Shown here: positions 1-64,000 of the stretch, piece after piece | Layout of the letters: each line of letters begins with the position of its first letter | Numbering within the stretch: position 1 is the stretch's first letter | Assembly (NCBI GenBank): GCA_949752745.1 | Contig: OX457028.1 | Location: 6,568,095 to 6,632,094, forward strand | DNA from: Protula sp. h YS-2021 | Taxonomy: Eukaryota > Annelida > Polychaeta > Sabellida > Serpulidae | DNA length: 64,000 nucleotides | Direction of reading: 5' to 3' | Made by a program: the position numbers and the translations under genes | The notes under the pieces: generated by a model | The model's database searches: none | What the model saw: the letters and a program-made list of their open reading frames with translations, nothing else | What the model was told of the DNA's origin: nothing

Positions 1-2
1 AA

Positions 3-347
3 TTTAACATTGGTGATCATGTTCGCATTTCTCACATTAAATATATGTTTCAACGCGATTATCACATCAAATGGACGCAAGAAGTCTTCATTGTCACACA
101 TCGTTGTAAGAAGCAAGGAATACATTTATATCGTGTGAAAGACTTTTTAGACGAAGATATTGATGGACATTTCTATGAAGAAGAACTGCAGAAAGTGACC
201 AAAGATATTGAATCTATTTATAGAATTGAAAAAGTCTTGAAAACACGTAAAAGACGAGGAGGAGGTGTGAAAGAATTATTTGTCAAGTGGTTAGGTTGGC
301 CAAACAAGTTTAACAGTTGGGTGAAAGAAACAGACATTCAACAATGA
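3..347 (+). CDS. Polinton integrase, C-terminal part with chromodomain (element 1, cut by window edge)
   Basis: The frame is open from base 3, so this is the C-terminal end of a longer protein that begins outside the window. The nearly identical stretch in element 2 follows an integrase catalytic core, which identifies this as the retroviral-like (DDE) integrase of a Polinton/Maverick element. The last ~60 residues (IYRIEKVLKTRKRR... then VKWLGWPNKFNSWVKETD) match the chromodomain pattern: a Y/E-rich first strand, then VKWxGWP, then NSWxxxxD. Chromodomains on such integrases are thought to guide insertion to particular chromatin. The TGA stop overlaps the ATG of the packaging ATPase by 4 nt (ATGA). 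No break is seen in the visible part. Confidence 0.9.
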   Translation, partial: FNIGDHVRISHIKYMFQRDYHIKWTQEVFIVTHRCKKQGIHLYRVKDFLDEDIDGHFYEEELQKVTKDIESIYRIEKVLKTRKRRGGGVKELFVKWLGWPNKFNSWVKETDIQQ

Positions 348-1003
348 AGCATCCATTTACATGTTTAGTCTCTGGACCTACAGGCAGTGGCAAAACGTCT
401 CTGGTGAAGGAAATTCTAGAACAAAAGTTGATTAAACCCTCTCCAAAAAGCATTTTATGGCTCTATGCAGCAGATCAGCCTTTGTACAAGGGAATGAAAG
501 GTGTGGAATTTTACCAAGGCATTCCAGATGACATTGAAGAGCGTTTTAACCCGAAGAAACCAAACTTACTTATCATTGATGACTTAATGACGAAATGTCA
601 TAGTGATGAGCGTATGACACGTCTCTTTAGTGTTGGCAGCAGTCATCAAAATCTAAGCATTATCTTTATTGTACATAATTTATTCCACCATGGGAAAGAG
701 ATGCGAAATATTAGTTTGAATACACATTATATCATTCTGTTTAAAAATCCGAGAGACAGTCAACAAATTAGTACATTGGCGCGGCAAATGTATCCTGGAA
801 GATCTCAATTTCTCATAGAAGCCTATCAAGATGCTACTAGCAAACCTCATGGTTATTTATTCATTGATTTAAAACCAAAGACAAATGATCAACTACGTAT
901 TCGTACGGGCATTTTACCAAAAGATACACATTATGTATATATTGATAAAGCAGTGTATGAACAAGAACCAACTCATTTGACCATTCGCAGTCAAGATGTC
1001 TAA
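344..1003 (+). CDS. Genome-packaging ATPase (FtsK/HerA-type), element 1
   Basis: A protein of 219 residues. Walker A is GPTGSGKTS at residues 11-19, and Walker B is LLIIDD at about 75-80, followed by LMTK. This is the A32-like packaging ATPase of Polintons and adintoviruses, expected to pump the genome into preformed capsids. I start at the ATG at 344, not the upstream TTG-initiated extension, because element 2 keeps the same ATG and the same ATGA overlap with the integrase stop. Its own end overlaps the next gene by 8 nt. The length is typical for the family. The frame is intact here, whereas the element 2 copy carries two small deletions. Confidence 0.93.
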   Translation: MKHPFTCLVSGPTGSGKTSLVKEILEQKLIKPSPKSILWLYAADQPLYKGMKGVEFYQGIPDDIEERFNPKKPNLLIIDDLMTKCHSDERMTRLFSVGSSHQNLSIIFIVHNLFHHGKEMRNISLNTHYIILFKNPRDSQQISTLARQMYPGRSQFLIEAYQDATSKPHGYLFIDLKPKTNDQLRIRTGILPKDTHYVYIDKAVYEQEPTHLTIRSQDV

Positions 1004-1322
1004 ACGTATTCGAGCGAACCAGCCGTTTCTTCATTTGCTTGCACGCAGTGGACCTAAACGACGTAAATCCTTGCTACAGCAAGCTACAAAGGAGGAATTA
1101 ACAAGCTTGTTTGAAATTTGTTTGAATATATTGCAAGGACATTTACCCTTAAGCTCAAAACGGTTTAAGGAATTTAAACGTGAACGTCATACGCTTCGTA
1201 CTCTAGCAGATAAGAAGATATCCCTTCGACGAAAAAAGAAGTTGATTAATCAGAAAGGAGGATTCATTGGAGTTATTGCTAGATTGGCATTGCCCTTGTT
1301 AGCCAAACTACTGCTAAAATGA
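996..1322 (+). CDS. Small conserved Polinton protein, 108 aa, with hydrophobic C-terminus (element 1)
   Basis: A basic protein of unknown function. A helical, Lys/Arg-rich body (residues ~15-85) ends in a glycine-led hydrophobic tail (QKGGFIGVIARLALPLLAKLL) that could be a membrane-active or buried helix. ORFs of this size and shape, with a KGGF(I/L) tail, recur beside the packaging ATPase in animal Polintons; that is recognition from memory, without a search. A capsid-internal or membrane-interacting role is only an inference. It begins 8 nt before the ATPase stop and ends in an ATGA overlap with the next gene, which implies coordinated translation. The element 2 copy carries a nonsense codon and a ~46-nt deletion just before this tail. 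Confidence 0.75.
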   Translation: MSKRIRANQPFLHLLARSGPKRRKSLLQQATKEELTSLFEICLNILQGHLPLSSKRFKEFKRERHTLRTLADKKISLRRKKKLINQKGGFIGVIARLALPLLAKLLLK

Positions 1323-1897
1323 AACATACGATGAAAATGGTCCTCATTCCTGAATATGAATATAAAATGTTGCTAGAAAAGAAGGGTAAAGATGGTGAAA
1401 TCAAAACGAAAGTGAATAAACTTTTACGTGGGAAACGAACACGTGAAAAGGCTATAGAAATATCTCAACTTCTTGGTCGTCATTTACGAACAAGTCAGTC
1501 TAGGCAGCAAAAGCCCTCATCATCATCACCACCTGAAAAGCCAGAAAAGTTATTTTTAAGTCATTTTCAACCTATCTATCATGGAAAAGTAACACAACTT
1601 TTAGCAGAACTGAAGAAATATGGTACGACATGGTCAGAGAAGAATGAACTTGTGTTGAAAACGGGCGATATTATAGCAAATTCCAACATGGTTGATTTGA
1701 TGAAAGAAGCATTGGTGGCGACAAGAAGAAAAGAACGAGCCATACCACCACATGGCTGGCATCCGTTTATCCAGGAAATTGTTGATGCTAATATTCCAAA
1801 AACAATGTTTAGTAAAAAGACCACTCGTGACGACATTACAACAGAAATGAAACAACGTCAACAAAGACGGTTTCCTGAAGGATGGGAAAATTTTTAA
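1319..1897 (+). CDS. Conserved Polinton protein, 192 aa, function unknown (element 1)
   Basis: The product starts MKHTMKMVLIPEYEYKMLLEKK, an N-terminal pattern (VLIPxxEYxxLL) that I recognise from proteins at this position in other animal Polintons. A Ser/Pro-rich linker (PSSSSPPEKPEK, residues ~62-75) separates it from a C-terminal domain that reads YHGKVTQLLAELKKYG...ELVLKTGDIIANSNMVDLMKEAL. Element 2 keeps an intact copy whose linker is longer because of a TCA-repeat run. The ATG overlaps the previous stop (ATGA), and the last 16 nt overlap the start of the tetra-cysteine gene. No enzymatic motif is visible; a virion role is inferred only from its place inside the structural cluster. Confidence 0.75.
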   Translation: MKHTMKMVLIPEYEYKMLLEKKGKDGEIKTKVNKLLRGKRTREKAIEISQLLGRHLRTSQSRQQKPSSSSPPEKPEKLFLSHFQPIYHGKVTQLLAELKKYGTTWSEKNELVLKTGDIIANSNMVDLMKEALVATRRKERAIPPHGWHPFIQEIVDANIPKTMFSKKTTRDDITTEMKQRQQRRFPEGWENF

Positions 1898-2103
1898 CAT
1901 GGCTGAAAGAGCTATGTTGTTGTTGTGAGGAAGATAAATCAACTATTCCTGTGAAGATCAGATGTACAATTGCTTGTTGTGAAGGAGAAGTCATAGATCA
2001 TCTAGATCATCATCATGATGTGAAAGACCATTTGCATACTTGGTCGAATGGCGCGCGCTATCGTGAAGTATATAGACAACGTCATCGCACCTATACCATT
2101 TAG
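1882..2103 (+). CDS. Small tetra-cysteine protein, possibly lipid-anchored, 73 aa (element 1)
   Basis: The N-terminus is MGKFLTWLKELCCCC: glycine at position 2, a short amphipathic stretch, then four consecutive cysteines at 12-15. That layout suggests palmitoylation and possibly N-myristoylation, although Lys at position 3 is not favoured in the classical myristoylation rule. A second Cys pair (ACCEGEV) and a His/Asp-rich stretch (DHLDHHHDVKDHLH) could bind metal. The C-terminus is Arg/Tyr-rich. Element 2 conserves the gene, including CCCC, but shortens the His-rich part. It starts inside the previous gene and ends 11 nt before the minor capsid gene. I do not recognise a family. Confidence 0.68.
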   Translation: MGKFLTWLKELCCCCEEDKSTIPVKIRCTIACCEGEVIDHLDHHHDVKDHLHTWSNGARYREVYRQRHRTYTI

Positions 2104-2114
2104 TTCCCACCATC

Positions 2115-2876
2115 ATGGAGTCGACAAGCTTTTACATCACTTTGCCTAGCAATGCGAGTATGAACTATTATCCCAACAACAAGGCTTCGAATTATCAAAT
2201 TCATATGCCTCGAACCATCTATCTGAATGGAAAATATGAAGTGGCTTTAGCTGAAATTCAATATCCACATACATGGACAACGATGAGACATGACATGGAC
2301 TATTCTATTCAGTATCGACAACAACCACTGACAGAGACACTTGACACTATCAATATTCCCTATGGTTATTATAGATCCATACAAGAAATATGTCAGGCAG
2401 TGAATGAAGAAGCAACTCATTCTATGAAAGATGATCTTAAAGAAGTTATTCGGATAAAGTATGATAAAATTAGACGATGTGTGTTTCTATTTCTAAATTA
2501 TGGTTTTGAAGTGTCCTTTTCCGCTGGATTGGCTGAGATTTTAGGATTTATCCCAGAGCAATGGTATACTGAAACATGTACAGCTGAACATAAAGCGGAT
2601 GTGAAACAGGGATTTTATACACTGTATGTGTATTGTAGCATTTGTGAACCACAAGTTGTTGGTGATTATTATGTGCCGTTACTACGTTCTGTTGGCATAC
2701 AAGGCCATGATGGTGACATTATCATGAAAACGTACGGCGAACCGCATTATGTTCCTGTAAACACGTCCAAATTTGACGTGATAGAAATGAATATTAAGGA
2801 CGACACAGGCCATAATGTTCCATTTCAAACTGGAAAGGTGATCTGTAAACTTCATTTTCGACCAAAAGCAATATGA
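2115..2876 (+). CDS. Penton-like minor capsid protein (element 1)
   Basis: A protein of 253 residues starting MESTSFYITLPSNASMNYYPNN, followed by NYQIHMPRTIYLNGKYEVALAEIQYPHTW. The layout (xxFYVTLPSNxSxxxYPxNxxxxY...LxGxWEVALxEIxYP) is the signature I know for the single-jelly-roll minor capsid (penton) protein of Polintons, which would sit at the capsid vertices. The family is strongly conserved and element 2 keeps an intact 253-residue copy. The start codon has a favourable context (atcATGg) and lies 11 nt after the preceding stop. The end overlaps the next ATG by 4 nt. Confidence 0.85.
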   Translation: MESTSFYITLPSNASMNYYPNNKASNYQIHMPRTIYLNGKYEVALAEIQYPHTWTTMRHDMDYSIQYRQQPLTETLDTINIPYGYYRSIQEICQAVNEEATHSMKDDLKEVIRIKYDKIRRCVFLFLNYGFEVSFSAGLAEILGFIPEQWYTETCTAEHKADVKQGFYTLYVYCSICEPQVVGDYYVPLLRSVGIQGHDGDIIMKTYGEPHYVPVNTSKFDVIEMNIKDDTGHNVPFQTGKVICKLHFRPKAI

Positions 2877-3214
2877 AAGCTTATACACACGATCCGTCTG
2901 CATATCGCAACCATTTTCTTCGTCAAGTGGGCGGGGAATTACCAGGATTCAAAGGAGCGCGAATCCAGTATGGCGATGGTATTGGTTCAATACTGGGATC
3001 ATTGGCTCGCAAAGCTATTCCACTACTTAAGGCTGGGGCTAAGATCGTTGCGCCACATCTTAAGAAGGCTGCAAAGAATGTCGCGAAAGATGTGACGGGT
3101 CGAGTAGCAGAACGTGTGTTTGGTGAACAAAAGCGTATGCAACCGACGAAACGTGCCAGAAGACGAAAAACAGCCAGACGGATAACATCAAAATATCGCA
3201 AAGATATTTTTTAA
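2873..3214 (+). CDS. Adenovirus pVI/pX-like basic virion protein (element 1)
   Basis: A 113-residue protein in three parts: an N-terminal leader with glycine-rich stretches (RQVGGELPGFKG, then YGDGIGSILGSLAR), an amphipathic helix (residues ~45-75, IPLLKAGAKIVAPHLKKAAKNV), and a strongly basic tail (KRARRRKTARR). Adintovirus relatives place a pVI/pX-like protein here. In adenoviruses pVI disrupts membranes through an amphipathic helix and pX/VII bind DNA, so this product could combine both properties (inference). The Gly motifs resemble targets of adenain-type proteases, but no exact consensus site was confirmed. It overlaps the minor capsid gene by ATGA and lies 11 nt before the major capsid gene. 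The element 2 copy is intact. Confidence 0.75.
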   Translation: MKAYTHDPSAYRNHFLRQVGGELPGFKGARIQYGDGIGSILGSLARKAIPLLKAGAKIVAPHLKKAAKNVAKDVTGRVAERVFGEQKRMQPTKRARRRKTARRITSKYRKDIF

Positions 3215-3225
3215 AGAAAAAAAAA

Positions 3226-4599
3226 ATGTCTCTCATTCATAATCATTCGTGTGAATGTAGTCTTTCTCCATTGGAATGGTTTCACGTACCACCAACGCAA
3301 ACTGCTGTAGAGAAAAGTTATAATGTTGACTATCAACCACTTACAAGCATTAGAGAAGGCGCTCCAATAGAATTCTACATTCCTGCGAGTACAGAAGAAT
3401 ATCTGGATTTAAAGAACAGCAAACTTCATATTGTATGTCGCATTCTAAAGGCTGATGGAACAGCGTGTGGCGCAGATGATAATGTCTCTTACATCAATGA
3501 TGTGTTTAATGGGTTATGGTCTAATATTGAATTGTTTCTGAATGATCGTTTGGTTTCGCATAGCAACAATACTCATGGTTATACCAGTATTATCTCTCAT
3601 CTCATCCATGATTCGGAAGAAAGTCTACATTCTGAGCGCTCTATGCGTCTCATGTATAAGGATACTGCTGGGTCAATGAATAGCTATGAGGTGAAAAGAC
3701 CTAATCATGAACAATATGTATCCGGGTTTCATGTCAATGCCGACGGCGGTGACTTGGCTGAGCAAGGCAACAATGGCTTACATCATCGTTATTTGCATAC
3801 ACGTCTTAGCCGTGATGTTATGCTTACTGGCGGTTTAAGGATAGATTTGTTTGAGCAGGATCGTTATCTTCCGAATGGTATCAGTTTGAAATTGCGTTTC
3901 CATAGACAAAAAGATGACTATGTATTGATGGCTGCAGATAATACCTATAAGGTAGAAGTGAAAGAGGCATTTTTAACCATTCGCAAAGTGAGGGTGAGTC
4001 CAGGTATTCAGTTAGGACATACAGATGCATTGATGAAAAGTCCTGCCAAGATCATCATCACTAGAAAAGAATGTAAAGTCTTGGCTATTCCAGCAGGATT
4101 TCAGTCTTTTGTGAAAGATAACATCTTTTTGGGTCAATTACCAAATCGTATTGTCATTGGTCTGGTTCATAATGAAGCTTTTGGTGGATCAGTATTGAGG
4201 AATCCATATGATTTCAAACATTTTAATCTGGACTATATGCAACTCTACACGGATGGTGAACCAGTTCTATCCAAACCTCTCAAGCTTGACATTACACAGA
4301 ACAAATACCTGGACGCTTTTGAAACGCTTTACAAATCGTTTGATCGGTTGAATGGTGAGAAAAGTTCCATTATAAAACGGGAAGATTGGCCTAGAGGTTA
4401 TGCTTTATTTTCGTTTGACTTAACACCGGATTATGATGGCGATGATCATTTCCCCCTGATCAAGCATGGGAATTTGCGGCTAGAAATGAACTTTGCTACG
4501 GCTTTGCAACATACCATCAATGTCATTGTCTATGCTGAATTTGACAACATTATTGAGATCAGTGCAAATCGCAGCATCCAATTCGACTACCAGTCATGA
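3226..4599 (+). CDS. Major capsid protein, double jelly-roll (element 1)
   Basis: A protein of 457 residues. The N-terminal region reads SLSPLEWFHVPPTQTAVEKSY, then EGAPIEFYIPASTEEYLDLKNSKLHIVCRILKADG, the conserved front of the Polinton hexon-like capsid protein (FxVPPTQTxV...PIEFxIxxxxxxYxDLxxSxLxVxxxxxxxDG). A second conserved block (FNGLWSNIELFLNDRLVSHSNNTHGYTSI) follows. The predicted fold is the double jelly-roll shared with adenovirus hexon, and the protein should form the pseudo-hexameric capsomers. The start follows a run of ten A residues. The stop overlaps the protease ATG by 4 nt. The frame is fully open, in contrast to the element 2 copy, which has one nonsense codon. Confidence 0.93.
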   Translation: MSLIHNHSCECSLSPLEWFHVPPTQTAVEKSYNVDYQPLTSIREGAPIEFYIPASTEEYLDLKNSKLHIVCRILKADGTACGADDNVSYINDVFNGLWSNIELFLNDRLVSHSNNTHGYTSIISHLIHDSEESLHSERSMRLMYKDTAGSMNSYEVKRPNHEQYVSGFHVNADGGDLAEQGNNGLHHRYLHTRLSRDVMLTGGLRIDLFEQDRYLPNGISLKLRFHRQKDDYVLMAADNTYKVEVKEAFLTIRKVRVSPGIQLGHTDALMKSPAKIIITRKECKVLAIPAGFQSFVKDNIFLGQLPNRIVIGLVHNEAFGGSVLRNPYDFKHFNLDYMQLYTDGEPVLSKPLKLDITQNKYLDAFETLYKSFDRLNGEKSSIIKREDWPRGYALFSFDLTPDYDGDDHFPLIKHGNLRLEMNFATALQHTINVIVYAEFDNIIEISANRSIQFDYQS

Positions 4600-5033
4600 A
4601 CACGAAGCAGATTGATGCTATATTGAGTCATGATGTCATGACCAAAGACTTGTTTCAAGGTGTGTTTGCCATGGACCAGTTACCGTCTTTACAACGCGGC
4701 GCCTATGTGATCAACACAGACGATCAAGATGAACCAGGAGAACATTGGGTGGCAGTGTATTATGACAAAGACCCTGCAGAATATTTTGACTCTTATGGAC
4801 TGTTCCCTCTCGATGATCGTTTAGATATGTTTTTAAGAAATGACTATATGTATAATTCTATATCATTACAAACGCCAATATCATCGTCATGTGGTTTTTA
4901 TTGTGTCTATTATATATTACATAGAGCTCGAGGTCAGAGTATGTTTGATATTGTGAATATATTAAAAAGAAAGGATGGTGATTTTATTGTAAAGGATTTT
5001 GTATATAGACATTATAAACCATTGTTTTATTAA
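4596..5033 (+). CDS. Adenain-like capsid maturation cysteine protease (element 1)
   Basis: A protein of 145 residues with the Ulp1/adenain catalytic order: His50 in GEHWVAVY, Asp65 in YFDSYG, an oxyanion-type Gln92 in LQT, and nucleophile Cys99 in SSCGFYCVYY. In adenoviruses the homologue cleaves capsid and core precursors during virion maturation; the neighbouring capsid and pVI-like proteins are the likely substrates. It is the last gene of the + strand cluster, starts in an ATGA overlap with the capsid gene, and is followed by repeats and a polyadenylation signal. The element 2 copy stops early at a TGA. Confidence 0.93.
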   Translation: MNTKQIDAILSHDVMTKDLFQGVFAMDQLPSLQRGAYVINTDDQDEPGEHWVAVYYDKDPAEYFDSYGLFPLDDRLDMFLRNDYMYNSISLQTPISSSCGFYCVYYILHRARGQSMFDIVNILKRKDGDFIVKDFVYRHYKPLFY

Positions 5034-5182
5034 TGTTGTTGTTGTTATATTAGTTAAGTTGTTGTTGTTGTTGTTATATTAGTTAAGTTGTTGTTGTTGT
5101 TATATTAGTTAAGTTGTTGTTGTTGTTGTTATATTAGTTAAGTTGTTGTTGTTGTTATATTAGTTAAGTTGTTGTTGTTGTT
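5034..5182 (+). repeat. TTG/ATATTAGTTAAG minisatellite after the protease gene
   Basis: Alternating runs of TTG and the block ATATTAGTTAAG repeat about six times between the protease stop and the polyadenylation signal. A shorter, degenerate version occupies the same place in element 2 (31,204-31,331). It probably lies in the 3' untranslated region of the structural transcript. Confidence 0.85.
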
Positions 5183-5183
5183 A

Positions 5184-5223
5184 AATAAAACAAATCAAGT
5201 TTCAAACAACTGTCTTGTTTATT
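5184..5223. terminator. Facing polyadenylation signals between the two gene modules (element 1)
   Basis: AATAAA on the + strand (5184-5189) and AATAAA on the - strand (TTTATT at 5218-5223) lie 28 nt apart. They sit where the rightward structural cluster and the leftward PC4/polymerase cluster converge. The same pair is conserved in element 2 (31,332 and 31,363), which supports a real bidirectional 3'-end region. Confidence 0.7.
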
Positions 5224-5455
5224 GTGTTGTACATACGTTTATTTACAAATTCTTAACTACAAACACTATTTACAAAGTTTACAAACACTATTTACAAAGT
5301 TTATAAACACTATTTACAAACTCTTAACTACAAACGCTATTTACACTATTTACAAATTCTTAACTACAAATTCTATTTACACTATTTACAAACTTTTATT
5401 TACACTATTTACACTATTTACAAAATTCTTAACTACAAACTCTTAACTACAAAGT
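5224..5455. repeat. CTATTTACAAA tandem array
   Basis: Short imperfect units built from CTATTTACAAA and TCTTAACTACAAA repeat across the interval. Any reading frame here is an artefact of the repeat. A similar array lies at the same place in element 2, and a related TTTACAAAG array fills the right inverted repeat of element 2. Confidence 0.85.
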
Positions 5456-5830
5456 CTATTTACAAACACATTCATTTTTCAATACATTCATCAATGAATA
5501 CCATTCATTAGAATCTAAATTGATATAGGTATCATAGACATTACATTCATGTTTGTAAATGCTATGAAAGCTCACATAATACACATCACCAAACTTTATC
5601 ACTTTAACAGTTACATGTTCAGACAGTTTCAGTTCATATCCTTCTTCTAAGTCAATGTCCATCACACGCATAGGTTGTGTCAGCTCAATGGATTTGATGC
5701 CTCGTGTAAGCCATATTTCTGTTTCTTTGAATTCAAGCGTTAGGTTCTTTCCAATCCAATGCTTGTAACAACGCGTTCCATTCCACTGTGTTGAGGGTGA
5801 TGTAGTCATAGTTTTCTGTAAGCTCGTCAT
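5456..5830 (-). CDS. Small PC4-like protein, 124 aa, distal in the - strand cluster (element 1)
   Basis: Function unknown. The last third carries predicted strands followed by YINLDSNEWYSLMNVLKN, the same 'I-L-x(2-3)-E/N-W-x-x-L-x-x-x-L' ending as its three neighbours. In the clearest member (6530-6883) that ending belongs to a PC4-type ssDNA-binding fold. The N-terminal 33 residues overlap the end of the 113-aa neighbour by 98 nt in another frame. The overlap and the MTSLQ start are conserved in element 2, so I keep this start, although a downstream start cannot be excluded. The element 2 copy is frameshifted. The PC4-fold assignment for this member is an inference from pattern and position. 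Confidence 0.6.
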   Translation of the reverse strand: MTSLQKTMTTSPSTQWNGTRCYKHWIGKNLTLEFKETEIWLTRGIKSIELTQPMRVMDIDLEEGYELKLSEHVTVKVIKFGDVYYVSFHSIYKHECNVYDTYINLDSNEWYSLMNVLKNECVCK

Positions 5831-6074
5831 ATTGGCGAAATTGTATAAACACGTCTAAGCAGTTCTCAGTCACACGCACTTCTAATTCATTTGAGACTGT
5901 CAGGAGAAAGCCAGGTATCCTGAACTTCTCTAGATGGTCTTTCAACACGGATTGGTCATCAAGTGATAGGACGAGATACTGTCCAAAATGTCTTAGCACA
6001 ATGTCATCATATTCGTTTCTCAGATATGAGAACCCATGCGTAATTGGTTTATATTCCGTTAAAAAGTCTTCCAT
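5733..6074 (-). CDS. Small PC4-like protein, 113 aa (element 1)
   Basis: The sequence runs from MEDFLTEYKPITHGF through strand-like segments (YLVLSLDDQS, LEVRVTENCLDVFIQFR) to YITLNTVEWNALLQALDW. The closing motif matches the helix that ends PC4-type ssDNA-binding domains (ILTxxxWxxLxxxL) and is shared with three adjacent genes, so I read the cluster as diverged paralogues. Element 2 has an intact 113-residue copy, which argues for selection at protein level. The overlap with the next gene downstream (98 nt) is also conserved. No Cys/His motif or catalytic residue is evident. Confidence 0.65.
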   Translation of the reverse strand: MEDFLTEYKPITHGFSYLRNEYDDIVLRHFGQYLVLSLDDQSVLKDHLEKFRIPGFLLTVSNELEVRVTENCLDVFIQFRQYDELTENYDYITLNTVEWNALLQALDWKEPNA

Positions 6075-6144
6075 CTCGTCCAGCAGTCAGATGAACTATG
6101 AGCTGTCTCCTTGTCTGCAAAGACGTTTTTTTTTTTTTTTTTTT

Positions 6145-6516
6145 TTATGCTCGCAAGATGGTGAAGAGTGGATGTTGTATCACTTCTAGGAATCGTAAGA
6201 CTGCGCGCCAGTTCTTGATATCAAAGATGATTAAATCTGTATATGGTGTATCTGGCACAACTCCCTTATAATCCTCTGGATAATCCTGTAAAAGATTTCT
6301 ACAGATTTCTACACGTATGTTAGAATCATATTCAGCCACTGTCACTTCCACTTTATTTTCAAGTCTACGTTTAAACCCATGTTCAAGTGGTATGTTTTTA
6401 AAGTCTTTCCACACTTCAGGTTTAAACCGATGATAACTTGTCTTAGAATCTAGTATCACTTCATTCCTCTCATTGACAGTAAGGTAAACACCACCGTTCA
6501 GCATGAGTGCATTCAT
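6145..6516 (-). CDS. Small PC4-like protein, 123 aa (element 1)
   Basis: The product starts MNALMLNGGVYLTVNERNEV and ends in IIFDIKNWRAVLRFLEVIQHPLF. The order of strand-like segments, basic patch (GFKRRLENKVEVTVAEY) and final Trp-containing helix parallels the neighbouring PC4-type protein. Element 2 keeps an intact 124-residue copy. The gene starts 13 nt after the stop of the PC4 gene on the - strand. Between it and the 113-aa gene, element 1 carries ~70 nt including a run of 22 T residues (6125-6146); the corresponding spacer in element 2 is only 3 nt. Confidence 0.65.
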   Translation of the reverse strand: MNALMLNGGVYLTVNERNEVILDSKTSYHRFKPEVWKDFKNIPLEHGFKRRLENKVEVTVAEYDSNIRVEICRNLLQDYPEDYKGVVPDTPYTDLIIFDIKNWRAVLRFLEVIQHPLFTILRA

Positions 6517-6529
6517 GATTGTTACCTTA

Positions 6530-6883
6530 TTATGACTTGTCGCCTTGTCTGCGAAGCCTTTTATCCACTTCTTTCACCTGCTTCTTCATCATTTTCCATT
6601 CAGGTATTGTCAGCAAAATTCCCTTTTTTGTTGGGCGGTTTTTTCCAGTCCCTTCATCTCTGAGGTATTTGCGAATGTTTACCACACCTTCATTACTTTG
6701 TTTCATAATCTTGATATACTTTCCATTGCCTAGAGAAAGCATTCCATCCCACGACTGTGGTGTTGGTACCGTCGTCTCCACTTTTAATTTCTTGATGGTA
6801 TTGTCAGGATGTTTCACAGTCATGTCTTTGACTGTATCAGCAAGAGTATCCATATCCGTTGTTGCAGATCTTTTCCTATTCAT
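6530..6883 (-). CDS. PC4/Sub1-type single-stranded DNA-binding protein, 117 aa (element 1)
   Basis: The first ~40 residues are polar (MNRKRSATTDMDTLADTVKD, then KKLKVE, a possible nuclear signal). The C-terminal 65 residues match the PC4 domain closely: LGNGKYIKIMKQSNEGVVNI, RKYLRDEGTGKNRPTKKGI, then LLTIPEWKMMKKQVKEV. The blocks 'vdIRkYxxDxxGxxxPTKKGIxLTxxxW' are characteristic. PC4 proteins bind ssDNA and melted DNA. In a protein-primed replication system such a protein could coat displaced strands or act in transcription (inference). It has its own TATA box at 6938-6945 and begins the chain of four small - strand genes. An intact copy is in element 2. Confidence 0.82.
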   Translation of the reverse strand: MNRKRSATTDMDTLADTVKDMTVKHPDNTIKKLKVETTVPTPQSWDGMLSLGNGKYIKIMKQSNEGVVNIRKYLRDEGTGKNRPTKKGILLTIPEWKMMKKQVKEVDKRLRRQGDKS

Positions 6884-6937
6884 GTTGACGCTTCAGTGTT
6901 CACACCTCAACTAACTCTAAAGTTGAAGTGTCTCCCC

Positions 6938-6945
6938 CTTATATA
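6938..6945 (-). promoter_or_regulatory. TATA box of the PC4 gene, overlapping the polymerase stop codon
   Basis: On the - strand the sequence is AGTATATAAGGGG. TATATAAG lies 55 nt upstream of the PC4 ATG, and its TAA is also the stop codon of the DNA polymerase gene. Element 2 keeps the same arrangement near 33,019-33,026. Confidence 0.75.
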
Positions 6946-9900
6946 CTGTAATGCCCATGCGCCAAAGTGGAATAGCCATCACTCATCACATATCGCTTGT
7001 CATCAAAGGGAGAGAGAGCTACTTTCCTCAACTTCTCCGAGAAAATCTGATGGTCATGACTTCGAATGATGTGTCCTGTGGTCATCGTTTGCGTTTGGTT
7101 GAACAAACTGTCTTTATACTGCTGATGTTTCATCCGTCTTTGACACGCGCGAGTGATACCTTTGGCCGTACGTTTTTCTTTCCCACCATACATCATACTA
7201 TACATTTTCGGTCGAAGTCCAACAAACTCTTCAATGGGAATGCCCGCCGTCTCATCTTTCATTTTCCCAAGCACTTTCTTGTTCACGTTGGAATGTAGGA
7301 AATGATCTGGGGGATAGTCACTTGTGTCGAACAAGTCGGCATCTTCCTGCATGTCTTTGTAGATATCGTCCGTTTCTATGTCATAACATAAACTGTCGGT
7401 GTCGCTGAACAAGAGCTTGGCGTTGGGATACTTGGTCATGATGTAGTTGTAATGAAAGTGGAACATGAGCACCTTGCTGAGGTCGAGAATGGTGAACCCA
7501 ACTTGAATGGGTTTATCCAGAAGCAGATCCACTTTGCGCAAATGTACCGCGGTTAAATCTTCGTTGAAAATTCTAAATTTGTGGAAGGAAGGTTTGACCA
7601 CAAGTTTCTTGAACCGCTTTTCCTGGTGAACAAGTTCCACATTCATGCGCTTTCTTACATTTTCCATGGTTTTGCCAAACACAGAGTTGTTCATCAATTT
7701 GAAGAAGTCTTTCTCAAACGGGTTCTTGGCCAACTTTCTCTTTTCTGTGTTCAAGGAGATGTATTTTGCCAACCATTTGCTCTGTGCAAACATAATGGCA
7801 CGATGCACCTTCGTGACTTTCAATCCCAGTGAGACATATTGCTGTAAATTTCTATAATGAAGTACATATTTCTTCTTGTCACATAAGTTGGGAATGAGCT
7901 TTTCACTAGGTTTGCCTTTCATGTTTAGATCTTTCCGTAGCTTCTGACTATGTTCTGACAATTCTCCCACCTTCACACATTTCCGTTCTGGAGCCACTGG
8001 ATAGTGATTATGACGATTATGAATGGATTGTGAGTATTCCAAATCCACTTCTAAAATGTAGCCAATCTCATCATCTTCATCCACATCCATAAAGTCAATG
8101 GATTCTGGCTCGCTCACCCACATAAATCCACTTTCCGGCATGCTTTGCGACATAGCCCAGCCATACAAGTTGTTTGCATCCAGGTAAGTCAAGTAGTTGG
8201 TTGGTTTCGTGGGATCGTAATCTGGTATGTAGGGGTTATTTGCTTTCGCATACTTGTGTGTGATGACAGATATTCCTCCACGTAAACCTTGTTCAACCAT
8301 TTGGTACATGTCAATGTCGTTGATCAATTCCAATTTCACCTTTGTCGCTTTCAACATGGCATCCCACGACAGTCCTGGCGCTGTATAGTAGTGAGCAGGA
8401 TCCAATTCATACGTGTTGAGACATACGTGACGAAAGTTTTCAAACACGTCAGCCAGCAGCAACACATCTGATTTCAGGTACAAGTCATGGTATTCGCCAA
8501 ATGTAGTACACTGGAATGTCTCCCACACCTTCTGCGCATGCGCATAATCCTCATCGCTAATGCCTTCTTCACTAAGTAGACTGTAAAACTTGTCCTTGGA
8601 CGGCAGTTGTGTTTCAGCAAACTTGGATGGCTCATCCACGTAATCATAAGGGTACACTCCCTTTCTCAACAGTAAATCTTGTTGGTCACTATTGTGAATG
8701 TGTGACGTCATGTGATAAAAGTTGTCTTTCCCTTCTGCCGCCAGGTTGGATACTAACTTCTGTAGAGAAGTACTCATGAACTGAAAGCTGTCTGTAAATT
8801 TCAGATTACTCATGGTGAATGCAATATATTTCTCAACGGTGTTGGGAATGACTGTAATCCTTTCGTTTTTGAACTTTCCAATTTCTTCCATGATTAAATG
8901 GCTGTCATAGCCTCGTAAATTGTGGAAAAACACAGGAATGATGAAAGAATCTTCAACATCCTGCTGATCTTTTCGAAATCGGAATTGCAAATTGCATTCA
9001 CTATGTGCAGCTCCGCGGTATTTGCCATTGATATGGTCATGATCTCTCACATGATCTGCTCCTAGAGGCTCATGACAAATGTAGCAATCTGTGGCGTTCT
9101 TATAATGCTCTTCATCTTCATGAGTCATGACTATTTTCTTTGGCTGTAGCAAGCCATGCACAATACGATCACGTTCATTCACCATATGGTCTAAAAAGAC
9201 TTTCACAGCATTGTCTCCTCGATATACGACTGGCGCACGTGTATCATACTGGCTCACAACCACATAAGCAAAGCTGTTTGGACGATGATGTTGATACTTG
9301 TCTCCTTCATGCTTTTTCGTGAAGCATTCAAAGTCTGCATAAATGACAAACGGCGCTCGCTGTTGTTTGGCTATATTCTTGAACTTGATGAAGGGTTCCT
9401 TGGGGAATGATAAACGTTGTGCGCCATGCTTGCCACACACTTCACGATGCTTGTCTAAAAGATCTTGTCGCATAAACCCATGAAGACAGTTGAAACAATA
9501 AAATATTGCATTCTGACGCTTTGTTCGATAAGCCATCAGTCTGCTGAAATTCTTGATGAGACAGTAATGTCTTGTCTTGTCATCGCTAATCAAAAGCAAG
9601 TTAATTTCTCTGACGCTGTTGACGCTGGTGTTTCGACTGAGTTGTATGGGAACAACGACATCATGTTCATATCCAAACACGTTAATGGACACATCATTCT
9701 CCTTTTCAAACTTTGGAATGTCTGTAATCGGTGTTGGAAATGTCATGCCTTCCACCTTCAATTCGTTCTCAAATGCTTTGTATTGATGTACACGCTCTGG
9801 GTTTACATTTGTTGAAGGGTGAAGGTGAGCCAATACAGACCATAAGAAACATTTGTTGTCTTTATTCTGAATGTTTAACACCGCCTTTGTACTCTTTACT

Positions 9901-10610
9901 TTCTTCGGTAGTGGGATAAAACTGCTTGCTTCCAGTGGCGCTGACGTTGCTGTATGCACTTCAATGAATAATATGTTATCCAACACCCAGCCAGAGCCTT
10001 GTCGCTCATGTTCATCAAACCTGGTAAACAATTCTTTATAGGCTTCTGGCAAGTCCTTCTCAATATCTGTTGGATTGTATGCTGCATACGTTGGACTACT
10101 GATGAAGGCATTATCCACTTGTTCTACCATCACGCCTTCAACATTTGGTGTCATTTTCTTGAAGCGTGCATGTACCACAATGTACCATTTCATGCCACGG
10201 TTTAACGTTTCGAACAAATGTCTCTTGATTCTATTCTCTTGTTGTCGCATTTCGAGTAACAAATCTGATCCATCTTCAGGCTCAAACCGTCTTTCCTGCG
10301 CGTTTTCACCAAGACTCACTCTTCTCCCTCTGCCTACTTGTCCTGTCTCTTTCTTTCTTTGTTCTTCATGAGGTATGCATACATGTGTCTCAAACGCATC
10401 CAAAGATGAAAATATCTTGATGCATTTACAGCAGAGGACTGGATCAGGTCTGTCAACACCATCTTGTAACGTCTTTTGTCTCTTGGCTTGAATCTGCTCA
10501 ACAAGCTCATCATGAGCACGTTTCATCCTAGTTTTCTTGCATGTATGTGCCACGAACAATTCCAGAGATGGAAATGTCACATCACAATCATGACAGTAGA
10601 CTGATGTCAT
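6939..10610 (-). CDS. Protein-primed family B DNA polymerase (element 1)
   Basis: About 1,223 residues from the ATG at 10,610 (MTSVYCHDCDV). Two C2H2-like fingers open the protein (CHDCDVTFPSLELFVAHTC and CCKCIKIFSSLDAFETHVC). A third Cys/His cluster (YCFNCLHGF, then KHREVC) precedes the exonuclease. Exo I is YADFECF (~residue 423), Exo II FFHNLRGYDSHL (~565), Exo III YLKSDVLLLADVF (~710). Polymerase motif A is LDANNLYGW (~810), motif B MNNSVFGKTMEN (~975), motif C FSDTDSLCYD (~1070). An HNH/endonuclease VII-like zinc insert (CYICHEPL, then RDHDHINGKYRG) lies between Exo I and Exo II. This is the Polinton PolB, which replicates the linear genome from a terminal protein. The upstream GTG-initiated extension is rejected because it begins right next to the TATA box. 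The frame is intact. Confidence 0.93.
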   Translation of the reverse strand: MTSVYCHDCDVTFPSLELFVAHTCKKTRMKRAHDELVEQIQAKRQKTLQDGVDRPDPVLCCKCIKIFSSLDAFETHVCIPHEEQRKKETGQVGRGRRVSLGENAQERRFEPEDGSDLLLEMRQQENRIKRHLFETLNRGMKWYIVVHARFKKMTPNVEGVMVEQVDNAFISSPTYAAYNPTDIEKDLPEAYKELFTRFDEHERQGSGWVLDNILFIEVHTATSAPLEASSFIPLPKKVKSTKAVLNIQNKDNKCFLWSVLAHLHPSTNVNPERVHQYKAFENELKVEGMTFPTPITDIPKFEKENDVSINVFGYEHDVVVPIQLSRNTSVNSVREINLLLISDDKTRHYCLIKNFSRLMAYRTKRQNAIFYCFNCLHGFMRQDLLDKHREVCGKHGAQRLSFPKEPFIKFKNIAKQQRAPFVIYADFECFTKKHEGDKYQHHRPNSFAYVVVSQYDTRAPVVYRGDNAVKVFLDHMVNERDRIVHGLLQPKKIVMTHEDEEHYKNATDCYICHEPLGADHVRDHDHINGKYRGAAHSECNLQFRFRKDQQDVEDSFIIPVFFHNLRGYDSHLIMEEIGKFKNERITVIPNTVEKYIAFTMSNLKFTDSFQFMSTSLQKLVSNLAAEGKDNFYHMTSHIHNSDQQDLLLRKGVYPYDYVDEPSKFAETQLPSKDKFYSLLSEEGISDEDYAHAQKVWETFQCTTFGEYHDLYLKSDVLLLADVFENFRHVCLNTYELDPAHYYTAPGLSWDAMLKATKVKLELINDIDMYQMVEQGLRGGISVITHKYAKANNPYIPDYDPTKPTNYLTYLDANNLYGWAMSQSMPESGFMWVSEPESIDFMDVDEDDEIGYILEVDLEYSQSIHNRHNHYPVAPERKCVKVGELSEHSQKLRKDLNMKGKPSEKLIPNLCDKKKYVLHYRNLQQYVSLGLKVTKVHRAIMFAQSKWLAKYISLNTEKRKLAKNPFEKDFFKLMNNSVFGKTMENVRKRMNVELVHQEKRFKKLVVKPSFHKFRIFNEDLTAVHLRKVDLLLDKPIQVGFTILDLSKVLMFHFHYNYIMTKYPNAKLLFSDTDSLCYDIETDDIYKDMQEDADLFDTSDYPPDHFLHSNVNKKVLGKMKDETAGIPIEEFVGLRPKMYSMMYGGKEKRTAKGITRACQRRMKHQQYKDSLFNQTQTMTTGHIIRSHDHQIFSEKLRKVALSPFDDKRYVMSDGYSTLAHGHYSI

Positions 10611-10670
10611 CGTTGTTGTTTCTTCAACTGCTAGAACTGAAATGAAGTAAAATATACGTTTCACTCTTCC

Positions 10671-10677
10671 TTTTATA
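10671..10677 (-). promoter_or_regulatory. TATA box of the DNA polymerase gene (element 1)
   Basis: GGTATAAAAGGAAG on the - strand lies about 61 nt upstream of the polymerase ATG. Element 2 has the same sequence upstream of its polymerase remnant. Both are followed by TTTTACTTCATTTCAG, which resembles a 3' splice site, so a short spliced leader is possible. Confidence 0.65.
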
Positions 10678-10679
10678 CC

Positions 10680-10968
10680 ACTTCAATGGTGTGTTGACTC
10701 AGCAGAATGTATCACTAGTTGACTAGTTGACATGTTTCACTCATGCTTTTATGTTACTTCCATGTAATCAAAATATGGTGTGTAACTTTTCAAACTTGTT
10801 GAAAAATGTTAAAATTGCTGACTCAGCAGAATTTTACTTGTGTATATGAATGTCTCACTTACAGTTGTGAAGTTGTACAGCTGCACTGCTGCACAACAGA
10901 GACATCTAGCGGTGAAGTTAACTGACGGTGAAGTCAAATGGTCTACCAAATGGTATTCATCCGCCAAC
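10680..10968. repeat. Part of the right terminal-repeat region of element 1, ending at a breakpoint
   Basis: This stretch matches the inner part of both terminal inverted repeats of element 2 (36,700-37,000 and, inverted, 21,690-21,890). Shared marks include a T-MARE, the phrase GTTACACACCAT (as its complement), CTCACTTACAGTTGT and TCTAGCGGTGAAGT. Homology stops after TGGTATTCATCCGC at about 10,968; a new sequence with CA dinucleotides and two divergent genes follows. The outer CRE-bearing end of the repeat is not found in element 1. Confidence 0.7.
10816..10828. promoter_or_regulatory. Perfect T-MARE/AP-1 palindrome (element 1)
   Basis: TGCTGACTCAGCA is a complete 13-bp Maf recognition element that contains the AP-1 core TGACTCA. 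A partial copy (TTGACTCAGCA) lies at 10,694-10,704. Both lie upstream of the polymerase promoter. bZIP regulation is an inference. Confidence 0.6.
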
Positions 10969-11051
10969 TAGACCTGAAATGTGATAAAATGTATTCTCTC
11001 TCACACACACACACAGACAGACATGTTTTGCTTCATTTCATAATATAGCAT

Positions 11052-11067
11052 GGCCCTTAAAAGGGCC
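11052..11067 (-). promoter_or_regulatory. Histone-type 3' stem-loop after the Cys-rich gene
   Basis: On the - strand the sequence is GGCCCTTTTAAGGGCC, a 6-bp stem GGCCCT/AGGGCC closing the 4-nt loop TTTA. It fits the animal histone-mRNA consensus GGYYYUHHUHARRRCC at every position. It lies 19 nt after the stop codon of the - strand gene, close to where the histone element sits. The + strand reading (loop TAAA) breaks the loop rule, so the signal fits only the strand of the gene. A purine-rich GAAATGAAG about 15 nt downstream could act as a histone downstream element, but the match is weak. Confidence 0.62.
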
Positions 11068-11086
11068 GAAAGATGTTAGTACTTCT

Positions 11087-11452
11087 TCACCAGCAAGTGG
11101 GATTTCCACAATCACACTGGTATCTGTAAAACTGCTCCATGGAGAAAGGCCTTCTCGAGCACTTGAACGGATGAAAATTGTAATAGCCGAAGTTTTTCAG
11201 CGTCGCACCGCACCACCAGCAGTCCGTGCATGGCTCCGGTCCTGACAATCTTGCAGTAAACTTATACCAGAGCAATCCACCACAGGTTTTGCAGCAGTAA
11301 TGCCGTGGTGCGTTGTGGTGTACTGGGCAGTTGTGTGGTTGACCTGGGTACTCCAACCACACCCAACACTTATAACATTCTGTCGTTAGTGTCACTACCC
11401 TGCCGTCTCGCATCACTTTCTTACTTGTCGTAGTAGCTGGTATGTTGTCCAT
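11087..11452 (-). CDS. Intronless Cys-rich zinc-binding protein, 121 aa, unknown family
   Basis: The protein has at least five CxxC-type pairs: ECYKCWVW, CCKTCGGLLW, CTDCWWCGA, CDCGNPTCW, plus HNCPVHH. It therefore probably folds as two or three zinc ribbons. Aromatic residues are unusually frequent (many W, Y, F). A TATA box lies 58 nt upstream and a histone-type hairpin 19 nt downstream. It is divergent from the RING gene at 11,998. No LxCxE motif is present. I do not recognise the family. Compact, TATA-driven and intronless structure resembles the neighbouring viral genes more than host genes, so capture by or origin in a Polinton is likely but unproven. Confidence 0.7.
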   Translation of the reverse strand: MDNIPATTTSKKVMRDGRVVTLTTECYKCWVWLEYPGQPHNCPVHHNAPRHYCCKTCGGLLWYKFTARLSGPEPCTDCWWCGATLKNFGYYNFHPFKCSRRPFSMEQFYRYQCDCGNPTCW

Positions 11453-11509
11453 GATGTGTCTAATGATGTCTGTCTATGTCTGACGGTGTCTGAGCCTTGA
11501 GACACTACA

Positions 11510-11517
11510 CTTATATA
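11510..11517 (-). promoter_or_regulatory. TATA box of the Cys-rich gene
   Basis: CGTATATAAGTG on the - strand, 58 nt upstream of the ATG. The same TATATAAG form precedes the PC4 gene and appears in the right arm of element 2. Confidence 0.65.
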
Positions 11518-11579
11518 CGATTTTATCATGCTGAATCAACGATTTTATTACGATGAACAGCACAATTTTTTTTTCGCTC

Positions 11580-11891
11580 GCCGGGGGGGGGGGGGGGGGT
11601 CGGTACATAGTATGTTTATAGGGGGGGGGGGGTCGGTACATAGTATGTTCATGGGGGGGGGGGGGGGTCGGTACATAGTATGTTCATGGGGGGGGGGGGT
11701 CGGTACATAGTATGTTCAAGGGGGGGGGTCGGTACATAGTATATTCATTGGGGGGGGGGGTCGGTACATAGTATGTTCAAGGGGGGGGGGGGTCGGTACA
11801 TAGTATATTCATTGGGGGGGGGGTCGGTACATAATATGTTCAAGGGGGGGGGGTCGGTACATAGTATATTCATTGGGGGGGGGGGGTTCGT

Positions 11892-11931
<40 letters not shown>
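11580..11931. repeat. Poly-G minisatellite and poly-T tract between the divergent genes
   Basis: About eight units of a G run (8-18 G) followed by TCGGTACATAGTATGTTCA or a close variant, then a run of about 33 T. The complement of the unit core (CATACTATGTACCGACCCCC) occurs in the second-family terminal repeats at ~51,610 and 62,945-63,050, linking this module to that Polinton family. The G runs could form G-quadruplexes and are prone to length change. The long frame across this array is a repeat artefact. Confidence 0.85.
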
Positions 11932-11933
<2 letters not shown>

Positions 11934-11947
11934 AATGATGTCATTTT

Positions 11948-11962
11948 ACTATATATATATAG
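11948..11962 (+). promoter_or_regulatory. TATA box of the RING gene
   Basis: ACTATATATATATAGG lies about 36-50 nt upstream of the ATG at 11,998. Spacing resembles the other early-type genes of the window. Confidence 0.6.
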
Positions 11963-11997
11963 GTGTGCTCTCTTCACAACTTCCACAGAATACCATC

Positions 11998-12552
11998 ATG
12001 GAGTGCTGTTTCGCTTTAGAGAATTCGTTAGTTATCCGAGACATTACAAAGGTGGATTTAATGTACCACCCTACAGCGCATGAACCGGTGCGAGAATTCT
12101 TCTTGCAGCTGTTTCCAGATCCGGCTCGTGCTGTCACCATCGCTATGCCAGTTCTACTCAACAGGGATGTTATGATTGGGAAGCGGCTTAGTGATATTGA
12201 ACAGGGCAGATACCAAGAGGCGTACATCAGATCAGTCGTCCTGGGGGAAGCAACGCCATCCCATTTAGAAGAGGAGGAATACCCGGCCTGGGCTGGATAC
12301 TTTATGCTTCAACACATCAATCTATGTCGCGGGTGTGGCTGTCTGATAGGTGCAGACAAGGTTATTGCTGCCGCTTGCGGTCATCAAGCATGTATATCTT
12401 GTTCTGTCGCGCGTGCCTATCAGGCAGCCTTACGGCATGAGTATCTCCTCAAGTGTTTATGCTGTGGGACAAAGACGAATCACTTCATATTTAATGGTCA
12501 GCAGATGACTCAGTGTGGTAGGCGATACCAAAATGTTATCACCTTTTGCTGA
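11998..12552 (+). CDS. Intronless RING-HC finger protein, 184 aa, candidate ubiquitin ligase
   Basis: The C-terminal third carries a complete C3HC4 RING: C-x2-C (CRGC), 13 residues, C-x-H-x2-C-x2-C (CGHQACISC), 17 residues, then C-x2-C (CLCC). RING-HC domains recruit E2 enzymes for ubiquitin transfer. The N-terminal ~115 residues (MECCFALENSLVIRD..., with an acidic EEEEYPAW) match nothing I know and may bind a substrate. I start at the ATG at 11,998, after the TATA box; the longer upstream frame only runs through the minisatellite. A histone-like hairpin with the canonical TTTC loop follows 34 nt after the stop. It is divergent from the Cys-rich gene. Confidence 0.78.
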   Translation: MECCFALENSLVIRDITKVDLMYHPTAHEPVREFFLQLFPDPARAVTIAMPVLLNRDVMIGKRLSDIEQGRYQEAYIRSVVLGEATPSHLEEEEYPAWAGYFMLQHINLCRGCGCLIGADKVIAAACGHQACISCSVARAYQAALRHEYLLKCLCCGTKTNHFIFNGQQMTQCGRRYQNVITFC

Positions 12553-12586
12553 ACAACACTAACAGTGAGGAGTTTCAACTCCAGGC

Positions 12587-12602
12587 TGCTCTTTTCAGAG
12601 CG
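12587..12602 (+). promoter_or_regulatory. Histone-type 3' stem-loop after the RING gene
   Basis: GCTCTTTTCAGAGC (12,588-12,601) is the exact core of canonical animal histone-mRNA hairpins (stem GCTCT/AGAGC, loop TTTC). The outermost pair of the usual 16-mer is a T-G wobble here instead of G-C, and a further GGC/GCC pairing extends the stem to 9 bp. It begins 34 nt after the stop codon on the same strand as the gene. No convincing histone downstream element was seen. Confidence 0.66.
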
Positions 12603-12739
12603 GCCGCCACTTATTACAAAATAAGCAAAACAATTTATCATGGTGTTGGTATATGTGTGTATGCATGAGAGTGTGGGAAATGGAAAAAAAAAGTTACCGT
12701 CTGTCCGTCTGCCCGTCTGACCGTCTGTCTACCATCTGC

Positions 12740-12905
12740 CGATTCTGCAGCAGAACCAACGTTGGTTCTGCTGCAATGCAAAACATAGGTTCTGCAATGC
12801 AAAACCAAACGTTGGTTCTACTGCACTGCAGTAGAACCAACGTTGGTTCTGCTGCAGTGCAGCAGAACCAACGTTGGTTCTGCTGCAGTGCAGTAGAACC
12901 AACGT
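12740..12905. repeat. Cluster of nested AACCAACGTTGGTT palindromes
   Basis: Four head-to-tail copies of palindromes centred on AACGTT. The longest reads GCAGCAGAACCAAC with its exact complement immediately after (28 bp, no loop). Adjacent palindromes are joined by CTGCAGTGCAG-type links that are themselves self-complementary, so the stretch can form cruciforms. Frames on both strands are artefacts. Confidence 0.85.
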
Positions 12906-12916
12906 TTTCACCCTAC

Positions 12917-13760
12917 TCAGCACGCTGTAACACACCACATATGTCAACAGTTCACGAAATATGTCAACAGCCCATGCGCTGCATCACGCGAGCCAACACA
13001 CACATGGGCATGAAGGCACCAGGGGGACTCCACCCCAGCACGCTGTAACACACCACATATGTCAACAGTCCACGAAATATGTCAAAAGCCCGTGCCCTGC
13101 ATCACGCGAGCCAGCACACACATGGGCATGAAGGCACCAGGGGGACTCCACCCCAGCACGCTGTAACACACCACATATGTCAACAGTTCACGAAATATGT
13201 CAACAGCCCATGCCCTGCATCACGCGAGCCAACACACACATGGGTACGAAGGCACCAGGGGGACTCCACCCCAGCACGCTGTAACACACCACATATGTCA
13301 ACAGTCCACGAAATATGTCAAAAGCCCGTTCCCTGCATCACGCGAGCCAGCACACACATGGGCATGAAGGCACCAGGGGGACTCCACCCCAGGACGCTGT
13401 AACACACCACATATGTCAACAGTTCACGAAATATGTCAACAGCCCATGCCCTGCATCACGCGAGCCAGCACACACATGGGCATGAAGGCACCAGGGGGAC
13501 TCCACCCCAGCACGCTGTAACACACCACATATGTCAACAGTTCACGAAATATGTCAACAGCCCATGCCCTGCATCACGCGAGCCAACACACACATGGGTA
13601 CGAAGGCACCAGGGGGACTCCACCCCAGCACGCTGTAACACACCACATATGTCAACAGTCCACGAAATATGTCAAAAGCCCGTGCCCTGCATCACGCGAG
13701 CCAGCACACACATGGGCATGAAGGCACCAGGGGGACTCCACCCCAGCACGCTGTAACACA
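12917..13760. repeat. 118-bp satellite, about seven copies
   Basis: The anchor CACGCTGTAACACACCACAT recurs exactly every 118 bp (12,921; 13,039; 13,157; 13,275; 13,393, first base changed; 13,511; 13,629; 13,747). Two subtypes (AACAGTTCAC versus AACAGTCCAC) mostly alternate, giving a 236-bp higher-order period. Since 118 is not divisible by 3, the ~107-residue frames seen here are not genes. Confidence 0.92.
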
Positions 13761-13930
13761 CAACATATGCTAACATTCCACAAAATATGTCACAAGTCCA
13801 CAAAATGTGTCAACATCCCACGAGATACGCCAATACAGTCCACAAAATATGTCACAAGTCCACAAAATGTGTCAACATCCCACGAGATATGTCAACACAA
13901 TCCACAAAATATGTCAACAATCAGTGGCTT
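13761..13930. repeat. Degenerate ~61-bp repeat adjoining the satellite
   Basis: Units built from TCCACAAAATATGTCA and CAACATCCCACGAGATA repeat two to three times. They share the TATGTCAACA word with the 118-bp satellite and look like a shorter, older relative. Confidence 0.75.
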
Positions 13931-15052
13931 GAATTCACAGGGGGATATTTAAGTTTAAATTCTAGGGAATGTGACTGCTTCGAATTACTTTCTCTTTTTA
14001 CCCAGTGAATTTAAAGCATGTTAAGTCACTAATGATTACAAAACATCCGGCTGCCTGTCCTGGTATATGTAACAACTCATTTTGACTGCCCATTTCAATG
14101 AAACTGGTCTATTTAACAGCTCATCCTGAGCGCCCATTGCAATGAAATATTGCATCTAATGCGTGACTTTGTAATAAACGAGAGCCAAAATTTCGTCAAC
14201 ATCTGTAAATTTCTACAACAAAATAATAAATAACTGAAAAATCTGAAGTCGCTCAGTTTTTGCTATCTGCAATTATATTTTTGATATCTCTAAATGTATC
14301 CTTGATCTCAAATAATAATTCTTGATATCAAAGATATTAAGAGATATCAAGAAATATTTATTGAAATCAAAAATGATTCAATGAATCTAAAATTGATTTT
14401 TAGAGATAAAAATTCAGTTCTTGATTCTTGATAGCAAAATCTCAATTTTGAGCTCAATAATTTATTTTTCTTTTTTGACATCAAGAATTTATTTCAGATA
14501 TCATTATTTCAGAATGAGACTTTAAATTTATATTTTGATATTTGCAAATGATTTTTTGATCTCAAAAATTAATTTTTGATATCAAAATATGAGTCTGTTT
14601 TGTATAAAAAATTCAGAAGCACCCATCTGTGAATAAAATAATTCTTATTATTGATATCAATAATTCAGGTTTTCATTTCCAAAATTTAATTGACGATTCG
14701 TTAAATTTTAAATAAATATGTGGCTCCCTTTAGATTTTTTAAGTTTGTAAAATTGATTTTTGGATTTTGAAAATATATTTTTGCCATCTAAAATTCAATT
14801 ATTGACAGCAAATGAGATCTACATTGATTTACTGATAACTTTAATTATATTTTGATATCAAAAATAACCATAAAACGGCATTCCATATATACTGACTTAT
14901 TTCAAGTCAAAATGAAAATATTATTGACCAGTTGCGGATATATTTTAGGTCAACATTTTCTCATTGGTGAGTAATACTTCATGATAGCTTGAAATAAGCC
15001 AGCATCTGCTGATTGACGTTATTCATTTCCAAATATAAACAGCAAGTCGTAC
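13931..15052. other. AT-rich non-coding stretch with recurrent TTGATATCAA words
   Basis: No gene is seen. Between ~14,260 and 14,900 the self-complementary words TTTGATATCAAA, TTGATCTCAA and variants recur every 20-60 bp. It lies downstream (in the gene's sense) of the third transporter exon, so it is either intron or 3' flank of that gene. Confidence 0.6.
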
Positions 15053-15126
15053 CCGAAGAATATGGAACACATGCCCGCCACCATGACGCCAGCCGAATAC
15101 GTGAAGCGCACGCCAATGCTCGCTAT
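15053..15126 (-). CDS. SLC18B1-like MFS transporter, exon 3
   Basis: 74 nt coding IASIGVRFTYSAGVMVAGMC and SIFFG, a transmembrane helix with the 'GxRFxYxxGxxxxGxCSIxFG' pattern of SLC18-type transporters. The - strand shows an acceptor (GAGCAG before ATAGCG) and a GTACGA donor after TTCGG. It joins exon 2 in phase 0 and leaves in phase 2. No further exon was found to the left before the satellites and element 1, so the rest of the gene is outside the window, hidden or lost. Confidence 0.65.
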
Positions 15127-16278
15127 CTGCTCGAATCGAAAGACATCTAAATTAAAATAACATGCTCAACTGAATACAATTTTTTGAAGAGAGGGACAGG
15201 AGAGGAGAAGGGCAGCACAGGAGAGGAATGGAAGAGGGGTGACGGGACGGGACCGTAGAAAAGGGTGGGGGTGGTGGGGTGTGTGTGTGTGTGTGGGGGG
15301 GGGGGGGTAATGATCGCGTTCATGGCCCAAACTCGCGGCCAAAAACTAAACATCGACCCAGATGTACAATATTGATAAAAAGCTTAGCTGTTCATTGCCA
15401 AACTTTTTTAGAGGTATTTCGGTATGAATTCCTCTTTTTTTAATTTAAGTTAAATTATAACTAGAGCCTCCGAGAGACACGATCCTCGCGTAGCGCGAAG
15501 GAGCCATAAAGTCGGTTTGCAAAGTGCCCTACTATTACACTTTCATCACGTTTTTTTACAATTCGAACAGTTCTGCATTTTTTAAAATTTCAACAAAGCT
15601 ACGTTTTATATTTATATTTATTTGGCAATTTTCAGTATCTGTTTTATCCCTGCGTAAAATAAAAAAAAAATTACCAAATTTAAAAATACTGTCATTTTGA
15701 CAATTTTTCATGAATCCGAACAAAAAATATGACGTAGCACACCTCCTGTATGCGCTCTGTCAGTGTGTGAGATTTTTCAATAATTAGAAAAAAATAATTC
15801 ATTTAGACACTATTTCATTAATCCGGATAAAAATAGGACGCTAAAGGCCTTCCATGTGTGTTTTTTATCCGTGTGTGAATTTTTTTTTAAGCAATCCCAC
15901 CCATAGTTTCGGAGATATAATCCCGACACGACGTTCTATTATCCGGGAAAAAAATACACAGAAACTAAGATTTATCAAGTTTCACAACAGTCATTCTAGA
16001 ATTTTTCATGATTTAGAACGAAAATCCGGCGTTTCACCAAATTTCAAAATAGTGTCATTTTCACAATTTTCCATGAATCCCAATAAAAATACGTCGATGC
16101 ACATCTTCAATATCTGCCCTGTTCGTGTCTGAAATTTCAAAATAATCCAACCTATAATTTCGATATTATAGCATGGACACGCATGCGGACGGAACGGACA
16201 GACGGACAAGCTCACAACTCTATCTCTGCGTTACACGGATGATAATAATGAAACAAACAAGTTAAAAAAGCTACCTAC
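15127..16278 (-). other. Intron 2 of the transporter gene
   Basis: Runs from the GTAGGT donor at exon 2 to the acceptor at 15,126. It holds a GC-rich purine/pyrimidine stretch, a G run near 15,295-15,306, and AT-rich non-coding sequence with dispersed-repeat character (GGACGGAACGGACAGACGG near 16,180). No other gene is seen. Confidence 0.55.
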
Positions 16279-16374
16279 AAAATTTCCCATCAAGGGCGCC
16301 ATGAAAATCATAGTGAACTCAAACGCGGCAAAAACGACTCCACTCTCCACGGCAGACGCCTGCTTCTCCCTCGC
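16279..16374 (-). CDS. SLC18B1-like MFS transporter, exon 2
   Basis: 96 nt coding AREKQASAVESGVVFAAFEF and TMIFMAPLMGNF, matching the second-helix region of SLC18-type MFS proteins, in which a short basic loop precedes the helix. The acceptor is CTCCAG and the donor GTAGGT. A donor 4 nt further on (GTAGCT) would break the frame with exon 3, so I prefer the first. It enters and leaves in phase 0. Confidence 0.7.
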
Positions 16375-17351
16375 CTGGAGAATGCAAGGAAGTGACACAG
16401 TGCGGAGATTACAAGTTGACACTTTCAAATTCAATTGTTCTAAATTACATGTACATATTTAAATAATGTTAGGATGTTGGGACTGCACAGAGAATACACA
16501 AATATATATCGTCATCCATAAAAATACGCCGATCAAATTCTTTCAAGAAAAAAAAAACAAAGAAAGAAAAAAATAATAAATTTAGATATTTTCAAATTTG
16601 TAAACATGGTTTTGGATTATTAAATCCATATTAAAAGTTCTTCCCGGTTAAAATGTGCGACATTCCATCAACTTTGAAAAGGCGTTGCACCCGCCGACAG
16701 ATCAACTTTGGATTTTGGTTCTTTGTGGAAATCGAAACAACGTCTACGTACGTTCCGACATGAGACAGGTATCACCCTTGCGAAAAGGTTACGAAAGGAA
16801 ATCATTGTATAGTCGTCGGGAAATATTAATCTAGAATCTTTTTCTCGAAAGCGACAGACCAATTGTTTTTTTTTTTCGGGGGGGGGGGTGGTCGTGAGGC
16901 CGCCGTTTATACAATTTCAAGTTTTTGGACGTCTATATAATGTCGATTTTCCGACATCTATTCAAAATTTAAGCAAAGATGTTAATTTGACGTCGGGAAA
17001 AGTTCTGTTTGCTTACCCAACGTCTTTTCAACGTCTATTCAACTTGTTTCAAAGACGTTGTGTAAAATGTAGATCTGTAGTAGCGACCAATCGAAACCAA
17101 AATACAACCAGAATCAGTGCTGTGCTTTGGTCGGTCGACGTCGCAGAGACAAATCGAACTTAAATCAACGCTAGAATGCTTACTGTGTCTATGTACAACA
17201 TATAAACTGGTTGTCATGATTTCATTTACTTCAAAGTACAGCAATTAAAGAAGCGTCTTTCCCTTTTATCTGCAAATCGCCCTTCGCCTATAACCTCAAA
17301 TTGTGGCAATCAGATTGAATGCAATCGGATTTTTCAACGTGACCAACTCAC
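16375..17351 (-). other. Intron 1 of the transporter gene
   Basis: Bounded by GTGAGT and CTCCAG on the - strand. It contains a T/G homopolymer tract (~16,866-16,888) and, between ~16,660 and 17,170, words such as GACGTC, AACGTC and 'tcgaaac' shared with the repeat at 18,960-19,620. No gene is seen. Confidence 0.55.
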
Positions 17352-17957
17352 CACAATTGGAAAGAAGGGACTGATCATACTGAACATCATCCCTCCGAAC
17401 ATATCCATGAGCGCCATTGTAAACAGAAGCAGCTTCTTGCGTCCCTGACTCAGTTCACAGTCTCGGTGCTGAGGTACCTTCGGTAGAAGCGATTGTAAGT
17501 CAGAGGCGCTCGTACAAGATAGCTTGCTCGATGCACTCGTATGCGACACACAGCCCATCTCCGATGTACTCGTGTAGGACAGTATCGCCGTGTTGTCCAG
17601 AGCCCCCTGGAGCTTCGACACCGCGGTCGATACACAGGACACGAAGGAGAGCTCCTCGCTTTCTTCCGTACTGTACTCGTATGTACTCCTCGTGCCACGC
17701 TCTCCGGATTCGCTGAGTCTGGATTCCTCAAGGCCAATGCCCGTATCGTCTTGCTGCACTCCGTAGATTTCTTTAATTGGTGCATCGTGACCGAAGGATG
17801 ATTGTAATCCAGTATCCGGATGGTACTCATCTACGTGTGTACTCATGTACTCATCTACGTGTGTACTCATGTACTCATCTACGTGGACGTTTTCATACCC
17901 AGTGATTGGGGAGACGTTTCCCGCATCCAGTACATTCCGTTCACCAGTCCCTTCCAT
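17352..17957 (-). CDS. SLC18B1-like MFS transporter, first coding exon
   Basis: 606 nt, 202 residues. The ATG has a full Kozak context (GGCCATGG). A Ser/Thr/Glu-rich cytoplasmic N-terminus contains three copies of an HVDEYMST-type unit (residues ~23-45). The first transmembrane helix follows near the end (KLLLFTMALMDMFGGMMFSM, then ISPFFPIV). The pattern 'LxxxxMAxxDxxxxxxxSMISPFFP' is that of SLC18B1/VMAT-like major-facilitator transporters. The exon ends in phase 0 at a perfect GTGAGT donor. An in-frame extension to 17,996 is less likely given the Kozak match. Substrate unknown. Confidence 0.75.
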
Positions 17958-18426
17958 GGCCAGCAAGAAATAATCGTGAACAAACAATATTAACAATTCT
18001 ATCTCTACAACAGGCCTATTTTGTCTAGTTCTCAGTTCATTTGCATATATCCTTTTTTAAATTTCTGAATAAAGATTGGTAAAAATGTATGTTGTTCAAA
18101 TAAGGTACTAAGTCAGTAAATGGAAAATACAAATCCAATGGAGAATCAGCGAGTACTTTCATGGTACTTCGGTACTACTTTCAAATCGATTTTAGACATG
18201 CCAAAGAAAAGGGATGGCAGATTTGATAATCCACAGGGGTGTGACTCATGAGAAAGGAAAGGGACGACACATTTGATAATAGACACGGGTGTGACTCATG
18301 CCAAAGGAAAGGGACGACACACTTGATAATAGACAAGGGTGTGACTCCTCCGCATGTGTTGGGTAATGATTTGGCGTTTTTGTCGTTTTTCGGATGATCT
18401 CTTTGAAACTTCGTGAAGCAGCAATC

Positions 18427-18530
18427 TCTGGAGAGAGGGGAGAGAGGGGGAGAGGGGGAGAGAGGGAGAGAGGGGGAGAGAGGGGGAGAAGAAGGGGGAG
18501 AGGGGGAGGAGAGGGGGGGAGGGAGGGAAG
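18427..18530. repeat. GAGAGGGG purine microsatellite
   Basis: Simple (GAGAGGGG)-type repeat; frames on both strands are artefacts. Confidence 0.9.
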
Positions 18531-18959
18531 GTACTCGGGTAAAAATCTTTGCCATGCGTGTCCATGAAATTTTAAAACTACACCTAAACGCGGACTGCCA
18601 CGCTTGAAAACACCTCTTTTCAAACAAACGTGGACACCCTTGTAAATTTCACTCCCTGAACTCATGGTGTCAAAATAAATACTAGAACACTAGATATGCA
18701 TTTATTTGTAAGCGCACAGCTCGAACGCACGCCACTGCAGTCGCAGAATAAAAACTGGATAGACATTTGTAAGATTGTACAACTTGTTTTGTTCGACGCG
18801 GAGTGCAATTCCGAAGCACACACCATCCCCACCCTCCATGTTGATGGGAAACGCGGAGAACTGAACGAAAATTAAGAAAATTAACTTTCCGCGTGGACTA
18901 CGTCTTTCCGCAAAAATTACCCCCTTTTTCCCCAGTTTTTGAACATGTGCTACCAATTG

Positions 18960-19620
18960 CTCCCACTGAGTAAACATTGCAACGTTGTATCAATGTTAGA
19001 TAGACATCGCCTGACATCAACGTCGGTTTTTGGCTGCTTATTGAAGTCGAAACAACGTCGATCTTCCGACGCCGGATAAACGTCGATTATCCGACGTCTA
19101 ATCAACGTTGTGAATAGATTGAAAATGGAAGTTGTACCGACATACAGAATCACCAGCTTGACATTCACAATCATAGTATGGTCACCCCCCCCCCCCCCCC
19201 GACATAATATCCCGGCCCTTGGGTCGTTCAGTAGCGCAGGATATGTATTAAGTCGATTTCTATGTCTCTTAAAAGTGGGTGGGAAAAAATTGAAATTCTC
19301 GTGGTTTACCTCTTTGTTTTTTGTTTATTTTCAAAGTGTCAACGTCAATTTTTCGGCATCTATCTAACGTCGATTCAACGTTGCACCAAAGACGTTGATT
19401 AAACTTTGCAGCAAGTTGCGGTTTGGTTGCGACCAAAAGCAACGTCTGAGCAACGTTGCTCTCCCAACAGCTATTGAACGTTGCATCAAAGACGTTGGTA
19501 AGACGTTGATCTTTGCTTGCGACCAATCATAACCAAAGTACAACAAGAGTAAAGGTTGTAGTTTGACGTCACAACCTCAAATCAACGTTGGATCGACCTT
19601 ACAATGCAGTCATATTTATT
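18960..19620. repeat. ACGTTG-rich dispersed repeat
   Basis: Words such as CAACGTTG, AGACGTTG and AACGTCGAT recur every 20-40 bp on both strands, giving a self-complementary, hairpin-prone segment. A related block is at 16,660-17,170. It is probably an old non-autonomous transposon family; clear ends were not found. Confidence 0.55.
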
Positions 19621-20823
19621 TCTAGTGAAAACAAAACTCTTCGCTACTCCTCAACAATTACACACATGAGAAATTACAGACGCAAAAAAAAAAAAAAATC
19701 ACGCATAACAATGTTAACAGGCTGCACTTGTTGGTAAAGGAAAAAACCACACACCACATAGAATTCTTTCGACCAGTCTCAACACACTGGGCTTGTGCAT
19801 CAAGCAAATATTAATCATATCAAAAATTATGAATTCTAATTTTTAAGTATTTAAATAATTATCTTAAATATTTTATTCAACAGTAATTAATGGCACAAAT
19901 AGTAAAGTATCAAATGCCAGATGCAAAAACATGCAATTTCTGGGTGTGATGACCACTGTTTTCAACCAATTGAAACCTCTTCAAAAATTATTCAAGTCCA
20001 TTTATATAAACCTTTTTCTTCGTCCAAAAATATGAGAATTTTCATTTGTACCAAACATAATGTCTCTATTTGATACGACAAAAGACATTTATGATTTACA
20101 TTTTGCCGCTGAGGCTTTCGCATCGTATGCGCGTTAGAGTTTTTCTAGCGGTCTTCGACATAATGGTTGACTTGCCATTTTAGATTCTGACTTTGATGGA
20201 AAAGGTCAAGGTTATCAAGGTTATTGAATTACTGCTGTATAATGTTGTTTGTTCCCGGTGTGGTGGGGATGGGGGGGGGGAAGGCGGAGGGGGGGGGGGG
20301 GACTCACGTACCAACTGTTACAATGCGCGTCCATGACTTTTTTAAAACGACCCCTAAACGACGATTGCTCAATTTGAAATAATACCCTCCTTTTTTATTC
20401 AACCGCGGAGTGCAGCTCTGAAAGTACTCCCCCCTCCCCCACCTCCCGTTTTTGTGGCATCACTGAATGAAAAGTGCCCCCTTTTTAACGAACTCGGCAA
20501 TCCGGGCGGACAGAGTCTGACTTAAACTTATTCCATTTCTCATCGCTTTTTTAAAGGAAAAGCACGACAAGTCCATGACATTATATGACACCCTATGATT
20601 CCCCCACCCCCTTTCCCGGGGCTAGCTACTTCACTTGATTGGATCTTTGAAGCATACACAATGTGTTAAATAAGCCATAAATATATATTTGATGTGCCCT
20701 ATCCCATCCCCTACCCCCCACCCACCCTGTCTTGTGCAACAGCATCTGTGCAATTTCGATTTTTCAATGTAGTTGCTACAGCAATGCTATCTAATGAACG
20801 TAGCGTCAAAGGCGTAGGTCGGA

Positions 20824-20928
20824 TCAACGTCTCACTACATACCATACCACACACGACATACCATACTACTCACTGCATACCATACTACTCACTACATGTC
20901 ACACACTACATACCATACCACACACTAC
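20824..20928. repeat. CACTACATACCATACTACT minisatellite, left flank of element 2
   Basis: Tandem units of ACTACATACCATAC(T/C)A continue on the right flank of element 2 (38,472 onwards), showing that the Polinton inserted into this minisatellite. Confidence 0.85.
20923..20928 (+). repeat. Target-site duplication, left copy (CACTAC)
   Basis: CACTAC abuts the AG of the left inverted repeat and is repeated directly after the right end (38,472-38,477). Six bp is the standard duplication for Polinton integrases. Because the target is a repeat containing this word, the match is slightly less decisive than in unique DNA. Confidence 0.8.
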
Positions 20929-20962
20929 AGTAGGTAGGAAACAAGAGTTCTACTGCACTTTG

Positions 20963-21094
20963 TGACGTCATACTGTCGGGAAGTGACGTCATAGCGTCTG
21001 GACCGGAAGTGTTGTCTGGACCGGAAGTGAGGTGATAGGCGTGTCATGGCAACGTGTTGTTGTGATGGCAACGAAGCATGGTAACGTGACGTCA
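20963..21094. promoter_or_regulatory. Three CRE sites (TGACGTCA) in the left terminus of element 2
   Basis: Full palindromic TGACGTCA at 20,963-20,970, 20,984-20,991 and 21,087-21,094. The first lies 35 bp from the element end. Such sites bind ATF/CREB proteins. Adenovirus early promoters near the genome ends also carry ATF sites; function here is inferred. Confidence 0.65.
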
Positions 21095-21299
21095 TAGGCG
21101 AAGCCATAGGCGTAGCCATAGGTGTAACCCTGATAACAAAGTGAGGACCCCCCCAGGCGGCAGTCGGGACTGACCCCCCCCCCCAGGCGGCAGTCGGGAC
21201 TGACCCCCCTCTAGGCGGCAGTCTGGAAGACCCTATGGTAAAAAGTGTGGACCCCCCTCCCCCCCCCCCCCCCCAGGATCGTGATATGGCTAACTTCAA

Positions 21300-21660
21300 G
21301 AATGTATAACTTTAAAACTACTTAGTTGATTTATATGAAAATTTCACTGTTTGATTCAGTTTTATGTAAAGTTTTGTCATAAAGTGGTCACAGGCTATTT
21401 TCGCAGCTGGCTGTATGCATAATGTGACATGCCGCCATTTTAACTTTGTAAAAAGTGAAAAAGTGTGATAACTTTCGTTATAGTTGGTCGATTTCAATGA
21501 AAATTTCACCATTTGTTTCAGGTTTATGTAAACTTTTGTTATAAAGTGATCATGGGCTAGTTGCGCAGGTGGCTGTATGCATAATTACCGCCATTTTAAT
21601 TTAAAATTGTGATAACTTTCGTTATAGTTGACTGATTTACATAAAAATTTCACCATTTGA
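21300..21660. repeat. ~170-bp tandem units inside the left inverted repeat
   Basis: Each unit has GATAACTTTCGTTATAGTTG, a TGAAAATTTCACxxTTTGAT block, ATAAAGTGxTCA and GGCTGTATGCATAAT. The same unit, diverged, recurs four times in each second-family terminal repeat (51,827-52,440 and 63,090-63,540). Confidence 0.75.
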
Positions 21661-21775
21661 TTCAGTTATTTCCAGTGCTATTTCGCGGATGAATACTATT
21701 TGACTTCACCGTCGAGGTCTCTGCTTTACAGCAGTACAACTGTAAGTGAGACATTCATATACACAAGTAAAATGC

Positions 21776-21788
21776 TGCTGAGTCAGCA
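21776..21788. promoter_or_regulatory. Perfect T-MARE/AP-1 palindrome, left arm of element 2
   Basis: TGCTGAGTCAGCA lies 55 bp upstream of the TATA box at 21,843. It is the inverted-repeat partner of the site at 36,773. Confidence 0.6.
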
Positions 21789-21842
21789 ATTTTAACAATT
21801 CTTGTACCAGTTACACACCATATTTTGAGTACATGGAAGTAG

Positions 21843-21850
21843 TATAAAAG
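21843..21850 (+). promoter_or_regulatory. TATA box of the first left-arm gene
   Basis: AGTATAAAAGCATGAG; TATAAAAG lies 91 nt before the chosen ATG (21,941). An ATG at 21,863 would fall before or at the likely transcription start, which is why the shorter start is preferred. Confidence 0.65.
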
Positions 21851-21940
21851 CATGAGTGAAACATGTCAACTAGTCAACTAGTAATACATTCTGTCAACAA
21901 GTCAACAAGTGGAGATTATGTGACGAGAAAATACTTCACA

Positions 21941-22297
21941 ATGTCGGCATTACTTCTTGACAGATGTATGACTATGGACGACGTCTTCAAAGTGAATTAT
22001 ACTAACTATGTATTTTCAAAGCTTCCTGCTTTTGAATGGGATTGGATGCAGCAAGTGAAGAATTTACATCTGCATTGGGAAGCTGTTGGAAAGACTATTC
22101 CAAGTGATTGTTTCATCGACTCGTTTCTACGTGACTGTGAAGATCTACATATACTATCAGCTTATGACATTGATTCAGCATTTATCAACGCGAATACAAT
22201 TTGGGCAGTGGAGCCCATGTTAGTTGTAGCTGCAAGAATCATTTTACTTTATGATGATGATGTTCCATTGACGACGAATGTATCAGACCTTGTTTGA
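21941..22297 (+). CDS. Left-arm protein of unknown function, 118 aa (element 2)
   Basis: Starts MSALLLDRCMTMDDVFKVNY; acidic, with Trp-rich central part (FEWDWMQQVKNLHLHWEAVG) and a C-terminal hydrophobic helix (PMLVVAARIILLY). No zinc or catalytic motif. I do not recognise it. It is the first gene after the left terminal repeat and has its own TATA box, as expected for an early-type gene. The frame is intact, but no second copy is in the window for comparison. Confidence 0.6.
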   Translation: MSALLLDRCMTMDDVFKVNYTNYVFSKLPAFEWDWMQQVKNLHLHWEAVGKTIPSDCFIDSFLRDCEDLHILSAYDIDSAFINANTIWAVEPMLVVAARIILLYDDDVPLTTNVSDLV

Positions 22298-22354
22298 TTC
22301 AACCATGGACGAGTTGAAGTGAATTCAAAACTTTGCAAGAGGTTTGAAAAGGGA

Positions 22355-22429
22355 GCTGACTCAGCAGATAGTTGGAAGGAGTGGACTGACTCAGCAGATA
22401 GTTGGGTATTAAAGGGAGTGGACTCAGCA
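22355..22429. promoter_or_regulatory. Repeated AP-1/half-MARE sites upstream of the PC4-zinc gene
   Basis: Within a ~205-bp gene-free stretch, GCTGACTCAGCAGATAG (22,355), CTGACTCAGCAGATAG (22,386) and GGACTCAGCAG (22,420) follow each other in the same orientation, with related phrases (GGGAGTGGAC) between them. A further CTCAGCAGAC lies at 22,444. They resemble the T-MARE sites of the terminal repeats. Confidence 0.6.
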
Positions 22430-22498
22430 GAGTGAAGTCATTTCTCAGCAGACAGTTTGAGGGAGTGGACATGAAGTCATCAGTACATTGTGGCAGCC

Positions 22499-23127
22499 AT
22501 GGAGAACAAGACAAGCAGCTTTAAAATTAGTGCCAACTTAACCATTACTGTGGAGCATGGAGAATATGGGCCATTTCTACGCATCACACGTGGAAAGAGA
22601 GATGGTGTGCTTATTCACCATCTTTGTGGAAGATTGTGTGTCAAAGCTTGAAAAATTTACGCGACATTGGCTTCAAACTATACTTAACGCAAACGAAGTG
22701 GCTTGAAGTCATTTCATACTTGGATATGCGTTATGTGAGTTTTGTGCGCACGTCACGGTTTGAAGGGAAAGAATACACACATCACATCAACATGAATGAT
22801 GGTGAATGGGAGACACTGCTTCAGGAGATGGACAACATCAACTCAGCCCTATCACCATGTGAGGAATGTCATGACAAGAAAACGATCATCAAGCTGCAAA
22901 AGGATGGTCGGATGAAGGTGTCAAAGCTATCCAAGAAAAGGCTGGCTGAAGTTCAGTTGGAGAACATGAACGTACAAAATCAACTTGGACTTACCTGCGA
23001 CTATTGTGGTGCTTGTGGATATGTGGAGGATTATCATTGCCACTGTCACAAGTATAATTGCAAGATGTGTGAACCAAACAACTTCTGCGGCAAGTGTGGA
23101 GTACTTAAAGTCTGTGAAGCAAAGTAG
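22499..23127 (+). pseudogene. PC4-like zinc-ribbon gene, copy 1, frameshifted (element 2)
   Basis: The first part (from MENKTSSFKISANLTITVEH) stays open to a TGA at 22,649. The rest continues in another frame from ~22,600 to 23,127. Compared with copy 2 it carries 2 extra nt near 22,595-22,620. The first half shows two PC4-like endings (GFKLYLTQTKWLEVISYL and INMNDGEWETLLQEM). The C-terminal third is Cys/His-rich (CDYCGACGYVEDYHCHCHKY, then CGKCG), most likely one or two zinc ribbons. An ssDNA-binding role is inferred. An intron spanning the break is possible but no good splice sites were noticed. Confidence 0.62.
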
Positions 23128-23331
23128 AAGCTAGAACTTGTTCGATTCCTCGATGAATGAGTTCAAAACTTTGTAATATGTTTGGGTAGATAGTTAGACA
23201 TAAAAGGAGTGAAGTTTTCATTTCATTGTATAACTATGGAGAAGAAGAAGAAGACAAGCAGCTTTAAAATTAGTGCAAACATAACTGTTACTGTGCAACA
23301 TGGAAAATTTGGACAATTTCCAGCAAAGTAG
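23128..23331 (+). pseudogene. Truncated extra copy of the PC4-zinc gene front
   Basis: A direct ~207-bp duplication of upstream DNA plus the first ~28 codons. It begins ATG at 23,236 (MEKKKKTSSFKISANI) and runs into AAGTAG from the end of copy 1, so it stops after 31 codons. The next copy starts at once with the same upstream sequence. This is a by-product of unequal tandem duplication, not a gene. Confidence 0.75.
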
Positions 23332-23439
23332 AAGCTAGAACTTGTTCGATTCCTCGATGAATGAATTCAAAACTTTGTAATATGTTTGGATAGATAGTTA
23401 GACATAAAAGGAGTGAAGTTTTCATTTCATTGTATAACT

Positions 23440-24069
23440 ATGGAGAAGAAGAAGAAGACAAGCAGCTTTAAAATTAGTGCAAACATAACTGTTACTGTGC
23501 AACATGGAAAATTTGGACAATTTCTACGAATCAAACGTGGAGAGAGCTGAGTTGCTTTATCACCATCTTCGTGGAAGATTGTGTGTGAGAGATTTAGAGA
23601 TTTACGCACCATTGGCTTCAAACTATACTTAACGCAAAATAAGTGGCTGGAAGTCATTTCAATCTTGGGCATGCGTTATATAACTTTTGCACATACATTG
23701 CTGGTTCACGGACTAGGATATACGCAGTACATCAACATGGATCATGGTGAATGTGAGACATTGCTTCAGGAGATGGATAACATTAACTCAGTCTTGTTAC
23801 CATGTGAGGAATGTCATGTCATAAATCCTATCAAGCTGCGAAAGGATGGTCGGATGAAGGTGTCAAAGCTATCCAAGAAAAGGCTGGCTGAAGTTCAGTT
23901 GGAGAACATGAACGTACAAAATCAACTTGGACTTACCTGCGACTATTGCGGTGCTTGTGGATATGTGGAGGATTATCATTGCCACTGCCACAAGTATAAT
24001 TGCAAGTTGTGTGAACCAAACAACTTCTGCGGCAAGTGTGGAGTACTTAAAGTCAGTGAAGCAAAGTAA
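23440..24069 (+). pseudogene. PC4-like zinc-ribbon gene, copy 2, with one in-frame TGA (element 2)
   Basis: Upstream and downstream parts lie in the same frame, separated by a single TGA at ~23,548 after RIKRGES. The downstream part (to 24,069) is nearly identical to copy 1 over the zinc-ribbon region, including nine Cys and five His. It differs by carrying LPCEE (23,797-23,811), which matches the LxCxE pocket-protein motif; copy 1 has SPCEE there. A CATAAAAGG TATA-like box lies ~37 nt upstream of the ATG. The single stop fits simple decay; readthrough is less likely. Confidence 0.62.
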
Positions 24070-24093
24070 AAGCCCACAAGACACTGAAACAAG

Positions 24094-24414
24094 ATGGACG
24101 CATGTTTTAAAAATGCTTATATTGACTTGATGATTGCTAAACTTGCTTGCTGTGGCACTCCAGACTATCAACTTTATCATTTGGATGCTTTTTGAGATGT
24201 TGTACATCATAGTCTTGATGTGATTGAACTGCATTCAAGATTTCTTGGAGAATGTCATAAAATTGGAATAGGAGAAGATCCTGACTTTGACTTTGATTCT
24301 GCACTTTATTCTGCTCGTACTGATGTAGAAGTATATTTCACTGTAGTTGATCATTTGAGAGATTGTTGTGAACTACAAGAAGAAGAAGAGGAAACGAGCA
24401 GCTTTATCAGATAA
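24094..24414 (+). pseudogene. Unknown acidic left-arm gene with one in-frame TGA (element 2)
   Basis: The frame opens at ATG 24,094 (MDACFKNAYIDLMIAKLACC), meets TGA at 24,193-24,195, then stays open for another 72 codons to TAA at 24,412. The downstream part is Asp/Glu-rich (GEDPDFDFDSALYSARTDVE, ending ELQEEEEETSSFIR). No recognised domain. Its closing TSSF resembles the opening of the PC4-zinc protein, probably by chance. The same pattern (one stop in an otherwise open frame) as its neighbours suggests recent inactivation. Confidence 0.5.
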
Positions 24415-24423
24415 CTTTAAAGA

Positions 24424-24430
24424 TATAAAA
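24424..24430 (+). promoter_or_regulatory. TATA box ahead of the small membrane ORF and NADAR gene
   Basis: AGATATAAAAACC lies ~47 nt before the ATG at 24,477. Confidence 0.6.
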
Positions 24431-24476
24431 ACCTTTTAACATCTTTGTAACAACATAGTCAATTGATAACATAACA

Positions 24477-24608
24477 ATGTTTTTCTTACTAGCAAATTTA
24501 GTTTTATGTGAGTGGTTTCAACATAAACAAAGAAAGAACATGATAGAAGAGGCAGCAAATATATTAAAAGATATTTTATTACAGGAAGAAACCGACATGT
24601 CAGAATAA
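24477..24608 (+). CDS. Small 43-aa ORF with hydrophobic N-terminus, in frame with the NADAR gene
   Basis: Starts MFFLLANLVLCEWFQHKQRK, a possible short membrane anchor or signal segment, followed by a charged helix (IEEAANILKDILLQEE). It is the first ATG after the TATA box. Its TAA stop (24,606) lies in the same frame as the NADAR gene that follows, and AATAAA overlaps the stop (24,604-24,609). It is either an independent small gene with its own polyadenylation signal or the N-terminal part of the NADAR protein cut off by a stop mutation; the sequence does not decide. Confidence 0.45.
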   Translation: MFFLLANLVLCEWFQHKQRKNMIEEAANILKDILLQEETDMSE

Positions 24609-24677
24609 AACAACAGAAACAAAGTCAACATTGAGAATCTTGTACTATTCAGTGGTCATAAGGACGTTCTTTCAAAC

Positions 24678-25052
24678 ATGTTTCCAACACGACTTGAAAA
24701 GTATGGACATGTGTTCACCTCAAGTGAAGCGTTGTATCAATATGAAAAAGCAGTTTTTCATCACCGTCCAGATATTGCTTCAGCCATTGTGTCATTCAGA
24801 AATGGATATGAAGCGAAACGTATTGCTAAAGGAATAAAACCATGTCCTTTATGGCATACAGTAAAGAGAAGTAAAATGCAAGATGTTTTACAAGTCAAAT
24901 GGAATCAGTGTGTATTGTTTCGCAACAAGTTGAAAGAATGTAAAGACAAAACTTTAGTTGAAGCAACGTATGATCATTGGTGGGGAGCTGGTGTGAAACA
25001 AGTGTCATCCTGGTCAGAATATTATGGGAAAGCTGTTAGAACTGTTGTGTGA
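24678..25052 (+). CDS. NADAR (YbiA/DUF1768)-domain protein (element 2)
   Basis: The protein shows the NADAR order: LSNMFP, then FTSSEALYQYEKAVFHHRPD, KRIAKGIKP, W-x(5)-KMQDVLQVKWNQC, and LVEATYDHWWGAG. The key Glu (SSEALYQ), the Trp and the Asp (EATYD) are present. The true domain start (FSGHKDVLSN) lies upstream in the same open frame from ~24,609, but the first ATG is at 24,678, after part of that motif. NADAR proteins act on ADP-ribose-type N-glycosidic bonds, including removal of ADP-ribose from nucleic acid or processing of damaged NAD-related metabolites. In a virus it could counter a host NAD/ADP-ribose response or have a metabolic role (inference). Confidence 0.75.
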   Translation: MFPTRLEKYGHVFTSSEALYQYEKAVFHHRPDIASAIVSFRNGYEAKRIAKGIKPCPLWHTVKRSKMQDVLQVKWNQCVLFRNKLKECKDKTLVEATYDHWWGAGVKQVSSWSEYYGKAVRTVV

Positions 25053-25246
25053 GACTTGATGTGCAGACGTGTGAACATGTAAATTTGAAGGGTGTTAAGT
25101 GAACAACAACTGGAAAAAACTTGCTGAACTTGACAGACTTGTGCTGCATTGCCGGAGCAGCATAACTTGACAAACTTGTGCTACATTGCCGGAGCAGCAT
25201 AATTTGACAGACTTGTGCTGCATTGCAAGACTCACAAGACTGCATA
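25053..25246. repeat. Short spacer with three ~37-bp tandem units
   Basis: TTGACAGACTTGTGCTGCAT or a close variant recurs at ~25,130, 25,167 and 25,204, the first two followed by TGCCGGAGCAGCATAA. No gene; the next gene's promoter must lie here but no clear TATA was found. Confidence 0.65.
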
Positions 25247-25579
25247 ATGGCGGACATGACACTGAGACAATATATTGTGCAAAAAGCTTATTGTGAAGAA
25301 ATGTTATCAGCTGTAAAAAAGTTTGCATATTTAGTCTGTCCTGCTTGTCAACATGAAGAGTGTCAAGAACATACTTGTCATGTTGCATGTGTTTATACAT
25401 ATTGGAATGAAGCTAAATATTACATTCATTTAGATAAAGTGTTAGAGAATGCAAATCAACGTTGTGAGAAATATGGTGTAGATGCTATTACATTGGATGA
25501 ACTCAGTCATTGGTTAGTGTTCATTGAAGACCAATGGTCTCCAGTTATTCATACCATTGTATCCATACTTGATTTGTAA
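25247..25579 (+). CDS. Left-arm Cys/His protein of unknown function, 110 aa (element 2)
   Basis: I start at ATG 25,247 (MADMTLRQYIVQKAYCEEML), because the upstream ATG at 25,223 lies in the tandem repeat. A CPACQHEECQEHTCHVAC cluster (residues ~28-46) looks like a zinc site. The rest is helical with conserved-looking Trp and Tyr residues. The frame is intact. It is the last gene before the integrase; an AATAAA overlaps the integrase TATA box (25,633-25,643). Family not recognised. Confidence 0.55.
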   Translation: MADMTLRQYIVQKAYCEEMLSAVKKFAYLVCPACQHEECQEHTCHVACVYTYWNEAKYYIHLDKVLENANQRCEKYGVDAITLDELSHWLVFIEDQWSPVIHTIVSILDL

Positions 25580-25632
25580 AAACTTGTTAGTTAAGTTATA
25601 AATGCATGTTAGTTAAGTGATGTTGGTTGAGT

Positions 25633-25639
25633 TATAAAA
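25633..25639 (+). promoter_or_regulatory. TATA box ahead of the integrase/virion cluster (element 2)
   Basis: GTTATAAAATAAAAG, 46 nt before the integrase ATG (25,679). It is the only good TATA seen upstream of the nine overlapping + strand genes, and AATAAA within it may end the previous gene. Confidence 0.6.
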
Positions 25640-25678
25640 TAAAAGCTGTTCTGTTCAGACGTGTTTTTTCCAGTCATC

Positions 25679-26596
25679 ATGTCGACGTGGAAAGACTACT
25701 TGACCAATATTTTTCTTCAAACCTGGACAGCCTGGAGCATTTGCTGGTCCTTACAAACTGTATCACATCTTACGAAAACATAATCAACCAGTCACACATT
25801 CACAAGTGAAGAAATGGCTACAGGATCAAGATGCATTCAGTTTACTACAACCTGTCAAATACAGGTTCAAAAGACAACGTGTCATTACACACGACGAAGA
25901 CCGCGAACTCTAAGGTCTGATAAAGGAATAGAATTTAAAAACAGATGGGTAAAAGCATTTTTGAAGAAAGAAGGAATTCATGCTTATACCGCAAAGAATG
26001 AAACCAAAGCCAACTTTGCTGAAAGAGTCATTCGTACTCTAAAGGGAATGATGTATCGGTATTTTCTACATAATCAAACTTACCGTTACTTAGACATTCT
26101 TCCAGACTTGGTGTACAATTACAACCATAGACCTCATGGTTCTCTTCCTAATAAATATGCTCCAGTCGAGATTCGTAAAGACAACGAATCAAAAGTGTGG
26201 AAGTATATGTATGTCGACAAACTGAAATTGAAACCGAAGAAGAAGAAGTACAAATTTAACATTGGCGATCATGTTCGCATTTCCCACATTAAATACGTGT
26301 TTCAACGAGATTATCACATCAAATGGACGCAAGAAGTCTTCATTGTCACACGTCGTCGTAAGAAGCAAGGAATACATTTGTATCGTGTAAAAGACTTTTT
26401 AGACGAAGATATTGATGGACATTTCTATGAAGAAGAACTCCAGAAAGTGACCAAAGATAATGAATCTATTTATAGAATTGAAAAAGTCTTGAAAACACGT
26501 AAAAGACGAGAAGAGGTGAAAGAATTATTAGTCAAGTGGTTAGGTTGGCCAAACAAGTTTAACAGTTGGGTGAAAGAAACAGACAATAAAAAATGA
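25679..26596 (+). pseudogene. Polinton integrase, frameshifted and missing part of the catalytic core (element 2)
   Basis: The opening frame (MSTWKDYLTN) shifts by 1 nt within ~20 codons. An N-terminal zinc/HTH-like part follows in a second frame, ending at a TAA near 25,910. The second half (25,910-26,596) is open and contains RSDKGIEF (second catalytic Asp region), AERVIRTLKGMM (catalytic Glu) and the C-terminal chromodomain. The segment expected between the two halves, which would hold the first catalytic Asp, is absent. The protein cannot be an active DDE integrase. The chromodomain part is nearly identical to element 1. Confidence 0.85.
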
Positions 26597-27239
26597 AGCA
26601 TCCATTTACATGTTTGGTCTCTGGACCTACAGGCAGTGGCAAAACGTCTCTGGTGAAGGAAATTCTAGAACAAAAGTTGATTCAACCCTCTCCAAAAAGC
26701 ATTTTATGGCTTTATGCAGCAGATCAGCCCTTGTACAAGGGAATGAAAGGCGTGGAATTTTACCAAGGCATTCCAGATGACATTTAACCCGAAAAAACCA
26801 AACTTACTTATCATTGATGACTTAATGACGAAATGTCATAGTGATGAGCGAATGACGTCTCTTTAGTGTTGGCAGCAGTCATCAAAATCTAAGCATTATC
26901 TTTATTGTGCATAATTTATTCCATCATGGGAAAGAGATGCGAAATATTAGTTTGAATACACATTATATCATTCTGTTTAAAAATCCTAGAGACAGTCAAC
27001 AAATTAGTACATTGGCGCGGCAAATGTATCCTGGAAGATCTCAATTTCTCATAGAAGCCTATCAAGGTGCTACAAGCAAACCTCATGGTTATCTATTCAT
27101 TGATTTAAAACCAAAGACAAATGATCAACTACGTATTCGTACAGGCATTTTACCAAAAGATACACATTATGTATATATTGATAAAGCGGTGTATGAACAA
27201 AAACCAACTCATTTGACCATTCGCAGTCAAGATGTCTAA
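26593..27239 (+). pseudogene. Packaging ATPase with two small deletions (element 2)
   Basis: Walker A (GPTGSGKTS) is intact. Relative to element 1 a 10-nt deletion at ~26,783 causes an immediate TAA (26,785). A 2-nt deletion at ~26,858 brings the downstream part back into the original frame, so only ~25 codons, including the Walker B region, lie out of frame. The last 110 codons are open. The ATGA overlap with the integrase is preserved. Confidence 0.88.
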
Positions 27240-27521
27240 ACGTATTCGAGCGAACCAACCGTTTCTTCATTTGCTTGCACGCAGTGGGCCTAAGCGACGC
27301 AAATCCTTGCTATAGCAAGCTACAAAGGAGGAATTAACAAGCTTGTTTGAAATTTGTTTGAATATATTGCAAGGACGTTTACCCTTAAGCTCAAAACGGT
27401 ATAAGGAATTTAAACGTGAACGTCATACGCTACGTACTCTAGCAGATAAGAAGATATCCCTTCGACGAAAAAAGAAGCTAGATTGGCATTGCCCTTGTTA
27501 GCCAAACTGCTGTTAAAATGA
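27232..27521 (+). pseudogene. 108-aa conserved Polinton gene, broken (element 2)
   Basis: CAG has become TAG at 27,313-27,315, and ~46 nt are missing near 27,478 just before the hydrophobic tail. The start (overlapping the ATPase end) and the ATGA at the 3' end remain. Confidence 0.88.
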
Positions 27522-28084
27522 AACATACGATGAAAATGGTTCTCATTCCTGAATATGAATACAAGCTCTTGTTAGAAAAGAAAAATGATATTAAAACAAA
27601 AGTCAATACACTTTTACGTGGGAAACCAACACGTGAAAAGGCTATAGAAATGTCTCAACTTCTTGGTCGTCATTTACGAACAAGTCAGTCTAGACAGCAA
27701 AAGCCCTCATCATCATCATCATCATCATCATCATCACCAGAAAAGCTAGTGTTAAGTCATTTTCAACCTATTTATCATGGAAAAGTAACACAACTTTTAG
27801 CAGAACTGAAGAAACATGGTGTAAAATGGACAGAGAAGAATGAACTCGTGTTGAAAACGGGTGATATTATCACAAATTCCAACATGGTTGATTTGATGAA
27901 AGAAGCATTGGTGGCGACAAGAACAAAAGAACGAGCCATACCACATGGTTGGCATCCGTTTATCCAGGAAATTGTAGATGCTAATATTCCAAAAACAATG
28001 TTTAGTAAAAAGACCACTCGTGACGACATTACAACAGAAATGAAACAACGTCAACAAAGACAGGAGGGATGGGAAAATTTTTAA
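27518..28084 (+). CDS. Conserved Polinton protein, 188 aa (element 2)
   Basis: Intact homologue of the element 1 gene at 1319-1897, with the same VLIPEYEYxxLLEKK start and NSNMVDLMKEALVATR block. The linker contains about eleven Ser residues encoded by a TCA run, against five in element 1, a sign of replication slippage in a tolerant region. It keeps the 4-nt and 16-nt overlaps with its neighbours. Function unknown; persistence of the frame may simply reflect the short time since inactivation of the element. Confidence 0.72.
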   Translation: MKHTMKMVLIPEYEYKLLLEKKNDIKTKVNTLLRGKPTREKAIEMSQLLGRHLRTSQSRQQKPSSSSSSSSSSPEKLVLSHFQPIYHGKVTQLLAELKKHGVKWTEKNELVLKTGDIITNSNMVDLMKEALVATRTKERAIPHGWHPFIQEIVDANIPKTMFSKKTTRDDITTEMKQRQQRQEGWENF

Positions 28085-28284
28085 CATGGCTGAAAGAGCT
28101 ATGTTGTTGTTGTTGGCGGCAAGAAGATAAACCAACTATTCCTGTAAAAATAAGATGTACAAGTGCTTGTTGTGAAGGAGAAGTCATAGATCATCATGAT
28201 GTGAAAGACCATTTGCATACTTGGTCGAATGGCGCGCGCTATCGTGAAGTATATAGACAACGTCAACGCACCTATACCATTTAG
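28069..28284 (+). CDS. Small tetra-cysteine protein, 71 aa (element 2)
   Basis: MGKFLTWLKELCCCC is identical to element 1 over the first 15 residues. After it come WRQ residues absent from element 1, and the DHLDHHHD stretch is shortened to DHHD. The conserved front and variable metal-like stretch suggest that the acylation-type N-terminus matters most. Confidence 0.65.
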   Translation: MGKFLTWLKELCCCCWRQEDKPTIPVKIRCTSACCEGEVIDHHDVKDHLHTWSNGARYREVYRQRQRTYTI

Positions 28285-28292
28285 TTCCCATC

Positions 28293-29054
28293 ATGGAGTC
28301 GACAAGTTTTTACATTACTTTTCCTAGCAATGCGAGTATGACCTATTATCCCAACAAAAAGGCTTCGAATTACCAAATTCGTATGCCTCGAACCATTTAT
28401 ATGAACGGAAAATATGAAGTGGCTTTAGCTGAAATTCAATATCCACTTACATGGAAAACGATGAGACATGGCATGGACTATTGTATTCAGTTTCGACAAC
28501 AACCACTGACAGAGACACTTGACACTATCAATATTACCAATGGCTACTACAGAACCATACAAGAAATATGCCAGGCAGTGAATGAAGAAGCGACTAATTC
28601 TATGAAAGATGAACTTAAAGAAGCTATTCGGATAAAGTATGATAAAATTAGACGACGTGTGTTTCTATTTCTAAATTATGACTTTGAGGTGTCCTTTTCC
28701 GCTGGATTAGCTGAGATTTTAGGATTTATCCCAGATCAATGGTATACTGAAACATGTGCAGCTGACCATAAAGCGGATGTGAAACAGGGATTTTATACAC
28801 TTTATGTGTATTGTAGCATTTGTGAACCACAAGTTGTTGGTGATTATTATGTTCCCTTACTACGTTCTGTTGGAATACAAGGTCATGATGTTGACATTGT
28901 TATGAAAACGTACGGCGAACCGCATTATGTTCCTGTAAACACGTCCAAATTTGACGTGATAGAAATGAATATTAAGGACGACACAGGCTATAATGTTCCA
29001 TTTCAAACTGGAAAGGTGATCTGTAAACTACATTTTCGACTAAAAGCAATATGA
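28293..29054 (+). CDS. Penton-like minor capsid protein (element 2)
   Basis: Intact 253-residue copy of the element 1 gene, with the same FYITxPSNASM and YEVALAEIQYP blocks and the same ATGA overlap at its end. Scattered substitutions (for example H to R and Y to C) are seen. Confidence 0.83.
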   Translation: MESTSFYITFPSNASMTYYPNKKASNYQIRMPRTIYMNGKYEVALAEIQYPLTWKTMRHGMDYCIQFRQQPLTETLDTINITNGYYRTIQEICQAVNEEATNSMKDELKEAIRIKYDKIRRRVFLFLNYDFEVSFSAGLAEILGFIPDQWYTETCAADHKADVKQGFYTLYVYCSICEPQVVGDYYVPLLRSVGIQGHDVDIVMKTYGEPHYVPVNTSKFDVIEMNIKDDTGYNVPFQTGKVICKLHFRLKAI

Positions 29055-29392
29055 AAGCTTATACACACGATCCGTCTGCATATCGCAACCATTTTCTTCG
29101 TCAAGTGGGCGGGGAATTACCAGGATTCAAAGGAGCGCGAATTCAATATGGCGATGGTATTGGTTCAATACTGGGATCATTGGCTCGCAAAGCTATTCCA
29201 CTACTTAAGGCTGGGGCTAAGATCGTTGCGCCACATCTTAAGAAGGCTGCAAAGAATGTTGCGAAAGATGTTAAGGGCCGAGTAGCAGAACGTGTGTTTG
29301 GTGAACAAAAGCGCGTGCAACCGACGAAACGTGCCAGAAGACGAAAAACAGCCAGACGGATAACATCAAAACATCGCAAAGATATTTTTTAA
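29051..29392 (+). CDS. Adenovirus pVI/pX-like basic virion protein (element 2)
   Basis: Intact 113-residue copy; only about three residues differ from element 1, none in the amphipathic helix. The spacer to the capsid gene is 3 nt here, while element 1 has an A-run of ten bases. Confidence 0.73.
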   Translation: MKAYTHDPSAYRNHFLRQVGGELPGFKGARIQYGDGIGSILGSLARKAIPLLKAGAKIVAPHLKKAAKNVAKDVKGRVAERVFGEQKRVQPTKRARRRKTARRITSKHRKDIF

Positions 29393-29395
29393 ATC

Positions 29396-30769
29396 ATGTC
29401 TCTCATTCATAATCATTCGTGTGAATGTAGTCTTTCTCCATTGGAATGGTTTCACGTACCACCAACGCAAACTGCTGTAGAGAAAAGTTATAATGTTGAC
29501 TGTCAACCACTTACAAGCATTAGAGAAGGCGCTCCAATAGAATTCTACATTCCTGCGAGTACAGAAGAATATCTGGATTTAAAGAACAGCAAACTTCATA
29601 TTGTATGTCGCATTCTAAAGGCCGATGGCACAGATTGTGGCCCAGATGATAATGTCTCTTGCATCAATGATGTGTTTAATGGGTTATGGTCTAATATTGA
29701 ATTGTTTCTGAATGATCGTTTGGTTTCGCATAGCAACAATACTCATGGTTATACCAGCATTATCTCTCATCTCATCCATGATTCGGAAGAAAGTCTGCAT
29801 TCTGAGCGCTCTATGCGTCTCATGTACAAGGATACTGCTGGGTCAATGAATAGTTATGAGGTGAAAAGACCTAATCATGAACAATATGTATCCGGGTTTC
29901 ATGTCAATGCTGACGGTGGTGACTTGGCTGAGCAAGGAAACAATGGCTTACATCATCGTTATTTGCATACACATCTTGGCCGTGATTTGATGCTCACAGG
30001 TGGTTTAAGGATAGATTTGTTTGAGCAGGATGGTTATCTTCCGAATGGCATCAGTTTGAAATTGCGTTTCCATAGACAAAAAGATGACTATGTATTGATT
30101 GCTGCAGATAATACCTATAAGGTAGAAGTGAAAGAGGCATTTTTTACCATTCGCAAAGTGAGGGTGAGTCCAGGTATTCAGTTAGGACATACAGATGCAT
30201 TGATGAAAAGTCCTGCCAAGATCATCATCACTAGAAAAGAATGTAAAGTCTTAGCTATTCCAGCAGGATTTCAGTCTTTTGTGAAAGATAACATCTTTTT
30301 GGGTCAATTACCAAAACGTATTGTCATAGGTCTGGTTCATAATGAAGCCTTTGGTGGATCAGTATTGAGGAATCCATATGATTTCAAACATTTTGATCTG
30401 GACTATATGCAACTGTACACGGATGGTGAACCAGTTCTTTCTAAACCTCTCAAGCTTGACATTACACAGAACAAATACCTGGACGCTTTTGAAACGCTTT
30501 ACAAATCGTTTGATTGATTGAATGGTGAGAAGAGTTCCATTATAAAACGGGAAGATTGGCCTAGAGGTTATGCTTTATTTTCGTTTGACTTAACACCGGA
30601 TTATGATGGTGATGATCATTTTCCCCTGATCAAGCATGGGAATTTGCGGCTAGAAATGAACTTTGCTAGGGCTTTGCAACATACCATCAATGTCATTGTC
30701 TATGCTGAATTTGACAACATTATTGAAATAAGTGCAAATCGCAGCATCCAATTCGACTACCAGTCATGA
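29396..30769 (+). pseudogene. Major capsid protein with one nonsense codon (element 2)
   Basis: The frame matches element 1 throughout except for TGA at 30,515-30,517 (CGG in element 1, two base changes), which would remove the last 83 residues, including the end of the second jelly roll. The remainder stays open to the ATGA overlap with the protease. Confidence 0.88.
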
Positions 30770-31203
30770 ACACGAAGCAGATTGATGCCATATTGAGTCA
30801 TGATGTTATGACAAAAGACTTGTTTCAAGGCTTGTTTGCCATGGACCAGTTGCCATCTTTACAACGCGGCGCCTATGTGATCAACACAGACGATCAAGAT
30901 GAACCAGGAGAACATTGGGTGGCAGTGTATTATGATAAAGACCCTGTGGAATATTTTGACTCTTATGGACTGTTACCTCTCGATGATCGTTTAGACATGT
31001 TTTTAAGAAATGACTATATGTATAATTCTATATCATTACAAACGCCAATATCATCGTCATGTGGTTTTTATTGTGTATATTATATATGGCATAGAGCTTG
31101 AGGTCAGAGTATGTTTGATATTGTGAATATATTAAAAAGAAAGGATGGTGATTTTATTGTAAAGGATTTTGTTTATAGACATTATAAGCCACTGTTTTAT
31201 TAA
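30766..31203 (+). pseudogene. Adenain-like protease with one nonsense codon (element 2)
   Basis: His, Asp, Gln and Cys of the active site are all present, but CGA (Arg112 in element 1) is TGA at 31,099-31,101, a CpG-type transition that cuts off the last 34 codons. The distal part stays in frame to TAA at 31,201. Confidence 0.88.
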
Positions 31204-31603
31204 TGTTATTTTATTAATGTTGTTGTTTTATTAATGATGTTATTGTAGTAGTTAAGTTATATTAGTTATGTTGTTATATTAGTTAAGTTGTTGTTATATT
31301 AGTTAAGTTGTTGTTGTTGTTGTTGTTGTTAAATAAAACAACCCAAGTTTCAAACAGTCTTGTTTATTGTGTTGTACATACGTTTATTTACAAACTCTAT
31401 ATACAAAGTTTACAAACTCTATTTACAAAATTTTATTTACAAACTCTATTTACACTATTTACAAATTTTATTTACACTATTTACAAATTCTTAACTACAA
31501 ACGCTATTTACAAACACTTAATTACAAATTCTTAACTACAAATTCTATTTACACTATTTACAAATTCTATTTACACTATTTACAAAGTTTTCATTTACAA
31601 ACA
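31204..31603. repeat. Convergent 3' region with minisatellites (element 2)
   Basis: Same plan as 5034-5455: TTG/ATATTAGTTAAG units, + strand AATAAA at 31,332-31,337, - strand AATAAA at 31,363-31,368, then a CTATTTACAAA array. Repeat numbers differ from element 1. Confidence 0.8.
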
Positions 31604-31978
31604 CTATTTACAAACACATTCATTTTTTCAATACATTCATCAATGAATACCATTCGTCAGAATTTAAATTGATATAGGTATCATAGACATTATACCCGTA
31701 TTTGTAAATGCTATGAAAGCTGACATAACGCACATCACAAAACTTTATCACTTTCGCAGTAACATGTTCAGACAGTTTCAGTTCAAATCCTTCAAGTCCA
31801 TCAACCGCATCAGCCGCATAGGCTGTGTCAGCTCAATGAATTTGGTACCCTGCATAAGTTGTATTCCATGCTCTTTGAATTCAAGCACAAGGGTCTTCCC
31901 AATCCAATGCTTGCAACAGCGCGTTCCATTCCACTGTGCTGAGGGTGATGATGTCGTAGTGTTCTGTAAGCTCGTCAT
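31604..31978 (-). pseudogene. 124-aa PC4-like gene, frameshifted (element 2)
   Basis: The first ~65 codons (MTSLQNTTTSSPSAQWNGTR to IELTQPMR) match element 1. Then a short length change within a CATCARCCGCAT repeat shifts the frame and gives a stop near 31,778. The distal part aligns to element 1 in another frame. Confidence 0.75.
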
Positions 31979-32222
31979 GTTGGCGAAATTGTACAAACAC
32001 GTCTAGACAGTTCTGAATCACACGCACTTCTATATCATTTGAAAGGTGAAGCAGAAAGCCGGGTATTCTCAACTTGTCTAGATGATCTTTCAACACGGAT
32101 TGTTCGTCAAGCGATAGTATGATAAACTTTCCAAAATGTCGTAGCACAATGTCATCACATAAGTTTCTCATGTATGAGAATCCATATGTCATGGGTTCAT
32201 AATCCAACAAATAGTCTTCCAT
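31881..32222 (-). CDS. Small PC4-like protein, 113 aa (element 2)
   Basis: Intact homologue of 5733-6074, ending YDIITLSTVEWNALLQALDW. It keeps the 98-nt overlap with the next gene. The ATG is only 3 nt from the stop of the 124-aa gene upstream on this strand; the poly-T spacer of element 1 is absent. Confidence 0.63.
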   Translation of the reverse strand: MEDYLLDYEPMTYGFSYMRNLCDDIVLRHFGKFIILSLDEQSVLKDHLDKLRIPGFLLHLSNDIEVRVIQNCLDVFVQFRQHDELTEHYDIITLSTVEWNALLQALDWEDPCA

Positions 32223-32225
32223 CTT

Positions 32226-32600
32226 TTATACTCGGATGATGTTGAACAGCGGATGTTGTATAGCTTCTAGGAATCGTAAGACTGCGTGCCAATTCTTCAT
32301 ATCAAAGAAGATCAACTGTGCATATGGTGTATCTGGCACAACTCCCTTATAATCCTTTGGATAATCCTGTAAAAGATTTCTACAGAATGTCACACGTATC
32401 TTAGAATCATATTCAGCCACCGTCACTTCCAGTTTATTTTCAAGTCTGCGTTCAAACCCAGGTTCAAGCGGTATGTTTTTAAAGTCTTTCCACAGTTCAG
32501 GTTTAAACCGATAAGCAGAACTTCTCCGAGAACCCATCATCACTTCATTCCTCTCATTAACTTTAAGGTAAACACCATCGTCCAACATGAGTGCATTCAT
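32226..32600 (-). CDS. Small PC4-like protein, 124 aa (element 2)
   Basis: Intact homologue of 6145-6516 (MNALMLDDGVYLKVNERNEV ... LIFFDMKNWHAVLRFLEAIQ). One residue longer, with conserved strand and Trp-helix pattern. Confidence 0.63.
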   Translation of the reverse strand: MNALMLDDGVYLKVNERNEVMMGSRRSSAYRFKPELWKDFKNIPLEPGFERRLENKLEVTVAEYDSKIRVTFCRNLLQDYPKDYKGVVPDTPYAQLIFFDMKNWHAVLRFLEAIQHPLFNIIRV

Positions 32601-32613
32601 GATTGTTACCTTG

Positions 32614-32964
32614 TTATGACTTGTCGTCTTGTCTGCGAAGCCTTTTATCCACTTCTTTCACCTGCTTCTTCAGCATTTTCCATTCAGGTATTGTCAGCAA
32701 GATACCCTTTTTCGTCGGACGGTTTTTTCCAGTCCCCTCATCTCTGAGGTATTTGCGAATGTTTACCACGCCTTCATTACTTTGTTTCATAATCTTGATA
32801 TATTTTCCATTGCCTAAAGAAAGCATTCCATCCCACGACTGTGGTGTTGGTGCTATCTCCACTTTTAATTTCTTGATGGTAGTATCAGGATGTTTCACAT
32901 TCATGTCTTTGACTGTATCAGCAAGAGTATCCATATCCGTTGTTGCAGATCTTTTCCGATTCAT
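32614..32964 (-). CDS. PC4/Sub1-type ssDNA-binding protein, 116 aa (element 2)
   Basis: Intact homologue of 6530-6883. The whole PC4 domain (IRKYLRDEGTGKNRPTKKGI and LLTIPEWKMLKK) is essentially unchanged; differences lie in the polar N-terminus. TATATAAG upstream overlaps the stop codon of the polymerase remnant, as in element 1. Confidence 0.8.
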   Translation of the reverse strand: MNRKRSATTDMDTLADTVKDMNVKHPDTTIKKLKVEIAPTPQSWDGMLSLGNGKYIKIMKQSNEGVVNIRKYLRDEGTGKNRPTKKGILLTIPEWKMLKKQVKEVDKRLRRQDDKS

Positions 32965-33019
32965 GTTGACGCTTCAGTGTTCACACCTCAACTAACTCTA
33001 AAGTTGAAGTGTCTCCCCC

Positions 33020-36000
33020 TTATATACTGTAATGCCCATGCGCCAACGTGGAATAGCCATCACTCATCACATATCGCTTGTCATCAAAGGGAGAGAGAGC
33101 CACTTACCTCAACTTCTCCGAGAAAATCTGGTGGTCATGACTGCGAATGATGTGTCCTGTGGTCATCGTTTGCGTTTGATTGAACAAACTGTCTCTATAC
33201 TGCTGATGTTTCATCCGTCTTTGACACGCGCGAGTGATACCTTTGGCCGTACGTTTTTCTTTCCCACCATATATCATACTGTACATTTTCGGTCGAAGTC
33301 CAACAAACTCTTCTATGGGAATGCCCGCCGTCTCATCTTTCATTTTCCCAAGCACTTTCTTATTCACGTTGGAATGCAGGAAATGATCTGGGGGATAGTC
33401 ACTTGTGTCGAACAAGTTGCATCTTCCTGCATGTCTTTGTAGATATCGTCCGTTTCTATGTCATAACATAGACTGTCGGTGTCGCTGAACAAGAGTTTGG
33501 CGTCGGGATACTTGGTCATGATGTAGTTGTAATGAAAGTGGAACATGAGCACTTTGCTGAGGTCAAGAATGGTGAAGCCGACTTGAATGAGTTTATCAAG
33601 AAGCAAATCCTCTTTGCGCAAATGTACCGCGGTTAAATCTTCGTTGAAAATTCTAAATTTGTGGAAGAAAGGTTTGGCCACAAGTTTCTTGAACCGCTTT
33701 TCCTGGTGAACAAGTTCAACATTCATGCGTTTTCTCACATTTTCCATGGTTTTGCCAAACACAGAGTTGTTCATTAATTGGAAAAAGTCTTTCTCAAACG
33801 GGTTCTTCGCCAACTTTCTCTTTTCCGTGTTCAAGGAGATGTATTTTGCCAACCATTTGCTCTGTGCAAACATGATGGCACGGTGCACCTTCGTGACTTT
33901 CAATCCCAGTGAGACATATTGCTCTAAATTTCTATAATGAAGTACATATTTCTTCTTGTCGCATAAGTTGGGAATGAGCTTTTCACTAGGCTTGCCTTTC
34001 ATGTTTAGATCTTTCCGCAGCTTCTGACTATGTTTCGACAATTCTCCCACCTTCACACATTTCCGTTCTGGAGCCACTGGATAGTGATTATGATGATCAT
34101 GGATCGAATATGGGTATTCCAAATCCACTTCTAAAATGTACCCAATCTCGTCATCTTCATCCACATCCATAAAGTCAATGGATTCTGGCTCGCTCACCCA
34201 CATAAATCCACTTTCAGCATGCTTTGCGATATGGCCCAGCCATACAAGTTGTTTGCATCCAGGTACGTCAAGTAGTTGGTTGGTTTCGTGGGATCGTAAT
34301 CTGCTACGTAGGGGTTATTTGCTTTCGCATACTTGTGTGTGATCACAGATATTCCTCTCCGTAGACCTTGTTCAACCATTTGGTACATATCAATGTCGTT
34401 GATTAATTCCAATTTCACCTTTGTCGCTTTCAACATGGCATCCCAGGACAGTCCTGGCGCTGTATAGTAGTGAGCAGGATCCGAATTAATACGTGTTGAG
34501 ACATACGTGACGAAAGTTTTCAGCCAGCAGCAACACATCTGATTTCAGGTACAAGTCATGGTATTCACCAAATGTAGTACAGTGGAATGTCTCCCACACC
34601 TTCTGCGCATGCGCATAATCCTCATCGCTAATGTCTTCTTCACTGAGCAGGCTGTAAAAGTTATCCTTGGACTGCAGTTGTGTTTCAGCAAACTTGGATG
34701 GCTCGTCCACGTAATCATAAGGGTACACTCCCTTTCTCAAAAGTAAATCTTGTTGGTCGCTATCGTGAATGTGTGACGTCATGTTATAAAAGTTGTCTTT
34801 CCCTTCTGCCGCCAGGTTGGATACCAACTTCTGTAGAGAAGTACTCATGAACTGATAACTGTCTGTAAATTTCAGATTGTTCATGGTGAATGCAATATAT
34901 TTCTCAACGGTGTTGGGAATGACTGTAATCGTCTCATTTTTGAACTTTCAAATTTCTTCCATGATCAAATGGTTGTCATAGCCTCGTAAATTGTGGAAAA
35001 AGACAGGAATGATGAAAGAATCTTTATCTCCCTGCTGATCTTTTCTAAGTCGAAATTGCAAATTGCTTTCACGATGTGCAGCTCCACGGTATTTGCCATT
35101 GATATGGTCATGATCTCTCACATGATCTGCTCCTAGAGGCTCATGACAAATGTAGCAATCTGTGGCGTTCTTATAATGCTCTTCATCTTCACGAGTCATG
35201 ACCATTTTCTTTGGCTGTAGCAAGCCATGTACAATACGATCACGCTCATTCACCATATGGTCTAAAAAGACTTTCACGGCATTATCTCCTCGATACACGA
35301 CTGGGGCACGTGTATCATACTGGCTGACAACCACATAGGCAAAGCTGGTTGGACGATGATGCTGATACTTGTCTCCTTCATGTTTTTTCGTGAAACATTC
35401 AAAGTCTGCATAAATGACAAACGGCGCTCGCTGTTGTTTGGCTACATTCTTAAACTTGATGAAGGGTTCCTTGGGGAATGATAAACGTTGTGCTCCATGC
35501 TTGCCACACACTTCACGATGCTTGTTTAACAGATCTTGTCGCATAAACCCGTGAAGACAGTTGAAACAATAAAACATTGCTCCATTATACTTGGTACGAT
35601 AAGCCATAAGTCTGCTGAAATTCTTGATGAGGCAGTAATGTCTTGTCTTGTCATTGCTAATCAAAAGTAAGTTGATTTCTCTGGCACTGGTGTTTCGACT
35701 TAGTTGTATGGGAACAACTACATCATGTTCATATCCAAACACGTTGATGGATACATCATTCTCCTTTTCAAACTTTGGAATGTCCGTAATCGGTGTGGGA
35801 AATGTCATGCCTTCCACCTTCAATTCGTTCTCAAATGCTTTGTATTGATGCACACGCTCTGGGTTTCTATTTGTTGAAGGGTGAAGGTGAGCCAATACAG
35901 ACCATAAGAAGCACTTGTTGTCTTTATTCTGAATGTTTAGCACCGCCTTTACTTTCTTCGGTAGTGGGATAAAACTGCTTGCTTCCAGAGGCGCTGACGT

Positions 36001-36624
36001 AGCTGTATGCACTTCAATGAATAATATGTTATCCAACACCCAGCCAGAGCCTTGTCGCTCATGTTCATCAAACCTGGTAAACAATTCTTTATAGGCTTCT
36101 GGTAAGTCCTTCTCAATATCTGCTGGATTGTATGCTGTATATGTCGGACTGCTGATGAATGCATTATCCACGTGTTCTACCATAACGCCTTCAGCATTTG
36201 GTGTCATTTTCTTGAAGCGTGCATGTACCACAATGTACCATTTCATGCCATGGTTTAACGTCTCTAGCAAATGTCTCCTAATCCGGTTCTCTTGTTGTCG
36301 CATTTCAAGTAGCAAATCCGATCCATCTTCAGGCTCAAACCGTCTTTCCTGTGCGTTTCCACCAAGACTCACTCTTCTGCCTCTGCCTACTTGTCCTGTC
36401 TCTTTCTTTCTTTGTTCTTCCTGAGACATGCATGCATGTGTCTCAAATGCATCCAAAGATGGAAATATTTTGATGCATTTACAGCAGAGGACTGGATCAG
36501 GTCTTTCAACACCATCTTGTAAGGTCTTTCGTCTCTTGGCTTCAATCTGCTCAACAAGCTCTGCCACGAACACTTCCAGAGATGGAAATGTCACATCACA
36601 ATCATGACAGTAGACTGTTGCCAT
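33020..36624 (-). pseudogene. Protein-primed DNA polymerase B, multiply frameshifted (element 2)
   Basis: The frame is broken into five pieces (34,948-36,624; 34,486-34,884; 34,194-34,538; 33,364-34,203; 33,020-33,415) by small insertions and deletions; examples are near 33,416 and 34,495. Exo I, the HNH-like insert, Exo II and III, and motifs A, B and C are all still recognisable. The N-terminal piece lacks ~15 residues around the first zinc finger and some short repeats present in element 1. The ATG chosen (MATVYCHDC) corresponds to 10,610 in element 1. Confidence 0.9.
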
Positions 36625-37209
36625 CGTTGTTGCTGTTGCTGTTGCTAGAGCTGAAATGAAGTAAAATATACGTTTCACTCTTCCTTTTATACCACTTGGA
36701 TGGTGTGTTAACTCAGCAGAATTTATACCCGTTTGATGTAATCAAAATATGGTGTGTAAAAATTGTTAAAATTGCTGACTCAGCAGAATTTATCACTGGT
36801 TGACATGTTTCATTCATGCTTTTATGCTACTTACATGTAATCAAAATATGGTGTGTAACTTTTCAAACGTGTTTAAAAATTGTTGACTCAGTAGATAGTT
36901 GCTTGATATGAATGTCTCACTTACAGTTGTACTGCTGTAAAGCAGAGACATCTAGCGGTGAAGTTAAATGGTCTGCTAAATGGTATTCATCCGCGAAGAA
37001 CTACTGTAAACTGAATCAAACAGTGAAATTATTATGTAAATCAGTCAACTATAATGAAAGTTATCACAATTTTAAATTAAAATGGCGGTAAATATGCATA
37101 CAACATGCTGCGCAAATAGCTCATGACTACTTTATAACAAAAGTTTACATAAAACTGAATCAAACAGTGAAATTTTCATGCAAATCGACCAGGTATAATG
37201 AAAGTTATC

Positions 37210-37900
37210 GTTTACAAAGTTTCAATAAGTTTCAATTAAGCAAATAACCAAAGTTTCTTTATAAAGTTTGTTTACTAAGTTTCAATTATGCAAATAACTA
37301 AAGTTTGTTTACAAAGTTTGTTTGCAAAGTTTGTTTACAAAGTTTGTTAATAACGTTTGTTTGTAAAGTTTGTTTACAAAGTTTCAATTATGCAAATAAC
37401 TAAACTTTGTTTACAAAGTTTGTTTACAAATTTTGTTTACAAAGTTTGTTTACAAACTTTTGTTTACAAAGTTTGTTTACAAAGTTTGTTTACTAAGTTT
37501 CAATTATGCAAATAACTAAAGTTTGTTTACAAAGTTTGTTTACAAATTTTGTTTACAAAGTTTTAATAACTAAAGTTTGTTTACAAAGTTTGTTTACAAA
37601 GTTTTAATTATACAAATAACTCAAGTTTGTTTACAAAGTTTGTTTACAAATTTTTGTTTACAAAGTTTGTTTACAAAGTTTGCTTACAAAGTTTGTTTAC
37701 AAAGTTTCAATTATGCAAATAACTAAAGTTTGTTTACAAAGTTTGTTTACAAAGTTTGTTTACAAAGTTTCAAGAATGCAAATAAGTAAAGTTTGTTTAC
37801 AAAGTTTGTTTACAAATCTTGTTTACAAAGTTTGTTTACAAAGTTTCAATTATGCCAATAACCAAAGTTTGTTTACAAGGTTCACTTTTTATTCATAAAG
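37210..37900. repeat. TTTACAAAGTTTG array with embedded octamer sites
   Basis: About fifty copies of GTTTACAAA-type words. Interspersed are five perfect ATGCAAAT octamers (37,288; 37,390; 37,506; 37,713; 37,776) in the phrase CAATTATGCAAATAACTAAA, plus degenerate ones at ~37,237, 37,610 and 37,851. ATGCAAAT is the POU/Oct binding site. Reading frames here are artefacts. Confidence 0.88.
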
Positions 37901-37939
37901 TTTCAATAAACACTTACCGAAATGGTTGCAACTGGCTGT

Positions 37940-38065
37940 CACTGGATATCATCCCTTATATACCACTGTGATGTGATCCAATTGTGGTTCTACAACTTTT
38001 GCTTCCTTGCTCCACTTACCGATATGACTGTCAATGCTTGGTGCTGGGTGCTCATCCCTTATATA
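37940..38065 (-). promoter_or_regulatory. Two orphan TATATAAGGGATGA promoters in the right arm
   Basis: On the - strand GTATATAAGGGATGA occurs at ~37,950-37,964 and ~38,045-38,060 within a ~95-bp duplicated block. The same TATATAAGGG form drives the PC4 gene, but no open frame of note follows either copy, so they may be promoters of lost genes. Confidence 0.5.
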
Positions 38066-38304
38066 CCCCTCGGATGTGAGCAAATTGTGGTGTGTAGCTT
38101 AAGCTGACTTGACAGAATGTTGCTCGCCGGAGAGGGGGGGTCCACACTTTTTACCATAGGGTCTGTCCAGACTGCCGCCTAGAGGGGGGGGGTCAGTCCC
38201 GAATGCCGCCTGGGGGGGGGTCAGTCCCGACTGCCGCCTAGGGGGGGGGGGTCCTCACTTTGTTATCAGGGTTACACCTATGGCTACGCCTATGGCTTCG
38301 CCTA

Positions 38305-38437
38305 TGACGTCACGTTACCATGCTTCGTTGCCATCACAACAACACGTTGCCATGACTACGCCTATCACCTCACTTCCGTTCCAGACAACACTTCGGGTCC
38401 AGACGCTATGACGTCACTTCCAGACAGTATGACGTCA
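38305..38437. promoter_or_regulatory. Three CRE sites in the right terminus of element 2
   Basis: TGACGTCA at 38,305-38,312, 38,409-38,416 and 38,430-38,437, the mirror images of the left-end sites. Confidence 0.65.
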
Positions 38438-38471
38438 CAAAGTGCAGTAGAACTCTTGTTTCCTACCTACT

Positions 38472-38735
38472 CACTACATACCATACTACACACTACATAC
38501 CATACTACTCACCGCATGCCATACTACTCACTACATACCACACTACATACGACATACCACACACTACATACAATACTACTCACTACATACATGCATAACA
38601 TATACCATACTGCACTCTACACATCATACTACTTACAATATACCATACCACATACTACATACAATACTACACGCTTCATACCATACTGCATACTACATCA
38701 TATATTACACACTGTACCACACCAAACGCCGGTAT
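38472..38735. repeat. Target-site duplication (CACTAC, 38,472-38,477) and right-flank minisatellite
   Basis: CACTAC directly follows the CT end of element 2, then ACTACATACCATACTAC units continue as on the left flank, becoming degenerate toward 38,735. Confidence 0.8.
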
Positions 38736-39190
38736 GTATAATACTAAATAGTTGTACATTGACTGCTGTACAACATGTACTGTTTTCTCTTCAGCATTTT
38801 ATATCATGTTTGCCTTCTATAATGTGCACTATGTTATGTTCTAACGTTCTGTAATGTGTATTATGATGTGTTCTAGTGTTCTATAATGTGTACTATAATA
38901 TTTTCTAATGTTCTATTATGTGTATTGCGATGTGCCCTAACGTTTTATAATTAGTGTTATGATGTGTTACAGCATTCTAAATGTTCATTATGATCTTTAT
39001 ATGATGTGTGATTACATATGTTTTTGAGCTATGATTATATGCTATAATGCGTATTATGATTCGCCCGAACGCTCTAAGACGGCCATTATGATGTCTTCTT
39101 ACATGTGCATCAGACAAATTTAAGGCTGAACTGGACCGAATTCGGCTAGATAGCGAGATGGAACACTGGCAAAAACCCCACAACAAAATG
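38736..39190. repeat. Degenerate ~45-bp repeat with GTTCTATAATGTGTATTATG
   Basis: Words such as TTCTATAATGTGTA and ATTATGATGTGTTCTA recur every 40-50 bp to about 39,080. No gene. Confidence 0.65.
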
Positions 39191-41592
39191 TTTGTATTAC
39201 ATTATGGCGGAGAGATCAAACTTACCAAGGTATCCCTTCTTTGTCGCCGTTTTGGCCCAAAGGGTACAAAATGAGCTCAAAATCACCCTATTTCTTACCT
39301 TTTTCGAGATATTGATCAACTTCCGGATTTTGACCTTGACCATCACTGAGAAGCTAAGGTTACGGAGATACCGTTGTTTCGGCTTAAAGGAATTAAAATG
39401 AGCTCAAAATCTCTCTGTCTCAAGATAATGGTTAACTTCCGGTTTTGACGTGACCTTTGACCTTGCCCTCAAGGTTAAGGTTCAGGATGCATGGTTACCC
39501 CGTACTGAATATATTTCTGTATTCAACCAGGGTTTGAGCGCCTTTCTGACCATTTTTCATGATAAATAGGCGTTTTGAAAATATGTTGACCTCATTCTGA
39601 CATTGACCTTAGAAATTGCGGTTTGACCTAGACCTTATGATTGTCTAGTGGTGTGTCAAATATTAAGCTCCTCTGAAAAAAAATTGATGAAAACTTGACT
39701 TTCACCGTGATCATTGAGGTAAAAAATTGTGGATTCGCCAAAACCAACGAAAAAAGAAGAAAAGGTTAAAAAATGCCCACTTTATGTAAATGCGAATACT
39801 GCTGTAAATGGTCCCCGACCATCCCTCAATTCCGAGGGTAAAATTTTACGAAAATATATATGTAAGGGAAAAGGCGCAGTAACGTAAGTTACTACCATCA
39901 TAGAACAAAAAATAAGCCTTGGAAACGGAAATAACCTCTTTTATTGCGGGCACACTATTGAATGAATACCGACGTCGTCTAATCCTGAAATTGCACGCTT
40001 TTTCCAAGATTTTTTTTGGACTCGCATTTAAATTTATATGATGCCAAGTGCCTGCTCCCCACTTCCCGGGCTGAATTCTTTCGGGGTAGATAATTGAGTC
40101 AGGACCCCCTCACGCCCCTCCATGTAAAACAACAAAAACAATCCTAGAAAATTGTTGCTCCAGGAAAATGTTTGCATGTTTTTCTCGAAATTGCGATCCC
40201 CTTCCTCCCGCCCCTCTCCCCGCCAGCCTCCATGGAAAATCCTGGATCCAATCTTGATGACCTCTCACCCTATTCCCTCCCCTACCGAGAGGGGACATCT
40301 CTGGGCTTTTCTTCCATGAAGTCCATACCATGAGTTGTTATTATCTTACATAGTTGTGACGCCACCCAATGTCTTTGCATGGGAATTCTTAGCCACGAAA
40401 CCCCTTCTGATGACGCCAGTTTTTAATTTGCACAAGCATCATCTTAAGAACTCTGAACAGTGTCTCTATTCGTTCGGCTGCGTGTCCATTTTGCGTGTTC
40501 ACAAAGTCGAAAAACCCTTTAACGAAAATGATGCACTATTTGCAATTCTGCGCAACACTTGCACAGTTATTTTTATTATTTCTGGCCATTATCATTTGTA
40601 ATTATGCCGACTCTTTTTATTCGAGCTTCGTTTATCAAACATGTCAAAGAGCATATCATTTTTACTCTGTTCATGATATATACAGAATAATCCACTATCC
40701 CAAAACACTCGTTATAGCTTGGGGTTTTTACACTGAATTTTCAACATTTTTATTATTATTATTATTATTACTGCGTTTTCTTGTAATGCGCTCTTCAAGA
40801 ACATTATAAAAGCGCTACATAACATGGAGAAATTTAACATGCAAGAGTATTTGTATCTAACATCAAAAGTTTATATATAAACTACTAAAATAAAATCGTA
40901 ATATATAATACTATATAATTTAAGTGCATCCCATAAAAAAGGTAATCATAAAATCATCTTGAGTACTCTTCATTCTGTTCTAGAATTCTGGAAAAGATTC
41001 TTAGCCACTTGTGTTAAATAGTGCCTTCACAGTATTTTATCCCGGTGATATAAGATCGGATCTGGAACTTGTCTTCTCTAGGGTTTGGCCAGTTCTTTTA
41101 TTTTTAATTTTAAAACTGAAAATCTATATCTGTAACATTAGACAGGCTGCCACATTTTGACACTATTTTTTAAATAATCAAACTTAAAAATCAAACATAG
41201 TCTTGTCACTGAAGCGCATCATTGCAGACTGCGAAAAAAACGTTTAATTTTTAATATTTAATATTTCAGTAGAACTATGGTTTAAAACTGAAAAACGTCT
41301 CGCACAGATGGTTTCCTGGGGAGAAACAAACTCGTGACGTAGTCACTCGTGGTTTCTTAGCCAGGAAACGATTTGTGCTTGAAGTTTCGCTGTTTTAAGA
41401 CTCTCCTTCAGCTTGTCTTTTCTAGATCGCCTCGAATTGCAGCTTTCTGAATAGTAAATTGAATATTCATAGAAAAGATTTAAAACTGTAGACAAACCAT
41501 TAACAATGTTCTCTACAATTGTTCACTCTCTTGATTTTAGAATAGTAAATTGGATATTCATAGGAAAAGATTTAAGCTGTAGACAAACCATT
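39191..41592. other. Intergenic DNA with dispersed-repeat fragments
   Basis: No gene is recognised. The segment ~39,190-39,850 is rich in TGACCTTGACC words. Its part at ~39,610-39,715 (GATTGTCTAGTGGTGTGTCA ... GAAAACTTGACTTTCACC) recurs at ~52,900-52,980, at the junction of the duplicated units. Two ~110-bp tandem copies (GTAAATTGxATATTCATAG) lie at 41,450-41,620. Confidence 0.55.
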
Positions 41593-41859
41593 AACAAGGT
41601 TCTCTACAATTGTTCACTCTCTTGCTTTACGCTATTGATCGTACAATATTTGCAAAGTCAACACGTATTGATTTGACACAGGCATATATATACGATATAC
41701 CTCCCAAAAGATAATGCGCCATATGCGAGGATAAAGGTCTCCACAGTGTAAAAGTGCCAAAGATTGATATACAATAAGCGACAGTAAACAAAAGAGAACA
41801 ATCCAACGAATTAGTGAGACTGTGTCGTTCTAAATAGGAAAGTGAAACTGAGGATTATA

Positions 41860-42022
41860 ATGGCTGCCCATTATACTGAAAAAAACATGCAAACTAAAAT
41901 GGCATCCCGTGGTACCGAACAAGACTGGCAATGTAACAAAAAAGTGTTGGAAAGGAACAAATTTATGCTTGAAAATGACTTAGCAACCGATGTTGTTTTT
42001 AGCGTATCTGCCTCTCCTCAAG
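41860..42022 (+). CDS. BTB-BACK gene A, exon 1
   Basis: Starts MAAHYTEKNMQTKMASRGTE in good context (ataATGgct) and ends DLATDVVFSVSASPQ in phase 1 at CAAG|GTCTGT. The 'NxxLxxDVxFxV' phrase is the start of a BTB/POZ fold as in BTBD-type proteins. The following intron is ~1.25 kb with no other gene seen. Confidence 0.75.
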
Positions 42023-43273
42023 GTCTGTAGACATTTCCTTTTTTATTAACTCATATAATTCTTATTTTAAACGTCAGAATATTTATTCATTTTCTATTAC
42101 TTTATTTATTTCATTTATGCTGAACAAATTACATCAAAATAGTGCAATATTCAACATTTACAATCCATGTCACGAAAAACCTAGCGAATGTGATTCTTAA
42201 ATCCTTGCATTATTTGCTTGAAATAACCATAGAAACGTGGGAAAATCAAAACCTTGAATTGATACTGGAATGAAAAAATAATTTATTTTCAGTTGTATTT
42301 CGAGCCTTCTCTATAATCACAAATAAACATGCTAATCAGTTAACTTTTGTATATTTAGGAGATATATGAGGTGTTGACTTATTTTGAACATATATTTTGA
42401 GTCAACATAAACTGTTCATCTTTAGGTCTACACATTTGAATGATTTATGAAAGAAGCCACCAATTCAATTGCATATATCGCTAAACAGAGATGCTACTTG
42501 TAAAAGCATATTTTTTATAAATATCTTCTTAGCATTCTGTAAAAACCTCAGGCAAGGGAAATAGGATTTACATTTTTAATTTCTGGAGAAAAAACAGCAC
42601 AGCAACATTTTTCTTAACATTCACTCTCAGAGAAAAGGTTTGGCAAACATCAGTTCCAAAGACATGAGGCCTATATTCACATCAATAACCATAGCTGCTG
42701 ATTGTTGCTTCGCAATATGATAGCCTGTCGATATAGACTTCAATTAGTCTCAAATTAGGCCTAGGGCTGTGTGGTTATTTTAAAACACAATATTAATTTA
42801 TTCTTAAATAACTTGACTGACCATCTTAATTTGACGACAAATGCAGGAAATAATGTAAATGTGACAAGAAATGCAGAAAATAACATGTAAATGTGACTAG
42901 AAGTGCAGACAATAATATGCAAATAGATAATGTGGAATTTCAAAAGCATGACATATCTAAAAAGGAACATACATTTGAAGAGCATGTGGAATTAAAATAA
43001 AATGAGAACTTTTAAGCGTATTGTTCATTCGGCAGTGACTGTGCTTGATCGTAACAGATACTGGGGTTAAATCATTGCTGCCAGCTGAAAAAGTTAGATT
43101 TGTTTTACTTTTTCTTTTTGCGTGAATCCTGTTTCTTTAAATAGTTCGAACATTTAATACGTAGATGAGCTGCTGGGTTTAGATGTGCAACAGCTTAGGA
43201 AATGTCTATGTTGTTCGCTTTGCACCTAAAGACCAGGACAGCGGCTTTGTAAACATTTAATGTGACATTTCAG

Positions 43274-43418
43274 AGAGAACTGTTCCGATCAAAGCACATA
43301 AGTATATGCTTATCTCTGCTTCACCGGTCTTTTGGTCAATGTTTAGTGGCGACTTTTGCGATGGTGATGACGTCAATGTAAATGACATAGAGCCGGAGGC
43401 ATTTAAGGAGATGCTTAG
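43274..43418 (+). CDS. BTB-BACK gene A, exon 2 (GC donor)
   Basis: 145 nt coding the BTB core: VPIKAHKYMLISASPVFWSM, FSGDF and VNDIEPEAFKEMLR. The acceptor is TTTCAG. The frame requires the exon to end CTTAG|GCAAGT, a GC-AG intron with otherwise ideal donor bases. Exon phases 1 and 2 fit exons 1 and 3. The following intron (~680 bp) has no gene. Confidence 0.75.
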
Positions 43419-44097
43419 GCAAGTTATGTGATTATTGTTTATTCTGTTATTATTATTATTAATACAATTTATTTATTTATTTTTATTATTACTATTATTG
43501 ATTAGATATAAATGCCAAAAAGACAAATACATCATTTGACAGTTTAGCTGCTTTGCTAACATATTTTCTTAGTTCTTTTGGCAATTAAAGCAAGATAATA
43601 GGACAATATAGTCTTTCACTCATGTTTTACGGCTACATTTGCACAGTAATGAATAAGGGAAACTACAATATGCTGGATGAAGTAGCACCCAAAATATTAT
43701 AATAGGCGGACAAAAGGTATCTGGTGCTCTATATGTTCGGCCTGATGTATTAAAACGTAAACAGTTTGTACACTATAAAACAGAGTAGTTGATACAAAGA
43801 AAAGGAACGTAATGACATCTGACATATTTGAAAATCGAACATTTGATTTTTTTGCTCAGATTGACAAAAATAAACATTTTCGATACAAACATTTCGACGA
43901 TTTCATAAACAGTTATATAATTTGTGAGTTATTATAGACAAGAATGTGTAGATCTGTCCTACATCCGGTCTTTTGTGATATGGTTTCTCTGTTCTTATAT
44001 ATCTTAAGGAGTTTGAGGTTAACTAATAAACACATTATTCAATAATTCAATTGAAGACCATTGATAAATATATAAAACACACATTATATTGGTACAG

Positions 44098-44669
44098 ATT
44101 TATCTACACTGAAGAACCGGTACTTACTGGAAGCAACGTCATGCACATACTACACGCAGCCAAGAAGTATCGTCTACTTCTACTTGTCCAGAAATGCGTG
44201 GATTTCTTGGATAAAGAGCTGAGTACAAACAACGCTTGTATTGTACTTGAGCACAGCAGGTTCTTTGGCGAGGAAGATCTAGCCAAGAAGTGCATTGATA
44301 TTATCGCCAGGAACCCCGCCAAGGCTCTTTCTGCCAAGGACTTTATGAGTATATCGCAAGCAACTCTCACGGCTATACTCGAAAATGATTATCTAAATAT
44401 TCAAGAAATCAAGTTGTTTGAGTATTGCTGTGCCTGGGCCAGGGGCAAATGTACAAGAGGCGTAGCAATTCGGAGTGTTTTGGGAGATGCCGTCTACAAA
44501 ATACGATTTCCCATAATGTCAGGAGCTGATTTTACAGACAAAGTGTGTGTGACAGAAGTGCTTAACCAAGATGAGAAACTTGGCATCCTTCAATACATAA
44601 CATCTGCTGAGAAAAACAATAAAAAGTTGGCGTTTTGTTGTGAAGCTCGCAAATCATTACCAGCACAAT
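44098..44669 (+). CDS. BTB-BACK gene A, exon 3
   Basis: 572 nt. It completes the BTB domain (FIYTEEPVLTGSNVMHILHA, AKKYRLLLLVQKCVDFLDKE) and codes a BACK domain (NACIVLEHSRFFGEEDLAKK, then FEYCCAWARGKC). BTB-BACK proteins serve as substrate adaptors of Cullin-3 ubiquitin ligases; BTBD proteins of this type often have a PHR domain afterwards, which I do not see. The donor is GTAAGTAT. A possible last exon (45,317-45,330 after TTTCAG) reaches TAG within five codons; unit B has 21 codons there, because A lacks 5 nt. Confidence 0.82.
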
Positions 44670-46319
44670 GTAAGTATAGAATAAACGTAATTTTTCTTTC
44701 CTCGAGGTCGGAATATCATTTTTAAGAACCTAAAATCAATAAGTATAAAGTAATTGACATGCTTTGAGGAGAACTGCGAACCGGCGTTACTAGTAACTGT
44801 CTTGTATGATTACACACATTTTAGCCATACCTGCTAGGAGGGACCACTTAATATCGCATGCTTTACCATGCGTGTCGTAAAATGATCGAGGAAAAGGTGG
44901 GCAATTTTGAGGTCCGAGATAATCCGTGCGAAGTGCCAATTTCTTTCAAAAGGGTGGGGGTAAATTTCATTAACTTTTCTGCATTTTTGAAAAAAATTCA
45001 CTCCGAGTTTGGTTAAAAATGGAGGTATTTTTCAAACTTAGCCCTCCGCGTTTAGAGATCGTTTCAAAAAGTCATAGATCCACGTGGTAAACGTTTGGTA
45101 CATGGATGCCCCGCTTAGGTTTCCCTGCTGGAACTTTTCAGACAGTAACATACTTATGCAAATAATATTAATTTTAATTACTAACTTGATTTCGTCTCAT
45201 CACTACATCTGCCATAAAATATGTGCAAGTATTTTACTCTCCCGGTTGTAATTTTGATCCCTATTTTAAATACTAATGTAATTAGACAAATAATTTATTC
45301 TGAGTTTATGTTTCAGACTACAGAAGGTAGAAAATCTTCAAGAAGACTCAATGACTGTTATTACGATGATTATTAGAAATGCTTATGGTTATCTAACAGA
45401 AAGAGAATGCAAACAATGGTCATGGTTAAAAAAAACAAGCAAACTCTGGATCCAAAAGCACGTGTGAGGTAGATACATCAACATCAACTATGTGCATAAT
45501 CAAGACAATGAGAGTATCACAATTAAAACATTAGTATTAATGTCATGAGTGGTATTGATAGCACTGTCAAGTGCATGTTCGAGGCAGATACATCAACAAG
45601 GCAGGAAGACAGCTTGGCTTACCATGCACATAACTCAGCCTATGACATACCACGCAAAGACATTAGCATTAGTGCCAAAAGTGGTATTGATAATACGGTC
45701 ATCTATGAAGAAATTGCCAGTTCATTTGAGATGACTGGACATCATTTGTAATGTATTCCAGATTAACACCTTCTCGTGTCAATGATTTCAAATAAGCTGA
45801 AATATAAATGAAAACGCACCAATACATCAATTAATTAATATAATAAATAATATTAAATAGTGTACTTCTGTTTGTGTTTGCAAGAAATCTGTACTGTTAG
45901 TTATACTTTTAATTTTCCTTTCTTTTACATTTCAATTTTTCGCCTGTGCGCTTCTGTTTATTCAAGCCCGTTTTTGCAAAGCGTCCCGTTGTACGGAATT
46001 AATGCCCAGTTGACAATTTTAATTAATATGTAATACCCAAGTGTAAGTAAAAACTAGTATCTAATAAGCATAATTACCAACACTTAAATGAACGCTACCA
46101 TGGCTAAACATGCATAAAGTGCGTTCCGCAATCCATAGATTATCCTCTATTCTCTTTCAGGTTGCTGCATCCTTTCCATATACATTTATCCTACACATAT
46201 AAGCTAGGAGGTCTTTCAGCAACGATGACGTTGTTTTTACCCAGTCCACAAATTTCAATACGCCCAATCTTTAAAATATTATCCAGATACTGATCTAGTT
46301 GACTTGACGTGTACTTCTT

Positions 46320-46870
46320 TCATACGAAACACTGTTTGGACGGAGACATGTTTGATTATTCAGCCATCCCGTGTTTTGATATCAAGCCCGATGGGGGTCT
46401 TTATTTGGGAACTGACGCTACAAGTGTTCCCCAGTGCATATGTCGTACCCTATGCGAGCCACTGTTTGGACCGAGAAAAGTTTATTTCTTCAGCTATCAT
46501 GTGTTTGATATCAGACGGAGTGGGAGGCTCGCTATTTGCGAGCGCGCTTTGCAAGTGCTTCCCAGTGCATATGTCGTAGCGTTTGCAACCCACTATTTGG
46601 ACCGAGAAATGTTTATTTCTTCTGCTATGTCGTGTTTTGGCATTAGGCGCCAGGAAAGGGAGTGGAAGGGCGGGGTCTCATTATCTGCGAGCATCTGCGC
46701 CAAGTGTTCCCCGGTGCATGTGTCGTAACGCATACCACCCACTGTTTGGACCGAGAAATGTTTATTTCGTCAGCTATGCCGCGCCAGGGAGGGGAGTGGA
46801 AAGGCGGGGGCTCATTATTTGCGAGCTTCAGTGGCAGGTGCTCACCTGTGCGTGTGTCGTAACATATGCG
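46320..46870. repeat. ~130-bp tandem repeat with GTTTGGACCGAGAAATGTTT
   Basis: Four to five units share CCACTGTTTGGACCGAGAAA, TTTATTTCTTCAGCTAT, a GATATCA or GCCAGG block and CCAGTGCATATGTCGTA. Unit B has about three copies (57,970-58,360), so copy number changed after the duplication. Confidence 0.8.
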
Positions 46871-47617
46871 AGACAACGCCAGTAACTGTCCAAGTAACGG
46901 ACACAACGCCAATGCAGGAATTCCCAGGGGTAACAACTGACATATTGAACAAGTTAATTTTTGAAACAACCCTCAAAAGTAGAGTGGTTTAAAATAACTA
47001 TCCCTCCATAACCAAACGCATAAGTTTCAAAAGAATCCCTCAAATCGGGACCTTGATCACGCATTTCGAAGACTTAACAACCACGTCATGTCTTGATTTT
47101 GCTTCATCTGTGAAACCTCATTGATTCTGTAACACGCTCTCATTTAATCAATTATATATGTCATTGATGGTACAACGGAAAAAAAGCATTATTGAAGGCA
47201 ATTGTAATACAATGGGATAATTAAGCAATTTATTCTATATATCCTAATAAAATATATCAGCTATATCAAATTTAGAAATATATCAAAAGAAATGTTCTGG
47301 TATTACTTAGCGTAAACATATTTCCGGTTTTGTTTAATACATGTATGCGACTATATACATATTAGAAAATTTATACTTTTTTAAATGCAGGGCTTGGTTG
47401 GCATCTGCGATTTACAATATATAGGCTACAGTCGAGCTAGTAAGTCCGCAAACAATCTCCCTGGGTATTACCAATAACATTCATACTAACAGTCCTGATT
47501 TTGTCTTTTCTACAACGGGGAAGCATTATGAAGCTTGAATTCATTCCATTGTTAGTTGTAATTTTGGAAATTCTATAAACTCTATCTGTTTATCGATATC
47601 TATGCTGTTGAGCTGTT

Positions 47618-47772
<155 letters not shown>

Positions 47773-48459
47773 GAATAGTTTACAAGTCCAAAGCGAAAAG
47801 TTCAACACCCCTCACCCCCACTCCCCATCCCCTACTTCATTCTGGATCCACTACTCTAGTGTTTCTAATATTTAGGAACAGCTCCTGGAGAAGTACTTGG
47901 TTTTTAATCAACATCAAGATTTCTATTTTGGGACTCTGTTTTAACTGCAAATTTATTGGATAAAGTATGAAGACATGAGAAAATATCATTAAAATTCGAA
48001 TGAATTTCGAAAAGAAATAATTCATTACATGACTTTTTCTGAGAAATCTTGCTAATTTTTCAACTTTTCAACTTTTATCATTGCATTATACTTTACTGTG
48101 GAAGTTCGAAACCGATTATAGTTGCAATATTTTGCTAAGCTGCCAGGCTAGGTGTGATTATTGTCTCTAAAGCTCCCGCAATAACAAATAACATGCAACA
48201 GTGGAAAATGCCACGAAATAACCACCAACCTAAATAACCACACAGTGCAATCTATTTGGATGGTTTCATGAGTAAGAAATAATAATTCAAACAGGTAAAA
48301 AATACATTTAACTTTAATTCACCACTATAAGTAGACCACAAGAATATTAACTTCCCAGTGTTCATTTTAGAGTACGCTTTAAGAATGTATCAAGCAAGTA
48401 GGCAATTATATATTTTTGAAGAAATAAGGCACTTTCGGATATATATACACACACATATA

Positions 48460-48471
48460 TATATATATAAA

Positions 48472-48552
<81 letters not shown>
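48460..48552. repeat. (AT)n microsatellite, unit A
   Basis: Simple AT repeat with a few ATAAATATATG interruptions; counterpart at 59,694-59,777. Confidence 0.95.
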
Positions 48553-48554
<2 letters not shown>

Positions 48555-51397
48555 TGTGCCTTTGTCTATGGTCTGTGGTTTTGGTATATTGGACCATAGA
48601 ACTGTTGATAATGTCCTTGTGACAGGGGAAGATACCGATTGTCTTAACGGTAATGGTGGTTTGCTTTACTCAGAACCATAAGACAAACTGTTACAGTGTA
48701 TTAAAATTGATGGCACCATATATCACCAATACGCAGCTTCCGCACACATTATTCGTCGTCTTGCCCACTGCGTATAAGGTCCAGGGTGTGGTCTTAAATG
48801 TGTGTACCCAGATTTAAGATGTTTCCCAACCGTATTTGTGTTGACTATGTTATTTTATTTTTACCTAAATTCAGTACATAATTTTCACAAAATATACAAT
48901 ATTTTGGAAATAATGGCGAAATTTGCTTATCAAAAGAGAAATAGAATGACTATATTTCCTTCCATTTAAAATAATTCCAACATTTCATAAGATCTATTGA
49001 TATGGATATAATATTTTTTCTTTACTCGTTTATGTCGTAAAATGAGATCGTTTGTTATTATTCTGTAGTGACCTTGCAGAATAGTTATTAGCGTAGTAGT
49101 CATGGCATTCTTTTATTTCAGCGACCTTGCAGAATATTCATTTGCATGTAGCTCATTAGAAGATTTAGGTCAGCAGCATTACTGTCTGTGCGGTTATTTG
49201 TCATAGATTGTGCAGTATGACGTTGTTCCGCGTTTCGTCATTACCTGGCATCATACGGAATCGTTCTGTCGGCTCATATACACTACCGTTATATTTAGAC
49301 ATTTTATGGATCTGACGTTGCTTTTTAACAGTCCTGGTTGTATCTACATTTGTATTTATACATTTAAACCTAATTTATAGCAGAGAATACATACCAAACC
49401 TTTTATCCTATAGGTCTTAATATTCTGTAACATTATTTTTTCCATTAAACTGGAGCTGCCTTTTATTAAGTCCTTGAATAATGAATTTAACTTTTAGTTT
49501 ATAATTTAAAAAAAAAAGAAGATGCTAGTAAACGAAATCATGAAAAGTGTTATGTACTTCTTAACATAAAGATATAGCTTTAACCACCATTAAGTGTTTT
49601 CATCTGAAAGCATATTACGTGTCATTATACAGATACATGCACATGACACTGTTATGTAATACGAGCAAAAAGAATAAGGTTTCTGTTCGCAGCTTTAGAG
49701 AAGTCATATTTGTCGTTATCCTGTGCATTATTTATTCCTATATAGAAACAATATGGCATTGCCAAGGTTATGTCTTAAGGCACTTTAGGCGACACCGTGC
49801 AATGCATTTTGTGCAATTTCTCAAGTTTGCACTTTTTGCCATATAACAAGCTTCAAGCGAATAGTAAGTTCAACAAACAGAGACGACATATCGAAAGGAT
49901 AAGTCTCTATTTGATCGCATCACAAAATCTTGTGAGAAGCCTGTAGCTGTCGTACCCTTTCAATTCTTAATATTTTTAAAAGCATTAAAGATAATTTATA
50001 AATACAGTGGATTGGTCTTTGAACATGACCAAAAATTTGGTGTCCCACGTCTGGCAGCAAATATTAGATCCCTGCCAGCGACCCGCATTTCCCTTTCAGG
50101 CAATATTTTTTAAAAACGTCCGCACCAACCAATCACGTTTTGAATGCTTATTCTAGCATTAGAATGAATTCATGTTCAGATTCCAAGTTCACTTTGCTGT
50201 ACTGCTTTGTACTGCATACAATCGAAGCTTACCAGAATCTAGGGATGAAAGCTTGAATTTTAATCACAGTAAATACAGCGTATCAAACGAGGTGATACTC
50301 TCCCTAGATCAATGAGGATGGAACCACATCAAGTGCTTTCTGCTGACTGGATATATCTCAGTGTCATTTTCCATCGCTGACGTATGCGGACAGTGGGATA
50401 TGTAGCGCTCAAACCTCATCACAAACGAAACCACCAGTGGTTCTTCCATCTCTGATACACGCAGCTAATCAGTAGAATATTTCTTTGGCTAGATTCTATT
50501 CCACCCCGCAGCTCTGTAGACACGTTCAGGCTTCTCTGCAATGGCAATGTGGTGTGTCAGGTGTCATTACTGTAGCATCGGAAGTCCACCCCACCCCCCC
50601 CCCCAAAATATTCGATAAGTCTGTGTGTCGCCGCCCTGCTTCCTGACGTAACTGTGCGAAGGTTCCAGAATATGTCCAGAATATTTAAATGAAGGTTACT
50701 GACGAAAAGCTGATTAAAATTGCTGAAGCGGATTTTGTTTGTGGCAGCTGTATCTGAATTATGTCTGATAGTGCCTGATTTGAATGTCAGCATTGATTCT
50801 GTGACTTGTTCTGCTGGCAGCCGCGGAAGAAAAAGAAGTGTTGTTCCCCTTGGCATAGTATTATCCATGAAACCTGTTAGGAACAAGCCATTGCTAACGA
50901 CACCTTTCTGTTTTCTAGCGGCTTCAGTTGTTTAGTATATTCTGAGATACGAAGGAGGCAGTATAGATTTGTATGACGTGTAAAGTGCATGATGTCTCAC
51001 AGAGATCCTATTATTTCTCAGCCGGGGACTATGAAACACTATGTTTATCCTTCCGTCTGTCTCTACTTATAGTCATAAGTTTGTATACCCCATATTTCAG
51101 GAATTATGTTTATTTCTTCTGCAGAGACAGACATTGTACGAAAGCTGTTCGACGTGCGGTTATTTTTTTCAGCAAATGTTTAACCGATTACTTTTCTTCT
51201 TCCACAAAGAAAGATCATAAACTTGAGTTGTACCACATAGGTTATTTTCCTTTTTAAGCTGAAAAATGCAAATTAAAAAAAAATGCCATGGCAGCTATGA
51301 CCTTAGTTATACGCGCCATTTCTCGGAACTTCCACTTCAATTGACATAGCAAGTATTCTGTTACCAAACTAGCGGGGGACTCTTAGTAGTGTAGAAA

Positions 51398-51459
51398 CAA
51401 GAGTTCCACGCCAGGAAGTGACGTCATAATGACGTCACAGGTGGCGTAGAACTCTCATA
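51398..51459. repeat. Imperfect terminal hairpin around paired CRE sites
   Basis: AGAGTTCCACGCC near the end pairs with GGCGTAGAACTCT (one mismatch). Between them lies TGACGTCATAATGACGTCA, two overlapping CREs that are themselves an inverted pair. Unit B shows a decayed version (62,650-62,710). Confidence 0.65.
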
Positions 51460-51826
51460 GGATTTCTGGCCCAGCTTTTTTTGATAAAGCGCGCGCCTGT
51501 TCGAATGACGTCATAATGACGTCATGATGACGTCATGATGACGTCACAACAACGTTAGACTCTCCTAAGTGGTATAACCCTAACCCTAGGTCATAGAGTG
51601 TGTTACAACACCCCTAGAACATACTATGTGCCGATACCCGCTTCCCCCAGGAGAACAAAATTCAGCCAAGTCAGCAAAAAAGTGCTGTTTGGAGAGTTAC
51701 ACACCATTTTTGACGAAGTCTAAGTGGTATTAACGATTGATGCAACAACAATGGCAGCAAGTTCAGTAAGTGTTATAAACTTTTTACATAGGTGGTTATA
51801 AGCATAATTGAAACTTTAAAAAAAGT

Positions 51827-52440
51827 GAAAAAGTGAGATAACTTCCGTCGTGGTTAACCGATTTGCATGAAAATTTTACAGTTTCATTCATTTTTATAAC
51901 TAGTTTTGACATAAAGTGATCACAGACTATTTACACAGGTGACTGTATGCATCATTTTGACATGCTTTTAACTTTTAAAAAAGTGAAAAAGTGAGAGAAC
52001 TTTCGTTACGGTTAACCGATTTACATGAAAATTTTACTGTTTGATTCAGTTTAATATCTCGTTTTGACATAAAGTAATCACAGGCTATTTGCACAGGTGG
52101 TGGTGTGCATAATGGTTTACCTTAAAGTTTTAACTTTTAAAAAAGTGAAAAAAGTACATAACTTCCGTCAAGGATTTACCGATGTGAATAAAAATATCAC
52201 CGTTTGATTCAGTTTTATATCTAGTTTTGATATAAAGTGGTCCTAGGCTATTTGCAGAGGTGGTTGTATGCATAATTGTTTCACCTTAAAATTTTACCTT
52301 TAAAAAAGTGAAAAAAGTAGATAACTTCCATCATGGCTAACCGATTTGAATGAAAATTTCACCGTTTCATTTAATTTTATGTCTATAAAGTGATTATAGA
52401 CTATTTCCACAGGTGGCTGTAAGCACTTTGTGAGAGAAGA
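51827..52440. repeat. Four ~160-bp tandem units in the solo terminal repeat
   Basis: Each has AAAAAAGTGAAAAAGT, GATAACTTCCGTC, GATTTGCATGAAAAT or a variant, AGTTTTGACATAAAGTGATCA and GTGGCTGTATGCATAAT. They are diverged relatives of the units at 21,300-21,660. The first contains a perfect octamer in inverse (ATTTGCAT, 51,861-51,868). Confidence 0.78.
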
Positions 52441-52549
52441 GCACACCATTGAAAGATGTGTTCGAATGGCAAGCCCATTAAAAATGTGTTCGAATGGCAA
52501 GCCCACTCAAAGACGTGTTATTTTTGGAACCTATTACGTTATGGTATTG

Positions 52550-52830
52550 TTCAACAAGTTGTTGTACAACAATTGTTTAAACAAGTTGTTCAACAAGCTG
52601 TTGTTCAACATGTTGTTCAACAAGTTCAACATGTTCAACATGTTGTTGAACAAATTGAACATGCTCAACATGTTCAACATGTTGTTGAACAGGTTGAACA
52701 TGGTCAATATGTTGTTCAACATGTTGTTAAACAAGTTGAACATGTTGTTGAACAAGTTGAACATGTTTTTCAACAAGTTGTACAAAATTTGTTCAACAAG
52801 TTGTTCAATATGTTGTAGTTCAAGCTATTG
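52550..52830. repeat. TTGTTCAACA minisatellite
   Basis: GTTGTTCAACA, GTTGAACA and ATGTTCAACA words in tandem; self-complementary. Frames (Asn/Met/Leu or Gln/Val rich) on both strands are artefacts. Counterpart at 63,655-63,945. Confidence 0.9.
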
Positions 52831-53353
52831 ACGCAGCAACAACGGCAGGTAGTTCAGAAATCATTTCAAAATTCAAGGGAGAAATGTTTACGGTTTGGCC
52901 GAGACGTTATGATTGTCTAGTGGTGTGTCAAATATGAAGCTCCGCTGAAAAAAATCGATGAAAACTTGACTTTCACCCTGACTATATTCATTAACAATGT
53001 GTATCTACAATTGTTCACCCTCTTGCTTTACGCTAGTGATCGTAAAGCATTTGCAAAGTAGACATGTATCGATTTTACACAGGCATATACGGTCTGCCTC
53101 CCCATAAGATAATGCGTCATATGCGATAATCAAGGGCGCTACAGAGTGAAGGTGCCGAAGAGTGATATACAATAAGATTTTTGAGGAACATTACCGAGTT
53201 TAATTTCGAATATTGAAGAATATAATATTTGGATAAGACCGGAGCAGCACCTGAATCAAGTTCAATCCCAGCGACAGTATACCTTAGAGAATCAATCCGG
53301 CGAGCTAGCGAGACTGTGTTTGTCAAAATAGGAAAGTGAAAGTGACGACTATA

Positions 53354-53516
53354 ATGGCGGCTAATTATACTAAAATAAACCAGCGACGTAAAAAGGCAAC
53401 CCGTGGTACTAAGCAAGACTGGCAATGTAACAAAAAAGTGTTGGAAAGGAACAAATTTGTGCTCGAAAATGACTTAGCAACCGATGTGGTTTTTAGCGTC
53501 TCTGCTTCTCCTCAAG
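53354..53516 (+). CDS. BTB-BACK gene B, exon 1
   Basis: 163 nt, same length and phase as gene A, starting MAANYTKINQRRKKATRGTK and ending DLATDVVFSVSASPQ at CAAG|GTCTGT. Differences from A cluster in the N-terminal tail, the BTB start being unchanged. Confidence 0.72.
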
Positions 53517-54717
53517 GTCTGTAGACATTTCTTTTTTATTAACTGATATAAATCTTAACCTTCAGAATATTTATTCATTTTACTATTACTATGTTTATTT
53601 AATTTGAACATCTATGTCACTTAAAACCTAGCTAATGTGACTCTTATTCGATTTGCCTATTGTTCGCTTGAAATAACATATAGAAACGTGAGAAAATCAA
53701 AACCTTGAATTGACAGTGGAATGTAAAAAAATCAATTTATTTTCAGTTGATTACTATTTCGATTGTTTCCTTTGATCACACACTAACTTGCTAATCAGCT
53801 GACTGTTGTATATTCAGGAGATATGGAGGAGATATTGACTTATTTTGAGCTAATATTTTGAGTCAACATAAGCTGTTGATCTTTAGGTCAATATTTCTGA
53901 ATGATTTCTGAAAGAAGCCACTAATTCAATTGCATTTTATCTGTAAACACAGATGCCTCTTTAAAAAGCATATTTTTATAAATATCTTCTTAGTATTCTG
54001 TAAAAATCCTAGGAATGGGAAATAGGATCCACATTTTTAATATCTGAAGAAAAAGCGGCACAGCAACACCTTTCCTTAACATTTACTCTCACAGAAAAAG
54101 TTTGGCAAACATTTATTCAAAAGAAATAAGGCCTATATTTACATCTTACTAATGAGAGCTGCTAGTTATTGCTTCGAAATCTGATGGTTTGTCGATATAG
54201 ACTTCAAGTGGTCTCAAATTAGAACGCAATATTAATTGATTCTTAAATAACTTTTCTGACTTAAACCACCTTAATTTGACGACAAATGCAAATGCACAAA
54301 TGTAAAGCGAGCGTGAAATTTTAAAAGCATGAAATATCTAAAAAATATCAAAAAGGAAAATACATTCAAAGAGCATATGAAATTTTAAAAAAAATGAGAG
54401 CTTTCAAGATTATTTACATTCGCCAAGGATTGAGTTTAATCGTTAAATCATTGCTGCTGACTCAAAAATTTAGATTTGTTTTATTTATTCTTTATGTGAT
54501 TCAAGTGCTCAGTTCCAGAAAAATTGGATTTTGCATTTTAAACAGGTGAACATGAAATTGTCTGAATCCTGTTTCTTTAAATTGTCCGAACATTTACTAC
54601 GTAGATGTGCAACAGCGTAGCAAATGAGCAGCTGGGCTCAGATGTATATCTATGTTGTTCGCTTTGCACATAAAGACCAGGACAGCAGCTTTGTAAACAT
54701 TTAATGAAATTTTTCAA

Positions 54718-54862
54718 AGAGACCTGTTCCGATCAAAGCACACAAGTATATGCTCATCTCTGCTTCACCAGTCTTCTGGTCAATGTTTTGTGGCGACTTT
54801 CCCGATGTTGATGACGTCATTGTGAATGACGTAAAGCCAAATGCGTTTAAGGAGATGCTCAG
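54718..54862 (+). CDS. BTB-BACK gene B, exon 2, with a damaged acceptor
   Basis: Same length (145 nt) and the GC donor (CTCAG|GCAAGT) as gene A, coding VPIKAHKYMLISASPVFWSM. The acceptor that reads TTTCAG in A is TTTCAA here. The next AG (CAAAG) would put the exon out of frame. Gene B may therefore skip or misuse this exon, or use another acceptor; otherwise it is inactive. Confidence 0.6.
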
Positions 54863-55170
54863 GCAAGTTATGTGATTGTTGTTTATTATATTATACTTTT
54901 TTATTTTTATGTTTGTTATTATTGTTATTATTATTGTTGTTATTGTTGTTATTATTTTAATTATCATTATTATTTTTATTATTGATATGATCTAGATGCC
55001 AAAAAAGACAAATACATCATTTGACAGTTTTTGGTTTAGATTTAAAAAATAAACATTTTTAATATAAACATTTAGACGAAGTTATAAACGGTTTTATAAT
55101 TTGGGAGTTATTATGGACAAGCAGATGCAGATTTATGTTCTGCATCCCATCTTTTTCGATAACGTTCGTA

Positions 55171-55630
55171 TATGTTACAGGGAATCTGTGTAATTAGGGA
55201 TTTCATGAAATCCCTAGGGAATTCGTGTAATGAATAAGCTCATATTGATTATAAAACTATTTTGAAAAATTATCCATTCAGGAAGACTGTTTAGTGGTTC
55301 TTCAAAACTGTGTATCCCTTTTCACATCGAAAGGAATTGGAATTTATAACATTACCATCGAAATAACAGAATTTGGGGGGAAATGTGGCATAAGTTACAT
55401 AAGACAAAAAATTCCGCTAAATTGAGGTACTGAAGTATTACATGAATGACAGTTTGGCAATCGAGTGCTTTGAGTATTTTAATTCAAAATCTACTATTAA
55501 TTTCGGTTAAATACTACATTGCAAACATGAAAATTCTCAATAAAAACATCGAAATTGATTAAGCAAATTATTACACGAATCCACTAGGGATTTCATGAAA
55601 TCCCTAATTTCACAGATTCCCTGTAACATA
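55171..55630. mobile_element. MITE (~460 bp) inserted in intron 2 of BTB gene B
   Basis: Inverted repeats of ~58 bp begin TGTTACAGGGAATCTGTG and contain the palindrome AGGGATTTCATGAAATCCCT. The right end is the inverse with about three mismatches. Flanking TATA-like bases (CGTA...ATATATA) suggest a TA-type target duplication, as for Tc1/mariner relatives. Unit A has no insertion at this site (TTCTTATATATCTTAAGG), so the element arrived after the duplication. No coding capacity. Confidence 0.82.
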
Positions 55631-55730
55631 TATATCCTAAAGATCTTGAGGTTTACTAATAAATCCATTATTCAATAATTTAATTGAAGACCATTTATAG
55701 ATATATGAAACACACCGTATATTGGTACAG

Positions 55731-56302
55731 ATTTATCTACACTGAAGAACCGGTACTTACTGGAAGCAACGTTATGCACATACTACACTCAGCCAAGAAG
55801 TATCGTCTACTTCTACTTGTCCAGCTATGCGTGGAATTCTTAGATAAAGAGCTGAATACAAACAACGCTTGTATTGTACTTGAGCAAAGTAGGTTCTTTG
55901 GCGAAGAAGATCTAGCCAAGAAGTGTATTGATATAATCGCCAGGAACCCCGTCAATGCTCTTTCTGCCAAGGACTTTATTAGTATATCGCAAGCAACTCT
56001 CATGGGTATACTTGAAAATGATTATCTGGATATTCAAGAAATCGAGCTGTTTCAGTATTGCTATGCCTGGGCCAAGGGCAAATGTACAAGTGGTTCATCA
56101 ATTCGGAGTGTTTTGGGAGATGCTGTCTACAAAATACGATTTCCCATAATGTCAGGAGCTGATTTTACAGATAAAGTGTGTGCGACAGAAGTGCTTAACC
56201 AAGATGAGAAGCTTGACATCCTTCAATACATAACATCTGCTGAGAAAAACAATAAAAAGTTGTCATTTTGTTGTGAAGCTCGCAAATTATTACCACCACA
56301 AT
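55731..56302 (+). CDS. BTB-BACK gene B, exon 3
   Basis: 572 nt, same frame and splice signals as gene A (acceptor GGTACAG, donor GTAAGTAT). The BTB end and BACK domain are fully open, with about 25 amino-acid changes spread over the exon (for example KCVDFL to LCVEFL). Confidence 0.8.
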
Positions 56303-56943
56303 GTAAGTATAGAATAAACGTGATTTTTCTTTCCTCGAGGTCGGAATATCATTTTTAAGAACTTAAAATCAATAAGTATAAAGTAACTGACATGCTTTGA
56401 GGAGAACTGCGAACCGGAGTTACTAGTAACTGTCTTGCATGATCACACACATTTTAGCTATACCTGCTAGGAGGGACCACTTAATATCGCATGCTTTACC
56501 ATGCGTGTCGTAAAATGATCGAGGAAAAGGTGAGCAATTTTGAGGTCCGAGATGATCCGCGCGAAGTGCCAATTTAAAAAGAGTAGGGTTAAATTTCATT
56601 AACTTTTCTGCTTTTTCGAAAAAAATTCAATCCGAGTTTGGTTAAAAATGGAGGTATTTTTCAAACTTAGCCCTCCGCGTTTAGAGGCCGTTTCAAAAAG
56701 TCATAGACACACATGCCAAACGGTTGGTACATGGATGCCCCGCTCAGGTATACCTGCTGGAACATTTCAGACAGTAACATACTTATGCAAATAATATTTA
56801 TTTTAATTACTAACTTGATTTCGCCTCATCACTACATCTGTCATAAAATATGTGCAAGTATTTTACTCTCGGTTGTAATTTTGATCCCTATTTTAAATAC
56901 TAATGTAATTAGACAAATAATTTGTTCTGGGTTTATGTTTCAG

Positions 56944-57008
56944 ACTCATCTACAAAAGGTAGAAAAGCTTCAAGAAGTCTCTATGACAGTTATTACGATG
57001 ATTATTAG
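56944..57008 (+). CDS. BTB-BACK gene B, probable last exon
   Basis: After TTTATGTTTCAG, continuing in phase 1, the frame codes a short polar tail (SSTKGRKASRSLYDSYYDDY) and stops at TAG 57,006-57,008. The Ser/Tyr/Asp-rich end looks genuine. Gene A lacks 5 nt here and stops after five codons. Confidence 0.5.
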
Positions 57009-58958
57009 AAATGGTTATGGTTATCTAACAGAAAGAGAATGCAAACAAAATGGTCATGGTTAAAAAAACAAGCAAACTCTGGATCCAAAAGCACGTGTGA
57101 GATAGATACATCAACATCAACTATGTGCATAATCAAGACAATAAGAGTATCACAATTAAAGCATTAGTATTAATGTCATGAGTGGTATTGATAGCACCGT
57201 CAAGTGCATGTTCGAGGCAGATACATCAACAAGGCAGGAAGAGAGCTGGGCTTACCATGCACATAACTTAGCCTATTACATATCACTCAAAGACATTAGA
57301 ATTAGTGCCATAAGTGGTATTGATAAAACGGTCATCTATCAAGAACTTTCCAGCTCATTTGAGACGACTGGACATCATTTGTTACGTATTCCAGATTAAC
57401 ATCTCGTGTCAATGATTTCAAATAAACTGAAATATAAATGAATATGCACCAATATATCAATTAATTAATACAATAAATAATATTAATTAGTGTACTTCTG
57501 TTTGTGCTTGCAAGAAATCTGTACTGTTAGTTATACTTTTAATTTTCCTTTCTTTTACAGTGCGCCTGTGCGCTTCTGTTTATTCAGCCCGATTTTGCCA
57601 AGCGTCCCTTTGTACGGAATTAATGCCCAGTAGACAATTTTAGTTAATATTTAATAACCAAGTGTAAGTAAAAAACTAGTATCTAATAAACACAATTACC
57701 AACACTTAAATGAATGTTACCATGGCTAAGCATGCATAAAGTGCGTTCCACTCAATAGATTATCCTCTATTCTCTTTCAGGTTGCTGCATCCTTTCCATA
57801 TACATATCCATATACATTTATCCCATATATATAAGCTAAGAGGTCTTTCAGCGACGATGAGGTTGTTTTTACCTAGTCCACAAATTTTCAATGGGCACAA
57901 TCTTTAAAATATTATCCAATACGCGCCAGATACTGATCTAGTTCACTTGGCGTGTACTTCTTTCATACGACACACTGTTGGACGGAGAAATATTTGATTA
58001 TTCACTTATCCTGTGTTTTGATATCAAACCCGATGGGGGTCTTTATTTGGGAACTGGCGCTGCAAGCATTCCCCAGTGCATGAGTCGTACCCTATGCGAG
58101 CCACTGTTTGGACCGAGAATAGTTTATTTCTTCAGCCATCATGTGTTTGATATCAGACGGGATGGGGACTGGATATTTGCGAGCGCGCTTGGCAAGTGCT
58201 TCCCAGTGTATATGTCGTAACGCATGCCACCCACTGTTTGGACCGAGAAATGTTTATTTCTTCAGCTATGCCGCGCCAGGGAGGGGAGTGGAAGGGCGGG
58301 GGCTCATTATTTGCGAGCTTCAGCCACAAGTGTTCCCCGGTGCATGTGTCGTAACGTATGCGAGACAGCGACAGTAACTGTCCAAGTAACGGACACAACG
58401 CCAACGCTGGAATTCCCAGGGGTAACAACTGACATTTTAAACAAGTTAATTTTTTAAAACAACCCTCAAACGCAGAGTGCTAAGTTTGAAATCACACCTC
58501 CTCCGTAACCTAACACACAATGCAGTTCCGAAAGAACCCCTCAAACCGAGACCTTGGTCTCGCATTCCGAAGACTTAACAACCACGTCATGTCTTGATTT
58601 TGCTTCATCTGTGAAGTCTCTTTGATTTTGTTACACGCTCTTATTTAAGCAATTATATATGTTATTGATGGTACAACAGAAAAAAGCATTAATGAAGGTA
58701 ATTGTAATGCAATGGGATAATTAAGCAATTTATTCTATATATCCTAAGAACATATATTAGCTATATCAAATTTACAAATATATCAAAAAAAAATGTTTTG
58801 GTATTACTTAGCGTAAACATGTAGCGTAAACATGTTTGTTTATTACATGTGTATAGCTACATACATATTAGAAAATTTATACTTTTTTAAATGCAGGGCC
58901 AGGTTGGCATCTGCGATTCACAATATATAGGCTACAGTCGAGCTATTAAGTCCGCAAA

Positions 58959-58962
<4 letters not shown>

Positions 58963-59028
<66 letters not shown>
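58963..59028. repeat. (CT)n microsatellite, unit B
   Basis: About 32 CT repeats; the AT part present in unit A is absent. Confidence 0.95.
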
Positions 59029-59029
<1 letters not shown>

Positions 59030-59691
59030 GCAGAAGAGTTTACAAGTCCAAAGCGAAAAGTTCAACACCCCTCACCTCCACCCACCCATCCCCACTCCAT
59101 CCTGGATCAACCACTCTAGTGTTTCTAATATTCAGGAATAGCTCCTAGAGAAGTACTTGGTTTTTAATCAACAGCAAGATTGCTATTTTGGGACGCTATT
59201 TTAAGTGCAAGTTCATTGGATAAAGTATGAAGACATGAAAAAAAAACATAACAAATCGCATGAATTTCGAAAAGTAATAATCCATTACATGACTTTTTCT
59301 AAGTTATCTTGATAATTTACAGCTTCAGCTTTTATCATTGCATTATACTTTTCTCTAGCAGTGCGAAACCAATCATAGTTGCTATATTTTGCTTAGTTGC
59401 AAGGCTAGGTTATTGCCTTTAAAGCTCCCGCAATAACAAATAACATGCAACAGTGGAAAATGCCATGAAATAACCACCAACCTAAATAACCACACAGTGC
59501 AATCTATTCGGACGGTTTTATGAGTGAGGAATAATAATTAAAACAGGTTAAAATGCATTTAACTTTAATTCACCACTGTAAGTAGACCACAAGGATATTA
59601 ACTTCTCAGTGTTCATTTTAGTGTACGCTTTAAGAATGTAGCAAGGAAAAAAGGAAATTATATTTTTTCCTCGCAGAAATAAGGCACTTTT

Positions 59692-59693
<2 letters not shown>

Positions 59694-59777
<84 letters not shown>
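59694..59777. repeat. (AT)n microsatellite, unit B
   Basis: About 41 uninterrupted AT repeats, counterpart of 48,460-48,552. Confidence 0.95.
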
Positions 59778-59779
<2 letters not shown>

Positions 59780-62639
59780 TGTGCCTTTGTCTATGGTCTG
59801 TGGTTTTGGTATATTGGACCATAGAACTGTTGACAATATCCTTGTGACAGGAGAAGATACCGATTGCCTTAATGGTAATGGTGGTTTGCTTTACTCAGAA
59901 CCATGAGACAAACTGTCACAGTGTATTAAAAGTCATGGCACCATATATTCATCCGCACACGTTATTCGTCGTCTTGCCCACTGCGTATAAGATCCAGGCT
60001 GTGGTCTGAAATGTGTGTACCCAGATTTAAGATGTTTCCCAACCGTATTTGTTTTGACTATGTCATTTTATTTTTACCTAAATTCAGTACATAATTTTCA
60101 CAAAATGTACAATATTTTGGAAATAATGGCGAAATTTGCTTATCAAAAGGGAAATAGAATGACTATATTTGCTTCCATATAAAATAATTCCAACATTTAA
60201 TAAGATCTATTGATATAGATATAATATTTTTTCTTTACTCGTTTATGTCGTAAAAATGAGATCGTTTGTTATTATTCTGTAGTGACCTTTTAGAATAGTT
60301 ATTAGCATATTAGTCATGGCATTCTTTTATTTCAGCGACCTTGCAGAAAAGTCATTTGCATGTAGCTCATTAGAAGTTTTAGATCAGCAGCATTACTGTC
60401 TGTGTGGTTATTTGTCATAGATTGCTGCAGTATGACGTTGCTCCGCGTTTTGTCATTACCTGACATCACACGATATCTTTCTGTGGGCTGATATACACTA
60501 CCGTTATATTTAGACATTTCATGGATCTGACATTGCTTTATAACAGTCCTGGTTGTATCTATATTTGTATTTATACATTTAAACCAGATTTATATCAGAG
60601 AATGCATATCAAACCTTTTATCATATACTTCTTAATATTCTGTAACATTGTTTTTTCCATTAAAATGGAGCTGCCTTTTATTAAGTCCTTGAATAGTGAA
60701 TTTAACTTTTAGTTATAATTAAAGAAAAGAAGATGCTAGTAAACGAAATCATGAAAAGTGTTATGTACTTCTTTACACAAAGATATAGCTTTAACTACCT
60801 TTAAGTGTTTTCATCTGAAAGTATAATACCTGTCATTATACAGATACATGCACATGACAAGGTTATGTAATACGAGCAAAAAGAACAAGGAAGTCATATT
60901 TGTCGTTGTCCTGTTCATTATTTATTCTTATATAGAAGCAATATGGCATTGCCAAGGTTGTGTCTTAAGGCACTTTAGGCGACACTGTGCAATGCATTTT
61001 GTGCAATTTCTCAAGTTTGCACTTTTTGCCATATAACAAGCTTCAAGCGAATAGTAAGTTCAACAAACAGAGATGACTTATCGAAAGGATAAGTCTCTAT
61101 TTGATCGCATCACAAAATCTTGTGAGAACCCTGTAGCTGTTGCGCCCTTTCAATTCTTAATATTTTTAAAAAGCATTAAAGATGATTTATAAATACAGGG
61201 GATTGGTCTTTGAACATGACCAAGAATTTGGTGCCACACGTCTGGCAGCAAACATTAGATCCCTGCCAGCGACCCGCATTTCCCTTTTAGGCAATATTTT
61301 TTAAAAACGCCGCACCAACCAATCACGTTTTGAATGCTTATTCTAGCATTGCAATGAATTTATGTCCAGATTTCCAAGTTCACTTTGCTGTACTGCTTTG
61401 TACTGCATACAATCGAAGCTTACCAGAATCTAGGGAGGAAAGCTTGAATTTTAATCACAGTAAATATAGCGTACCAAACGAGGTGATACTCTCCTCTGAT
61501 TTTGAATGCCATTCTTCGCTTGTTTGTCTCTCTGTAAGCTTTTGGTATCAATGAGGATGGAACCACACGAAGTGCTTTCTGCTGACTGGAGACATCTCAG
61601 TGTCATTTTCCATCGCCGACGTATCCGGAGAGTGAGATATTTAGCGCTCAAACCTCATCACAAACGAAACCACCAGATACCACCAGATACATGCAGCTAA
61701 TCAGTAGAATATTTCTTTGGCTAGATCCTATTCCACCCCACAACTCTGTAGACACGTTCAGGCTTCTCTGCAATGTGGTGTGTCAGGTGTCATTACTGTA
61801 GCATCGGAAGTCCAACCCGACCCCCCCCCCAATTATTCGATACGTCTGTGTGTCGCCGCCCTGCTTCCTGACGTGACTGCGCGAAGGTCGCAGCCTATGC
61901 CCAGAATATTTAAATGAAGGTTACTGACGAAAAGCTGATTAAAATTGCTGAAGCGGATTTTGTTTGTGGCAGCTGTAGCACTCCCGTTACTACCAACATT
62001 TCGAAAATATTCATCTGAATTATGTCTGATAGTGCCTGATTTGAATGTCAGCATTGATTCTGTGGCATGTTCTGCTGGCAGCCGCGGAAGAAAAAGAAGT
62101 GTTTTTCCCCTTGGCATAGTATTATCCATGAAGCCGATTAGGAACAGGCCATTGCTAACGACATCTTTCTGTTTTCTAGCGGCTTCAGTTGTTTAGTATA
62201 TTCTGAGATACGAAGGAGGCGGTATAGATTTGTATGACGTGTAAAGTGCATGATGTCTCACAGAGATCCTATTATTTCTCAGCGGGGGACTATGAAACAC
62301 TGTTTATCCTTCCGTCTCTCTCTACTAATAGTCATAGGTTTGTATAGCCCATACATCAGGAATTACGTTTATTTCTTCTGCAGAGAAAGGCATTTTACAA
62401 AAGCTGTGCGACGTACGGTTATTTATTTCAGCAAGTGTTTAACAGATTTACTTCTCTTCTTCTACAAAGAAAGATCATAAACTGGAGCTGTGCCACATAG
62501 GTTATTTTACTTTTTAAGTTGAAAAATGCAAATAAAAAAAAACCATGACAGCTATGACCTTAGTTTATACGCGCCATTTCTCGGAACTTCCACTTCAATT
62601 GACATAAGTATTCTGTTACCAAACTGGCGAGGGACTCTT

Positions 62640-64000
62640 AGTAGTGTAGAAACAAAAGTTCCACACAAGGAAGTGACGTTATAATGACGTCACAGGTGCC
62701 GTAGAAATCTCATAGGGTTTCTGTCAAGGTTTTTTTTATAAAGCGCGCGCCTGTTCGAATCACGTCATAATGACGTCATAATGACGTGATGATGACGACA
62801 TAACATGATGGCGTCATGATGACATCACAACAACGTTAGACTCTCCTAAGTGGTATAACCCTAACCCTAGGTCATAGAGTGTGTTATGAATGTGTATGAT
62901 GACCGTGCATTATGAACGAGCACGTTATGAATATGTAAGGTAGGTACTATGTACTGACCCCCCCTAGGACATACTATGTACTGACCCCCCCCGGACAAAC
63001 TATGTACTGACAACACCCCCCTAGGACACTAGGACATACTATGTGCCGACACCCCACCCTTCCCCAGGAGAGCAAAATTCAGCCAAAACAGAAAAAAGTG
63101 CGATAACTTCCGTCGTGGTTAACCGATTTGCATGAAAATTTTACAGTTTCATTAAGTTTTACATCTAGTTTTGACATAAAGTAATCACATGCTATTTGCA
63201 CAGGTGGTGGTGTGCATAATGGTTTTGCTTTAAAGTTTTAACTTTTAAAAAAGTGAAAAAAATACATAACTTCCGTCATGGATTTACCGATTTGAATGAA
63301 AATATCACCGTTTGATTCAGTTTTATATCTAGTTTTACCATAAAGTGGTCATAGGCTATTTGCACAGGTGGCTGTATGCATAATTGTTTCAACTTAAAAT
63401 TTTAACTTTAAAAAAGTGAAAAAAGTAGATAACTTCCTTCTCTTGGTTAAGCGATTTGAATGAAAATTTCACCGTTTGATTTAGTTTTATGTCTTTAAAG
63501 TGATTATAGACTATTTGCACAGGTGGCTGTAAGCACTTTGTGAGGGAAGAGCACACCATTGAAAGATGTGTTCGAATGGTATGCCCATTCAAAGATGTGT
63601 TCGAATGGCAAGCCCATTCAAAGACGTGTTATTTTTGGAACATATTATGTCATGGTATTGTTCAACAAGTTGTTGTACAACAATTGTTTAACAAGTTGTT
63701 CAACATGCTGTTGTTCAACATGTTGTTCAACAAGTTCAACATGTTCATCATGTTGTTGAACAAGTTGAACATGCTCAACATGTTCAACATGTTGTTGAAC
63801 GTGTTCAACATGTTGTTGAACAGGTTGAACATGGTCAATATGTTGTTCAACATGTTGTTCAACAAGTTGAACATGTTTTTCAACAAGTTGTACAAAATTT
63901 GTTCAACAAGTTGTTGTTCAACATGTTGTAGTTCAAGCTATTGATGCAACAACAATGGCAGGTAGTTCAGAAATCATTTCAAAATTCAAGGTAAAAATAT
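62640..64000 (+). mobile_element. Solo terminal repeat of the second Polinton family, unit B (cut by window edge)
   Basis: Begins AGTAGTGTAGAAACAAAAG with the same preceding bases (GGGACTCTT) as unit A. CRE sites are partly decayed. The CATACTATGTACTGACCCCC minisatellite is longer than in unit A (62,938-63,055) and ~460 bp that in A hold the first promoter-like stretch and one ~160-bp unit are missing. Three ~160-bp units and a TTGTTCAACA array follow. At the end a short frame from ATG 63,955 (MAGSSEIISKFK) reaches AAG|GTAAAAAT, a possible first exon; what follows lies outside the window. Confidence 0.68.

Follow-up and report, generated by a model that had tools for sequence, protein, structure and literature searches.

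Two accounts of histone mRNA (PMC6303110, PMC10388802) state that, among the mRNAs of metazoans, only the replication-dependent histone mRNAs are known to lack a poly(A) tail; according to the second, the smallest RNA that SLBP binds with wild-type affinity is the stem-loop (SL) flanked by two adenines on its 5' side and one on its 3' side. In the main text of a survey of vertebrate Mavericks (PMC8097293), the words 'histone', 'stem-loop' and 'polyadenylation' do not occur. Among the open-access matches listed, none reported a histone-type 3' end for genes of Polintons or of other non-histone mobile elements. Hairpin terminators are described for mimivirus transcripts, and the hairpin 3' ends of mimiviruses and virophages resemble the present case in lying near the transcript ends of virus-like genes; they are not known to have a histone-type sequence or any tie to SLBP or U7.

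The window, i.e. the whole 64-kb stretch of DNA analysed, contains the right part of one Polinton (copy 1) and a complete second one (copy 2). Near the right end of copy 1 there are two divergent genes, intronless as read; behind each, on the strand of that gene, stands a histone-type SL. The features are the following.

1..12917, no strand: right part of Polinton copy 1; the whole element is C5:6561851-6581011, with its left end in L033
6939..10664, - strand: PolB-like large ORF adjoining the gene pair; its family-B homolog is 59.6% identical over 1209 aa
11024..11038, - strand: histone-downstream-element-like sequence AAATGAAGCAAAACA, 13 nt past SL1
11052-11067, - strand: SL1, GGCCCTTTTAAGGGCC, histone-type stem-loop 19 nt past the TGA of the Cys-rich gene
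11087-11452, - strand: Cys-rich protein gene, intronless ORF of 121 aa with 13 Cys, ending in TGA
11576..11890, no strand: G-run minisatellite between the divergent Cys-rich and RING genes
11998-12552, + strand: RING protein gene, intronless ORF of 184 aa with C3HC4 spacing, ending in TGA
12587-12602, + strand: SL2, TGCTCTTTTCAGAGCG, histone-type stem-loop 34 nt past the TGA of the RING gene
12618..12632, + strand: histone-downstream-element-like sequence AAAATAAGCAAAACA, 15 nt past SL2
12917: right terminus of copy 1, CACCCTACT, one of two matching termini
12918..12923, + strand: target-site duplication CAGCAC, the same six bases being found left of the element in L033
20929-38471: Polinton copy 2, complete, with inverted repeats and AGTAGG..CCTACT termini, flanked by CACTAC

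Copy 1 contains an integrase (its C-terminus lies in the window), an ATPase, a capsid-like protein, a protease and the PolB-like protein, plus the Cys-rich/RING pair. The ORF at 6939..10664 is presumably a protein-primed DNA polymerase B and the capsid-like ORF, which has no match in Pfam, is taken to be the Polinton double-jelly-roll capsid; both are homologous among copies. Pox_A32 and Chromo score above the Pfam cut-off, whereas rve (19 vs 32.6) and Peptidase_C5 (20.7 vs 21.3) remain below it; the integrase result comes from copy 2, to whose integrase that of copy 1 is homologous. An A32-type ATPase, a chromodomain integrase and an adenovirus-like protease are present, as are inverted repeats, AGT..ACT ends and 6-bp duplications (CAGCAC for copy 1, CACTAC for copy 2). 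In these respects, in the putative PolB and capsid genes, and in having accessory regions at the ends, the elements are like known Polintons/Mavericks; they differ in that the accessory genes bear histone-type 3' ends. The first-pass annotation had described the pair as a divergent, intronless zinc-finger pair that is Polinton-linked. Both ORFs stand as described, TATA-like boxes precede both start codons on our reading of the sequence, and the pair is located inside the element itself, between PolB and the right end, as its matching termini and the CAGCAC duplication demonstrate.

Copy 1 carries a further RING gene at its left end (L033 5227-5775, - strand), which is likewise followed by this SL and this downstream element; its protein is 47% identical to that of the window. 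The terminal repeat of copy 1 spans the later part of the RING gene and its 3' region. At its right end copy 1 has near-perfect palindromes (AACGTTGGTTCTGCTGCA units; 12745-12907), which give sub-threshold microRNA-like matches in Rfam. The Cys-rich/RING pair is absent from copy 2, in whose left arm there are two Cys-rich ORFs in tandem (22624-23127 and 23581-24069) and an ORF with a NADAR domain (24678-25052; Pfam PF08719).

Concerning the two proteins, neither contains a histone domain in Pfam, and neither gene encodes a histone. The Cys-rich protein is 56% identical to its family-B homolog over 105 aa and gave nothing of note in Pfam, PHROGs or PDB sequences. The RING protein is 31% identical to the 177-aa family-B RING protein over 111 aa (E 3e-14); it has C3HC4 spacing, gave no match in a Pfam search, and may act as a ubiquitin ligase, while its family-B relative has weak, sub-threshold Pfam RING matches. 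Searches of PHROGs with both proteins gave no match, and PDB sequences gave nothing for either but one weak, unrelated match for the RING protein. In viral_contigs there was no match for the two proteins, the capsid or PolB, nor for the DNA pattern of PolB or a pattern of the SL with flanks; the phage collection, queried with the Cys-rich protein alone, gave none either. Single-sequence AlphaFold models of the two proteins are unusable (pLDDT 37.5 and 45.5). Homology between the Cys-rich and RING proteins was not accepted (BLASTP E 0.015).

The hairpin that had been claimed behind each gene, on the strand of that gene, is indeed there, 19 and 34 nt after the stops. Both SLs have a 6-bp stem with a G-C second pair, a U-A closing pair and a U-H-Y-H loop. 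SL2 is the less canonical of the two: its 14-nt core (12588-12601) has a U-G outer pair and the flanks extend the stem to 9 bp. A strict SL class was defined by a 6-bp stem containing no more than one G-U, a G-C second pair, a pyrimidine 5' arm, a U-A closing pair and a U-H-Y-H loop. Both strands of the 64 kb contain two members, exactly SL1 and SL2, against an expectation of 0.0775 (mean of 400 dinucleotide shuffles), a comparison to be read with the fact that the definition was written with both SLs already in view. As the rest of the window contains no strict SL, none stands behind its other Polinton genes. Generic hairpins of 6 bp and a 4-nt loop are barely enriched in copy 1 (18 and 19 per strand vs 15.8 in shuffled sequence). 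Chance as the origin of the SLs was rejected, given two found vs 0.0775 expected, a shared 15-mer and recurrence at other loci; so were DNA palindromes, given the near-background number of generic hairpins and the sense-strand position behind genes.

Against the Rfam histone 3' stem-loop family RF00032, SL1 scores 26.2 bits (E 0.0039, whole window, all families) and SL2 alone 12.7 bits (E 0.47 for 71 bases), and SL2 is unlisted in Rfam searches of the whole window and of 2 kb. The first-pass annotation had named covariance scores under the family threshold as evidence against its idea, and both SLs do lie under it, the gathering score being 34. The sequences before the stems also depart from the histone type: the 5' flanks are CTTTC and CAGGC on the window SLs and CCAAA or CTAAA on host H1 genes, so that the 5' adenines of CCAAA are absent from both window SLs.

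An inverted-repeat search surfaced a 15-mer common to the 3' ends of both genes (AAATGAAGCAAAACA/AAAATAAGCAAAACA). The two versions are identical at 13 of 15 positions at matching offset, a value reached twice in 4000 segment shuffles and once among up to 4000 random real pairs. The whole 3' regions of the genes align with a score of 48.5 vs a best of 47.5 in 3000 shuffles, a narrow margin, and common descent of the two regions may explain part of that score. Host H1 genes have an SL followed by AAAATAAGCAA or GAAATAAGCAA (5 genes), with the element RAAATAAGCAA at +12 after the SL in the three genes measured. An element 10-20 nt past the SL is likewise present in the window pair and resembles that of host H1 in sequence; CAAAATAAGCAAAA is common to the element of the RING gene and one host H1 gene (L014). 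Histone 3' ends used for comparison are those of H1 only, and H1 alone was recognised among histone genes around the H1 copies in three 10-kb stretches. A search of the host genome for U7 snRNA with RF00066 was without match, and control genomes likewise gave none.

RF00032 was then used to search the animal's own genome (863 Mb, E<=1e-3), where the best candidates were scored, so that the number of hits is a lower bound. At least 73 hits were found, at least 63 of them above the cut-off; the window SLs are not among them. At least 54 of the at least 73 have one identical score, 37.4 bits; relatives of the window SLs reach this value, which is above the cut-off. We examined 29 of 73 loci, namely 10 of the 54, 5 at H1 genes and 14 others. 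In 21 of the 29 the SL is behind a RING or Cys-rich gene in another Polinton-type copy, six are behind histone genes (five H1 and one broken H2B-like copy) and two have no gene just upstream that could be found (L018 and L024). All ten equal-score loci that were read follow a 177-aa RING gene related to that of the window. Among the 14 others, nine are behind RING genes homologous to the window's (L019-L023, L026-L028, L030), one is behind a Cys-rich fragment homologous to the window's (L029) and one behind a family-B Cys-rich gene. The SL of L024 is on the RING side of a Cys-rich gene, where no RING was detected. At L018 (1237; L045 7037, + strand) an SL with a downstream element has no identifiable gene upstream and is about 4.2 kb from a RING gene. 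L025 (C9:38609847) is the broken H2B-like copy, named by eye, with its SL intact. In L029 (C6:68936972), a close relative of copy 1, the match to the Cys-rich gene is confined to a 29-residue piece, and a frame of 91 aa, of different sequence, terminates upstream of the SL.

In family B, four consecutive genes each have an SL 16-23 nt after the stop (L009/L010 and L011/L012 were read at length). These encode a 104-aa homolog of the Cys-rich protein, a 67-aa protein, a RING protein and a 105-aa protein. The capsid, protease and PolB ORFs of the window have homologs in these elements, with identities of about 65.6, 60.7 and 59.6%, respectively. One family-B SL is palindromic and can be read on the opposite strand too. 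Behind the 125-aa second RING-like ORF of family B (L010, about 452-957, + strand) there is no strict SL.

Because these loci had been chosen by the score of their SL, partner genes outside that choice were inspected. There are eight: the Cys-rich genes at L019, L022, L024, L026, L027 and L028, and the RING genes at L029 and L045. Five of the eight have a strict SL and three have an altered SL at the same place (L038: loop changed and second pair G-U; L040: stem broken; L045: outer pair mismatched). No Cys-rich partner was found near L020, L021 and L023 (L042-L044); in L030 the Cys-rich SL persists though the gene is largely lost. The alignment (A5) comprises 24 strict Polinton SLs, 18 of them distinct; L025 and L018 were left out, and the three altered SLs are reported separately. 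It includes two SLs with no detected gene body upstream (L024, + strand; L030, - strand), the RING label of the former (L024R) being assigned by position alone. Pairing in A5 is 100% because only strict SLs were admitted. Two of the six pairs vary, with nine cells changed on both sides and one on one side; the covariation score was reached by none of 500 shuffles and the number of doubly changed pairs by 38 of 500. Concerning the genes, dN/dS is 0.12-0.39 in the 6 of 21 pairs with computable dS, two of these values being rough because dS is >2; dS was not computable in the other 15, as expected with saturation. Hairpins in homologous modules of other copies, whose absence would have counted against the idea of the first-pass annotation, are therefore found, with the downstream element and with compensatory changes.

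Looking at A5 as a whole, the likeness to histone 3' ends covers the 6-bp stem, the UUUA/UUUC loop, the short distance from the stop and an H1-like downstream element, which a fixed regular expression matches in 22 of 24 SLs. The 3' ACCCA is present in 10 of 24 and is missing from the window pair. The differences are that the genes are non-histone and inside a mobile element, and that the two 5' adenines mostly fail, standing before 2 of 24 SLs; binding of SLBP may for this reason be weaker or different.

The shared H1-like element and the recurrence in other copies argue for function. On sequence grounds, the Polinton accessory genes of this animal very probably use the host histone-type 3'-end machinery. 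It is also probable, with somewhat less assurance, that a virus-like DNA transposon has put its whole accessory module under the SLBP/U7 histone pathway of the host, giving replication-tied, non-histone, non-polyadenylated mRNAs. The earlier suggestion that the pair adopted histone-style 3' ends gains support from the H1-like element, the recurrence and the compensatory changes. The Polintons carry an accessory module of a Cys-rich protein and RING proteins, with two more short proteins in one family, and in the proposed mechanism the transcripts of this module end in a copy of the host histone signal. The SL may be bound by SLBP, and the histone downstream element 10-16 nt past it may pair with U7 snRNA; cleavage of the pre-mRNA would fall a few bases past the hairpin, and no poly(A) tail would be added. 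The module proteins may then be made alongside histones, in S phase or in the germ line and early embryos, times at which replication and integration would profit a DNA transposon most.

Dual-mode 3' ends, in which the SL is bound and serves stability, storage or translation while the main mRNAs are polyadenylated downstream, are a possible but rather unlikely alternative. AATAAA or ATTAAA occurs within 200 nt past 6 of 24 Polinton SLs, and also downstream of three of three H1 genes; a human H2A pre-mRNA is processed by either route (PMC9756948). The window pair, however, has neither signal within 250 nt after the stops, which fails to set it apart because just 4 of 15 other window ORFs have one, and the downstream element is retained at histone spacing.

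A captured ancestral histone 3' end, carried along without function, is improbable. Family-B copies at six loci, compared over 3 kb, are 97.5-99.1% alike, so that their identity by itself says little, and three partner genes have altered SLs. Between families, however, dS behaves as with saturation in most pairs, yet the SL persists, with paired changes, and it stands behind four different genes of one element. A virus-type hairpin terminator independent of SLBP and U7, as in mimivirus transcripts, is more improbable still: the element is virus-like and its hairpins are behind genes, but the core and loop have the specific sequence of histone SLs, the downstream element is like that of host H1, and the other Polinton genes of the window have no strict SL. 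That the SLs are a DNA-level feature of inverted repeats, or chance palindromes, is hardly credible: the RING SL of copy 1 does lie within sequence repeated at both ends, with strong palindromes at 12745-12907, but SLs are on the sense strand at short, regular distances past the stops and are also behind the Cys-rich gene and four family-B genes.

The histone-type reading, if true, would break the rule that reserves the SL 3' end for replication-dependent histone mRNAs and would tie the expression of Polintons to S phase, to oocytes or to embryos, linking it concretely to the replication of host DNA. The accessory genes would offer natural non-histone clients of SLBP and U7, and their SLs, mostly without 5' adenines, would let one probe the importance of the individual parts of the signal.

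Elsewhere in the window, 41589-52885 and 52989-63998 form a large tandem duplication, about 11.4 kb apart, inside which a 224-aa ORF looks, by eye, like an exon of a BTB-BACK protein.
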